Shown here: positions 1 through 64,000 of the stretch, one piece after another | Position numbering within the stretch: the stretch's first letter is position 1 | Layout of the letters: each line of letters opens with the position of its first letter | Source: Sialis fuliginosa | Lineage: Eukaryota > Arthropoda > Insecta > Megaloptera > Sialidae | DNA length: 64,000 nucleotides | Assembly: GCA_961205875.1 (NCBI GenBank) | Contig: OY540816.1 | Span: forward strand, 15,386,701 to 15,450,700 | Direction: 5' to 3' | Program-made: the position numbers and the translations under genes | The notes under the pieces: generated by a model | Database searches by the model: none | What the model saw: only the letters and a program-made list of their open reading frames with translations | Told to the model about the DNA's origin: nothing

Positions 1-203
1 GTTGTCCCTTTAAAAGTTCCATTTGGATGAACAACTTCTTTTATAATTCTACTCGTAATAGCTTTGTATTTTTGAATTTCATCTTTTAATTGTTGAGGTA
101 CAGCTCCTTCACAATTTTCTGCATTTAATTTAATGGACTTTTTGCAAAATATTAAAGGATTGGTTACAAGTAGTAGATAAAATAAAATAATTGAATTTTT
201 CAT
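1..203 (-). CDS. Carboxypeptidase Q-like secreted metallopeptidase, first exon (partial)
   Basis: The reading frame starts at 203 (CAT on the + strand) and stays open to the window edge, about 67 codons. It begins MKNSIILFYLLLVTNPLIF, a clear hydrophobic signal peptide of about 20 residues. The mature N-terminus (CEGAVPQQLKDEIQKY, then a hydrophobic helix and NGTFKGT near residues 60-67) matches the start of insect carboxypeptidase Q (plasma glutamate carboxypeptidase), an M28 zinc dipeptidase secreted or sent to lysosomes, where the line leads into the conserved catalytic part. The metal ligands lie beyond the edge and cannot be seen. NGT is a possible N-glycosylation site. The family call rests on this short N-terminal region only, so it is probable rather than certain. 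Confidence 0.6.
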   Translation of the reverse strand, partial: MKNSIILFYLLLVTNPLIFCKKSIKLNAENCEGAVPQQLKDEIQKYKAITSRIIKEVVHPNGTFKGT

Positions 204-2676
204 TTTTAAAATATCCAGTATCTGTAAAATTTTAATTATGTATGTACTAATTTAAAAAATTATTTTAATACTACTCTGGCGTGAAAACAACACTGGTAAT
301 CTGGTAGCTGACAAAAGTTTGAAGTGATTTCGAATTTAATTAATAAATACGTACTGTTTTCGATAAAATCACTCACATTCGATATATAAATTAACAATAC
401 AAATTATTTACAATATAATAACCGTTCATCGAACTTTTTATCAGTTTTATCTTTCATTGATATTATCTGACGTATCAATGCGCGTTGCAAAATATGTACA
501 TAGATATAAGATGTAACAGGGCAGTATTAAGTTCAACTTTTTTTATTTTTTAAAAAAAATGAAAATAGGTAGGCACCATAAAATGGGTAGGCACATAAAA
601 ATATAAAGATTAGTATTCTTTTTATATGTGATTTAGAGTTTTTTTTGTTATATTACGGCAAATAATCTCTGGTGCCGAAGCCGGAGGTCAAATATTTTTA
701 GATTGAAATTTTACAACCCAAAAATTGTACGTATACTATAATTTATTAATCATTATTATGGTAGCGAGCATGTTGGCTGCAGGCGTGGTCTCAGTATCCG
801 TTAATTTGTATTTATTTCTTAGATTCATTTACAAATGGAAAATTGAATAAAAGATATTCAATAAAATATCTAGTGTATGTATATTTTATATTAAGAGTTT
901 TGTTTTACAATTAAAATATACATTTTGGTAAATTTATCTAATGAACACCATTAAACGATATTTCTTTAATTACATACATATAACGAAGTTCTCATCACTA
1001 ATAATACATTTATTGTTATAATATCAATATTTTATAAACTAATATATTATGATGATTAAGAATATTTATCATTTCATTTAAATAATAAATATTTTTTTTA
1101 CATCTAAATACAGTAAGTTCTTTAAAACATAAAAAACAATTAAACTTCTTGAACGTAATAATAAAAAATGCACATGACTGAATTTTTAAAACTATTTGAG
1201 ATCTTTTATTGCAATTATAGAATTTTACATGTTTGATTTAATTTTTTAATTAAAGTAATACATTACAACCATTATATTTTGATTATATTCTAATGCTAAT
1301 ACCCCCTGATTCTACACATTGATTGTTTATGGATGAATTTATAAATAATATTATAACTATACATATAATTATAATAATATATTTAAGATATTGTTAATGG
1401 AATGTTCATGCTCATAAATAAATGAAAACCACATTTTATCTAAACATTAAATGATTACACACCAAATTGCTTGAATATTTAAAATAAAATCAAGAACTTA
1501 CTGCGATATTCAAGAATTTAAAATATAATTTGGAACACATATATGGCAATTAAATTACAAAAAAATTATAAAATTTAAAATAGCACTTACAAATTAAAAC
1601 AATATAATTTATAATAATTAAAATTTAAAAAAATATAAAATAATTACTGTTATACATATATAAAATTGGTATATAATATGGTCAATATAATTTTTTTAAC
1701 TATAAGCAGAGCCATACTTAAACTTTTTGAGGCCCGAGATGCAAAAATAATAAAACATAAATTTATAGCGGGTGAGTCAGAGAATGCGTTTCTTTTTTAG
1801 TCAATGCCTTCATGAAATCCCCAGCTAACACTTGTTTATAAGTATGGCTCTGATTATAAGAAGTTTTAGAACCCCTCCAAAAAGATATGACAAGAATATG
1901 AAAATGATGAATAGTGAAATTTTTAATAATAGATATTGATACTAGATACCTTTTTTAATCAGTACTGTCATTATTACTAAAAAACCGAGGGAGCATAAAT
2001 TAATAAAAAAATATAAAACGTGTATTTAATTTTTACAAATAATTAGTTTTTAAGTAATTTTATTTAGTAACATGTTTTTCCTTTTATTTATGTTTTTTTA
2101 ATACAAGCTCAGTATAATCATATTACAAGTTTGGCTGTGTTAAATATCATTTCTTATTTGTGCGTTTTCACAAGGTGAACATATAGTTATTTATCTACAA
2201 TGTTTTTATATGAATGAATTGATTTTGAATTATTGTCACAATCTATTAGGCATTTCTTACACTGATTTTATATAAACGGATATTAAGAATATGTGATATG
2301 TTTCTGAAAGATATTTATTATTCTACTTTATTTAATTTTTATATTAATATGCAGACATACCCCAAAGTTATTTCACTTTTGCTTTCAAACTCGGAAACGG
2401 TCTGCAGTGTTATTTTATATCTTTTTTATAAAGCAAGTGCCGCAAGTTCAAAGAATGGTGGTAATTGAAAATGTATGTAAATGTGAAGCAACATAAGTCG
2501 AATAGCTGTAACTCGGGGTATGACTGTATTTATAAAAAAGTTAAAAATTAACTTTTGTAACTGATATACTAAATTTTTTTGAAGGTGATTTAATTTTGTA
2601 CTAAAAATTATTTTGACCAAAAAAATATTTAAAAAAGGAATTAATTAAATTGTACCCTGAAAATTTTTTACTATTT
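204..2676. other. Intergenic region, no gene seen
   Basis: This AT-rich spacer lies between the carboxypeptidase start and the 3' end of the E2 gene. Apart from one short hAT-type MITE (1707-1852), I see only A/T-rich low-complexity sequence. The carboxypeptidase promoter should lie just right of 203, but no clear TATA box decides it. Confidence 0.5.
1707..1852. mobile_element. Short hAT-type MITE with 14-bp inverted ends
   Basis: The ends are inverted copies of each other: CAGAGCCATACTTA at the left and TAAGTATGGCTCTG at the right, 146 bp in all. The flanks ACTATAAG (1699-1706) and ATTATAAG (1853-1860) match at 7 of 8 bases, as expected for an 8-bp hAT target duplication. There is no coding capacity. 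Confidence 0.7.
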
Positions 2677-4178
2677 TTATAAATCTAAAGATGTGGAAGG
2701 TCCAACTTCTAAATTATCTAAATCAGTGGTTAAAGTAAATGAATCATTAGAATTTGTACTGTCAACTGATAACTCATCATTAGAGGATGGATATTTGTTT
2801 GATAATTTTTCATGTAAATCATTTAATCTTTTCAAAATTGATTTATATTGAAATACTCCTCGATCTTCATAAAATGGATCCTGCAATAAATTTATAAATT
2901 ATAATCCTGAACATAATAATACAATTTTATGTTTCACTTTACAGTGAAAATCTTTATATTAATAGAGATGTTTGTTACTTATTACTTACTTGCATTCGTT
3001 GGCCATCTAAGTGCAGATATTTATTTGCAACACTAACATAGTGTTCGTAATACTGTAAAAATGTTTTTTCCATTATTTTCTGTAATGATGATGGCATAGT
3101 TAAATGTGTATCATTTTCCAACATTCCACATACTGCGACTCTAAGTGTTTCATGTCTTATAGTATCATTGTAACGTTGAACATCCCCCGGATATCGTTCC
3201 TAAAAATATATGTATTTATATTAGAACGTACTAAAAAACAATAAGAAAAAAATTACTTTTTCATAACCTGGTTCATTGTAATATGGATTTTCTGTTAACA
3301 AACTTTGAATAGAAATTAATAGAGTTGATATTTGTTGCGCAGGACTCCATGCAGGTCCATTCCAAGTTCTACAGAAAAAAAATATACACGTGAATAGTAG
3401 TCATAACCAATTCTACAAAATAAATTTACCCCAAAATACTTAAGCAAACTTTTCCATTTTTATAAAGGTTTGGGTTAAATCTGACTTGTCCTGCTCCTGT
3501 TGTCATTAACTTTACTCTTGGCGGTCGGATTGGATAGTCTGGTGGACAACGAATAACAAAGTAAAAAAAACCACCTTCGTATGGCGTATCTTCGGTACCC
3601 ATAATAATGGCATGTACGAACATAATATCTGACTCATCTGCTGTCACGAATAATCCAGGAGGTGGATCAGTAAACAGCTGCATCAAATCTCTAAAATGTT
3701 TATAATTATGTTATTTTAAAAATAAGGAAAAATACCCTTCAAGAATTATTAATTTTCATATTTCTCACATCAGAAATCTAAAATGTCAATTTATTTGGTG
3801 TAAGACCTTTAAAAATAATAAGTAATATTCTAAAAACTTTTTACAGTAAAACACCATAAACGGAAGTTTACTGGAACCAAAGAATCTATGAAGTTCTTCA
3901 ATTTATCCTTCAGCTTTTTTATTTTTGAGAAATATATTTTTTTTGGAATACACTCAAAATTAAAATTTTGTTCTCAGAGAATTTATTATATTTTGTATAT
4001 TTATTATTCCGTGGCGAAGAATATATACAATAAGTATAGTTACTTACTTTTTTACTCTTACAAGAGTAAAGTTAGATGGAGTTGTTGAATCCCAATCAGT
4101 ATGAAAATAAGGATCCCAATGGTTTATATTTATAATAGTAGTTTTTGTAGTAGGCGTTTTTGAAGTACTTCCCATCAT
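2677..4178 (-). CDS. UBE2Z: Ubiquitin-conjugating enzyme E2 Z, complete, five exons
   Basis: Exons on the minus strand are 4178-4048, 3690-3430, 3368-3257, 3199-2990 and 2880-2677, all with GT-AG borders. They join in frame to 305 aa ending LDL-stop. The E2 (UBC) fold spans roughly residues 40-200. The core reads [18 protein letters not shown], with the active-site cysteine near residue 126 and FNPN in place of the usual HPN, as in known UBE2Z. The C-terminal extension ([14 protein letters not shown], then an acidic Ser/Thr-rich tail) is also typical of this enzyme. In vertebrates UBE2Z is charged by UBA6 and passes ubiquitin or FAT10 to substrates; the insect role is inferred to be ubiquitin transfer. 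The start was taken at the first ATG of the MMGST doublet because the frame upstream resembles non-coding DNA. It is shorter at the N-terminus than the human protein. It is divergent from the transporter, 235 bp away. Confidence 0.93.
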
Positions 4179-4413
4179 CAAATAAAAATATTTGCTATAT
4201 AAATCTAGTATATTTTTTACATTGACACAAACAATAATAAACCTGACGGCATAACAACAAAATGATAATGACAGCTTGACAGCTAATATGTTTACAAGAG
4301 CTGGCATACCAAGTTTACACGAACATGAATACAGCGACATACTTATACTTACTGGATGCAATTGTTTCTTTTTTTGAAGTCAACAATCAAAAGTTCATAA
4401 ATGTACAATTAAA
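4179..4413. promoter_or_regulatory. Shared divergent promoter region of the E2 Z and transporter genes
   Basis: Only 235 bp separate the two start codons, which point away from each other, so both promoters must lie here or overlap the first exons. I see no convincing TATA box. A three-codon open frame, ATG TAC AAT TAA (4401-4412), ends one base before the transporter ATG and would be an upstream ORF if transcribed. Confidence 0.5.
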
Positions 4414-7400
4414 ATGTCAGTAACATATGAAAAAATCGTTAAAGAAACAGGTAAAGATGAAAACTGGGTTAAAATTATATTGATTAATTATTTTTATGAT
4501 TTATTTTAGGATGGGGCATGTATTATAAATTTTTGGTATGTTTTGGTTGCTGTTCATATATGGCACAGGCAATAGTGTATTTGACCATACCATTTGCTCT
4601 ACCTTTAGTATCTTGTTCACTTAAAAATGAAGTTTCTTCAGTTTTATGGATGAACGTAATTTTAACAATAGGTACAAGTTAATATACATATTATTATTAC
4701 ATAAATTTACAACTCATTATACGTTTAGAATTAATTTTTAAAACTATAATTATTTATTTTAAAGCTATGCTTCACGGATATTTAATGTTTGGATTTTTTG
4801 CGGATATTTATGGAAGAAAAGGTTTGATAATTGTAACATCGAATATGACTTTCTGGGGTTGTTTTGCGATGTCTTTTATAGCTTTCCAAGGAACTGCAGA
4901 AATATTTTTATTGTTTTTTGGTCTAGGGTAATTATATTATATTTGTTTTCAATTTCAATGTCTTGCATTAAATAAAACGTTATAATACATTCATTTTAGT
5001 TTTATACTCGTTTTCAAAATCTCGAAAATTTACTGAGAGTATGAATCCCTACCATATACCTATTGTTGCCATTCGAAACAAATTAAAAATAACAATAATT
5101 TTTAGATTGGCTGGACTCTCAATTGTTTTACCAATTCACATTGCTGAATGCATGCCGGTTAAAAAGAGGGGAAAAGTTTTAGTTTTATTGCACCTTTGCT
5201 GGTGGATAGCTTTCGTTATTTTTACAGGTAAAAAAACATAATAAGGTTTGCGGAGATCTAAGGTGATCAGATTTTGAAATCGCAAAAGCGAGCTGCTTAC
5301 CTAATTACAATTATTAATATCTTTTACAGCTGTAATTAGAGGATTATTTGCAATGATTGATTTATCTCCAAATAATGATTTTCGAGTATTTTCTTGGAGA
5401 ATTATTTTCTCGATATCGAGTATATTTATTATTTTCACGTCTTGTATTGGATCAATGATAATGAAGAGTCCCAGGTATTTTAAAATTAAACCATACCTAT
5501 AACAAATAAATTATATGTGGTAACATTTGATTTACGATCGAAATTATTTCAGATATTTATTGATGAAAGAGTATTATTTGGAAACAGTAGACGTACTGAG
5601 AAAAATGTATTCATTGAACACATCACAACATGTTGAAAACTTTCCAGTAAGTTTTGTTATGGGTAAAAATGATTTTTTTTTTATTTTCTAAAAAACGAAA
5701 ATACACATTATAAATTTTCCTTAATACCGGCCTGTCGTAAATTAACTATAAACTTAGAGCACATTCTGTATCAACATAATGGTGTAACATTTCTCCAAAA
5801 CAGTGAGAGAGATGCAGTAGGTTTGGGATATATCTATCTCTTTTTCTAATAAGAATGAAATAGACATTCCTGTTTAAAAAGGACAAGTACATCCCAAACC
5901 ATTTTCTATTTCTTTCTTTTGACACGACTGTGTTTTCGAGTCAGATGCGCGGTCCATGCTTTTTTATGTCTATGGCCTTAATTAGTTCGAGGTCTTAAAC
6001 TTTCCAACAATGAAAGCTCTATGAAAATCGGTTAAGTAGTTTTTGTGTTAGTCGAAGCAAACAAACAGACAGACAAAACTTAAAAACGATCGAAATAGAT
6101 TATATTGCCTGTAAAACGAAGTAAGGCACCAGTTATGGCCACTATAAAAGCAAGGTTTACTGTTTTTGTGATTGACGGGCTTCTTTTTTGTAATTCTCAT
6201 GTTACTAATAAAACAAGTATTTCTTTATTTAATCAATTTAATTACCAAAGTCCACAAATATACTTTGTTTTTTAAATTATAACCTTTTATTTTGTTTATA
6301 TTTTTTTTCTCCAGTAATGGATAAAGTAAAACCAGTAATGATCACGTAGTGATGGACATTTGCTAATGATTACAAAATGATAAGTACTACGACATAAAAG
6401 ATATAAAAGAATCGTAAAATTTGAAACAATGTAAAGAACATGCTATATATAGAATTAGTTTGACACCTATTGGCCGATTGTCATCAAATCACGCTGTAAG
6501 ACAGTTAACTCAGTACATTTAATTAAAATGCCAGTACCTTTTATGAACTTAAAAAAATCTAAATTAGGTCAAACATTTATTTACACATTAATATTGTTTA
6601 TTTCATAGTTTACAAAATAAGTAATTTTAATTAATATTTTTTAGCGTGTGAATTTACGAAAACAATTAAAAACGCAGAATTTTGGACGAGAAATTCCTGC
6701 TCTGAATTCCTGGGATAGATCCAAAAGATTTTTTAGAAGAATTTGGATCTTACTAAAGACGATACTTCAGAGTAACAATATTCAAGTTTTTTACATTGCG
6801 ATTATTTTAAAGATTGTTTTCATTCCAGAGTACGTACCATTTATTAATTTGTTTATATTGTGATTCTATTTTGAACTTATCAACTAATGGGTATGTACTA
6901 CGTTTACATTACTACAATTACAAACATACTTTATATCATTATTGATACTGTAATTTACAATAATATTTTGAAATATCTGTTTCTATTATCTACATACCTA
7001 TGATTCATTGGCGACCGCAGGGAGGGGGGGGGGGATTAAACGGAAAAAGTAAATTGATGCAATATTGTATTCTGCAATCTATATATATGTAAAAAAAAGT
7101 TTATTGATGTAATTGTTTGTCTACAAGCTTTGTCCTCTTCCTCCTGGAAAATGTTCTGCTAACGCCCCTGCTAAGTGAATGCACAGTGCTTCCTCATGGT
7201 AAATTCATCAAAGAGAGATAATTATCAAACAATTTTAATATTTGACAGTTTCAATCCAAATATAATTTTTCTGTTATGCGGTGGTAACTTATATTATAGA
7301 AAATTGAATGCTCTACAAAAAAGATTCTATAAAATTTTCACGTAACATGTGTCTGTCTTGAGATATCTTAAAATAATATTTTGGAGTGTCACCCCCCCCA

Positions 7401-10400
7401 CCCTTACACACGATTTTAATTATTTTGAAATGGGACCATCCTTAAGCCAGACTCAATCAACCAACAAAGTTTCATTAATATCGGTTCAGTGGTTCATGAG
7501 TTACGCGTGCGACAAGGATTCAGGGGACAGATAGACACACACACACACACACACACAAAGGCAGACAGACAGACAGACACGGAACGAAAAGTGTTTGTCT
7601 TGATCTGAAACGGAAAGATCAAGTAAAAATTTTGAAATCGGTGAACAATTATTTTTCCTCATTTTAAAACGATCATGAAGCTTCTCGTATCTTCGATATG
7701 GCGAGGAAGAAAATTAATTAATTTGATCATTGTTTTAGTTTATTATTATTTATTTTATTTATTTACAGACCATACATGATAAATTTTTGGCTGTCTAAAA
7801 CTATATTACATTATCAATATATTTCAAATGATTGTGTTATCGATTCCAACAATATATCTTTCTTTCACGATGTGACGACGAATGGAAGTTATTGTAGTGG
7901 AGAAATTAACGACAATTTATTTCTTTTACATTTTGGATTGAACATTAACGCTATTGTGGGACATTTGATCTTGTATTGTACAATTGATACGATTGGAAGA
8001 AAATTTTGTTTGTGTAAGTATTATTACTATACTCTGTTTTGCAAAAAATGATGACTAAAAAAAAAATTGAGCAGGGGCGCAAAATTGCAGATTAGAATGA
8101 TAAATTTTTAATAAATATTAAAAAATAAAATAAAAAAGGGGTCTTCATTTACATGTCAGGATTTATGAAAACCAAAATCTGGTCACTCTAATGCTAGTCC
8201 GTAATGGCGCCCAGGGCGATCGCTCCCCCCCCCCCCCCCCCTGTAAAACCGGGACTGTATATAATTTTAACTATACCTACTTATATTTTGAAGATATAAT
8301 AAAATATTTTGATTTTATATTGTTAACAATAAAATGTACAATAAATTCCCAAATGTAATAAACCCCTGCAATGAATGCAAATTATTGTTACATTAATACC
8401 AACTTAAATCAACTTCATGTCGAGAATGCTGACGTCATACATATGTTATCATTGTTTCTAAAATTAATAATTTATGATAAATTATCGCAATATTTTGTAT
8501 AAACAGTTTTGCAACAAATTTTGTACCGTTCGTATTAAAATTTAAATTTAGATTGAGACTAGTTTAATTTAACATTTGTGTTTGAATTGTGTAATTTGAA
8601 TAATAAAATCGAAAGGGTCTATTTTTATTTTAATGTGATTTAAATAAATAATTTCAATAAGGGGGTCGAGTACGAAATAGCTCTGATTGCAACGTTGTTA
8701 TTTTTAACGGTCCTTATAATTCTTTATTCACGAAAAAAATAAAATCTGCAAAATCTGATTATTTTATTTAACATAAAATACAAATACAAAATCAGGGGCC
8801 AAAACTATATGCATATCTAAATATGCCTAGGGCTTCGCACTTTTTAAATCGTCCCCACTCTGAAGATAAAACTAAAAATAAATTGGGTTGCAAAATAAAT
8901 AAATAAATAACATATTCTAATAGATTTTTTTAACTTGACGTTTCCGATTGACCAACTTATTTTCATGTAGATGCGATTATATACTGAATATTCTTTATTA
9001 AACTACGGTCCCTATAATGAACATATCGCCTTTTCTATACTTATGCATAATGTAAACTAATATTCAACTAAATATTCTTATGAAAAATGTTTGTGTGTTA
9101 AACATGTTCAAATTTTCACAGAAACAGTGTTTGTTTTTTCAGTTATCTCATGTTTCTTGACTTTCTTGGCCGGTGTCGTCATTAAGTATTTCTCAATATT
9201 TTGGCTGCAAATTCTAATCTCTAGTATATTTTTACTCGGCTATACTTCAGCGAATACAGTATTAAATATTATAATGATTGAGTCATTTCCTACTGCAGTA
9301 AGGTAAGAATTGATGATATTTTTAATTTTACAGATAACAAGAATAAAAAAACACATATGCAATATTTATGTCCTCGAATCAGAGCTGTAACTAGAGGCTT
9401 TGGGGCCCTGAGGCAGCAAGTTATCGAGTCACCTTCCCCCACAGTATATGCAAAATTTAAAAATTTAAGACTTTTTCCGTTACCATCTCAATCCACAATT
9501 TTACGTTTGCTACTAATTTTAAATCTTGCTGCCCCCAATTTTCACGCTACTACGGGGCCTTGGGGCACTGCCCCAGTGGTAGTTACGGCTCTGTCTCGAA
9601 TGTATTAATTTTGTCGGGGATTTACTGTATTGCTTTATTTGACAGTGGCGAGGCGTGAAATTTTTAATAAGGGAAGCATATTTTGTCAATCCTCTCCCTC
9701 CTATTAACAAAACAAAACTAGTTCAAGCTTTTACTTTTTAAAATAAATTCTTATAGTAACTAAATGATTCTACGTCTTATTTTCTTGTATTTTAGTCGAA
9801 TTTGTATGACGAGTTGAAGTTCACTGCAGGAAATTTCACTAAAAAATTTCGAATTTTTGATTTCGTTAAAAGTATGTTTCTTGTATAGAAAATGACGTAA
9901 AAAGTTGAAATTTTCAAACCGCAGGTCTGTATCTCAAACCGTTCTCGAGATATAGCCTCTCAAAGTTTTAGTTTTTTTAAATTTTTGGAGAAAAAAGTCT
10001 ATAACTATTGAACGCGTGGTCTGAATTGATTTTAGTTGACGGATTTGAAATCAGCGTGTCAAAATCTATATAATGACATGTATAATACTTTAAAATCCGA
10101 CAAAAAAATTTTGGTCAAAAATCGACATTTTTTTAATTTTTTCGATTTTTCGCGAAATTTTTTTTTCCGAGTTTTAAGGTATTATACATGTCATTATATA
10201 GATTTTGACACGCTGATTTCAAATCCGTCAACTAAAATCAATTCAGACCACGCGTTCAATAGTTATAGACTTTTTTCTCCAAAAATTTAAAAAAACTAAA
10301 ACTTTGAGAGGCTATATCTCGAGAACGGTTTGAGATACAGACCTGCGGTTTGAAAATTTCAACTTTTTACGTCATTTTCTATACAAGAAACATACTTTTA

Positions 10401-12995
10401 ACGAAATCAAAAATTCGAAATTTTTTAGTGGAATTTCCTGCAGTGAATTTCAACTCGTCATATAAATATCAACTAAAATACAAGAAAATAAGACGTAGAG
10501 GTATTATAGTTTTATAATTGAGCGTGTAAATTAATATTAAATGTTATTTTTGATTTTTGGTTAAAATGTTTGAGTTGCGCATAAAGATGAATATTCTAAT
10601 AATATTTTTAAATTATTTATTAATAGTAGCGTCGATTTATCTGAAAAACGGCTGTTTCGTGAAATCTCTTAGTAGTGAAATTTTTTTGACTAAATCGCTT
10701 GATTTTGGGTTCAAGAATATGTGTGTAAGTTTTCCGGATTCTCAGTGCCCCGGAACAGGGTCAAAAATGTCTTTGTTTATAACAAATTAAGGTTTTTTAA
10801 CGATAGTTCGGCTAATATTTTGAATATTTTTTTTTTTAATATGAGATGATGCGCTAAGAAAATACAAATAAAATGACACTAGGTAGAGGTTAAAAGGTCA
10901 TTCCGTTCACCCGTAAAAAAATAAAAACCGCGGAAAACACGATATTTTTAAAGTTAAGATAAAAAAATAAATAAAAATCTTAATTTTTAAAAAATATCTT
11001 CAAAATATAGCTTTTAACGGTATAAACTGATATGCAACATCTCATCTCATAGTTTTTGTTTAAACGGCCAGAATAAATAAATTACGAAAATTTTTGAAGG
11101 TCAAATTCATTGGGTGCAAATACTGTAGGGCCAAAAATATTTTTTTTAAAATGAAGGTTTGAGAGAATACTATCAAAATGTAAAAACGTTATTTTTTCAA
11201 TTACTCTTTGACTCTCTGAAAACCACCCTCAAAATTTGAATTTTAAATACTAATAAATAAGTCTACAATTCATGTTGCCTTGGAAACAAATGCAGTTAAA
11301 TTTAAATTAATAAATAAATAATTGTATTTTTATTGTTTATAACAAATTAGATGCATTTATATAAAGATATCATTGCATATTTGAATTCTACGGAAAAAAA
11401 TAACCGGGTTTAAAAAAAAATACATCTCTCTACGTCAAAAATTGGCCAAGTTATTCATTTTTTACTAATTGTTAAACATATTAACCATAGGAGTCACGTG
11501 ACCACAAGTGAAACGAGAAAATTAAAGGCGTACAGTTAAATCGTTATTACATTTGGTAAAATCACTGTAAACAAATTTTTCTTGACATATGAGATAGACA
11601 GATGCTTTAGGAAGCTACTTACTCAAGATTCAAGTCAAAATGTTAATTTGTTTATTAACAATTGGAAAAAAACTAAAAACATGAATAACTCATTGAGGAA
11701 TCAATACTAATTTATGTTTTTTTTTGGTACTGTTGATCTTGTCAAATGCTATTAAGTGAAAGAAAATACAAATTTTTTCAAGCAATATTAAGGGGTTAAA
11801 CTGATATTTGTTTATTACAATTTATAAACAAATAGCAAAAAAGGGTCAAGGAGTAATTGAAAAAAATAACTTTTTTAAATTTTGATAGTACTCTCTCAAA
11901 CCTTCATTTTAAAAAAAATATTTTTGGCCCTACAGTATTTGCACCCAATGAATTTGACCTTCAAAAATTTTCGTAATTTATTTATTGTGGCCGTTTAAAC
12001 AAAAACTATGAGATGAGATGTTGCATATCAGTTTATACCGTTAAAAGCTATCTTTTGAAGATATTTTTAAAAAATTAAGAGTTTTATTTATTGTTTTATC
12101 TTAACTTTAAAAATATCGTGTTTTCCGCGGTTTTTATTTTTTTACGAGTGAACGGAATGACCTTTTAACATCTACCCAGTGCCATTTTATTTGTATTTCC
12201 ATAGCGCATCATCTTATGTTTTTAAAAAAAATTTATTCAAAATATTAGCCGAACTATCGTCAAAAAACCTTAATTTGTTATAAACAAAGGCATTTTTGAC
12301 CCTGTTCCGGAGCACTGAGAATCCGGAAAACTTACACACATATTCTTGAACCCAAAATCAAGCGATTTAGTCAAAAAAATTTTACTACTAAGAGATTTCA
12401 CGAAAAAATATAATTCGACGCTACTATAACTGAAAACACAGATTTGTATTAATTTACCCATAAAGTAAGGGAAGCACTGCTTCCCCTGCTTCCATGGACG
12501 CTTCGCCACTGTTATTTGATCTGTTTTGAGAAGTTTTCGTAGAATATTTTGTTACGAATTCTTCTAAAAGTTTGAAGTACATTTTGTTATTTGTTTATAT
12601 TTTGTTTTAAGATGCACATATATATTTCTTAGAAAGAACTAATTTTATTACAATATTTATAAAATTTGGGGAATTAAAGTCGTCTTCTTATAATATATAA
12701 TTTAATTATTTATTTTTTGTAGAGCATCTGCAAATGGTATCATAAGAATACCAGCATACTTATTTTCAATATTTTTTAAGATATATTTTGAATCGCAATG
12801 CAGTTACACTTATTGGATTTATGGTCTTGTTATAGGAGGTAATTATTAAAGTATTTTTTAATTAAGTTTCTAAAATCAAATAGTATGTATAATTCATCAA
12901 ATACTAATAATAATGGATTTAAAATATTTTCAGGTTCTTCCCTATTAGTTCTTATATTGCCAATAAAAGGCAGTTATTATCCATTGGTGGAATAA
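4414..12995 (+). CDS. SV2/SLC22-like major facilitator transporter, complete, 11 exons
   Basis: Exons are 4414-4450, 4510-4671, 4765-4927, 5106-5227, 5330-5474, 5553-5646, 6645-6829, 7769-8013, 9128-9302, 12723-12838 and 12934-12995. All use GT-AG borders, and the phases add up to 501 aa, the normal length for the family. The protein is a string of hydrophobic helices with the MFS loop motif GYLMFGFFADIYGRKG near residues 71-86 and a second GRK motif (TIDTIGRKF) in the C-half. SPRYLLMKEYYLETVDVLRK (about 208-227) is the loop after helix 6 typical of SV2-related carriers. It should be a plasma- or vesicle-membrane transporter; the substrate cannot be told. Exon 9 has tandem acceptors six bases apart, and only the distal one keeps the frame open. 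The large introns hold MITEs, including a 2.9-kb hAT insertion in intron 9. Confidence 0.88.
5746..5974 (+). mobile_element. Degraded copy of the 230-bp hAT-type MITE seen at 16313-16542
   Basis: This stretch of intron 6 of the transporter matches 16313-16542 over its whole length, in the same orientation (shared blocks such as TAACATAATGGTGTAACAT and GTGAGAGAGATG). Its left end is eroded and no target duplication is visible, so this is the older copy. Confidence 0.65.
5990..6110 (+). repeat. Possible 3' tail of a retroposon (LINE or SINE type)
   Basis: The segment has the wording typical of insect non-LTR 3' tails: a stretch resembling a 'gaaaatcggttaagtagtt' protein-like remnant followed by ACAAACAGACAGACAAA. 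There is no full element around it, and no terminal duplication was found. Confidence 0.3.
6122..6539 (+). mobile_element. MITE related to 34286-34782, with a damaged left end
   Basis: The sequence from GGCACCAGTTATGGCC to CCAGTACCTT matches the element at 34286-34782 in the opposite orientation, including the 20-base block GTGATTGACGGGCTTCTTTT. The left terminus lacks about six bases (TACTGG) relative to the intact copy. Confidence 0.65.
7200..7709 (+). repeat. Dispersed retroposon-like repeat, copy 1, with microsatellites
   Basis: Related copies occur at 13187-13440 and 39366-39508, all on the plus strand and all ending in the same block (AAGCTTCTCGTATCTTCGAT, then ATGGCGAGGAAG). The body holds GGGACCATCCT..AAGCCAGAC and a CAGACAGACAGA run preceded by an AC microsatellite (about 7532-7556). 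Shared 3' ends with ragged 5' ends fit a SINE or LINE tail. The family is not recognised. It lies in intron 7 of the transporter. Confidence 0.55.
9380..9593. mobile_element. hAT-type MITE, 214 bp
   Basis: The inverted ends are CAGAGCTGTAACTA and TAGTTACGGCTCTG (13 of 14 complementary). The flanks CCTCGAAT (9372-9379) and TCTCGAAT (9594-9601) agree at 7 of 8 bases, as in an 8-bp hAT target duplication. It lies in intron 9 of the transporter and has no coding capacity. Confidence 0.75.
9770..10498. repeat. Near-perfect long palindrome inside the hAT-type element
   Basis: The left arm starts CTACGTCTTATTTTCTTG and the right arm ends CAAGAAAATAAGACGTAG. Each arm is about 360 bp, with only a short centre near 10105-10165. 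The same palindrome is kept in copy 2 (41021-41765). RNA spanning this intron would fold into a long hairpin. Confidence 0.85.
10624..12426. mobile_element. Nested 1.8-kb palindromic (foldback) transposon with 3-bp target duplication
   Basis: The ends are TAGTAGCGTCGA and TCGACGCTACTA, perfect 12-bp inverted repeats that lead into arms of about 590 bp each, with a loop of about 620 bp (roughly 11213-11838). TAA flanks both sides (10621-10623 and 12427-12429). The other copy of the host element has a single TAA at the same point, in TTATTTAACTG read in the same direction, so the insertion and its 3-bp duplication are shown directly. A 3-bp TAA duplication is used by PIF/Harbinger elements, but these ends are not typical of that group and I leave it unclassified. 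It has no real coding region. Confidence 0.85.
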
Positions 12996-13060
12996 CATTT
13001 TCAACTGTATAAATAATGTAAAACTTAAGTATGTATTTAAATAGCTTAATTAAAGTACTC

Positions 13061-13066
13061 AATAAA
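13061..13066 (+). promoter_or_regulatory. Polyadenylation signal AATAAA of the transporter gene
   Basis: AATAAA occurs 66 bases after the transporter stop codon and is the first good signal downstream of it. Confidence 0.6.
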
Positions 13067-13186
13067 ATAATTTTTATCACTTTCTGTTTGTTAATTTTCT
13101 TTTATATTTATATTTTTTAAACGAATCGTTTATTTATGTATTACATTTAGCTCAAAAAAAATCTGTAAGTGAATAGTTTTTCTTCG

Positions 13187-13440
13187 TGCTAAATTCACCA
13201 AAAATTTGGGGATGTTACCCCTTCTCCTTGCACACGATTTTAATGATTTTTAAATGGGACCATCCTCAAGCCAGACCCAACCAACAAACATTTGTGAGAC
13301 AAAGATTCGAGGAAAAGACAAACAGACAGGCATACACAGAACGACAAGTATTTGTTTTGAATAAAGTTTTATCAGAGAATATTTTTTTATCATCTTAAAA
13401 CGATCACAAAGCTTCTCGTATCTTCGATATGGCGAGGAAG
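13187..13440 (+). repeat. Dispersed retroposon-like repeat, copy 2
   Basis: This matches 7200-7709 from TAAATTCA onward (GGGACCATCCT, AAGCCAGAC, CAGACAGGCA) and ends in the same GATATGGCGAGGAAG block. It lies about 190 bp after the transporter stop codon, so the transcript may read into it. Confidence 0.55.
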
Positions 13441-13562
13441 CAATATAGTATAATGATATTGATTGATAATAAAATCAGAAAATACGTTTGTGAGTCAGTG
13501 TCGTACTGTGAGTATTTCTATCTGAAGCCAGCTGACTTTTCTTGCATCGAATATAAGTAAAA

Positions 13563-13825
13563 CAGTGGCGCAGCTAGAGGTCGCTGTGCCACCAGCGCAA
13601 ATTGAAAATAGCAACCCCTGTTGTAATAGCAAACCTTAATTTTTCCGTTGTCACCTCAAATTTCGCGCCCCCAAAACCTCACCTGCTATTTTGATTTTTT
13701 TTTCGTTGTTATCTCTATTTTGCCGATCTTAAAAGTTACTTTTGCGGCCTCTTTCAGTGCTCTTTTGTCCATTTTGCCGCTCTCCTGGAGGGGGCCGGTT
13801 TTGTCAACCCCTAGCTACGTCACTG
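13563..13825. mobile_element. Probable hAT-type MITE
   Basis: The ends CAGTGGCGCAGCTAG and CTAGCTACGTCACTG are inverted copies with two mismatches. The flanks do not show an 8-bp duplication, so it may be old. Confidence 0.5.
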
Positions 13826-15214
13826 AAAATTCTCGATATCGCGAACGTTCTATACCGTCGATAGATGACAAACAAATAACACAATTTTGTTACAAGATGT
13901 ACAAAGTATGAAATCATCAATAAATACACCAAAATATTCCGCATTCCTTTACATAACTATGATATCACCATCTGTGGTTCACTTTGATCTTAAATTTTAT
14001 TGAGCTGGTTTAGTATTACCTAAAAATAATAAAATTTGTCATAGACTTTTCTTTGAATTTTCCATGTAAATAGTTTATGTGTTTTAAATGTCCTGGACTT
14101 TTGATGTTGGAATTATGCGACCAGATTATTTGTCCGAGATTGAATTAGAATAAATATTTAGTCTGACAATGAGCGGGATTTTAAAAATACACTAGCTACC
14201 GTGTGTTGTTTCTTCCTGACGGGATATTCACCGGGATCTGCAAATAGGCGAAAGTGACTCATTTTGTTTAGTTCATTCACTGATGTAAATAATAATGAAA
14301 TTGAAAGTCTGCAAGACTTGAACTCTGACAGTCTTATACAGGAGTGGGTTTAAATTTTGATGGTCTTTGAATACTATTAATTCATAAGTGTGCTGCTGCA
14401 CATATCAGGCGTAGAATTTAACTACAGTACATAGGGTTATCAATATTATTTCAGATGCATACAAATATTTTTATGGCAAATTGTAGTAATTTTTTTACTT
14501 GTTTTGAAACTCTATATTTATGGGTACTAGTCTGCGTTATATTTATATAGTTTATAAAATTCTGTACTACTTCATATTTTGCCTAAAATTCACCTTTATA
14601 ATATAAGCAGTTGTGCAGATAAACGTATTGAAAAAAGGGTTTAAGAAATTTTCCCCCCTTTTCAAAATTAAATATTTTTTTTAGTATCTTAGATCATAAA
14701 GGACATCCTAAAATGTCATATTTCTAGATGCAAGGGTTTGGGTTGGGCATTGATGAGTCAGTCAGTCTCTTATTTTTTTAATACTTTGGTTTTGAGCTTG
14801 TTCAACATTGACGACAAATTAGAGATGATGAGATTGACAAGATGAGACAACATCACGTTTGACAGATAGTCAATAACTAAATAATGTATCTCTATTGTTG
14901 TTTTCATACCATAATTTTCACTTCACAATAAAATATCTACTTAATTTATTGAAACTGTTAATTTTTTTCAATTCTCTGAAATTCGGTATGAGGTTACAAT
15001 ATTACATTCTAAACAAACTTTCTTAGTGGATTTTTTTCATATCTTGAAAAATATATGTAGATAGTTTTTACAACTTTGTTTATAAAACATTCTGTAGAGG
15101 ACTGAATGGACTGATTATTGGTACACCTTAGTTTTACATCAAGCAGGACTCGATCCCTAAATGTAATTCCGAAAATCGAAAAAAAAAAATGTTCATTGTA
15201 CTTCTTGCAGCATC
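13826..15214. other. Intergenic, nothing recognised
   Basis: AT-rich DNA downstream of the transporter. I see no gene, no intact repeat end and no long open frame here. Confidence 0.4.
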
Positions 15215-15437
15215 TATCTTGGAACATAGTAGCTAACTTTTCGGGCTGTTGTCTACGTTGTTGTATTTTTAAACTTGACGTTTCGACTCTCATGTTGGAG
15301 TCTTCTTCAGAAAAGAATCACTTCTGAAGAAGACTCCAACAAGAGAGTCGAAACGTCAAGTTTAAAAATATAACGTGGAAAGTTAGCTACTACGGACAAC
15401 GGCCACGAAAGCCTACAGAAGAAAATATCTTGGAACA
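15215..15437. mobile_element. Head-to-head inverted repeat with hammerhead-like core, flanked by a 12-bp direct repeat
   Basis: TATCTTGGAACA occurs at 15215-15226 and 15426-15437 and brackets a 199-bp palindrome. Each arm carries, read outward, CTGAAGAAGACTCC, then GAGAGTCGAAACGTC and AAGTTT; the second arm is the reverse complement of the first. The arms close again in AGTAGCTAACTTT / AAAGTTAGCTACT. CTGAAGA, a GACTC/GAGTC stem and GAAAC recall the hammerhead ribozyme core (CUGANGA, stem II, GAAA). Hammerhead motifs are known in Penelope-like retroelements, which often insert as inverted, truncated copies. That identity is an inference, not proven here. Confidence 0.5.
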
Positions 15438-16175
15438 CACTGTATATATTATACATATGTATATATAGGTTAATTAGAAATGTTGTCCTAAATTTTGGCC
15501 AGAAAAACACAAAAATAAGTAAGATTAATAAATAATCGGTAATACAAATTGCATAAAATGGAGCCTTGAATTGTTCTGAGTTTGAAATTTCGTCCAGTCG
15601 ACGACTTATCTTCTTTATTTACTACTCATAGTTATTATAAAATTCAGAAAAACTTCCGAAAAATAGCTGTTTTAAGAAGTAATATGAATATATAAAAAAA
15701 ATCATAAATCTTAAAAAAATAAATAAACAGCAAGCAGTGCAACATGTGTTAATATCACCACAGACTACGTACGTATATTAAAATGACCCAGATCTAGTTA
15801 TAGAGAGTAGTTTTCTGCGTTTTACACACAAAAAATATACCCACATCGAAAATAGATTTTGTCAGTTTCGACAAAGAATTACATCCTTACTCATTGCTAA
15901 CACGAGTCCGTACGTACATTACTCTGTCATCTATTTATAGGATCGAAAATATTTTCTTAATGTTTCTAGCTTCTAGAAAGCAAAAAGGAGAGCTGCGCTG
16001 CCGAACGAATGCGTTTATTTACAATATTAATGCTATTTTTATACGTATTTATTACCGATATGAATGTGTATACATACAATACTATACAGGATGATTCATA
16101 AGTTGTTTTATGAAACAAGACGCTTCTACAATGACCTTAAGGAACGGTAAGAGAGGATTGTCTACACTTCTACAC

Positions 16176-16724
16176 TAATGTCCGGTATTATAAACGAGCT
16201 AACAAAATTTGCAAGTCTATGTGACAGTTATCTTGAAGTTTCATGAAATGTTTGACAAGTTTCGAGCACGCATGGTAGGTAAACACCAACGGTATTAAAA
16301 TAGTGGTGATATCATAGACATATAGAGCATTATTCTGTATTAACATAATGGTGTAACATTCCTCCAAAACAGTGAGAGAGATGTGGTGGTGTTTGGGATA
16401 TATCTATCTCCTTTTCTAATAAGAATGAAGTAGACACTATTGTTTAAAAAAGGACAAGTATATCCCAAACCTATTTCTATCTCTTTCTTTTGATACGTCT
16501 CTGTTTTCAAGTCAGGTGCGCAGTTCATTTTCTGTGTTTATGGGTGATATTATAAAAATTATTTTGTACGGTCAGAGTTGCCAATTGTCTTATAATAAGT
16601 TGAAGGAAGTAACTGCTCTAAATTCCAAAACAAATCTATAGATATTATCACAGAATTAATACTCCATTTGAATGTGCTTGCAAGTTAGCTTTGTTAGCTT
16701 TGTATATATTTCTTATAATACCGT
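16176..16724. mobile_element. MITE related to 18047-18300, interrupted by a younger hAT-type MITE
   Basis: The left end ATGTCCGGTATTATAAACGA and the right part (ACAGAATTAATACTCC, CTTATAATACCG) match the copy at 18047-18300. Positions 16313-16542 plus one GGTGATAT are an insertion, since the joined flanks TGGTGATATTAT correspond to TGATGATATTAT in the uninterrupted copy. The right terminus is eroded. Confidence 0.6.
16313..16542 (+). mobile_element. hAT-type MITE, 230 bp, with perfect 8-bp target duplication
   Basis: GGTGATAT is repeated at 16305-16312 and 16543-16550. The element starts CATAGACATA and ends in TGTGTTTATG, an imperfect inverted end. A degraded copy in the same orientation lies at 5746-5974. 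It has no coding capacity. Confidence 0.8.
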
Positions 16725-17545
16725 AGTTTTTACGAACTTTTTAAGGAAAAATAAATAATAGGAATAGAATGAAGTAAAACATTGTTAATTTAAAATGATT
16801 ATAATTAAATCTAAATTATAAATAAATTTGCCCGTGTGAAATAAACTTTATAAGTAATATTTTCGGTGTCACACCATGTGCACTATATCGCATTGCCATA
16901 AAGCGAGCAAGAAGGCTTTGGATGGATACGTCACGTCGTTGTTTGTTTGTTTAGCTAGTTTTATGGCCGCCATATTTGAAACAATCTAAAGTTACGATCT
17001 CTGATAAAGAATTCTTTGTGTACTACAGCTACCGTTTTAGAACTACTGTGTTTATTTTTTCTAACCTAAATAAAGTTTGTATTATTTTTAGATAACTATA
17101 TATGTATATTTAGTTTACATTCCCATGAATTATTTGATTTTGAATTTGACTATATAATATTTTAATCGAAAAGAAAAGATGATTATAAAGTAAATAGCTA
17201 GGTATGTCATAAGCGCAGGGATAGAACCAATTTAAAAATAGGGTTAAACATAACTAGAACGATTAGCAGCATAGCTACAGTGTTGAGGCAGAGAACATAT
17301 TCCGATGCCTTGTATTACCAGCATGGGCCCAGTGTAAAACTTGTGCATAATAATAGTTCTTAATTAGTATACGTCAATATCAAAAGTTTTACTTTCAATT
17401 ATTTATTAGATTTTATCAAATTCAACTCTTTACATTCGAATAGGTAGCTGAAACTCAGTATAACATCAATGAAAAATGTGAAATGCATTCTACATAAATG
17501 GCGTAACAATAAACCAAAACCTATTGAAGTTTAAACGTACAATTA

Positions 17546-18018
17546 GGGCGTTTTTCTACACACCGGAAAAACCGGTGCTGGTGTAGTCCGACCCGGCAGC
17601 TGGCACCGTCAAATGTAGCCGGCGTTAACTCGACAATCGAATGCTGGGTCGATCTCCGACTTGTCGCTTTCAATGTTTTCTTATGCACGCTTTTCCACGA
17701 GAGTCTAGACTTGTCGGTGTCGGAGAGGTGTTCATCACATTTTCATCACTTACCATTACGAAAATCAGTAAATTCACCTACAATATTGTAACATTAACAG
17801 AGGTTGTAGAAAGTAAGCGGATTGTTTTAAAGATAGAATCTTTATAGTTTATTATATACTTCGGATCTTTCAAAGGTATAAAAACCCAAGAAAGTAGCGC
17901 TTGTTGAGCACTGCAGACATATTTCTTTCATCGCAGTTAGAACCCAACTGCATCTGGACTGATAAGAATGCCGGCGTGTGTAAAAACTGGTGCTGGCTTC
18001 AACACCGGAAAAACGCCC
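17546..18018. mobile_element. Unclassified TIR element, 473 bp
   Basis: The left end GGGCGTTTTTCTACAC and the right end, whose reverse complement starts GGGCGTTTTTCCGGTG, form inverted termini. CACCGG and GCTGG blocks are repeated just inside both ends. The target duplication is not clear. The open frames inside look accidental. It stands out as GC-rich at both ends. Confidence 0.6.
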
Positions 18019-18046
18019 GTACTGTTTGCACAACAAAGTTAGGAAT

Positions 18047-18300
18047 TCTAATGTCCGATATTATAAACGAGTTAGCAAAATTTGCTAGCTAGCAAGCACT
18101 TTCAAATGAGGCTTCTAACCTATTCGACAGTTCTCCTGATGATATTATGAAAATTATTTAACAGTTAGAGTCGCCAACTGTGTTACAATAAGTTGAAGAA
18201 TCACTGCTCTAAATTCTTAGCTAATCCATAAATACTATCACAGAATTAATACCCTATTTGAAAGTGCTTGCTAGCTTCTTTATAATACCGAACATAAGAA
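18047..18300. mobile_element. MITE with about 40-bp inverted ends
   Basis: The left end runs TTCTAATGTCCGATATTATA and then GCTAGCAAGCACTTTCAAAT. The right end is its inverse, ATTTGAAAGTGCTTGCTAGC followed by TATAATACCGAACATAAGAA. A second copy at 16176-16724 is split by a later insertion. The superfamily is not clear and no clean target duplication was found. Confidence 0.65.
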
Positions 18301-19819
18301 CTGAAATAAAACAAATAAATACATAGGTCTAGCTATCCTGTCAGTTGTCTGTCTCAGTTTTAGTTCTCCTGTCTGTTTTTAGTTTTCACACATAGGAAAA
18401 ACGGACAGTTTGACTGAAACTGACCATCTAAAAGTGCCTTTAGAAGGACCAATATATAAAATAAAGTAAAATTAAATACAAAAGTATAATTTTAATATAA
18501 AAATCGAGTACACTCGTAACTAATAAAGTGTTGATATCTTGAAGTGTAGATTATGCGACTGTTCAAAAACAGAAAATAAGTGTAAGTATGTGACAGCGAC
18601 TTATAAAATTCTGCCAAAGATAAAATCTATATGTTCACACCACACCAGCCTTGGCTGTGAAATAGTTAAGATACCCTCTAATTTGTAATTAAGACACTTA
18701 CATAATCAGTTACAAATTCTATGACAGAACCTTGAAAATCTGCAAAAACTAATAATAGATCAAAGTATTATTATTTGGACATCGGAGAAAATATACTGCA
18801 AACATCTGCTTAATTTTTTATCATCTACTAATTTTTGATACGAATGAGTTAGTGAATATAAATAAAATTGTAAGCATCAAACAAACTATTATACGTGACG
18901 TTAACGAGATTAAATATAAATACATTTTACATCTAATAAAACCATCATCGTAAATCAAAATCGTTTATCAATGTTATGGAAAGATTCCCTTAAATAATAT
19001 TACGGGAATTATTAAACTATCTGAATCCAGGTTGCTAAATCTATGACTAGTAAGACGTATGTAGTAATAAAATCAAAGCCAATGGATTTAATAGTTAAAT
19101 ATTGTTTACCTTATAGGGTTATATCTTTAGTTTGAATTGTTTATGCTCGGTTTCATAGATGATAGTTATCTACATATTATTTCAAAGTGTTTGATAACCA
19201 TTGATTTTACAGTTTATTTAAAATAAATAACTGTTTTAGTATACCATTAAAAATAATAATAATATATTTCACGAAACAACTACATGTGTATTTCAAAATA
19301 TAGACTATGCACAGAGGCGAATTTATAATTTTCCAACCTGCAAGAGTTTTTTTTTGCAAAATTTTCTTTTTTTTCACAAGATTTTCTTAAATTACCGTTT
19401 TTTTCGATGTCGTTGAAATTTTGTCATCCCTAAAATCAGTTCTGAGAGAAAAATTCCCTTTTTTTCAAAATTTTCATAAATTACTTTTTTTCGTGTTTGC
19501 TTAAATTTTTCCGCCCCCTAAAATCTGTCACTCTAGGGCCTAGACTATAGCGTACTCAACCTATTGGGAAATCCACCAATGTTTGTGCCAATACAAACAG
19601 TTTTTACTCTGAGAGGAATACTGATATTCCCGGAGTAAGAAACTATACACAAATATGAAGCTTTTCTCAAACGAGATCGAGATCGAGACTGAGACGAGAC
19701 ACCTGATTCTCATCTCTAAATACAAGTTATTAATTATTATATTTCAGCTGGTGGGTAGTTCATTTCACCGCAAGGGAGGAGGAGGGTCGTAAATAAAATT
19801 CATAGATAAAGAATAAATA
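18301..19819. other. Intergenic, no gene seen
   Basis: AT-rich spacer. A weak inverted-repeat remnant (TGTCAGTTGTCTG / CGGACAGTTTGAC near 18337-18412) and a degraded repeat near 19310-19545 are all that I can make out. Confidence 0.4.
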
Positions 19820-20344
19820 TCTCTATATAAAAAAATGAATGTTCATTTGTATGAGGCTTATAGACTCGGTAATTACTGAACAGATTTCAATGCGGTTTTC
19901 ACCAAAAGTTAGATAATTTTACCGTGCATGTTCATGGCTATTAATATTTTATTAATGTTTTTGGATGATTTTTGAAACATGTTAACAATTAAATAATTTG
20001 AAATATATTGATTAAAAATTGAAATATAAAGAAACATTTCACTTCCAAGAAAGGTAAAATATCGAAATTGATTATGATTATTACCAACCTATTTATTTTT
20101 ATTTTTTATTTTCACACAAATTCTAAAACGGGAGTATATAATTTTACACGATTTTCTACTACCGAGCGGATTTTATTCCGGTTTTCACTAATGGATAGGT
20201 TAGATTTAGGTGTATAATTTGTGGATATTTTGTTTAAATTCGGAAAAAACAATTATGATGTGGGCATGTTGGGTGAGCGTGTTGAATATTTAAGGTCACT
20301 ATGACTGGATATTAACCCGGGTAACACCGGGTCCGGTGCGCTAA
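19820..20344 (+). mobile_element. Non-autonomous Helitron, about 525 bp
   Basis: The 5' end is TCTCTATATAAAAAAATGAA, with the TC start of Helitrons. The 3' end has the hairpin ACCCGG-GTAACA-CCGGGT followed 12 bases later by terminal CTAA (CTRR). The base before it is A and the base after it is T, the A/T insertion site of Helitrons, with no target duplication. It has no Rep/helicase coding. A related fragment lies at 60160-60290. Confidence 0.7.
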
Positions 20345-20514
20345 TCTTCAATAGAAAATAATAAAATGAAAATATCATATTTATTAATTATTGAAAATAA
20401 AGGAGAACATAACAACATCAAGTCCTCGTAATCCAACTGTAAAGAAAAAAACTAAAACATCAGAAAGCAATAAAGTTTGGCGTTCGAAATTTAAACAATT
20501 CACGTCTAGCTGGT

Positions 20515-20690
20515 GTTACAGATACCGTGCACACATTTGCTGGACCAAAGCCAACTAAGAACGGTTCGGCGTCGGCTCGTGTAGTAGTGCAACCGCGGAC
20601 GCCGTTTCCAAAGCACACCGAGATACCCAGTGCCGTGTAACTTGATCGTACACGTATTTACCGGCATTACTATCGAGTGCGCTATGATTT
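20515..20690 (+). promoter_or_regulatory. GC-rich island, candidate promoter or 5' exon of the large gene
   Basis: This is one of few CpG-containing GC-rich patches (for example GGTTCGGCGTCGGCTCGTG and CAACCGCGGACGCCGTTTCC) in otherwise AT-rich DNA. It lies 5.2 kb upstream of the large plus-strand gene, whose ATG exon lacks an obvious promoter. A non-coding first exon here is an inference only. Confidence 0.3.
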
Positions 20691-22447
20691 TAAAACAAAC
20701 GCATGTGAATTAATAAATTAAAATTAAAGTTTTTACAACTAATTACTGATCTACCAAGTGCATTTATTTATTGTTATGGATTACGAGTACCCATACTGAT
20801 TTAGAAATATAAAAGTGGTGTTATTTTTGTGAGATTTTTTTTAATATTGTGACATTCAAGTGTGTTTTGCAGTACGACAGTGTATAAAGTAAATTGTAAT
20901 TGATAGAGTATGAAAATGTATTGATTTAAATAAGCTAAATAATTTTTTTTGTAAATGTCCACCGTGCAACAAAATGTTAGTTAACAAATAAATGTAAAAC
21001 AAAATTATTTTCAATCGCTACATACATACTAACATAAAAATTCAATTATGATGGTCCACATTTTCAGAAGGAACTTTTAAATTCCCACTCTAAAATTAAT
21101 AATTACAATCACATGTTTTGTTTGGCTTTTCTGGACTCTCTTAAATGCGGAGATAGTTAATAATTATACTTTTATAAATGCTTTAGTGTTTTACACATTT
21201 TGGTAATTATTTTATAGATAAGAAATATGTGTCTATGTTAAGCTTTAATATTTCTAATGTTTTCATAATGCGACCTTACATGTATACAAAATGTCGTTAT
21301 AAAAGTATCCGTAAAATCGTTCCCAGATAGTAACAATATAAAATACATATAATTTGATCTATGAACAATTAATGAGTTTTATAAACTTAAACGTAAGTGA
21401 GTAACCATTATGGTAATAAACAAATATAAATAATAAATATATGTATATATTTATTATGTAATACTATGATTGTTAAACCTACTCATATTCATTCAAGTAT
21501 GAAGTACCTATAATGTACTAGATTAAAAGTTGTATTTAAAAAATGTTAAAATGTTTGTTGACTTAAATATTTATTGCACTTAGGAGGGGGGGGGCTGACA
21601 AGACTTTAGTCATGAGACCTGCAGCTAAGAGTACCCGGTGCAGCGAGCAAAAAAAAGAAATTATTAGTTGGTATTTACGAATTAAAATTTTTAATTGAAA
21701 GACCTAAAAAAAGGCCATTCAAAAATTCTTATGAAATTATTTTTTTCTTATTGGAAAACCTAAAAAAGGTCATTCAAACATTCTTGTGATTTTTTTAATC
21801 ATTAAAGATATTTTTCCAACGCTGTTTCTTCCTTACTACGCATGCGTTAAACTGTCAATAAATTCATAAATAAAATAAAATATAGTAGTTACCTCTTCAT
21901 TTCCAACATTTTCTAATAGACCAGAAAAATTAAGATGGATCTTTTTGAATTAAATCTTTTTTCCTTATTATGGTAATTTTGAAATTTAACCAACCCCCAT
22001 CTTTATCAGATAAAAATATTTGTAAATTTCAAAAGTATACCTGTATGAGATCATGGGTTATTTGTATTATTTAGTAGACTGTATAATATGTTGAAATTAT
22101 TAAAATTAACGTATGTAGGTATGGTATTTAAAGTATAGTAGTGCAATCATCTCAAACTGCTTTTGGTAAGCATTCAAAAATGTAAAATAAATTTGATTGT
22201 CGTGTAGTAAGTGCTCTCATTATATTAAAATAAAATGTTGTGTTACATTAACCTGACAAGCGTCTTATTTTATTTAGATGTTGTTTTTATTGAACACAGA
22301 AGAAATAGCATACACATAATATACATTGTATTCTAACTAAATTGCATAAGCAGGGGTTGTTTTATAAGCATAATCAGGATATATATATGATTTTAGATCA
22401 TAACATGATAACTGCAAAAATACGATTTCTCAAGAAAGTCATTTTAA
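20691..22447. other. Intergenic or 5' intron, nothing recognised
   Basis: AT-rich DNA with one G9 run (about 21584-21592). No open frame of interest and no repeat ends were identified. Confidence 0.35.
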
Positions 22448-22626
22448 GGGTCGATCCAGACTATCGTGCCGGTCTCGCTCCAGTCAAATATTCAGTAAGT
22501 ATAGTAATAATATTATCGGAGCGTGATTAGACCGAGATCGAATCGATACCTATAGTGTATATTGTATATTTATATTTGATTGGAGCAAGACCGGACCGAG
22601 ACCGACTCGGTAGTCTGGATCGACCC
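22448..22626. mobile_element. Short TIR element (MITE), 179 bp
   Basis: The left end GGGTCGATCCAGACTA and the right end TAGTCTGGATCGACCC are perfect 16-bp inverted repeats. The inner parts stay complementary (GCCGGTCTCGCTCCAGTCAA against TTGGAGCAAGACCGG). The flanks TAA and TGA would fit an imperfect 3-bp duplication. The superfamily is not assigned. Confidence 0.7.
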
Positions 22627-23390
22627 TGAGTATTAAATAAATTTGAAGTGTATTTAATTTGTTAAGATAACAAGTAATCTATTCGTATGAGTTAGATTTA
22701 TTGAAGGTATTTTGAACTAATGTTTTCTCAAAACATAGGTTTTTTAAGAACACTCAATATATTACGAGGGGGGGGGGGAGGTTCGTCACCCCCAGATAAA
22801 TAATAATAAATATGTATCAAAATATATCAAAATATACGAAAAATTATGTATGATCAAATAGTTATTTACGCTTAAAATCGATAAAATTTTAGTAGGTATA
22901 AAAAAGGGGAAACACTATGTGAGTCGGTGTAAATATTAACTACGGCCCTGTTTATTTACAATGTTGTTTGTTACATTAGTACGCTTCTTTTTCATTCTTG
23001 TATTGAACTCTATTTTTGTCTGTAAAATATTTGATGCTGATTCAATTGACACTGTATTTGATTCTGCAGCCAAGTTTTTTGGTTAATGAATGAAGTGGGT
23101 TTGAAATTATGTATTATGGTTCTTTAAAAGCATTAATTATCAAATATGTTTATATAATTTATAAAAAAGCTACTTTCAAACCTAAAAATAGAAATTAATA
23201 ATTCTCATATATAATTTACATTTACTATACGTATACATTCTTTTTATATTTCTAGAAAAATCTAACATTATTAATTAATAATTATAATTAATAATTAGCA
23301 CTATTTAATCAATTCTATATAGAAACAATAACTTTTATTAAAAAAGGGTAAAAAAGCTCAAAGATATGATTGTATGTTTTTTAACCCACC

Positions 23391-23592
23391 AGTGATTTAT
23401 GATTAGAAAGAATTTTAAAAATAATTATTAAGAATCACCCCCACTGTTCACTCTCAGTATTACGTATAAGAAAGTTACATTGTACCTATGGCAAACACGC
23501 ATACAGAGATTGAATCTGTAATACGTATAAGAAAGTTCCATGACACTCATGGCACATATTTCTTCTCTGTTATGAACTATTTGAATTATTAC
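23391..23592 (+). repeat. Dispersed repeat with an internal duplication, copy 1
   Basis: It matches 59229-59424 on the opposite strand over its full length. Inside each copy a roughly 38-bp unit of the form TACGTATAAGAAAGTT.CAT, then TGGCA, occurs twice. No terminal inverted repeats were found. The family is unknown. Confidence 0.6.
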
Positions 23593-24699
23593 CTACAATT
23601 TTAACTCGACTATTTTTCTATATTTCGCACTGTTTCAAAGTAATTCGAAAAATTCAAAAATCGACCTATGAGGTTTTCTTCACAGACAAAAATTAATCTT
23701 AAATATAAAATTTCACCCTTCTACGACTTGTCGTATTTGAGTTACAGCGCTTACAGACGGACCGACAGACATTCACAATACTTACTATGTGTATATTTCA
23801 TATACATGGGTATAATAAAGTAAAAAAGTAATGAATTTTTACTTTAATATAAAGTATTTCTTCATTATTACTATGAATTCATATTGTTCAACACGTTCTA
23901 TAAATATAATGAACGATATTTTTTTCAGTGAGTATAGTATTGAAATTTTCTGTTTAGATTTTTTTTTTACCAGTGAGAAGTAGTCATAAAAATAAGTAAC
24001 TTTTCAACTGCGTAGTGACATTAACATATTATTATAAAAAAATGTCCTACAAAGTATATACTTTTCGCAACAAAAAACATTTTTCATGTTTACTGAGTAT
24101 GTAAAATGTTAGATTCAATTCGCACCCACTAAATCTTTCGCTACAGAAATAAAAACAAACAGTATATGCCCGTAATATTGTAATAGTTTTGTTTTTTGAA
24201 ACGATAGATTTATTAGAAATATAACTATTATATACAACTTTTGTGTATGTTTATTTACTATTTCGTGATTCTCATTCTTAAAATAAACCCACTGTGGGTA
24301 TATTTGCATTCTATTTATGTGTACGTACATACTGTTATTTTATTTTATTTTTATTTCCTGTTAACGATTATATAAAATTGTAATGCGTTACTATAAATAG
24401 ATTGTAAGTTTTTAAATCTTTGTTTTAGTTTGATTGTTTTTATTAAACTTTATTTTCATCAAAGGCATGTTGGACCAGAAGCTACATTTCGTTATTATTA
24501 AGAGAGGATGTGATTAAAAAAAATAACTTATGGCTTTGCTAAAATATATACAGCAAGTTAAAACTAATACATCTTCCACCTAACAAAGATTATTAGATGA
24601 ATGGGAAGGTGCCTTGAGGTGATCAGGGTATACGTTGTTTACGAGACCTCTCGATATGGACACTGATTTGTCTCTGTTTAATATCATTTAGATAGTACG

Positions 24700-25180
24700 T
24701 AGAAGATCCCCGTACTGGAATTTTTAATTTCGACCGAAACCGGAATTCACAAAAGAAATCCAGTAGAAATTCCGGCCGGAACCGGATTTAAAAAAATATA
24801 TATTTTTTAATTATTAATAATAATTGAATAGTTAAAATAATATATTACATTTCTAATGTTAAATTATAAATGTGATCAATTACAAACAGCATTTAGACAA
24901 TTTCGCAATATAATAGAGAAGATGGTATAAATTTGTATAGATAAAAGAATACCTACTATTTGAAACTAAAGCACCAATGCATTACTATAGTATATAATAT
25001 GATGCATTATTATAAACAATACTGTTAGATAAGTACAGTACAGTCTATTCGGAGAGGTTATTCTCGGATGCGGAAAATGATTTTGAAGAAAATAGATTTA
25101 AGGCTTTAGAGTATTATTCAAAAATGCAGGTGTTCAATGTTTGTAATATAATGACATTTTTATTAATACATTATTATTAT
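24700..25180 (+). mobile_element. Relic hAT transposon with transposase C-terminus
   Basis: At 25046-25108 the plus strand encodes YSERLFSDAENDFEENRFKA, a recognisable piece of the hAT dimerisation domain (family pattern SERLFS.AG....RN RL). The frame stays open for about 20 more codons and then stops. A GC-rich stretch with CCGGAATT and TTCCGGCCGG (24730-24790) may be the damaged terminal region. The rest of the transposase is missing. Confidence 0.55.
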
Positions 25181-25190
25181 TAATATTTCA

Positions 25191-25510
25191 ACTTGGCGCG
25201 ATCCTACAGACTCAAACTTTCTTTTAAAATATAGCTTACACAATGGTGTAACTTTAAGAGTGTCATGTGCCCTAAAACCGTCGCGACCCCTTTTCCTTAT
25301 TAAAAACAAATTAAAACTGACAAGTTAACAAATGAGTTAAAAAGTTAATAGCTCAGTTTGGCGCGATCCTACAGACTCAATTTTTTTTTAAATATAGCAT
25401 TCACCATTAACTTTAAAAGTGTCATGTGCCCTAAGACCATCGCGACCCCTTTCCTCTATTATAAACAAATTAAATTTAGTAAATTAACAAATATATTGAA
25501 TAATTAAGGT
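25191..25510 (+). repeat. Tandem duplication of a ~165-bp unit
   Basis: Two diverged copies (25191-25355 and 25356-25510) share TTGGCGCGATCCTACAGACT, GTGTCATGTGCCCTAA and the ACC.TCGCGACCCC block in the same order. It ends about 370 bp before the start codon of the large gene, so it lies in its 5' leader, first intron or promoter. Confidence 0.7.
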
Positions 25511-25876
25511 CATTTGTTTAATGTTATAATTACAACCACACTTATGCCAAATAAAATGTAAAAATACTGCATTTGTGTTATTATACCATTAAAGTTTTTT
25601 TGTTAATAAAATGTTGGTATATCATAATTATTATATTTTAAAGTTGTTCATAGCCGTAGAAATTATGTTAATTACTCAAACAGTAATTAAAATTTAAACG
25701 TACATTAAAATTAATAAATTGTAAATATTTGTCTAAAAGACAAATTGATTAAAATATTATTTAAAGATATAATTTTATAAACACTGATGTTTCATATAAA
25801 CTGGCATTAAAAAAGTAGTTATGAGTTTATGTAATAAAAAATAAAAGAGTTATATTTAGTACAAAACTAAACTAAA

Positions 25877-28800
25877 ATGAATAAAGATAACAGTAGTGCT
25901 TCTTCGGTCTCCGATATGTCGCAATCGACTAAAAAAAGTGAATTCAAACGTTTTCAAAATCTACGTTTACCAACACCGCCACCAGATCCAACGTTATCAA
26001 CTCAGTCATCTAACACAGCCTCATCAAGTAACAATGTGTTTGAGGAAGCGTTCCATGATACAATTACGAAAACAGATTTGATAGATAAAGATATAGAATT
26101 CCTCGATTACTTAACGTCTTTGTCTAATGCATACCAAGCATGTTCGAGGATAGAAACTGGAGTTACTACGAAACATCCACTGTTATCAAGGACGAATTCT
26201 GTTTTCACACAAGCAATAGGGGCCGATGATGCTTTTGATCATTTAGATAAACTGTACAAACTCATGGAGCAGCTTTTAAATCTTAGAGAACAAAATTCAA
26301 AGCTTCAGCAACGTGTGAGGGCTTTAGAACATTTCAAAACATTGCAAGAGATGCATCAGCAAGTAGAGAATGATTTCTTGGGTTACGAAAGACTGCTAAT
26401 GCAAGATTTAGAAGCAGATCCAGCGTACGCTGATAGTTTATTAAATACAATGTTAGCAGCTGGACGAAATGCTAGTTCAAAACGTAATTCTAAATACAAA
26501 GCACACTCGAAATTCAGGCAGAGTATATTAGGAAAGCCTAGAGATCGTTGTAGCAGTATTCCGCTCGAAGAGCTAGAAACAATTGACGATGGAAATGTTA
26601 TGAATTCTGCTGATTTTGGCGGCAAATTCAGACGGTGTTCATCTAGTATTCAGAACACTCCTGGAAAGCCTGCCAAGGTTTCTAAATGGACTAAAGTGAA
26701 AGCTGCTTTTAAATGGGAGAAAGCTTCATCTACAGTTGGTAGTGGGAGTCCTATTACGTCACTGCCTGTCGCGAAAAGTCAGGATAGCGGAATTGGTGGA
26801 ATGAATAGCGATTCTACATGCAGGTAATAGAGTTTTGCATTACTTTACTGTTTAATTATTTGATTATTTTTATATTTTTGCTTTTCCGCCAATATTTGAT
26901 TCCTCAAGAGGGGGATGCTCTGCTTGCTTCTCCCCCTAATTTAACGTAATATAAAGTAACACTATAATTATGTGTTTAAAAAAAATATTAACAAAGTTGC
27001 CCCATTCTGGGTTAAGTCAGATTAGGATTTAATTTGTTGATTTTTTTTATAGAAAAATCTTTCCTCTAGAATTTTTTTTACGAATTCCCTTGAAATGTAA
27101 TATCTTTATTGTTTTTAAAAAGTTATTTGTAAGGTAACAATAATATATTGGCCATGACTACTACTAACATTCAAAAATAATCAGAGATCATTAGAAAATC
27201 CTTGATCTTATACCCAATTAATTTTTCAACACAGTTAAATTCTACCAAAAATAAATTCATGTCGTTCAAAAATTGTATACCTACATAAATTACTTTTGTT
27301 TTTGATTTGGGTGGTGCTATAAAAGTAAAAATTTGTTTGTCTGCCGTTTGTTTAGGTTAGGTGTATTTTAAATTTGTTTATTGACTTATCGATCACCATG
27401 TTTACACTGTTTAATGTTGTTGTCATACGAATATTGTGTGTGAAATACAGCTATCGATCATTGTAAATATTTAAAAGATAATGTGCATTAAATCCAGTGT
27501 CGTTTCTCTAGGAATTGGTAACACAGGCCCATAAAAAACGAGTGGTCTGTGCCATGGATGGGACCATGATATTCCTATGTATTTTTACACAGTAGTGAGG
27601 TAATTTGTGCCCGAGCTAAATAAGAAGGGGCGGGGGGAGTTAATTAGAGGAGCCCCGAACAGATGGTGTTTAAAAAAATTAAAATCTTCAATTTTTCCTT
27701 TTTTTTATAAAAATATTCTGTTTTTATCAAAAATCTCGAAAAAAAAAACTTTTAATATTCATTGTTCTCACATATGTGTTAAAAATTTTACTCTACTTCT
27801 ACAGAATCCAATTTCTAAACGTAGAAACAATTTGTAGGAATGTCGTATTAATAAAACACATTCTTTAGCACATACCGACGCATCTAATTTATGTCCGATC
27901 CGTTATTAGAAGAAATGGGTTTATTTTAGTAGGAATTATCCACGCCGACGATGCAGCTTTACAGTTTCTGGCGCCAATATGTTATTATAATTTTCAATAT
28001 CTATTTTATATTGAATGTGTAGATAGAAAAATTGCACTTGTACACAAATATTTTAGATATATTATGTATGTAGCTATTTTTATTTGGACGGTTTGAGAAT
28101 TTTTAAATGAGACTATAATTTTTTAGAAGACAATAAAAACACTTAATAATATTACTTATATTTATTAGATTTGACAGTTATGTTGTTCGTAGTCTTTGGG
28201 AAGCATTAGCACATAGCAGTTATTACCAAAAGCAGTTTTTTTCTGATGTTTTAGCACATAGCAGGTTTTGAATTCGTAACGACGACTTATGTTAGTATGT
28301 AATAATAACAATGGTATTAGGGTTTGTAATCCCATAACACGGGATTCCGTACATTTTGGAGACATGCGGATCCCGCACTGAAGAACCAAAAAGGGTTTTT
28401 TCTGCAGCCGGAAATATCTGCAGTTCTACGAGAAACAGGCTGGGGTACAAAACAATATACACCATATATTTCTTGCGCTCTTATTTTCAGAAAAAGATAT
28501 AACTTTTTAAATTTTATTATAATGTAATTTAGTGGTTTAGTTTTACGTGACTTACCGTATATACCGGCGCGGCATATAATAATAATAATAATAATATTTA
28601 TTTGTGTTGGTACAAGTAGTACATACAAAAAGTCAAAAGAAAAGAAACATGAGGTGACCTACGTATAAAACGAGGGCTAATTTAGAAACAACCAAGCAGT
28701 TAAAAAAATTATTTCTTGATTTAAAAAAACGGATAATCAAACAAAAAGAAAAAAGTAGTTAGAAGCATCTTGTCCATGTACCTGACATATTAGACAACCT

Positions 28801-31800
28801 CTTATTTACAGGTGTATTTTATGGAATTTACACCGGTATATACGGTACGTGTTACATTTACGTATTTATGTTACCGATATGTAACTATTTTTCATTAGTT
28901 GATTTCATGTTGACTAAATAATAATAACTTTAAGTATCAATAATACAATTTTTAGAAAAACTGCGGGATCCCGCGGGAACGGCTGATTTCCCGCGGGAAA
29001 ATAAAGTCTGCAGGATTGTAAACCTTAAATGGTATAATAAGCAACTTGTAAAAATAAACGGAAAAGTTATATAAAGCCATTTTAAGGTTGATCGATACAC
29101 TTTAAGAAACCATTAACATTTGTATATTATAATAACAACTTTATTAAAGGACCACTGCCCTTGGTCGGTTGAAGTTACTACGTGAATATTTCAATATAAA
29201 TTACATTACTTCTCAGCCCAAAGAGATATTATAAAGTAAATATAAAAAGTATAAACTAAGTGGACCTCGCTAATAAAACTTATATTAAAATGAGTTGTAC
29301 TTGAGATGAAAGATGGATTATTAAATGGCTTAGACTTAAAAATCATATATATATAACTACTTACATATTTTCGTATTGAGTTTTAAAGTTGTTCTGTAGT
29401 TATTTAATTTTAATATGATCTCTTTATTAAATACATTTTGATTTGCATATGTATTGAAAAAATACAAGTCGCTAAGTTACCAATGTTGGCGTCATGACTA
29501 TCTTGCACGTTCTAGCCCCTCAGCCATCCATGTTTGATGTCGTTTTGTAACGTAAGTGTAGGTATACGTATAAACATATTAAAGTCAAAAAAAAAAACAA
29601 AAACAATATAATAAAGTTCATTTTTGCCGATTTACTAATTTTGGTACCAGAATACTTGATTCGTAAAATACCTCTCAGAAAACCAAATGATATCTGATGA
29701 CTTTTTTTCTAAATAATTATTTTATTTGTAGGTATCTTCGTGTGCCGAACTTATCATCAGGTGGAGGAGTAAGTCCAGCTGATTCTGTGTTGAGTGGCCA
29801 CTCGTCGCAAGGTTTGGGTACCGCTGGTACTCACACCCCAGTCACACCGTCTGTGGACCTATCTACGCCTGCGACGCCGGCTAGTTTGTCCGCGGTTTCC
29901 TCAGTCGAAGATTTACACGCCGAACAATGTGGTGAGGTTATTTATATTATTTTTATGAATGTACTTGTACATATCTTATTTTATGTTGACGGATGCAGTC
30001 ATAATGGTTACAAATATATATACCGTAATGAAGTTTAAAACATTTGCAGTGGTGTTTTAACAATTTTTCTCAATTTAACAATATAGTTACACCGGATTTT
30101 AATAGCAGTACCGGACTTATTTCACACCTTGCAATTGATTGGTCTGAATCATTGAAGTGAGATAATTTGAGCATTTTGATTACTTTTCTAAAAAGCAGAA
30201 TATATGTACGTGCGCCCTGTTTTTTTTTAGAAAACTGCTGGAAATGCTCATTTTTGCTCTACACTTACACTTTTTTATATATTTTTTTTAATTGTAATTT
30301 TTCAACTACACAAATTAGCTTTTACAACTGCAGTTTTCATTTTTGCAACTGCAGAAACAAACTATAACTACACACTAAAATAACCCCCGTATTTCCGAAT
30401 GAAATAAACGCATTTTATATTTCAAAATGGTCTGAAATTTTGATTGAATCTTATGTTAGTATTAATTTTCAATACTTTTCGTAATACTCAAAACGTAGTT
30501 ATAAAATATAAATCTTGTCTATGTGAGTAGATTTAAATGATAAACTGTTAGGAATCATGTAAACTATAATTTATATTTAATTTTATAACATTTTAAACTC
30601 GGATGAATAATTTCCAACGAGGAAATAAATCATATAAGTCATAGAATACGTCAAAAAACCTAGTAAATCTAAATTTGCGGACATAAACTTTGGAAATGCC
30701 ATAACTTGTTTATACTTATTCTATTTCTGCAATGTCTGTTCGAGTCAGTGAACTAAAATAATACATTATTAGTTTCAATTAAACAGATTGTTGAAATTAA
30801 TTTATTTAAGATAATTTGAAATTGCATTTTATAATAATAATATAAATATAAAGATGCAATCTATAATATACAAGAAACAATTAACAATGATTAAGATTGC
30901 ATGGATCTATAATTTTTATCTACTAACAATGTTTCTGCCAGGGTAAAGTTCAGAATCGCTTACAACAGATTCGAAAATATTTAGACAAACATCATCGGTT
31001 ATCTTTTTCTAGGGTGGAGCTTATATAGTTATACCATTTTAAATAAAAACACAAATATGCGTCCATTTCATTAAGTAATTTTATATCAAGTTTAACATAT
31101 TTAAATACTAAAATTGGTCCGTTAGTGTGTAATTGATATACTTACGATTTTCGTCAAAATGATTTGAAAAATTTTAATACATTTTCTGTGATTTATAATT
31201 TCAGAGTAGGTAGTGTAAGTACTATGTCGCCAAAAAGTAATACATTTTTTTTTATTCATCCGATATATTGGCAATATGTACCTATTATATTATAATTATA
31301 TTACATGTAAAATTATTTGACTGTATTACATAACGACTCAAAGTGTACTAAGTTCACTTGAAACTAAAATAAACACAAGTTGGAAAAATGTTGATATTTA
31401 TATTATGGAGTAGTTTTGAAATCACTTTGAAATTATTAGAAAAATAAAATATAGTAACTTTTGAAAGAAAATATGCAGATTCACTTAACGTAAGTAAAAT
31501 CAAAATAAGTTACTGCTTATTTACTTTTCTTTGAAATTAAAAAAATCATTGACACAAGAGACGGTGTGTTTATTTTCAATTTGGCTTTATTGAAAATAAA
31601 TTATAAGAAGGCGATGAAAATCGGCATACGTGTTTTTAGACACTATCGATTTTTATATGAATTTCAATGTCATTTTGACAAAAATGAAGTTACCTAATTT
31701 TTCTACGAACAATTTTTTTATAAAATAAATATTTATATTATTTTTCAAAGTATAGGTAAATGAGGTTTCAGCGGATATAAACATGTATAATAAACATACT

Positions 31801-34800
31801 TATGTATAATTTTACACATGTATTTGATATATTTTATCTTCCTTAACGACAATATACACACATGATTTTTTTTGTACACATCTATGGAACAGTACCTAGC
31901 CTAACCTGCTTTTACAACAAACATTTCCATAATAAAAACACTGCAGATTAACGCGAATTGAAATCTCTATACCTACGCATTCTCTACGTTTGACAGAAAC
32001 CCTAAACTATTTATTATGAAATAAACAAACAGCGAGAGGGGAAATCATGTGTGTATGTTAACTTTATTTTACCTGCCCTAACGGCAACATACACACATGT
32101 TTTTTGTGTGTGCATATCTATGGCAGTACCTATCGAATGATATAAGTTTCATTCATCTCCCTATATAATAAATACTAAAAAAACGTACGACAATTTTCAA
32201 AGTTCACGTATTAATAAACTATACAGATTGCACGATGAGTTTAAAATTTTTATGAGACGAGATTTACTTAACTAAGACGTGTCTCGTGTATCCCTACTAG
32301 AAATTAAAAAAAATACTGTCAAATATTTATAAAATGAATTTTTCTTTTTTTATTCTTGCTATTTTTTTATAACGAAATACACAAGTCAAGTTAATAAGAC
32401 CTTTGTAATAAAAATAATAACAAATATCTAAATACAGTGTAACCTTAATATAACGAGCCTCAATATAACGATTTCCTCGATTTAACAAATTTTTCGAAAT
32501 CTCCTAGAACTGCCCATAAGAGCTAATGCAAAATATACCTTTATATTACGAATACATTTGTCAACAACATCTTTATAACGAATTTTTCGACAGGTTCAGA
32601 CACGTTAAATTTTTCGTAAGACAATCATTATTGTTTTTTTTGCTGTTTGTCACTGTTGCTAGTTTTAAAGTTGGAATAGCTGAAAAACAAAAAAGGTGTT
32701 CCTTAACCGTCGCAAAGAAACGAGAAATCATTAAGTATGTAGACGAGAATGCTACAACGAAAAAAATAGACATCGCTACATTCTTACCTTGTTATAACGA
32801 ATTGTAGACCAACCTAACCTTTATATAACAAACCTCACTGTAACAAATTACTTGGTATAACGAATATTTTCTACTTCCCTTTAGTTTTGTTATATCGAGG
32901 TTGCACTGTATATCTAAAAACATGGCAAAATAAAAAAAAAATAAAAACATAAAAGAAAAAATGAAACACGTTAAATTGAAAAAGTCTTGTCGAAATATTA
33001 AAATTAAAAAAATCTCAATACTTTACATTAGGCCAACAATAAAATATAAATTTCCTTATATTATATAACTAGCTGGGCCCACGCGACTTCGCTCGCGTGG
33101 ACTACGGAATTATTGTTTAGGATTTAAAAAATATATAGTTGAATTAATTACAAACACGATTAGTTATTAATGTAATAAAAACCAAATAACACTTAAATTA
33201 CCTACCTAACAAAAACGAATCAGAACAAAAAGTATAAATAATTTTTGTTCTATTTAAATTTAAAAGTTAATTATTGAAAACAAAATAAACAATTGACAAT
33301 CAAAAGAATACCGGCCTGTTCCCTTCCCTCTGCCCTGCGCTTCTAGTTGGTACGTACCATCGCCATACACGGGTCACCATCGCACGAATAATATTTTCCC
33401 GTATAACATATATTTCGATATTTTCTAAACTATACGACCAAATTGGATGCTGTAAATGGCAAATTATATCTACATTAAGTACTCATGACGATGAAATCAT
33501 TTATTTCGATAAGGATTAATGTTTTGCATGTCATAAGTCCACGTAAACAGAACCCAAATATTTTATGTTTTCTTAGTAACATAAAAGCAGTAATTGTGGC
33601 TTAAATATAAAAGTTAGACATATGGTGTCGCGGACTTAATTGTAGAACTTTTGATTCTGCACAATTCTTTAATACATTATTTTGTTCTATATTGAACGGT
33701 TTAGGCAGCGTATTACAAAACAGCGCGCCGACGGCAAAATTTTTTCCGACTTGATTTACTATTATCGTCACTGCTTAGTTGTTATGTTACCTAACGTAAA
33801 AAAATATAGCCTATAACCTGGCCAGAGAACGTACCTATGAATTAAAAAAAAAACACGTAAATCGGATAAGTGGTCCTCGAGTGATAAGCGCACGAACGGA
33901 CAGACAGACAGACAGAGAGACGTTGAGCTTTATATATATTAAGGATAAGGATTATCATTCTCTCATCGTCACGTCTCTTAACTTTTCATTACATGATATA
34001 AGCTTTTGAACATATTATACCAGTGGTGGCCAACCCTCGGCACAAATGAGAATCCACAACGTGTAAGTGACACGCGCTAGCGTGACGTAGTTTTGATGGA
34101 AAACGTTTGATTAGACGGTGTGAGTACAACAAAAATCAACAGAAAACAGGGGCACACACATGCGTTGGCACGCGTCCAGCCGCGGTATTTATAAAATTAC
34201 ACCGCCGTCTTGGAGGAGCGAGAGGGTGAAGAGTGATGCACAGTGGCTGCACGTGAACGGGGATTACAGTGTTTATATCGAAATAAGGTACTGGCACCAG
34301 TGTTGGATTTGACCCCAGTAATGGCTATTCTTTAATTAAATGTACTGAATTAGAAATATTTGTTGATATTTGGTTACTACCATTTCTGAATATTAATCGA
34401 TATATATATTTAACTGTCTTACAGCGTGATTTGATGAAAATCGGCCAATAGGTGTCAAAATGGTGGACATTTAAACTAATAATTAGTATATTTTATTTAT
34501 TAATTATTGTATTATCATATAGCAACTGCTTTACATTGTTTCAAATTTGACGATTCTTTCTTTTATCTTTTGCGTCGTAATACTTATTATTTTGAAAAAA
34601 ACATAAACAAAATAAAAGGCTATAATTTAAAAAACAAAGTAATATTGTAATTAAATTGATTAAATAAAGAGTTATTTGATTTATTTGTAACATGAGTTCA
34701 TGAGAATTACAAAAAAGAAGCCCGTCAATCACAAAAATATTAAACCTTGCTCTTATAGCGGCCATAACTGGTGCCAGTACCTTATCAATGTTTAAAACTT

Positions 34801-37800
34801 TGTTTATTAATCGTTTGGTGTTATTTATAAAATACTCGATTCCGCTTCAAGCTTAATTTCAATGGGGTTGTATTCATGTATGTGTAGATAAAATATACCT
34901 TACAACTGGTAAAAATTGGTTAATTTTTTTGTGCTTAAACATAATGCTTTAACATCATAAAAACAATATGCTCTTTGTTCTATAGTAAAAAAAAGTTACA
35001 GTGCAGAAGGTGTTTATTGTGTTTCAAAACATTTTAATCAATACACATTTAAATAAAAATAAAAGCGAGGTAGTTCGGGATAATCCTTAAAGCCAAATAA
35101 CTGAGTAGATGAGTTCCAAAACTCGTTCGTTCCATTTTAAAAAATAGTCGAGATGCAGTGGATTTTGAAAGAATTATCCCGAACTGCCTCGCTTTTATTT
35201 TTATTTAAATGTGTAAATACTAAAATGTTTTGAAGCACAATAAACAGAATTAGGAAAAGGAGCCCCATTTTGTTGGAAGCCGAGTATTTTTGATAGCTTA
35301 TTTATTTTTAAAATAAAATAAAAATTATTTTTCATTTCAATCATTAAAGATAAAAAAAAAATCAAATGGGCCAAAATAAAATCATTTCTTGACGAGAGAA
35401 GAATCTCACTAAATGCTTAAACTAAAGTTTCTTATTCCATAAAATAATCTTAAGTAATATTTGTATTAATGTGTATATTTAGTTATTCGGGTTAATGCCA
35501 TGGATAAATATATCTTCACGAACAGAGTTATAAATTAATAAACAGTTTTTTATTTGTTGGTGTGAAACTAAATGAATTTATTAATGTAAGTACGCCTATT
35601 CACTAACCTCCACTGGTGAGTTTTGTCTTCCCTCTCACTGGCGCTGTTACTTCAATTTGAGCATGAAACCTGGAAGCCAGGAAGAGATTATGTACGAAGT
35701 CATATTTTACAACAATAACTCATTTAACTTTTATTATGTATTTCAATTCTTATTAGAAATAGAATAATGACTCACCGATTACGGAATTATTAATTGTTAC
35801 AATTAGCAGCGATTATTTCAATCTCATATTTATTTAGTCAATGGTTTCTTTAAATGAAGATCAAATTTTACAATGGTTCATTCTTCATGTTATTCATTGT
35901 TATTCTCTGTCTTAATTTTCTTAGTCCGAGCAAAGTTTAAAAAATTCTAAAGCTGGTTAACTACATCCTTTTTATTTATTAAAATAGGGAGCATCCATTA
36001 ATTACGTAAGGCTTTGGAGGAGGAGGGGGTCGGTCAAGCCTTACGAATCCATATGGGGGGAGGATCCAAAGAGTTTCTTTAAAAATTAATTATATTAAAA
36101 TTCGCTAATTGGAACCATCGAACAACAAGTGCCGCATCGGAGTGGGGCAGAGGGAACAATTCGCATGCGCTCGGCCGCCATTCGGACTCCTCGGCTCGGC
36201 CGTTGTCTTTTAATCGTCAATTGTTTGTTTTGTTTTCAATAATTAATTTTTAAATTTAAACAGAACAAAAATTATTTGTACTTTTTGTTCTGATTCAAAA
36301 ATTTTTCAAAAATCCTAAACAATAATTCCGTAGTCCACGTGAGCGAATCCGCGGGCACAGCTAGTTTATATATAATTGTAAATTGTTCATAATATTTATA
36401 ATTAAATATTAATTAATTATACACAAACTTTTGAAACCCTGTGCATGAAATAATGCAATGTGATATACAACTTCCTCGAGAACACCTCAAGTATATTCAG
36501 TTACCAAGTCTATAAAAAACTCACGGCAGTTTTGGGACATTATTAGCCCCGCAGATAAACATAGAATCGATTTTTTAGATCGTGTTTTAATTGGTGTGGG
36601 TTGTATATTCGATTTCTTTTTTACTTCTACTTTAATTGCATTGTTTGTTTTATTATAGGTTTAATTGTATATTTGTATACATGTGCATAGATATTTATAA
36701 ATTTATATACTAGGTATATTTGTGTTTACAGAAATATTTGATAAAATATATGTTCTTCTATGAAACTAACTGACCGCACAGGGGGATTATTGTGTTCATT
36801 TACTAAATTAGATATTTAACAAAAAGTGAAGCATGTGTAAAATAGGTTGTCAAAATAAATAATTAGTCATTTCTGAGTCATAAAGCTATCTTTACTTAAA
36901 CGTAAAAAATAATTTGGATTGTTTATAAACATACTCAATGTCAGACTTACGCCACTGACAAAATTATTCGATTTGAAATATTTCTCCGTAGTACGTTTTG
37001 ATAAATAAAATTCTTCTGTGAACTAATTGGTTTGTATTTAAATCAAAACATAAACACTATTTTAGTGTCGTACTATACTCGTGTAAATAACTTAATATTT
37101 TTGGTTTAATATGTATGTTAATAATCTAGAAAACCGTTTAGTTTTAAATAGATTTTAAAATATTTTTATCGTTTTTTCTTAATTTTTTGTTATATACGAA
37201 TAAGAATAAATATTTTATGTAAATTTTTTTGAGAATTTGGGCGAGGAAATTTTAAAGCACATAAAAAAACATAACTGTATGCACAATCTGTAGTAAAAAC
37301 ACAAGAAATACATCATCGTTTAAGCTATTGCTTTTTGCTTTTTTTTATGTCTTTAAAATAATAATTATTTTTTGTTTGATTTTCAATAATAAGGGCTTCA
37401 TGATAAACGAAACTTACTTTATTTTTTTATACATACATGAAATGTATTGTATAATAAAGTATAGTGATCATGAAAAAATTCGAACTCGAGATTTTAACGT
37501 AATTACACGTATTGAGGGTCCCTGAATCACGTACGACCATTATCTCTGTGTTTCTGTGAATGCTCTACAGTCAAAACTGTGAGACATATATTTTTATTAG
37601 CAAACTTAAATGTGAAATTCTATAAGAAAGATATAAAAGACAAGAAAATTGTTTTGTATTGTTTAAAAAAATTACTTTTATTATCAAATACTAAATTAGA
37701 AAATTTACAAAAATGAAGTCACTAAAAATCCATGTTTATTAATTTTTTTACATTAAACTTCTTGTTTCTTTTTCATTCTATTTATTGACGTAGTGACTCA

Positions 37801-40800
37801 CGTTGTTGCTCTTTTTTAACATGATTAAAGAACACAGTATTCGGAAGCTCCAACAGATGTAAGTTGTAAATTGTACACTTCATTGCTCACCGACTTCATG
37901 TTATTTTTTTGCGTAGTGCTTCAATCGTACAAAGTAATTAACGTAATTTGATTTTAAATAATATTAGACACGTATTAATTCGATTTAAAAATAACTCAAA
38001 GTCTAATAAAAACGTCAATTTCTTTAAGTGTTTTTATATAAATTATAGATAATTGTTTTGACTCACGTATAAAAATTTACAGTTGTTTACAATAAATTAG
38101 TGTTTTGTTTACAGATGGAACAAATGCAGGCAGTAAAAGTGAGAAGTCTTTAGAACAAAGGATATCAGCGTACTCGGATGATGAAGAAAATAGAAGAGAA
38201 CAAAGAAGAAGTAAATCTTTGGACGATACGATAGCTGATTTTTCTTCGCAAAATTTAAAGGTTGGTACATAAATCTCACAATTTTTTTTATTATAATATT
38301 TTATCAACTATAATATCTATAATTTCAGGATGAAGAAAGTATATACTATACAAAAAATTGGCAGCAAAAGTCGCACAAAACGCCGTGGGGTAAAGTTAAA
38401 GATATTATTCAAACGAGGAAAGATAGTTTAAAAAAAGCTAAAAACAGATCAAGTATAAAACTGGATGAAAGTCCTATACAAATAGGAAAGCAGGATAATC
38501 CTCCAGGATTGAGTCACACGCGAAAGAAAAGTGACAGTGCTACTGATTTTTGTTCTCTGTCGTATGAACACGATGATGTATTCGAAAAACTTGACGTTCG
38601 CGAAAAGAAACAAAATCCACCAAGTCTGACCTTGACCATTCCTTCTAGTGAAGCGAAGAAGGATGAAGAAAGTGAGAAAATTTCAGGTAAAGTATATTGT
38701 ATATAAGTATATAACTTCGAAATTAAAATAATAATAATTTGCAGGTGAAATAAAAATGATTGAGGCAAAAATTGTAAAAGAAGAAAGTAAGAAAATAGAA
38801 GGGTCTAGTAGGACTTCTTCTTTTCCTGATGAAGATGTTCAAGAAGATGAAAAGTATACTGAAATAATTAAAGGAGATAAGGTAGAATCAAATATTAAGT
38901 TTGTTCTTCATGAATTGTAAATATTACAAACAAATTAATTAAATTTACTTCCTGATTATTTTAATATTAAATAATAATTCTCTTTATTGTTTACGAGAGT
39001 GTAAAGTTAAACATGTATTTACAGAAGAATTTAAGAAATATATTACATTTTTTTAATTAATAAGGTATTAACTCATTATAAAGATATTGTAAGTATAAAG
39101 TAATTGGCAATAAATTAATGTAGATTTTTTTATTTACAGACGCCGGCAAAAACGGAAAGTAGAGAATTAAGTCATTCACCTCAATCCAGACGGAATTCCA
39201 AATGGATGCTGGTGAAAAAAGCATTTTTAAATAAACCAGAAGAAAACGAAACAAGTCAAAACTCAAAAATGATCTGCAGTCCTTCTATTATGTCGACATC
39301 CATTCCTTCAAGTCCATTACAAGACTCATCATTCTTTTCTGATAACGGTATGTAACTTTAAAATAGACTTGGACATATACACAAACAGACACACAGGAGA
39401 TAGACACGGAACGAAAAGTGTTTGTCTTGACCTGAAACGGAAAGATCAATTTTTGTCTAATTCTAGAACGATCACAAAGCTTCTCGTATTTTCGATATTG
39501 CGAGGAAGTAAAAGTACAATGTCTGACAAAGGAATCTTAAAAAAAAACTTATATTTAATTATGCATCCGTATATTTGTTTTCGGTTTATTAGTTATACAA
39601 ATAATAAAAAAATAATCACAAAAAGCCGTTATTTTATTAGTTAGTATCTATTTAGTTCTTCTTGTATATAAAATCCCAAATTGATACGGGATTTTGTGAA
39701 TTACACTGCTTAAGACTGTCGTTGAAAGTTTTTATAAACTCAAATAATTGTTTTAGATTTGACGGTAAGCAGTTGTTGATTTTAACAACTTCATTTTTAA
39801 AATCTTGAATAATCGTCGATACCATTTTGTCGTACATCCAAAGTAACTGATTAAGATAATTGGAAGACAAATTTATAAATCCCATCATACAAGCCGCATC
39901 GTTAGGCTTACAGTATTGTAAAACATTCTTCATAAAGTTATATGTTGCACTCATCTTTTCCTTGTATTGGTCAACAGAAGTCTTGGCTGTTTTTGCGAAT
40001 TTTGTTAAACCATCCATGCATGGTTTAAATTGTTCTAAAATTTGAGAGAGTATTTTATCCGGATTTACTTGCTGTTTTGGAGGTGCTTGAGTTGGTAACA
40101 TCATTATTTTATTCAACATCTGTGATTCCAAAGGAATTGCGGTAGGTACAAACATCGTCGGTTGTTGAGCTGAAGTTTTTAGCAAACCATTAACCATTGG
40201 CAAAAGTGTGGTTTGAGGTATCAGTGGGGAAATTTGAGGGATTGCACCGAAATGATGAGAAAATGTATGTGGGATATTTGGTGAAATCATTGGAGAAATC
40301 GGATGAAAAGCGCCAAAAGTATTTGGAAAGGGTTGTGGAATCATTGGAGAAATTGGAGGATACCCACCAAAAACATTTGGATGCATTCCTCCATAGAAGT
40401 AATTTAAACCAAATGGATATGTCCTCGATGTTTTAGCTTCTTCCGTAGGAATTGCACTTGGACTGGGTGTGTCTGGACCTTTCTGTACCTGATTTGGGAG
40501 AGCAGATCTTTCGTCATAACCCATAAGATGGGGTATATATACTCCATTTTGTCCAGAAGCATTCTGTAAACATATATTATGTATTAATGTTTTTAAAGTT
40601 TCCCAATACCCTGGAATCTACCAATTAGCACGAATAATGTGTGGCTTTAGAAAGAATTTTTAGAAAATATGCACAATAAGATGTTGAAATTTGCAAAGTA
40701 TTCGTAAAACTTTATAAGGTTCATCAGAATATAATTTAACTAGTTACTAGAGCGTTTAATTTAACTAAATCTAATTATCTTTCAGTACTAGTTCATAATA

Positions 40801-43800
40801 ATTGATATAAGTCAGTGGCGAAGCGTCCATAGAAGCAGGAGAAGCAGTGCTTCCCTTACTTTATGGGTAAATTAATACAAATCTGTGTTTTTCAGTTAAT
40901 AAATAATTTAAAAATATTATTAGAATATTAATCTTTATGCGCAACTCAAACATTTTAACCAAAAATCAAAAATAGCATTTAATATTTATTTACACGCTCA
41001 ATTATACAACTATAATACCTCTACGTCTTATTTTCTTGAATTTTAGTCGATATTTGTATGACGAGTTGAAGTTCACTGCAGGAAATTTCACTAAAAATTT
41101 TTGAATTTTTGATTTCATTAAAAGTATGTTTATTGTAAAGAAAAAGTCGTAAAAAGTTGAAATTTTTAAACCGCAGGTCTGTATCTCAAACCGTTCTTGA
41201 GATATAGCCTCTCAAAGTTTCAGTTTTTTCCAAATTTTTAAGAAAAATGGCCATAACTTTTGAACGGATGGTCGGAATTAATTTTAGTTGACGGATTTGG
41301 AATCAGCGCGTTAAAATCTATATAATGGCATGTATAATACCTTAAAACTCGAAAAAAAAAAATTCGTGAAAAATCGAAAAAATTCAAAGGGGTATACCTT
41401 AAAAAAATGTCGATTTTTGACCAAATTTTTTTTATCGGATTTTAAGGTATTATACATGTCATTATATAGATTTTGACACGCTGATTTCAAATCCGTCAAT
41501 TAAAATCAATTCCGACCACGCGTTCAAAAGTTATGGCCTTTTTTCTCCAAAAATTTGAAAAAACTAAAACTTTGAGAGACTATATCTCGAGAACGGTTTG
41601 AGATACAGACCTGCGGTTTGAAACAAACAACTTTTCACGTCATTTTATATACAAGAAACATACTTTTAACGAAATAAAAAATTCGAAATATTTTAGTGAA
41701 ATTTCCTACAGTGAACTTCAACTTGTCATACAAATATCGACTAAAATACAAAAAATAAGACGTAGAATCATTTAGTTACTATATAAATATATAAGAATTT
41801 ATTTAAAAAAGTAAAAGCTTGAACTTAATGTGTTTCATAACTAGTTTTTTTTGTTAATAGGATGGAGAGGATTGACAAAATATGCTTCCCTTATTAAAAA
41901 TTTCACGCCTCGCCACTGATATAAGTTCATACTTATTTAATATATACTAGGTGTTAAAGATCACTACTGTACATAGGGATTTCAAAGTTATTTCATCCAA
42001 ATATTTCCATTTCTGCGACAAATTCGTGAGTATTTTTTTCTTGTAAATTTGTTCCTTCACTGTTAGAACAAAATTTTGTTTTAGAGTTAGCAGTTAAGCC
42101 ATCAACAGCAACAGTTTTTACAAATAATGATTGATTCTATTTTTTGTAACTTATTACTTCTGTTGGCCTGTATTGCATAATATCGATCTGACAAAAAATT
42201 TTATCAAGCGTCTTTGCAAGAAAAATGTACTTTCGTAAGTACATTTTTCTTGTAAATATTGTGACCAATTCGTATTGGTTACAATATTAATAGGAGACTA
42301 AATATTTGAATGTATTTGAAATTATATCCATACCGTAGTGAAATTTTACACCCGCTTAATTTTTTATTCCTATTTTAAATTTCACGAGAAACTCTAATCA
42401 CAGAACCTCAAAAATCCACGAAACTCCATTAAAACACTATTAGTTTTACTAAATATTAGTTAATATTATTTTTAAATTATAATATATAATAATAATATTT
42501 CTTATGGATGTCATAAGTGTTTTTATTATAAAATTTAAACAATACTTAGAAACAATGTATCACAATTACCTGAACAATTAAAAGTAAACCAAAAACAAAA
42601 AACGAATCCATATTTTAAAACAGAATGATATAATAAATTGAACAGATAGCTTTTTATACTATTTTTATTCCTATTCAATCTTAATTACCGTATGATAATT
42701 GTAAACAATGCCTGAGAAAAAAAACTATTATCGTATGTAACTCATGTAAGTGAATTCCAAAAATGTGAATTATACTAAATTTAGAATTAGCAAAAGATCA
42801 AACAGAGGTGTAATTATTTTCATTTTGGGATTTATCTAATTTTGTGGTATCTTCAGTTTACGGTTTCAAATGATTTCTTTAATATGAATAAAATATCCAG
42901 TTTCTGAAATAGTTTTTTTTAATTATCTACCTTTGAATTATATTCTGAGTTTTATTAATAGTTTTATAATATAGCTAAGTTTTTGAAGTTATACTTCCTT
43001 AGTCGCGTTCTGGGTGAAATTTTAGTAAAACAATGGAAATGAAATGCGCGTTGCAACGATGTGCACGCACCATACAACGGAAACAATTTAATACTATGAA
43101 GTTAGGTTAGGTGTAGATTTTACGGCTAATACGCAGGAATGGGATAATTTGCAAAAAAACTGGCTTAGATGTAAATTATATAGACGTCTTGGTTAATACA
43201 CGAACACATTCAAGTTTCGTAAATTAGACTTCACTAACTTAACAGAAACAAATCAACCTAAACAAGGACAGTTAACTTGTATATATATTATTATATGCGA
43301 ATAATTCTTAAAATATGTTTTTCATGCCACATATTCCAGCTGCCTTGGTTATTTTGTTTATTTGCGGCTAGAATGCATAATATCACATTTCGTCATAGAT
43401 AAAACAGATTTCTGTTATGATAGTAAGTAAAACAGGTTTTTAGTTTTACATTTACACGCTAGATGTCACTACGTTAAAGAAGTATAATTTCTAATGCACA
43501 TACATAAGTACACACACCCACTTTTTTTTAATGCTTTCCATATAAAAAGTATTTTTGAGAATTTTACTGTAACATATGACGAAACATTGGCTGATAAGCA
43601 TAATTTCTATATCATGTATACATATACATAATTTTTAATCCATCACTGCTACAATGTAATTATTTTATTGATTTTTTATTTAATTAGAGATAAACAAAAA
43701 TATTTCAATTGGTTTCCCATGAGAATGATTCAAAATAAAGCGGAAACAGTTTTACAAAGATCATAAAAAATATACATTATAAATAATTATATACGGGACA

Positions 43801-46800
43801 ACTAACTCATATACAATGTATAAAAATAATTAATTATAATGTAATACAATATATATTACAGTAGCGACTCGTTCTGAATAAAATCTACATATAATAAAAA
43901 AAAAACGAAAAAATTTGGAATAGTATATTTTTTAAATAGTTTTAGAATTTATACTTTTCCGGCCTCTGTTAAATTATTTTTGTTTTGTTTATTTTCACAT
44001 ATATTACTATGTATAAGTAGACATTGCGACTCTTAAATTAGATATAGTAGGATACACGCTGTCACTGTAAGCGTTTTGACTATTTAATTAAATATTGCAT
44101 ATTTTATTTATTCGAAGATGCATTAATCTAATAAATATTTGTTTATTAAGAAAGATATAGAAGTAATTAATTATTTACTAATTAAAATATTTTATCTAAG
44201 CGGAGGAGGGAATATTAACTTTTACTGCTTACAATTGTTTTATTTGTAAATAATTAAAATACGAATATAAAATTGAAGATTGTGATAATATTTAAAATAA
44301 TTGAAACTTAATAGTTATGAAATCAATTAAAATTTTTGAGTACTTTATTGTATGTACAAGAATCAAAAATATTAATCACAAAACAAACAGTCAATATAAT
44401 TAGGTGTATAAATAAATTCCCGTGTTTTTTTTCTTCAAAATATTATAAAATAAACAGTATAAATATTTCCATTAAAATATTTTCCTTCCGAATCTCATTT
44501 TTTGCTACCTTTCAGACCTCAATGTAAACCATTGTCTGGGGAACAACCCACAATATCTCGCGTTTGGAATAGATCTTTCGTCTTCTGTTACAATTTGTTG
44601 CAAAATATTTTTTTGCTGTGTAAATGCGAGAAAATTGTCTAAATGCTATGCACAAAGCTCCTCGGTTAACTGAAGTGGTACTCATAGTCTTTTTGTATCT
44701 TTCCCAGTGCATACAATCGATTGGAAATGGTGGCTTACGTCTTTCCAAGTTTTATGGCAAGTTCTTGTTGCATTTGTGCCTAATTTTTTTTCCAGAAGTG
44801 GGAACTTATTTTTATTTTTGGGTTTTATTCCGTGTAGCTCTTTTATTTTTAAGAAGTGACTTCACTTTAGAAAAAGATCACGAAATGTCAAGTGCATCAA
44901 AAGTTTGACTTTTAAGCAATTTTAAATACAGTTAATGACGTTAAAAATAGCAACTATCACTGTTTTTAATGTTTGTCTTAATATCGATAGAAAATGGTGT
45001 ATGAATGATGAAATTTTCAAGGATACAGATGATGACGTAGGTTGTATTAGAGTGTTTGAAAATTGTACAAAAATATACATTCAAAATATTTACAATATCT
45101 CGAAATACTAAACGATAGTTTATTAAAATATGTCAGAAGAAGTAGGAATTGAAAATATGACTATTACAAATCTAATTACACATATGTTTATCCCGAGCGT
45201 AGTTAGTATTATGTAAACAATTTGTTTGTGAATTCTGTATATTAAACAGGGCCGTACACAGTATTTGTACTATTAATAAGTATTTTATTTATTTTTATTA
45301 AATTGCAGATGCTACTTTTGATGCATATAGTAATGAAGTAACAAAATGCAAACATCGTAACGACGGTTCATGTATGAGGGCAGACAGAAAATTACGCGAA
45401 GAAATACAAAAAAATTACGAAGACCTGCAAAATAAATTGAGTTTGGAATTTAAAGAGAAACTTCAAGAATGGGAACGGATAAAACAGAACCAATCAAATA
45501 TAGGTACAGGAGCTTCAGGTATGCTAAATAACAGTCGTAAATTATGCTTTTAACGCATTTTTTACTGGAAATATAAATTAAATTAAAAACTAAATACATA
45601 ATATTAATTTCATTCATTTGATATACAGGCACTTCTCCATCATCATCGATAATAACAGAGGACCATAGCATTTACCATCAAGCAGTATATCCAGATGTTG
45701 AGTTCCAAAAGAAAATAGATGAATGGGAACGTATGAAACAGCATCAATCTTTTCAGGGAACAAAGTCATTTCCATTAACACCTTTAAGTTTAACTAACGA
45801 GGAGAATTTATCAGCTGATTTTAAAAAGAAACTGCAAGAATGGCAAAGAATGAAGAAACTTGGAACAATAGCGAAAGAAGAAACTTCAGGTTCATCAAGC
45901 CCTATTCAGCATTCATCATCTAAAAAGAAAATTACAGACTGGCAATTCTTTAAACACGGAGTAAATGTTGGTGCTAGTACTTCAAAATCTGATAACAGGC
46001 AGCTTGGATCTATGGATACAAAACAATTGAGTGAAGATTTTTTGAAGAAGTTAGAAGAGTGGAAGAAAATGAAAGCTACAAACACAGTTCCAAGTTATAC
46101 GGGAGATGATGAAGAGCAAGGAAGCAATCATACATCGGTGAAAAGGAAAGAATTTTCTGGAAACTGGAAGTCTCCAAGGCACAGTTTGAAAAAGTCAAAG
46201 ACCCAGGATGAAAAAGAGTTACAATGGCTTGATAAAGAATTGCAAAAAATAGAGAGAGAGAAACAAAGACTGGAAAGAGAACGGGAAAAATTCTTGGAGA
46301 GAGATGAAAGGTTAGTTAAATTTGTTTATATCAGTTATGACTCATTGTTAGTTATTTTTTGAAATATTATGTTATTTTTTTATGATGTAAGCACATGACA
46401 AAGTGATTTTTCTAAACAGAGGTGTTACATTTTTTGGACTATTTTAGACTATCAAAATTAAGACGATCAGTCAACAATGGAGACCAGAAGAAAGAAGTTT
46501 TAGTACAAACCTCAACAGGGTTTTATAGGTTCCAAGGTATTTCTAGAAAGTTCACACAGCGATTATATGAATGGGAAAAAGCACGCGGTATTCGACCAGA
46601 AGAATCAACATTGATGTTGTTGAATCCTCAGTACAGATCATTTGTTGGATATTCTCCTAGAATGAGCATTTCAAAAGAAACTACAAACACTGGTAAGTTA
46701 ACATTATTTCAAAATAATAATGGTAGCTAATAAAACTATTTAAATTGTATTTCAGATTCATCCTTACCAGGTATAAAACTAACACGTTCTAAATCAGTAG

Positions 46801-49800
46801 ACAGTATTTCTAATTTCACGCAACATTGTGAGTTGAGAGCATCAGAAATGATTCATCATCCGTCGAGCTTATCTCTGAATGACGTTGAAGAATTGGAGAA
46901 ACAGTGCCTTCTAGATTCACGTCCTACATCCGATCCAGATAGATTGAATGACCCGGATGATGATGATGATGACATGATACAAGAGAGCTGTAGTGATAAA
47001 GAACCTGAAGCGATGATTGTCGATGTTGAAGATATTGTTGAAGAGACGGCGGCACCTCTAGATACGGGGGCAAATATCCGTGGGGTTACACATCTTCCAG
47101 TGTATAAAGTGGCACAGCAAGATGTTGATACATTGTGGTATGTATTATTATTATTTTGTTAAGTAATTGTACCTTTATGATTGTTACATTAAGTCGTAAA
47201 ATAAGATCATTTTTATTATACTGAAAGTTGAATTTTAAATAAAATTGTATTTAAATTTTTATTTTAATTTTAAGTGAAACTGAACAATGTATATCACCAA
47301 AAATTAAAGAAAGTAAAGCAATTGGTACACACTCGAGTTACCATATAATAGAAGAAAATATTCAACTTCTAAAGAGATTAAAAGACAAAGAGGAAATCTG
47401 CCAACATCTTGAAACAACTATATGTAAACTTCAAGATGATATTCGTGCGATTTTGAGAAAAAAGAAGCAGGAAACCGGTAAAATAATAATGTTATTTATA
47501 TGTGTTATATTATTTTAAGAATACTTTATAGTTGCAGACGGAAATTCAAGAACAAGTTCTCAAACTGAAAATAAAAGTAACAAAACATCAAAAGATTTGG
47601 AAAGGAAACGACAAGTGCTGAAAACTGAAGGAGTAACATTACAAGTAATTGAATATAATATGTCAATGCCCAAAACGACTAACACAGATTTTGTTGATTT
47701 TCTAACTTTTCAGATAACAAATTTTATATTTTGGATTAATTGGTATGGAATGTTTATATTGTTATATTTTTACAGAATTCTTTTCGAGAACATTCAGCAC
47801 AGCAGCTAGTATTGGCGAAATATTTAGTTGGAAGTATGAAAAAATTACGAGAAGCAAACAATGCTGTGGCAACAGCTGCAACGCCTAAAGAACACGAAGA
47901 TTTGACTCAGGCCAATGATAGATTTGACGAAGTAATTGATTTGGTGCAGGATTTATCATCAGAGTTGTTAAATATGGTAATTATAAAATAACGATGAGGT
48001 GCATGTACATATGTACATACATAAAATAAAACGTAATATTTTTTAGTCCGAGAAACTTGAAATTGCATTATCAGCAAGGGATTCTGAAATTCGAGAATTG
48101 TTGACGAAAAAATTCAAGGCAGAACAATCTTTGGGCCAAACATCATGTGATGAATCTTCAATAGACGATTTAGCGTATTTGCAGTATAGTGAAGAATTGC
48201 GCGAAATTCCAACACTCCTGATGAATAAAATTTTAGAATTAAAAAGAGAATTGAGTTATCTTTGTGCTGCTTCAGGTAAGACAAAAATCTACAAGATAAA
48301 TATTACTATACGAATAAAAATTCCGTATTTGAATATTGGCATTTTAAAATTAATACTGTATACATTCTTAATTTGAATTTTTTTTAAAGATATGACTGCT
48401 CCACGAAAAGAAAGAAAAATATTATTCGAAGAAAATCAATCTTCAGAAAAACCTAATGATTCGAAAGAATATCGTTCAACAAATGCCGAAAGAAAAATAG
48501 AAAAAAGCGATTCAGTACCAAACGTTACGATAACTCCAAAATTTTTAAGGAAACCAAAGATTATTACAATTGATGAATCTTTACATGAAGCAAGTAAAAC
48601 GAAGTTACCCGATTCTACTGACGATGAAGTATTTCTCGAAGCTAAATTGAGTTTAAAAAAACCAAGTGTTGTAAATAATGAATTTACAGAAGCTAATTTA
48701 ACAATAAAAGAAAATCCAGAGTCAGTAAGAGTAAAAACGTGCAGTAACGGAGTGGTTAAACGTAAAACAAAAACTAGGTTAAAGAACAATTCAAAAATGG
48801 ATGATGATAGCTGTAGCGATGGGGAGAATAATATTTCCAAGAAAACTGTTAAACCAAGGAAAAATATAAAATTGAAGAAAAATAACGATGGTAAAAAATC
48901 TGATTCTCCTGAATTGAAGGACAATACGAAACGAGAAAAATCTATCGAAAAACGTGATGAAACAAATGAAGAAAAACCAGAACCTATTATTATAGTCCCT
49001 GCTTGTCAACGTTATGTAGAATTATCAAAATCAAACATTGTACCTGAATCCCCTGTAGAAATCTTTGTAAAGACTACTAGAAAATTATTTGGTCCGATCG
49101 GAGAAGAAATAAGTGCTAGTCCAAATAAAAACACTAAAGAAATATCTGTAGAAAAATGTATCAAAGAAAACACTGTATGTATGGAAGAAAAACTATCTGT
49201 ATCGAATATAAGTACATGTAGACATGAAAAAGAAATGATATCAACAGAAGAGAATAATACAAATATCAATAAAGATGTAATGACTAAAAATACTGAAGTT
49301 GAAACTTGTAGCAACGAGTTAAATACTCAAAACCAAAATAATGAGAATGAATATAGGGAAAATATATTACCGTCAATAATACCAACTAATCTCCAAACCA
49401 ATAAAATATGTAACATTCAAACAACTGCCAGTCTACCTCCACTCCCACATTCTCCAACTCCATTGAGAAGAGATCGCCTTTCTTCGAAAGAAACGGCACC
49501 GAGTATCCGGATTATGATTGCACGTTATAATCAACGTTTGACGGAACAAGAAGGAGGAAAATCTCCTGGAGGAAGTAGTGGCTCTGCTTCTCCAGTAGCA
49601 TGGCGATCACCTGTAGCAGAGAGGAGAGTTAGAGCTCAAACTGAAAAATATCAGGAAGAAGTTAAACGTGTACTGCAGCAAGGTGGTGGTTCAAAATATT
49701 CCCCAAAATGGTTGGGAATACAAATAACTAAATCAGCCAGTGCTGGACTTATTAAAGTTTCCGATCTCAAACCAGACCAAACAACAAGGAGAGCATCTGT

Positions 49801-50758
49801 TGAAAATGAAGAAAGTAAAGAAAATAAACCGATTCAACAACCAAAGCAACTTTTAAAAGGTATATTGAAGTCATCCAGTGCGGGTTCGCTCAAAAGTGAC
49901 AGAAATAAGACAATAAAAGAAGAACAGAGTGATAAACAAATAGAAGAAACGAAACTTACTGATTTACCAAGCCCTACTTTACCAGAGCGTATAAAAGTTG
50001 AGAACATTCCACCTAAAATTATACGTAAATACGAAGGAAAACCCTCGTCTCCCAAAATACCTTCTTCTCCTGATTCGTTAGGAAGTCCTTTATCTCACGT
50101 CAGGGCACAAAGAATTCAACGTGCAAAAGAAGAATTCCTGACAAGACAAATAAATGTACCGGATGATGCTATTTATTGTAATATTGTCAGCGAAAGAAAA
50201 GATAAAACATCTCCTGTATCAATTCATCACGAAACGAATAATGGTAATTTTGATCGAAATCGATTGAGCCAAATTAGTTGTGGCAGCGATACGAGCTACG
50301 ACTCTAATGCTGACTGTGTTTTGATAAAATCTGCAAGTGCTGGAATGATTAATGTAGATGCAGATACGTACAAAAAGCTCTCATCTTCAGAACAACATAC
50401 AGATGGCTACGTTTCCTTACCACGAGCAAGTAAAAGTCAGAAAGATGTTCCGAGTAATAGTAAATTTGGAATATCAAGTATAACATCTAAATTTCGTAAA
50501 GTAAAAATGAGAAGAACTAAAGAGAAGGATTCTAGTAAAATGAATACAGTTTCTTTATTGTGTAGACAAAGTTTGATGGTCGACATTAATGATAGTGGTA
50601 TTGAATATATTCAGACGGATTCTATTAGTTCGAATAAGAGTGCTTCCAGTTCACCAGTGTTAAATAGACAAGAATCTAAAGATAACAATTCACAGCCTGG
50701 TACATCTTCAACTTCAACAAGTTGGATAAAAAAATCAAGATTATTTAAACAAAAATGA
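25877..50758 (+). CDS. Large scaffold-like coiled-coil protein, 2,207 aa, 15 exons
   Basis: Exons are 25877-26823, 29732-29931, 38115-38260, 38329-38686, 38745-38881, 39140-39347, 45309-45518, 45629-46310, 46448-46692, 46756-47137, 47275-47477, 47538-47644, 47776-47976, 48047-48275 and 48390-50758. All borders are GT-AG and phases agree throughout. I do not recognise the family. Visible parts are a coiled coil (118-175); three W..VK basic motifs (KWTKVKAAFKWEKAS near 270-284, TPWGKVKDII, SKWMLVKKAF); five Fxx(K/R)(L/I)xEWxxxK units (about 712-725, 760-773, 800-812, 873-884, 998-1010); a charged coiled coil (928-963); an acidic DPDDDDDD stretch; coiled coils near 1190-1240 and 1290-1350; and a long disordered Ser/Lys-rich tail with three KSxSAG motifs (near 1865, 1912 and 2065). 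It has no signal peptide, membrane helix or enzyme domain, so it is probably a cytoplasmic adaptor. Further 5' non-coding exons are possible. Confidence 0.85.
26824..28309 (+). other. First coding intron of the large gene, left part
   Basis: Non-coding intron DNA upstream of the hAT-type element at 28318. I see only A/T-rich sequence and short G/C runs, with no gene. Confidence 0.4.
28318..29027. mobile_element. Non-autonomous hAT-type element, 710 bp, with perfect 8-bp duplication
   Basis: AATGGTAT is repeated at 28310-28317 and 29028-29035. The ends are TAGGGTTTGTAATCC and GGATTGTAAACCTTA, imperfect inverted repeats of the TAGGG hAT type. Subterminal regions are GC-rich (ATGCGGATCCCGCA, CCCGCGGGAA repeated twice). 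Inside, 28553-28567 (TACCGTATATACCGG) and 28833-28847 are exact inverted 15-mers around a segment starting with an AAT microsatellite, possibly another nested insertion. It lies in the first coding intron of the large gene. Confidence 0.75.
31838..32132 (+). repeat. Pair of direct repeats (about 60-70 bp each)
   Basis: 31838-31906 and 32076-32132 share the order TAACG.CAA.ATACACACAT, a T-rich run, then CA.ATCTATGG and CAGTACCT. An inverted ATCATGTGTGTATGTT lies just before the second. They may be ends of one degraded element. Confidence 0.4.
32435..32908 (+). mobile_element. pogo/Tigger-type element relic, 474 bp, with transposase N-terminal fragment
   Basis: The ends are CAGTGTAACCTTAATATAAC and GTTATATCGAGGTTGCACTG, inverted repeats of the kind found on pogo/Tigger elements, flanked by TA on both sides (32433-32434 and 32909-32910). 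Around 32668-32785 the plus strand encodes GIAEKQKRCSLTVAKKREII and KYVDENATTKKIDIATF, the N-terminal helix-turn-helix of pogo transposases. The frame then leaves the family and stops. Most of the transposase, including the catalytic DDE domain, is missing, so this is an internally deleted copy. Confidence 0.8.
33069..33950 (+). repeat. Retroposon-like repeat, copy 1
   Basis: It starts ACTAGCTGGGCCCACGCGAC, continues TTCGCTCGCGTGGACTACGG, and ends with a CAGACAGACAGACAGAGAGA run and TATATATATTAAGGATAAGG. This is the layout of a widespread insect retroposon tail (RTE-type LINE or a SINE using it). An inverted shorter copy lies at 36115-36364. There is no reverse transcriptase frame. Confidence 0.6.
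34021..34280. mobile_element. Probable hAT-type fragment
   Basis: It starts CAGTGGTGGCCAACCCTCGG, a typical hAT terminus of the CAGTGGT-CCAACC kind, and is GC-richer than its surroundings. The opposite end was not found before the next element at 34286, so it is probably truncated. Confidence 0.4.
34286..34782. mobile_element. TA-flanked MITE, 497 bp
   Basis: The ends AGGTACTGGCACCAGT and ACTGGTGCCAGTACCT are perfect inverted repeats, flanked by TA on both sides (34284-34285 and 34783-34784), as in Tc1/mariner elements. A damaged inverted copy is at 6122-6539. No coding region is kept. Confidence 0.7.
35011..35246. repeat. Foldback repeat, 236 bp
   Basis: The left arm (TGTTTATTGTGTTTCAAAAC to GGTAGTTCGGGATAATCC) and the right arm (about 35165-35246) are inverted copies of about 80 bp with few mismatches, around a loop of about 70 bp. 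No coding and no clear target duplication are seen. Confidence 0.7.
36115..36364 (-). repeat. Retroposon-like repeat, copy 2 (inverted)
   Basis: Read on the minus strand from 36364 it starts ACTAGCTGTGCCCGCGGATT and follows 33069 onward through GGACTACGGAATTATTGTTT to the CCCTCTGCCC block. It then runs into unrelated DNA, so it is a shorter copy. The block at 35990-36060 next to it (CATCCATTAATTACGTAAGG, then CTTACG) is a separate small repeat remnant. Confidence 0.55.
39366..39508 (+). repeat. Dispersed retroposon-like repeat, copy 3
   Basis: It shares GACACGGAACGAAAAGTGTT, CTGAAACGGAAAGATCAA and the final AAGCTTCTCGTAT..CGATAT block with 7200-7709. It begins about 20 bp after the donor site of exon 6 of the large gene. 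Confidence 0.55.
39652..42611 (-). CDS. Secreted Pro-rich/five-cysteine helical protein, 317 aa, nested in an intron of the large gene
   Basis: Exon 1 (42611-42570) encodes MDSFFVFGLLLIVQ, the core of a signal peptide, and exon 2 (40563-39652) the rest, in phase 0. I do not recognise the family. Residues 65-135 are Pro-rich with three imperfect repeats built on FG..P.ISPMI (GGYPPISPMIPQ, GAFHPISPMISP, GAIPQISPLIPQ). The C-terminal half (about 180-305) is amphipathic and probably helical, with cysteines at 196, 232, 239, 279 and 301. The spacing C-x35-C-x6-C-x39-C-x21-C matches the gene at 52782-53666, which also has a 14-codon first exon. A TATAAAAA box lies 40 bases upstream of the ATG, and AATAAA (minus) occurs at 39633-39638. 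The intron holds a hAT-type element. Probably an extracellular structural or secretion protein; the function is unknown. Confidence 0.8.
40813..41918 (-). mobile_element. Non-autonomous hAT-type element, copy 2 (1,106 bp)
   Basis: The ends are CAGTGGCGAAGCGT and ACGCCTCGCCACTG, flanked by perfect 8-mers ATATAAGT (40805-40812 and 41919-41926). Orientation is opposite to copy 1 (9643-12511). It keeps the same long palindrome (41021-41765) but lacks the nested 1.8-kb insertion, so it gives the empty site (single TAA). It sits in the intron of the nested secreted-protein gene, itself in an intron of the large gene. Confidence 0.9.
42217..42287. repeat. Twin perfect hairpins with identical TCGT loops
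   Basis: Hairpin 1 (42217-42252) pairs CAAGAAAAATGTACTT with AAGTACATTTTTCTTG around TCGT. Hairpin 2 (42256-42287) pairs ATATTGTGACCAAT with ATTGGTTACAATAT (one G-T) around TCGT. They are four bases apart, in the intron of the nested secreted-protein gene. Function unknown. Confidence 0.7.
42651..42658 (-). promoter_or_regulatory. TATA box of the nested secreted-protein gene
   Basis: TATAAAAA on the minus strand ends 40 bases before the ATG at 42611, leaving room for a very short 5' leader. The paralogue at 53666 has the same box at a similar distance. Confidence 0.6.
42659..45308. other. Remainder of the intron before exon 7 of the large gene
   Basis: AT-rich, no supportable gene. Overlapping short open frames at 44512-44908 on both strands have a faint resemblance to a decayed transposase and are not called. 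Confidence 0.4.
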
Positions 50759-52781
50759 GATATTGTTTAAAATCTGAATTACTGAATTTATCAAAGAATG
50801 ACTAGGTATTAGAAGGAAGATAATTACCAATGTGTAGTTGAGGAAGCTATTTATAAAAAATAAATAAAGACGTCCAAGAGAATTTGCTTATTATACAAAA
50901 GTTGAAATTCCAAATGAAATGATCACAAGCTAATTATAATGAGTGTGAGAATTGAAAGTACGTAAATATGCTTGCTAGTATTTTTTAATAGTGAACAACT
51001 AAAATATTTCTTGCAATTGTGATAATTACATTAAAGTAAATAAAATCTGCAGTTAATTAGTTAATGGTTGATTCACTTTCATAGTATTTTTAAATTTTAA
51101 AAATTATTTTGGTGTTATATGGCTTAAGTTATCTAAAATAAAAAAAATTATATAATTTTAGTATGCCAATACAAATATTATCTATCATACCTATAACATA
51201 ATTATAGGTATCACTTGGAAATAGGATACAAAGATATTATTTAAGTATTGATAAGGTAATAATATTTTGGTCTGTATTCTAGTACATAATTGCCATACTT
51301 ACTAATAAAATATTTAATTAATATTGATATTTATTATATGAAAAAGTGTTTTAGTTTTTTACTTACTTTATTAAAAATAATAAATAGGTGTATAAAATAT
51401 AATGTACACAATAAATAATAATTTTAAGAAGTTATATTTTTCTTCTTTATGTTTTAGCTATACTTTATATTACAGTATTAAATTATTAATAGTAATAAGT
51501 AATACATGCATAACAAATATTAAATCTAAGAACAATATACTAGAGCAATTATTATAGTACTTTGTTCTTTTATTTTTTCTATGAATAGGATTCCAAAGGA
51601 AAATAAATAAATAATAAGGAAAACAGTTTGCAAACTTTAACTTTATTACTTTACATACATACATATAATTTATAATAAATAAAAATATAAGAACAATTAA
51701 TCTTGTTTGTATTATTTATTTGTTAATTTATGTTTTTTATACAGTTTCTATACTCATAGTAAGAGTTTATATAGCCTGAATCGATTTCTAGTTGATTGTA
51801 GTAGCTAAGTCTCAGCCACAGCCGTATTTTCTGATTTTACCAATCAATATTTTTAAATATACTCCATACATACATACAATACTTTAGTATTAATTATAAT
51901 AATTTAATAATTTCTAAACTATCGATTCAAAAAATCTGAAACAATTCCAGAATGTATTATAGCTTTTAATTACTACTTTCAATGAAAATTGTAACGAACA
52001 CTAGTAAAAATAGTTTATGAAAACATTTGAAAGAATTCTTTTATAAATCGTAGTGAGAACCCTATCATGCACTTGGCCGTTTTATTTATAGTAGATGCCA
52101 CTAAAATAATAATAAGATTTTGTAAATAAAATTCGCATGCATTTTTTTAAATTTCTAATGCGCTCAGGATAAGTAAAAGATTTGGCAGCACCGTTGTAAG
52201 GTGTAGTATAATCATATAATCAGTACCAAGGGTGGGGCGAGGCTGGACGACCACCTAAAGCGCCAGGCTAGGAGGGGCGGCGGACGGACACACGTAGAAA
52301 AACAAATTCGTAAAATTATTAATTTAAAAAAATATTACAAGCATTATAATTTGGAGATGATAAGGAAATCTAATAGGTTTTCTTACGGAAAGATATAAAA
52401 TTGTATTGTCATTAACTGTTTAAATTTCGAACTACGTATTAAAAACGAAACATTTGTACCTATAAATGTTGGAAAAAAATGAATAAATTATAATCGAATC
52501 ATTTAATTAAGTGCCAATATTTGAAATATTAAAAAATGCATTTTTGTTAGTAACATTACGTATAATAAAATATAATTTTATTTCATAAAAAAAACTATTT
52601 AATATAAGTGTTTACATATCTGTAAATTTAACACCTACTAGAAATATGTAGATAGGAAACATGGAATTGTTACAAATTATTTTGTTTTCTGTTTATATGA
52701 ACTTTTCTTCACGTCTGATAGTAAGTTACTTCAGAATATTAAGGTAAGCAATGTATTTTAATATGTCTGAAAATATTGACT
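50759..52781. other. 3' region of the large gene and spacer
   Basis: This contains the 3' UTR of the large gene (overlapping AATAAA signals at 50859-50868, and another near 51039) and AT-rich spacer. A small GC-rich patch (GGTGGGGCGAGGCTGGACGA near 52230-52285) is of unknown origin. Confidence 0.5.
50859..50868 (+). promoter_or_regulatory. Polyadenylation signals of the large gene
   Basis: Two overlapping AATAAA hexamers lie about 100 bases after the stop codon at 50756-50758. Confidence 0.55.
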
Positions 52782-53666
52782 TCAAACTTTTGTTGATGCA
52801 CAATTTTCTATATTCTCAAGATAACTGTTTGCTATTGGCATAGTACGTTTTACTGCATTGAAGAAACAGAAATATCCATTTGTTATTTCGTCTAGTATAA
52901 TTTTTATTATCATCGAATATAACTGCTGTGAAAACTGAACAATATTTTCAATATAATTGGTAAACTCGGACATGTTCGATAAAACACATTGAACTGTTGG
53001 ATCATTTATTCCGATACAATAGTTTATCACTTCTCTAAGTCCTTGATAGATTTTTATAATGTCGTTTTGAACTGCGCGTATCATTGTAAGAACATGATTT
53101 CCTATTCTTGCAACGCTACTGCTACAAATACTTATACGTTGAATTATAACAAAAACTAATCTTCTTGTTGCATCGAGGTTTCTGTAAATACAGCTCCCAT
53201 ATCTGTCGATATTGGCTACAATTTTAATAATAGAATCTATAAAGTTTTGTGCAGCTAACGAGACGGTTTCCCTGTTAGGTTCAAAACGATTTAGTAAAGA
53301 AAAAGATTTTTGTTCTACGTTTCTTCCTGATCCTTGGGATCCTTGTAAATTTTCATTGGGTGAGTAATTTTGTAATGCTTTGATAAATTCACTGTTGTCT
53401 TGATATATATTTCGGAATGCTTCTGAGTTATTTCTATCTGATAGAAATTGTTGAATGAATGACGGAAATCCATTTATATTTTCGTTCGTTATATTGTGAA
53501 ATTGTAGAAATTCATTTTGAGCGTATCCATACTAAAAATAATAATAAAATAAAATAATAAGCCATTTTATTTAAAGTCTTTTTCAAAACGAATAATTATT
53601 ATAAAATGGTTAAGAAATAAATACCTGGATACCAAAAATTGCTATTAAACACACAAATAGCTTCAT
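52782..53666 (-). CDS. Secreted cysteine-framework helical protein, 263 aa, paralogue of the nested gene
   Basis: Exon 1 (53666-53625) encodes MKLFVCLIAIFGIQ, a signal-peptide core, and exon 2 (53531-52782) the rest in phase 0, with a GT-AG intron of 93 bp. The mature part starts with a polar Asn/Gln-rich region (about 20-90), followed by hydrophobic amphipathic helices. Cysteines fall at 128, 150, 186, 196, 236 and 258. The last five have spacing C-x35-C-x9-C-x39-C-x21-C, identical to the protein at 39652-42611 except for one gap. Both also share ND between cysteines 2 and 3 and NY(I/L) ten residues after cysteine 3. It lacks the Pro-rich repeats of its relative and has one extra cysteine. 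The exon structure, TATA box and orientation also agree, so common descent is likely. The function is unknown; it is probably an abundant secreted product. Confidence 0.8.
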
Positions 53667-53721
53667 ATTTAACGTGTTATTAGAATATCAGAAAAACTAA
53701 CTTTTTTATCTGCAGTAAATG

Positions 53722-53729
53722 TTTTTATA
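53722..53729 (-). promoter_or_regulatory. TATA box of the 263-aa secreted-protein gene
   Basis: TATAAAAA on the minus strand, 56 bases upstream of the ATG at 53666. A start site about 25-30 bases downstream of it would leave a leader of about 25-30 bases. Confidence 0.6.
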
Positions 53730-55639
53730 CATTTTTCTCAAAGTTTATCTCACGAAGTTTATTTACAATTATAATAATTTATATTAGTTTAATATTAAAG
53801 TAAATGTTTTTTTTCTTCGCATAATTAAAGTTATGTAAATATTGCAAAACTACGTAGAATGAATGTATGATCAACATGCTGCAACGTGACGAATTTTACA
53901 GTAGATAAAAACGTGTATTAACCCTTTGGGTCCTTCCGGTAGCATTGGTCAACGAATATTTGCAGAGCTCTTATCTTAAATAAATTAGTCTGTAATTTAT
54001 ATAAGATAAAATTATATTTGTTATTAATTCATTTTATCTTGAAGATACCTGTAATAGAAACTAGTTCAAAATTGAGAAGGATGTTTCTGCAAGTACTTCA
54101 ATGGATAGTTAATGCAAAAAATATTTTATTTTGTTTATTAAAAAAATATGGCTGAAAGGGTTAAGATTTTTTTCTTATTTTTAGCTTATTTTGTATAAAT
54201 GATAAGAAATTAAAAAAATAGGTAAGACTGTTAATTTCCGCGTGTATTAAATTAAACAATAAAACACTGGTATGATAATGACATTGATATAATATATTAT
54301 TTAGATAACCTTTTATATAAATTTTATTTCCTAGGACTAGAATGTTTTGTTAAAATAATAAAATTGTATGTACCTACTACCTACGTTATTTTCCTGGTAT
54401 TTTTTTTTATTAAAGTTAAGTAAATATTATCATATATAAAAATATATGATATTATAATCCAGTTATATTTCAATGAAAATATAATACTCTTGTTTAGCGG
54501 AAAATATAAAAATATTTTATAATTTATAACATTTGTTTTCAACAGCGATTGTAACATATTTTTCATATCAACTAACTAATTGATTCTTCGCCGTTGCTCG
54601 TAAAGTGAGAAATAAGGGTTGATTATGAGTCACATATTGTCGCATATTGATTATACCCATATTAGGCGAAATCAGCATGTGCAGGGAAAATTGTAAATTA
54701 AACAGAAATTAATAAAATTCAATAGTAAGTAAAAGTTTTTTAAAAGATATATACATATGTATAGTAGGTATGGTATTTTTAATGTTGAAATAAGTTAAAA
54801 TTTATAAGAATGTTGGATAAAATAGATTTTATAAAAACGTTTCCCTCCAGGGGTATTCAGGGTTTCATCCCTTAAGTTTTAGTTAGAGTGAAGACTAGTC
54901 GGAATTTCATATTGACGGATAAATTATATCTTTTAAAATAAAAGATCGTGTTTCAGTTCCCATGAATTTAGATTTAGTAAAATAACGGGCGGTGTTAAAT
55001 ATTATAAAATATATTGACGTTTAAAGAATATGGACATATATTTTAATTTAAATATAGATGGGGTATATGCGCTACATAAACTATATTGAAATAATTAATA
55101 TTTTAATATAATAATAATTTATAATTAATACATAATAATTTATAAGTACTGTACCAGTTATATTTGTAAAGTATTTATTTAGGCATCTATTTACATTTTT
55201 AATTATCATATGGTACTGTTTTGACCAGTCAGAGCAGCTCCCATAAAAATATATAAAAAATAATTTTAGTTTATCTGTTGCTGTACTCATTTTGGTGTAA
55301 CCAACTGTCTGAAAATTTAGTAATGCAATAAAAAAATTATTGCACAAAATAATTATTTCAAAATATAAGCCATATACATACCTACAAACATTGATATATT
55401 GATGGTCATATGATCATATGTTTATGACGCAAATAAACTAAATATAAAATATAATCTATCCTTTGAATCAGCATTAAAAATAAACAACTGAATATTTCCT
55501 TATTACACAATTATTATCAGGAATATTAAATTAACCCTGTAATCCACAGAATAGGAAAAGAGCGTGCCATAGATTAAACCAGGATATTCACGTGTTTCAT
55601 CACATATTATTATTATATTTTTGATAATTCCTATACAAT

Positions 55640-55800
55640 CATAGTCTAGACTAACGTGTCACGCGAATGCTTTAAAACAAAAGCACTTGGTCGCGTGTTC
55701 GATCCCAGCTCTGCAGGGTGGCCGTGGAATATATTCTTCAACTTTTGACAGACGAGGTGTGAAAATGCTAAACAATCGATCAATTTACTTGTTGAAACCA
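55640..55800 (+). repeat. Possible tRNA-derived SINE
   Basis: GTGTTCGATCCCAGC (about 55698-55712) is close to the tRNA B-box (GGTTCGANTCC), preceded by AATGC.....AAAGCACTTGG. A matching A-box about 50 bases upstream is poor, and no second copy is present in the window. Confidence 0.3.
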
Positions 55801-58493
55801 CCAATCTTCTTGTTAAATCAATTTGCATACACTTTTTAAAAAATCGTCACAGTCTAATGCTAGCGATAGATTAGATTGTACTATAAGAATGTGAGCGTTG
55901 TATTTTTGTAATGAGTAGGATTTAGCATATTTTTGATTTAGATTTGGAAGCCTGTTAGTGTGTTGAAATTTATGAACAGAATGGTTTTAGTCTTATTTTA
56001 GTACTACTGTGTTTTTGTAAAAAGTACTGAAAAAATTTAATTGATAAATTAGTAAATCAGCTAAAAACGTTCAGTTTAAGATACAGTATATGTGAAATTT
56101 CTTTAGTATAGGTGTGTGTCTAGTTTATATATTATACTATAATTTATCTATCAAAATAATATTTCTTATGCCGTGTTTAGACCAAAGTGACAAAATAGCA
56201 AAAATAGCAACACATCTTATACTTATATTATTTTATGCAATTTTAAGTATCGATTTTCCTTGTAAATGGTTGATCCTATGAATAATGAGCAAAGTATATT
56301 AACTCACGAAAAAACTTATAAAACAACTGGCCCCATAAATCGATATCTAACATTTATTAATACTAAACAGATTAGCAAATTCCATAACTTTATCACAATG
56401 GGTTCTCAAGATATTAAATAAAAATTAATTTTTTAATAGACTCAAATGTTGAATTTGTTGATAACTTAAACATTGTAAATTAAATTAGTACAGATTTAGT
56501 AAATAACAAATAAATGATATAATGGTACCACCCAAAGATGAATAACATTAAAAATAACATAATGTTAACTTCCTTGAACATAGCTATTAAACAATTTAAT
56601 GCAGTTAAAGGCTCATTAATAAAAGGTTTTAAAAAAAATACGAAGACAACGATACATATTTTTTATGTCGTAATAAAAAACCAATGCCCGGATATTTTTT
56701 TTATTGTGTGTAAAAAACAAGCACGGGATATGTTAAAAAAATAAAGGCACCATGTTTAAAGTAGCATGGGTCAAATAATTTGTAAACTTTTTTTCTGGAA
56801 TCATTTACGTGATTAGTTGGGAAGGACACAGAGAAATTAGTCTGGCATTTTAAATAAGGATAATTTAATGAGCACATTATGCAGATGCCTGGTTCTGAGC
56901 AGTTTTAAAAATTAACTGATTTCTATTATAAAAAAATTATGTATTTTTTTACTTTCTTAAAATTTCAAGAATGTTTGAAGAGAATTTGTTTAATACAAAT
57001 TTTTTTATTGATATTTTACTTATTGTTAGTATCATGGGCGTACCCAGGATTTTGTTCAGAGAAGGGGGGGGGGGCAAATTTTATTTTTTTGGAAACTGAG
57101 TCGGAGTATTTCGCCTAGGACCCCGCAGTAAAGTGGGGGGGGGGAGGAGTCGAACAGATGGTTAGCTAATCTTTTCGAGCGTTGAAGAGAAAAAAAATTG
57201 TGTACTACCTATAAATTAACTTGTTAAAATCAAGTATTTCATTCAAAAAGTACTTAAAGTATAATCAAATACGTTGTATTATTTTTAATGTACTTGAAGT
57301 TAAGTAAATACTACAAGGTATTAAGAAAGTACTAGACGTATACATTTTCAAGTATTTTACTTGAAATATTGACAGTTCTGCTTGATTCAAAATAAATTGA
57401 TGTATGTATATTTATATTTATCTATTAACACTTACTATTGAATAAGACTACTACCTATCAATGACGTACAGGTGGGAGGGGGGGGGGTAAAGGACAGAGC
57501 TGCCCTCCTGAAATTTTCAAAATACATTATTTAAAATTATATAAATTACCCCTCTTACCAATTTTTTTTCTAGGTGCGTAATAATAATACTATTTCTAAT
57601 TATTTTGTTTGCATGCCAGACAATTATAATTTTTAAATCATATTCTAGATGTCGTATAAATATTTCGGTTAAAAACATCCGAAAATATTTTCTCTTTTTA
57701 ATACTGCCGTAATATTCTATTGACATTGATGTAGAAATATATACCCGTCATTTAAAAATGATAACCCTCGTCAATTCTTTAAACTAGGTATATTTTTTTA
57801 AGTTATAAAAAGGATCTTTGCAAAAATTATAATTACTACTAGCCTATTAATACCGCGAAAGGCTTTAAAACTATTGTTTCTAGAAAAAAATACTATTATT
57901 AAAACGTTGAATTGCTAAGAGATTTGTAATTAAAACTTCAAAATTTAGGTACAATATCTCGTCATGATTGCTAATTATGATTTTTACCCATTTGATAGTT
58001 GATGATTAGTTGATAAAAATTATTAGTTCTTTGTCATATATTCGGCCAATGGTTTTCTTGATCCCTTAAAATGTTTTTTGCGGGAATTATTTAATTGGAC
58101 TAAAATATGATCAAGAAGGCGTAATTTAAATTCTGTAGATTGAAATATAAAAATAATAAAATCAATTTAGAAGCTAAAAAGTTTCAATAAATTTGCGGTA
58201 ACTATTTTTTGTAAAACATTACAATGTCCCGTGTATAGGCAGGGCCGGTAGTTTTTATTGGTCAGATCTTAAAAATAAAAATTCAAATTTCTTTGATATC
58301 AATTTTCCTACTAAAATGGATATTTAAAAATCCTGTACGTTTATTACATAACCTAAAAAAATAACTAAAGTTAGTATTATTTTTTATAATTTGACCATTA
58401 TATTAGTCAATTGATTTTAATAAAATTTCGGGAAAGGATATTCCTCATGATCTTATAATTAATTATTTTCCAAAGTACGAGTATATACAGTAC

Positions 58494-58572
58494 TCCCTCC
58501 ATTTATGTGTTTTTTTAACGCGCTTTTTTCGTGGAACCTATTAACCGCGTAAATGGAAGGATTACTCATGTA
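58494..58572. repeat. Small inverted repeat, possible MITE remnant
   Basis: ACTCCCTCCATTTATGTG at the left and CGCGTAAATGGAAGGATTACT at the right are inverted with mismatches, within about 80 bp. Too short to classify. Confidence 0.35.
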
Positions 58573-59228
58573 TATGTAAATTATTGTAAATGTGCATAGA
58601 TTAAGAAAAATACATAATTAAGAATATTAATTGGTCAAAAAGAATTTGAGGTAGATCGATTTATATTCTATTCAATTAGTATATAATGACCACCCTCATT
58701 AGGTATTGACCAAAAGGGCGCTAAAATATCGACAGTAAAAAATACAGCCTTTAATCCTTTCGGCAAAATACCGTAATTTACATTTTACGATATCTCGTTT
58801 ACTTTTTTATTATACCTTTTGTTTTGTGTTTTACATTTTGTTTATAATACCAAATTCTTACACAATGTACCTATTTATTTAATGTAGGTAGATGTTATAA
58901 TTTTTTTATCACTATTTAATTGTTTAGAAGGGGAGAGGTGTACTTGAATGTTTAGAATGAAATTACATAACTCATCTATACTTTTACAAAGATTCTCAAA
59001 TTATTGTATACATAAAAAATTAGTATTAATATAATAAGTAAATAATAGATATCTATACTTAATTCAGAACTGAAAGTGTTCTTAAAAATATATCTACAGA
59101 AAGGTCAATCAATATTGGAAAAAACTCTCCCGAGTTTGGCTCAATCCAACCTACAGTTGTAGAGGGGGCATAACCATTCGTATTTCAAAAAAACAAATTT
59201 TTGAAAAAAAAAACAACTTAAAATTATA

Positions 59229-59424
59229 TTTCAAATGGTTCATAACAGAGAACCAATATCTGCCATGAATGTCATCGGACTTTTTTATACGTATTACAGA
59301 GATTGAATAATGTTCGTATTTTGCCATATGTACCATGAGACTTTCTTATACATAATACTGAAAGTGAACAGTGTGGGTGATTCTAATCAATTATTTAAAA
59401 ATTCTTTCTGACTAAATCATAAAT
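59229..59424 (-). repeat. Dispersed repeat with an internal duplication, copy 2
   Basis: The reverse complement matches 23391-23592 end to end, including the doubled TACGTATAA.AAAGT unit. A third, single-unit remnant follows at about 59578-59616. Confidence 0.6.
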
Positions 59425-60159
59425 GTTGGATAAAAATGTATAGGGAATAATAAATTTTTTTCTTATTTCAAAAATAATTCAAAAATTGGCAAGAGTAAAT
59501 AACCGTTTCCGATTAAGTAATTACTTTAAAAAAATCATTTGATACATATTGCAGAGAATGTTATTACTGTTTATTTCCAGTATTACATATAAGAAAGTCC
59601 TGTGACTGCCATGTCAGATATTTTATCTGATATTTTGATTTATTTCTTTAAAATTAATACTGAATTCCAATTAAATATACAAATTTCATTATCCCATAAC
59701 GGACATCAACAATAAAAAGAAGACACATACAATTTGTATGTATCAAATTAACGTTCTAGAATTTCACAATTTGGATGAATTAGTTTTGGGTAATTTTTAA
59801 CAGCACGGTATTGTTTCCCGAACGACTTGTGTGGCGTACTAAATCCGTCAACAACGCATTTATTATTCTGCGCGAAATTATACACACAATAGAAATATCC
59901 CATCTACCAACTTTTGCATCCATTAATATCGAATGCGCGCTGATACAGATAAAGAATGCATATGTACACTAATAAAAAGTTAGTGTGCAATTTCTTATTA
60001 ACTCTGATCTGATTTTTCGGGGGCAGCAAAAGTCTACTTAAAAATACCTTTAGTTTAAGTGTTGTTTTCGAGATGAGCAGTAAAAGATACAAAAATAAGA
60101 TTTTTTTATGTAAGTAGAGTTAGTTAATTTAATAAAAAATCAATTTTTATAAAAATTGT

Positions 60160-60290
60160 GTAGTTTGCAATATATATTAAATAACTCTAAAACTACTGAA
60201 CCGATTTTAATTCGGTTTTCACCAATAGATAAATAATTCTTCAGAGCAGGTTCTTGGCTATTATGATTTTTTAATATTGCTGGTTCTATG
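60160..60290 (+). repeat. Helitron-related fragment
   Basis: It resembles 19860-19965 (ACTGAAC.GATTT, CGGTTTTCACCAA, then GGCTATTA). No 3' hairpin end is attached, so only part of an old element is left. Confidence 0.4.
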
Positions 60291-61054
60291 AAACAATTGA
60301 ATTGGTTTATAATTTAAAAAAATTTAACAATAAGATTTTTTCAAAGAAATGAAGAGTTGACTTTTTTATGGAGGAAATTGATTACATAAGTCTTTGGGAA
60401 CACATACAAACAGTTTTATAAAAATAAAGGTTTCATTGTTAATCAAACACAAGCATGATTCCATTATTAACAATTTGATAAAACAAAAACAATTGAAGAT
60501 ATCCGGTCTTAATATTCAGTGAATGTGTACTACAGAATGTTTATTTTTCAGGGGTATCAACTTAAAAAAGTTAAACTTTATTAGTTATTACAGCTTAAAA
60601 AATGTGTTTTCAGCCATTTTAATCAGCATAGCGGATAAACAAATGATTTTTTTTTATTTTTTTCAAAATGAAGGTTGTAGGTAATTTTATAGCGAATAAC
60701 TTTTATTTGAAACTTTTTTTTTGTATAATACTTATTTTAAAAAAATCAGAAAATATAAGAATTTTGCAATTGTACCATGGTTAACCTCTGTCGCGGACAA
60801 CCAAAATCGGAGCAAACTTAGGGTATTATTCTAAACCATATTTGTAAAAAATCCTGCAAGTAGCTAAAAATTTCTATTTTATAGGTACTTTTTAGCCTAG
60901 ACAGCCTAGAAAATTCAGTAATTTATTTATTTGTTTTTTTATTTTTTTTCCTCAAAATAAATTCAATCTTTTAATTCCACTACTATAATTTTTCTACCTT
61001 TCTCAATTTTAACAGTGTCGACAAAAAACACGGTAGGATTTAGATATATTTGTT

Positions 61055-61215
61055 AGGGCGGTGTTCACACTGCGACAATGCGGGTGTGTGAGAGCGGGGG
61101 TGGAGGCGGTGCATTGTCTCCTTTGTGCGAACTCGCGGGATGCCCGAGGTCCGCAAAGGATCCCGGCTAGAGTCCCGGAGCGAGGCCCAGTATGTGACTG
61201 TCAAATCTACAGAAA
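61055..61215. other. GC-rich island of unknown origin
   Basis: This CpG-containing block (GGGCGGTGTTCACACTGCG, then GCGGGTGTGTGAGAGCGGGG) is sharply different in composition from its AT-rich surroundings. A 79-aa open frame across it matches nothing I know. It could be a promoter or 5' exon of a gene outside the window, or a recently arrived repeat. Confidence 0.3.
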
Positions 61216-61458
61216 CAAGCGCACGTTAAAAATTGCCGTGGTTTTTATACATTATTTTTACTTTTGTTATACCGTTGTACAATTAATGATTTTTGTATAG
61301 GTTATAAAATTGTATTTTTGTGGAAAGTTGTAAGATTAATTGGATCTTATTATATTAGTTTAATTGTAAATATTTTAGACTAAAAATGCATTAATTCTTA
61401 AATAAGTGCACTTAACCAAATATTTTTACAAAGATAACAAAGGTTATGTATTACCCAT

Positions 61459-61600
61459 GATCCATACTAATATTATAAATGCGAAAGTAACTCTGTCTGT
61501 CTGTTACCTTTTCACGGCTAAAACGCTAAATAGATTTTGATGAAATTTGGCAAAGAGATAGCTTGCAAAATTATTGTTTTAAAAATTTAAATTTTTTGTT
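61459..61600 (+). repeat. Common insect dispersed repeat start
   Basis: The block ATCCATACTAATATTATAAA, TGCGAAAGTAACTCTGTCTG and ATTTTGATGAAATTTGGC is a wording seen at the ends of very abundant repeats in many insect genomes. Only the start is present here. Confidence 0.45.
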
Positions 61601-61729
61601 TTATTTAATTTAATTTGTATAGCACACTATTTTTTGATATTTTCTATTAATTTATTACTTGTTACCACCATACATGTATAAACTTTTATAAAGAGAACAT
61701 TCTTAGCTATAAAATCCAATAAAAATATA

Positions 61730-61897
61730 CAGGTTATTCCATTTAAAAAAACGTTAATTTATCTGAAATTCGACATTCAATTGTTTTTTGACATAATTCA
61801 TTCCGGAAAAATATTGATACTTTTCCCATTTAACCGATCTTCTAACTCCAATAATATCAAAGTTAGCAATGATCACTCGATTCTGGCGAACAGCCTG
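61730..61897. mobile_element. Mariner-type MITE, 168 bp
   Basis: It starts CAGGTTATTCCATTTAAAA and ends CGAACAGCCTG, flanked by TA on both sides (61728-61729 and 61898-61899). The ends are imperfect inverted repeats of the type found on mariner-derived MITEs. No coding region. Confidence 0.55.
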
Positions 61898-62337
61898 TAT
61901 ATTTAAATATTGACGTATAATTATAATTTAAAGGAATTCGATATTTAAAACTATAATACGTATTATTTTTATTTACAGACAAATTTGGATACGACTGTTT
62001 TAATGTAAATACAAACAGGTGTATGTTTACCTGTGTCGGTAAATCAGTAGCCTACAATGTGTTCTTGCTACTTGAGGCACGCGTCAATGGTATTTAAAAT
62101 AAAAATAAAATAAACTAGCCTAATAACTAACATATGATATCGCTAAGATCTTTAAATTTAAATTCTGATATACATATGTATTTATTATTTATTTTAAATG
62201 TTGTTAAGTTCGTTGACCTGTGAAATGCCAGTTAATATTAAGAAAGCAAAAAAATAAACATATAATAATATATGAACCTCTAAATATTCAGAAATAGTTT
62301 CCAATAGAATAAAAATATTTTTAATTCATGTAGGTAT

Positions 62338-62841
62338 TGTAACGTTTTTGGGTTCAACTGACTTTAATAATTTCATTTAACCTTTAATTGGTTCGGTAGA
62401 ATGACCTGTAGGTGCTCGGAAACGTAAACACGGCTATTCAAAATAAATAAATTTAATTTTAACTACACTTACACTATGTCTTTACAAAATCTGGTACTAT
62501 ATCTATTACACAAAAACTAAAACTATTTCGAATACAAAATCTTTCACTATTTCTATTACACAAAACTTGCACTAATTTGAATATGAAATGGTGGTCACTA
62601 CCACAGAGCCTTAATTCTCCTTAGCTTGCATTACAGGGCTAAGGTAGCTATACTGTTTCTTAGATTTATTTTAACACCTTCGGCACTTTATAAATTATTG
62701 TGTTTCTCATGACTCTGTGCTAACAACTGACTCAATCATATTTTTCGAGGTCTCTCTACAAAAAGGATTACCTAATCTTACAACTAATTTCTACAAATCA
62801 TGATATAATAACCCAAGCGGCTATAATATAATATTGTTACA
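62338..62841. mobile_element. Probable solo LTR fossil (Ty3/gypsy-like)
   Basis: The segment starts TGTAACG and ends TTGTTACA, the TG...CA ends with TGTAAC/GTTACA inverted repeats of an LTR. The flanks are GTAT on both sides (62334-62337 and 62842-62845), a 4-bp duplication as used by many Ty3/gypsy elements. An internal direct repeat of about 50 bp lies near 62480-62585. No internal coding region is attached, so it is a broken fossil of unknown age. Confidence 0.5.
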
Positions 62842-63878
62842 GTATATATTAAAATTATGGATATTTTAAACGTATATGGAAGTAATGGAAGTGAAATTCA
62901 ATTTTTACTAAAATCAATACCTGTATACTGAAGACATATTTAATATTTACAAACATATAATATGAACAAATAAAGACAGTATTATATGTATGTTCATATA
63001 GTTCTTTCTTTTCATTATGTACAAGATATATGTATAGAAGATATCTACCATTGTTTTTAGGTAGTAATAAAATGTGAATTTGTCAACTAGAAAGGAGGCT
63101 GATGTCAATCAACAAAACACAATTGATCTTGTATTGATAATGTTTTTTGTCTTTAAAACAGTTTTATGTTTGTGAAATTTATGTACAGGAAAATATACAG
63201 ATGTGTTTTAAAATTAATGTATGATTGAAGATTTTCGTGAAGTGTGTAGATTTTTGAGTTTAGTTTTTTTGAACTCCAAATAAAGAAGTAGCAAATATCA
63301 CCCATTTACTTATAACCTTTTCACATGCAGTTATTTATAATTTACTCTTACGTATTTTACTTCTATGTTCTGAGAGAAATGGAAGTATCATAATACCGTC
63401 GAAAAATCGTGTCCGAGATAATGACAGATTCTGATTGTACTACCTTCAAAACGTAAAGAAAAGTTGATTTTCGCATGGCAGCTGTGCGTGTGTGTCTGGA
63501 TGTAAAATTTTCTTTCGTTCATGATAACTACTGTAAAAATGCACCGATTTGAATTATTTTTGGGGAAAATATTTGTCTCAGTAATTTGGTGCTAATCGGA
63601 TTAGGGATTTAGGAAATATTCGAAATTTTGTAACTATTATTATTTAAAAAGATATTAAAGAACATGGAAGTCATGTATGGTTAATTAGATAGGTAGTATT
63701 AAAAAAGGCATTAAAATATTTGAACCCAATGTAATTATTTCATAAAAAAGTTTTCTACAGTTGAAAATTTCATATTTTTTGGCAGACAAACTTATCTGCA
63801 ATGATATTTGGATGAATCTTCTAATAAGTATATATTCTTAATACCAGCTTTTAGACTTCCATTATGATTTTAATATGG

Positions 63879-63984
63879 ATCTTGGCTTCTGGGTATAGCC
63901 CTGAAGATGTTCACTGCAATGTGCCACGGAAAGTTGGCCGATAGAACGACCAAATTGACGCGACTTATACCCAGAATCCAAGAT
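63879..63984 (+). repeat. Closed stem-loop with hammerhead-like core near the right edge
   Basis: ATCTTGGCTTCTGGGTATA (63879-63897) and TATACCCAGAATCCAAGAT (63966-63984) pair over 18 of 19 positions. Inside are CTGAAGA (63901-63907) and GAAA (63929-63932) with a possible short stem between. This resembles a type I hammerhead arrangement or the terminal motif of Penelope-like elements, but the expected UH cleavage site next to the closing stem is not clear. Confidence 0.45.
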
Positions 63985-64000
63985 TCAGTTATTCTTAATC

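What the first reader, a model, noticed from the sequence alone, without database searches (positions are those of the whole stretch)
39652..53666. Two TATA-driven secreted proteins share a five-cysteine framework not known to me
The genes at 39652-42611 and 52782-53666 look unrelated at first sight, yet the cysteine spacing of their C-terminal halves is C-x35-C-x6/9-C-x39-C-x21-C, exact at three of four gaps. Both have a 14-codon phase-0 signal-peptide exon, one long second exon, a TATAAAAA box 40-56 bases before the ATG, and the same strand. Such agreement is unlikely by chance and points to an old tandem duplication around the 3' half of the large gene. TATA boxes, short leaders and secretion suggest high, tissue-limited expression, for instance in glands or as egg, silk or cement components; this last step is inference.
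Basis: partly seen in the sequence, partly recalled or inferred. Interest (0 to 1): 0.8.

Follow-up and report, generated by a model that had tools for sequence, protein, structure and literature searches.

The report
Two diverged TsetseEP-like secreted proteins

Summary
Both minus-strand genes have a 14-codon phase-0 leader exon and a long second exon. Cysteine gaps are 35-6-39-21 in A (39652-42611) and 35-9-39-21 in B (52782-53666). The pair is more alike than chance: 0 of 2000 shuffles, tblastn E 7e-5 in the window.

The framework is not unknown. The one Pfam family reported for whole A is DUF725/TsetseEP, at noise level (A C-terminus 15.4 bits against a cut-off of 22; B none). Probing that profile with shuffled, Cys-free and Cys-displaced copies indicates that it carries C-x35-C-x11-C-x39-C. 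A and B keep both long gaps and shorten only the loop. The gaps equal 10.0 and 11.1 helical turns, and A is predicted as two long helices. B's six cysteines are nearly symmetric about the loop, suggesting a three-rung disulphide ladder (inference).

Best reading: diverged TsetseEP-like secreted proteins, probably gut or peritrophic-matrix. Against it: the cut-off is not met, shuffles with the same cysteines score as well as A, and A's own hit is out of register. Formal membership is not claimed. Homologues, tissue and organism could not be checked.

The parts
42570..42611 (-). Gene A exon 1, 14 codons, phase 0: signal-peptide leader
   Evidence: ATG at 42611, donor GTAATT
39652..40563 (-). Gene A exon 2 with stop: Pro-rich middle, 5-Cys C-terminal half
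39703..40020 (-). Gene A framework C196-x35-C232-x6-C239-x39-C279-x21-C301
42651..42658 (-). TATAAAAA upstream of gene A (first base 47 before the ATG)
39633..39638 (-). AATAAA after the stop of gene A
40564..42569 (-). Gene A intron, 2006 bases, enlarged by a transposon-like insert
53625..53666 (-). Gene B exon 1, 14 codons, phase 0: signal-peptide leader
   Evidence: donor GTATTT
52782..53531 (-). Gene B exon 2 with stop
52800..53126 (-). Gene B framework C150-x35-C186-x9-C196-x39-C236-x21-C258 (a further C128 at 53190-53192)
53722..53729 (-). TATAAAAA upstream of gene B (first base 63 before the ATG)
39348..45308 (+). Intron (or introns) of the plus-strand neighbour gene that hold gene A antisense (donor GTATGT, acceptor TTGCAG)
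   Evidence: by inspection; no RNA data

Best explanation
A and B are anciently duplicated, secreted, helical proteins built on the cysteine framework of the insect TsetseEP/DUF725 domain, but too diverged to pass that family's cut-off. Shown here: leader with the same 14-codon phase-0 exon; the same framework in A, B and, by probing, the DUF725 profile (x35 and x39 exact, loop 6, 9 and 11). Inferred: the domain is a long helical hairpin whose two helices are stapled by C2-C3 at the turn and C1-C4 one helix length away. The gaps are 10.0 and 11.1 helical turns, so indels would be tolerated in the loop but not in the helices. In B the extra outer pair C128 and C258, each 22 residues beyond, would add a third rung; A lacks the first of these, so C301 may be free or link two molecules. 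Also inferred: the proteins are made by a secretory epithelium, most likely gut, where such a stable rod (with a Pro-rich arm in A) would join or shield the peritrophic matrix or bind microbes.
For: Cys gaps and gene structure. Similarity of A and B above shuffles and in a window search. DUF725 is the only family reported for whole A (E 0.28) and the best of five for its C-terminus (E 0.019). Profile probing: hits in 6 of 10 shuffles that keep Cys and hydrophobic pattern, 0 of 10 without Cys, 1 of 10 with two Cys moved by 5 and then in another register, 6 of 6 with the loop set to x11, 0 of the same 6 with loop x11 and Cys moved. Real B with the loop set to x11: 16.5 and 17.0 bits for two lengths, in register, profile 22-115 and 24-115; not reported with Cys moved, Cys removed, the two residues put in the helix, or loop x13 (one copy each). 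Helices: AF2 of A two long helices 182-229 and 237-301, mean pLDDT 72. Four of the 4 long segments that I chose are amphipathic at 3.6 residues per turn, 0 of 1000 shuffles each. Literature, passages only: TsetseEP in the tsetse peritrophic matrix (PMC3998921), DUF725 in the Aedes peritrophic matrix (PMC5865745), a Tsetse EP gene among the three highest transcripts of the Anopheles proventriculus (PMC9113746), a beetle midgut TsetseEP-domain protein (PMC13308108).
Against: Neither protein reaches Pfam's cut-off of 22 bits (A 11.6 whole, 15.4 C-terminus; B no DUF725 hit). E-values of this size are near noise: unrelated helical families follow closely for A (E 0.054 to 0.11), and shuffles hit unrelated families down to E 0.0023 and 0.00041. 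Real A's hit is out of register: it puts C301, not C232, on profile position 63, and losing C279 raises the score. With loop x11 real A still scores best out of register. Shuffles with the same cysteines score about as high as real A (14.2-20.3 bits in 6 of 6 against 16.8-16.9). Real B with loop x11 is beaten by 1 of 10 of its shuffles, and only 2 of 10 hit at all; native-loop shuffles of B gave 1 of 10, partial. So the evidence is for the shared framework, not for residue-level homology with DUF725. The cysteines sit 25 to 90 degrees off the centre of the hydrophobic face, and at 3.5 residues per turn the second helices are less clearly amphipathic (38 and 368 of 1000 shuffles reach them). 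B's model is poor (mean pLDDT 50). No expression data, no homologues, organism unknown.
Confidence: 0.57

Rival explanations
1. A and B are true paralogues of a separate, lineage-limited secreted family; the agreement with DUF725 is convergence, because stapled helical hairpins of this length need about these gaps.
For: Sub-threshold Pfam scores and no clear residue-level signal beyond cysteines and hydrophobic pattern; real A's own hit out of register.
Against: Two long gaps agree exactly (35 and 39) with a family that is also insect and secreted; moving cysteines by 5 removes the in-register match.
Confidence: 0.28
2. The cysteine agreement of A and B is chance between two unrelated AT-rich secreted genes.
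For: Only 16% identity; with Cys masked the similarity is modest (24 of 2000 shuffles reach it).
Against: 0 of 200,000 random placements and 0 of 2000 shuffles; same leader exon, phase and strand; a third, independent witness in the Pfam profile.
Confidence: 0.03
3. The proteins are gland, eggshell, silk or cement components. (This rival concerns the tissue and overlaps with the others.)
For: TATA boxes, short leaders, leader peptides; A's arm (residues 19-180) has 28 Pro of 162 and three degenerate copies of FGxxPxISP(M/L)I.
Against: B's arm has 3 Pro of 82 and no such repeat to the eye; Tandem Repeats Finder lists no array inside either coding region; DUF725/TsetseEP relatives in the passages read are mostly gut, peritrophic matrix or tubule proteins, though one Drosophila DUF725 protein is classed as a mucin and another, CG5767, appears in a fat-body data set.
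Confidence: 0.15

Closest known systems
Pfam PF05267 DUF725 (TsetseEP domain, InterPro IPR007931)
   Same: Secreted insect proteins; C-x35-C and C-x39-C gaps exact by probing; helical pattern; cysteine domain joined to a low-complexity arm, as in tsetse EP, whose 8 cysteines all precede the EP repeat (PMC2832768, passages).
   Different: Score below the curated cut-off; loop 6 or 9 instead of 11; a fifth cysteine 22 residues after the fourth lies beyond the profile's end; the low-complexity arm of A is before, not after, the cysteine domain.
Cb-TsetseEP of the leaf beetle Colaphellus bowringi (PMC13308108; abstract and passages seen)
   Same: A TsetseEP-domain midgut protein outside flies, itself diverged (the paper gives 20.7% 'homology' to its named relative and 19.1-48.6% to proteins of Diabrotica speciosa).
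Peritrophin chitin-binding domains
   Same: Secreted, disulphide-linked, peritrophic-matrix location (passages).
   Different: The ten-cysteine motif CX17CX9-10CX14C... quoted in PMC3998921 (passage) does not fit A or B; no Pfam hit.
Drosophila ACP53EA (Pfam PF06313)
   Same: Weak sub-threshold hit of A's C-terminus (E 0.8).
   Different: 10.4 bits against 25; also hit by a shuffled copy (E 0.086), so not specific.

Membership tests
DUF725/TsetseEP (PF05267) | Reaches the curated score (22 bits) | tested here: not met
   A 11.6 whole, 15.4 C-terminus; B none
DUF725/TsetseEP (PF05267) | Cysteine gaps x35 and x39 of the profile (positions about 27, 63, 75, 115, inferred by probing, not read from an alignment) | tested here: met
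DUF725/TsetseEP (PF05267) | Loop of about 11 residues between the middle cysteines | tested here: not met
   6 in A, 9 in B; in probes the profile prefers 11 over 6, 9 and 13
DUF725/TsetseEP (PF05267) | Residue-level similarity beyond cysteines and hydrophobic pattern | tested here: inconclusive
   A no better than shuffles; B with loop x11 beaten by 1 of 10 shuffles
DUF725/TsetseEP (PF05267) | Secreted, signal peptide | tested here: met
   Hydrophobic 18-residue leaders in both, seen by eye; no signal-peptide program was available
DUF725/TsetseEP (PF05267) | Gut or peritrophic-matrix expression | not testable with these tools
   No RNA or protein data held

The most novel reading that the evidence does not exclude
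The framework is a molecular ruler: TsetseEP-like domains are disulphide-laddered helical hairpins in which rungs are set about whole helical turns apart (22, 36 and 40 residues), with B keeping three nested rungs (C128-C258, C150-C236, C186-C196). The family then reaches well past its present Pfam limits into fast-evolving insect gut proteins that only the cysteine ruler still reveals.
Probability: 0.35. Interest if true: 0.5.

Novelty: new variant of a known kind. Interest (0 to 1): 0.33.

Why it matters
TsetseEP-domain proteins are linked to resistance of the tsetse midgut to trypanosomes (PMC2832768), and one in a beetle midgut was reported to interact with an insecticidal protein in two-hybrid and fluorescence-complementation assays (PMC13308108), yet the domain is still called 'unknown function' in Pfam. 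If A and B belong there, the family is larger and more diverged than its model shows, and the cysteine ruler gives a simple way to find hidden members and a concrete, testable fold.

Tried and rejected
Viral contigs and bacterial/archaeal genomes were scanned with the A-B alignment: 552 and 201 pattern matches, none a relative, as expected for an insect gene. PDB by sequence: 3 weak matches up to E 10, best E 0.088 (4n21, 'GP2 Ectodomain', 29 positions); rejected as chance helix similarity. Foldseek of A's model against PDB: 324 matches at E up to 10, 0 at E up to 0.001, top ones long helical bundles; uninformative. B's model was not searched because its confidence is low. Pfam hits such as FANCI_S2, DHR-2, DUF948, BAR_3 and CNP_C_terminal were rejected: below cut-off and of the kind that shuffles also give. 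An early idea that DUF725 has C-x21-C at positions 41 and 63 (from real A's hit) was dropped because losing C279 raised the score and losing the matching cysteine of shuffle 1 did too. DNA-level tandem duplication: no convincing match between the two loci, best 49 bases at 78% in AT-rich DNA. Two broader paper searches gave listings that I did not read further (6 papers each).
Full report
What is there. Gene A and gene B both lie on the minus strand. A has a 14-codon leader exon (42611-42570), a 2006-base intron and one long exon (40563-39652) and codes for 317 residues. B has a 14-codon leader exon (53666-53625), a 93-base intron and one exon (53531-52782) and codes for 263 residues. Both leaders end with a phase-0 intron after codon 14, and both proteins read Q-N at residues 19-20, just where a signal peptide of this length would be cut (by eye, no signal-peptide program). 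TATAAAAA begins 47 and 63 bases before the two ATGs. That word occurs 51 times in the window on both strands, against 37.5 expected, so its position upstream of both genes is mild support only. AATAAA lies 14 bases after A's stop; B has ATTAAA close and AATAAA about 200 bases on. A's arm between leader and cysteines (residues 19-180) has 28 Pro of 162 and three degenerate copies of FGxxPxISP(M/L)I; B's arm (19-100) has 3 Pro of 82.

The cysteines. A: 196, 232, 239, 279, 301 (gaps 35, 6, 39, 21). B after the leader: 128, 150, 186, 196, 236, 258 (gaps 21, 35, 9, 39, 21). B's extra C128 stands as far before the first framework cysteine as C258 stands after the fourth, so B's spacing is nearly mirror-symmetric: steps of 22, 36, loop 10, 40, 22.

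Is it more than chance. The C-terminal parts align with score 83; 2000 shuffles have mean 30.5, sd 5.4, and none reaches 83. With cysteines masked the score is 45, reached by 24 of 2000. Placing 5 and 6 cysteines at random gave the observed agreement in 0 of 200,000 trials. Searching the window with A by tblastn gives B as the best match outside A (E 7e-5, 16% identity); a profile of the two finds no third copy among 2036 frames. I conclude that A and B are paralogues, though the proof leans on the cysteines. No convincing DNA similarity is left between the two loci, so the duplication is old and its mechanism cannot be read.

What the framework is. Pfam-A reports only one family for whole A, DUF725 (PF05267, the TsetseEP domain), at E 0.28. 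For A's C-terminus alone five families are reported: DUF725 leads with E 0.019 and 15.4 bits, below its cut-off of 22, and other families follow at E 0.054 to 0.8. B has no DUF725 hit. Since the tool shows no alignment, I probed the profile. Ten shuffles of A's C-terminus that keep the cysteines in place and keep which positions are hydrophobic gave 6 DUF725 hits, 5 of them in the register that puts C196 on position 27 and C232 on 63 (read from the end coordinates). The same ten without cysteines gave 0 of 10. With the first and fourth cysteine moved by 5, 1 of 10, in another register that points to cysteines at 75 and 115. Single losses of either the first or the second cysteine removed the hit or threw it into another register in 6 of 6 cases (three shuffles); in one shuffle, loss of the third left it, shortened, and loss of the fourth removed it. 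This predicted a profile of C-x35-C-x11-C-x39-C. Test: six shuffles with the loop set to 11 gave 6 of 6 hits (E 0.00058 to 0.043), five of them running to position 116 or 117 of 121, although four of these six had missed before. With loop 11 and cysteines moved, the same six gave 0 of 6. Real B with its loop set from 9 to 11 matches in register over 22-115 or 24-115 at 16.5 and 17.0 bits (two lengths). It is not reported with cysteines moved, with none, with the two residues put in the helix, or with loop 13 (1 copy each). So the profile of a known insect family appears to hold the two long gaps of A and B exactly and to differ only in the loop.

What that does not show. The six shuffles with loop 11 score 14.2 to 20.3 bits against 16.8-16.9 for real A with loop 11, and real B with loop 11 is beaten by 1 of 10 of its own shuffles (2 of 10 hit). 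Native-loop shuffles of B gave 1 of 10, partial and in another register. Real A's own hit is out of register, with C301 on position 63, and with loop 11 the out-of-register stretch is still its best. E-values of this order are near noise: shuffles also hit unrelated families down to E 0.0023 and 0.00041; what counts here is the paired contrast between cysteine settings, not any one E-value. Thus the evidence is for a shared cysteine-and-helix framework; residue-level descent from DUF725 is neither shown nor excluded. As the cut-off and the loop length are not met, I do not file A and B as members; I describe them as TsetseEP-like.

How it probably works. AlphaFold2 with the two-row alignment gives A two long helices, 182-229 and 237-301, and a short one at 309-315, mean pLDDT 72, pTM 0.47. 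B has long helices at about 133-188 and 194-260, further helices before them, but mean pLDDT 50, pTM 0.34 (numbers converted to whole-protein residues). Only the secondary structure was shown, not the packing. The four long segments that I chose are amphipathic at 3.6 residues per turn (0 of 1000 shuffles each); at 3.5 the second helices are weaker (38 and 368 of 1000), and at 3.6 the cysteines lie 25 to 90 degrees off the centre of the hydrophobic face. Framework steps of 36, 40 and 22 residues are 10.0, 11.1 and 6.1 turns. This suggests a helical hairpin in which the second and third cysteines staple the turn and the first and fourth staple the arms one helix length away. That would explain why the helix gaps are exact and the loop varies (6, 9, 11). 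In B the outer pair C128-C258 would be a third rung; in A the partner of C301 is missing and that stretch is Pro-rich. The pairing is inference; no coordinates were available to measure distances.

Where it probably works. From passages of papers: tsetse EP protein is a gut protein found in the peritrophic matrix (PMC3998921) whose knockdown raises trypanosome infection (PMC2832768). A DUF725 protein is in the Aedes peritrophic-matrix proteome (PMC5865745). A Tsetse EP gene is one of three that together make up over a third of the Anopheles proventriculus transcriptome (PMC9113746). Protein TsetseEP is among gut transcripts that differ between two Ceratitis species (PMC6892911). A Drosophila tubule gene resembles TsetseEP (PMC3319558). 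A leaf beetle has a midgut TsetseEP-domain protein (PMC13308108). Not all relatives are clearly of the gut: one Drosophila DUF725 protein is a mucin (Muc55B, PMC2515642) and another, CG5767, appears in fat-body data (PMC6519815). By analogy, a gut or other lumen-facing epithelium is the likeliest site for A and B. This is inference; nothing here measures expression.

Surroundings. A lies antisense within what looks like one large plus-strand gene (donor GTATGT at 39348, next long exon from 45309; small exons between are not excluded); that gene's last long frame ends at 50758, and B lies beyond it, tail to tail. That these frames form one gene is inferred. A's intron is swollen by a 1106-base insert (40813-41918) with inverted ends and an 8-base target duplication ATATAAGT, also present near 9643-10623 and, in part, at 12427-12511.

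In print. Full-text searches for DUF725 (3 papers), TsetseEP (22 papers, 21 listed), IPR007931 (1), PF05267 (0), tsetse EP with domain-containing and beetle (2), tsetse EP with cysteine, helical and paralog (0), and two broader ones (6 papers each) gave, in the listings and in passages of ten papers, no description of this cysteine spacing or of a stapled hairpin. Most subscription papers, among them the 2004 paper that relates TsetseEP to a Drosophila gene family (seen only as a reference), are not held, so I claim no priority.

Verdict. A real and correctly read observation; an interpretation that is partly right; and a framework that appears to belong to a known, functionally poorly understood insect domain rather than to none.

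Noticed in passing
window 40813-41918: Transposon-like insert with inverted ends CAGTGGCG...CGCCACTG and 8-base target duplication ATATAAGT (hAT-like; label recalled), largely palindromic inside; related copies at 9643-10623 and 12427-12511.
   Followed up: partly
window 25871-50758, plus strand: Apparently one large multi-exon gene (joining inferred) with low-complexity and coiled-coil-like stretches; no Pfam domain above cut-off in the 7 frames of it that were scanned; it hosts gene A antisense.
   Followed up: partly
window 3426-3710, minus strand: Exon of a ubiquitin-conjugating enzyme (UQ_con, E 3e-20), UBE2Z-like by recall.
   Followed up: no
window 39373-39512: Stretch near the 3' end of gene A repeated at 7547-7713 and 13313-13455 at 71-74% identity; perhaps an old mobile element.
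   Followed up: no
window 25193-25492: Tandem repeat of a 159-base unit, 1.9 copies, just before the first long frame of the large gene.
   Followed up: no
window 42213-42256: Short palindrome in the intron of A, matching itself in reverse (44 bases, 91%).
   Followed up: no
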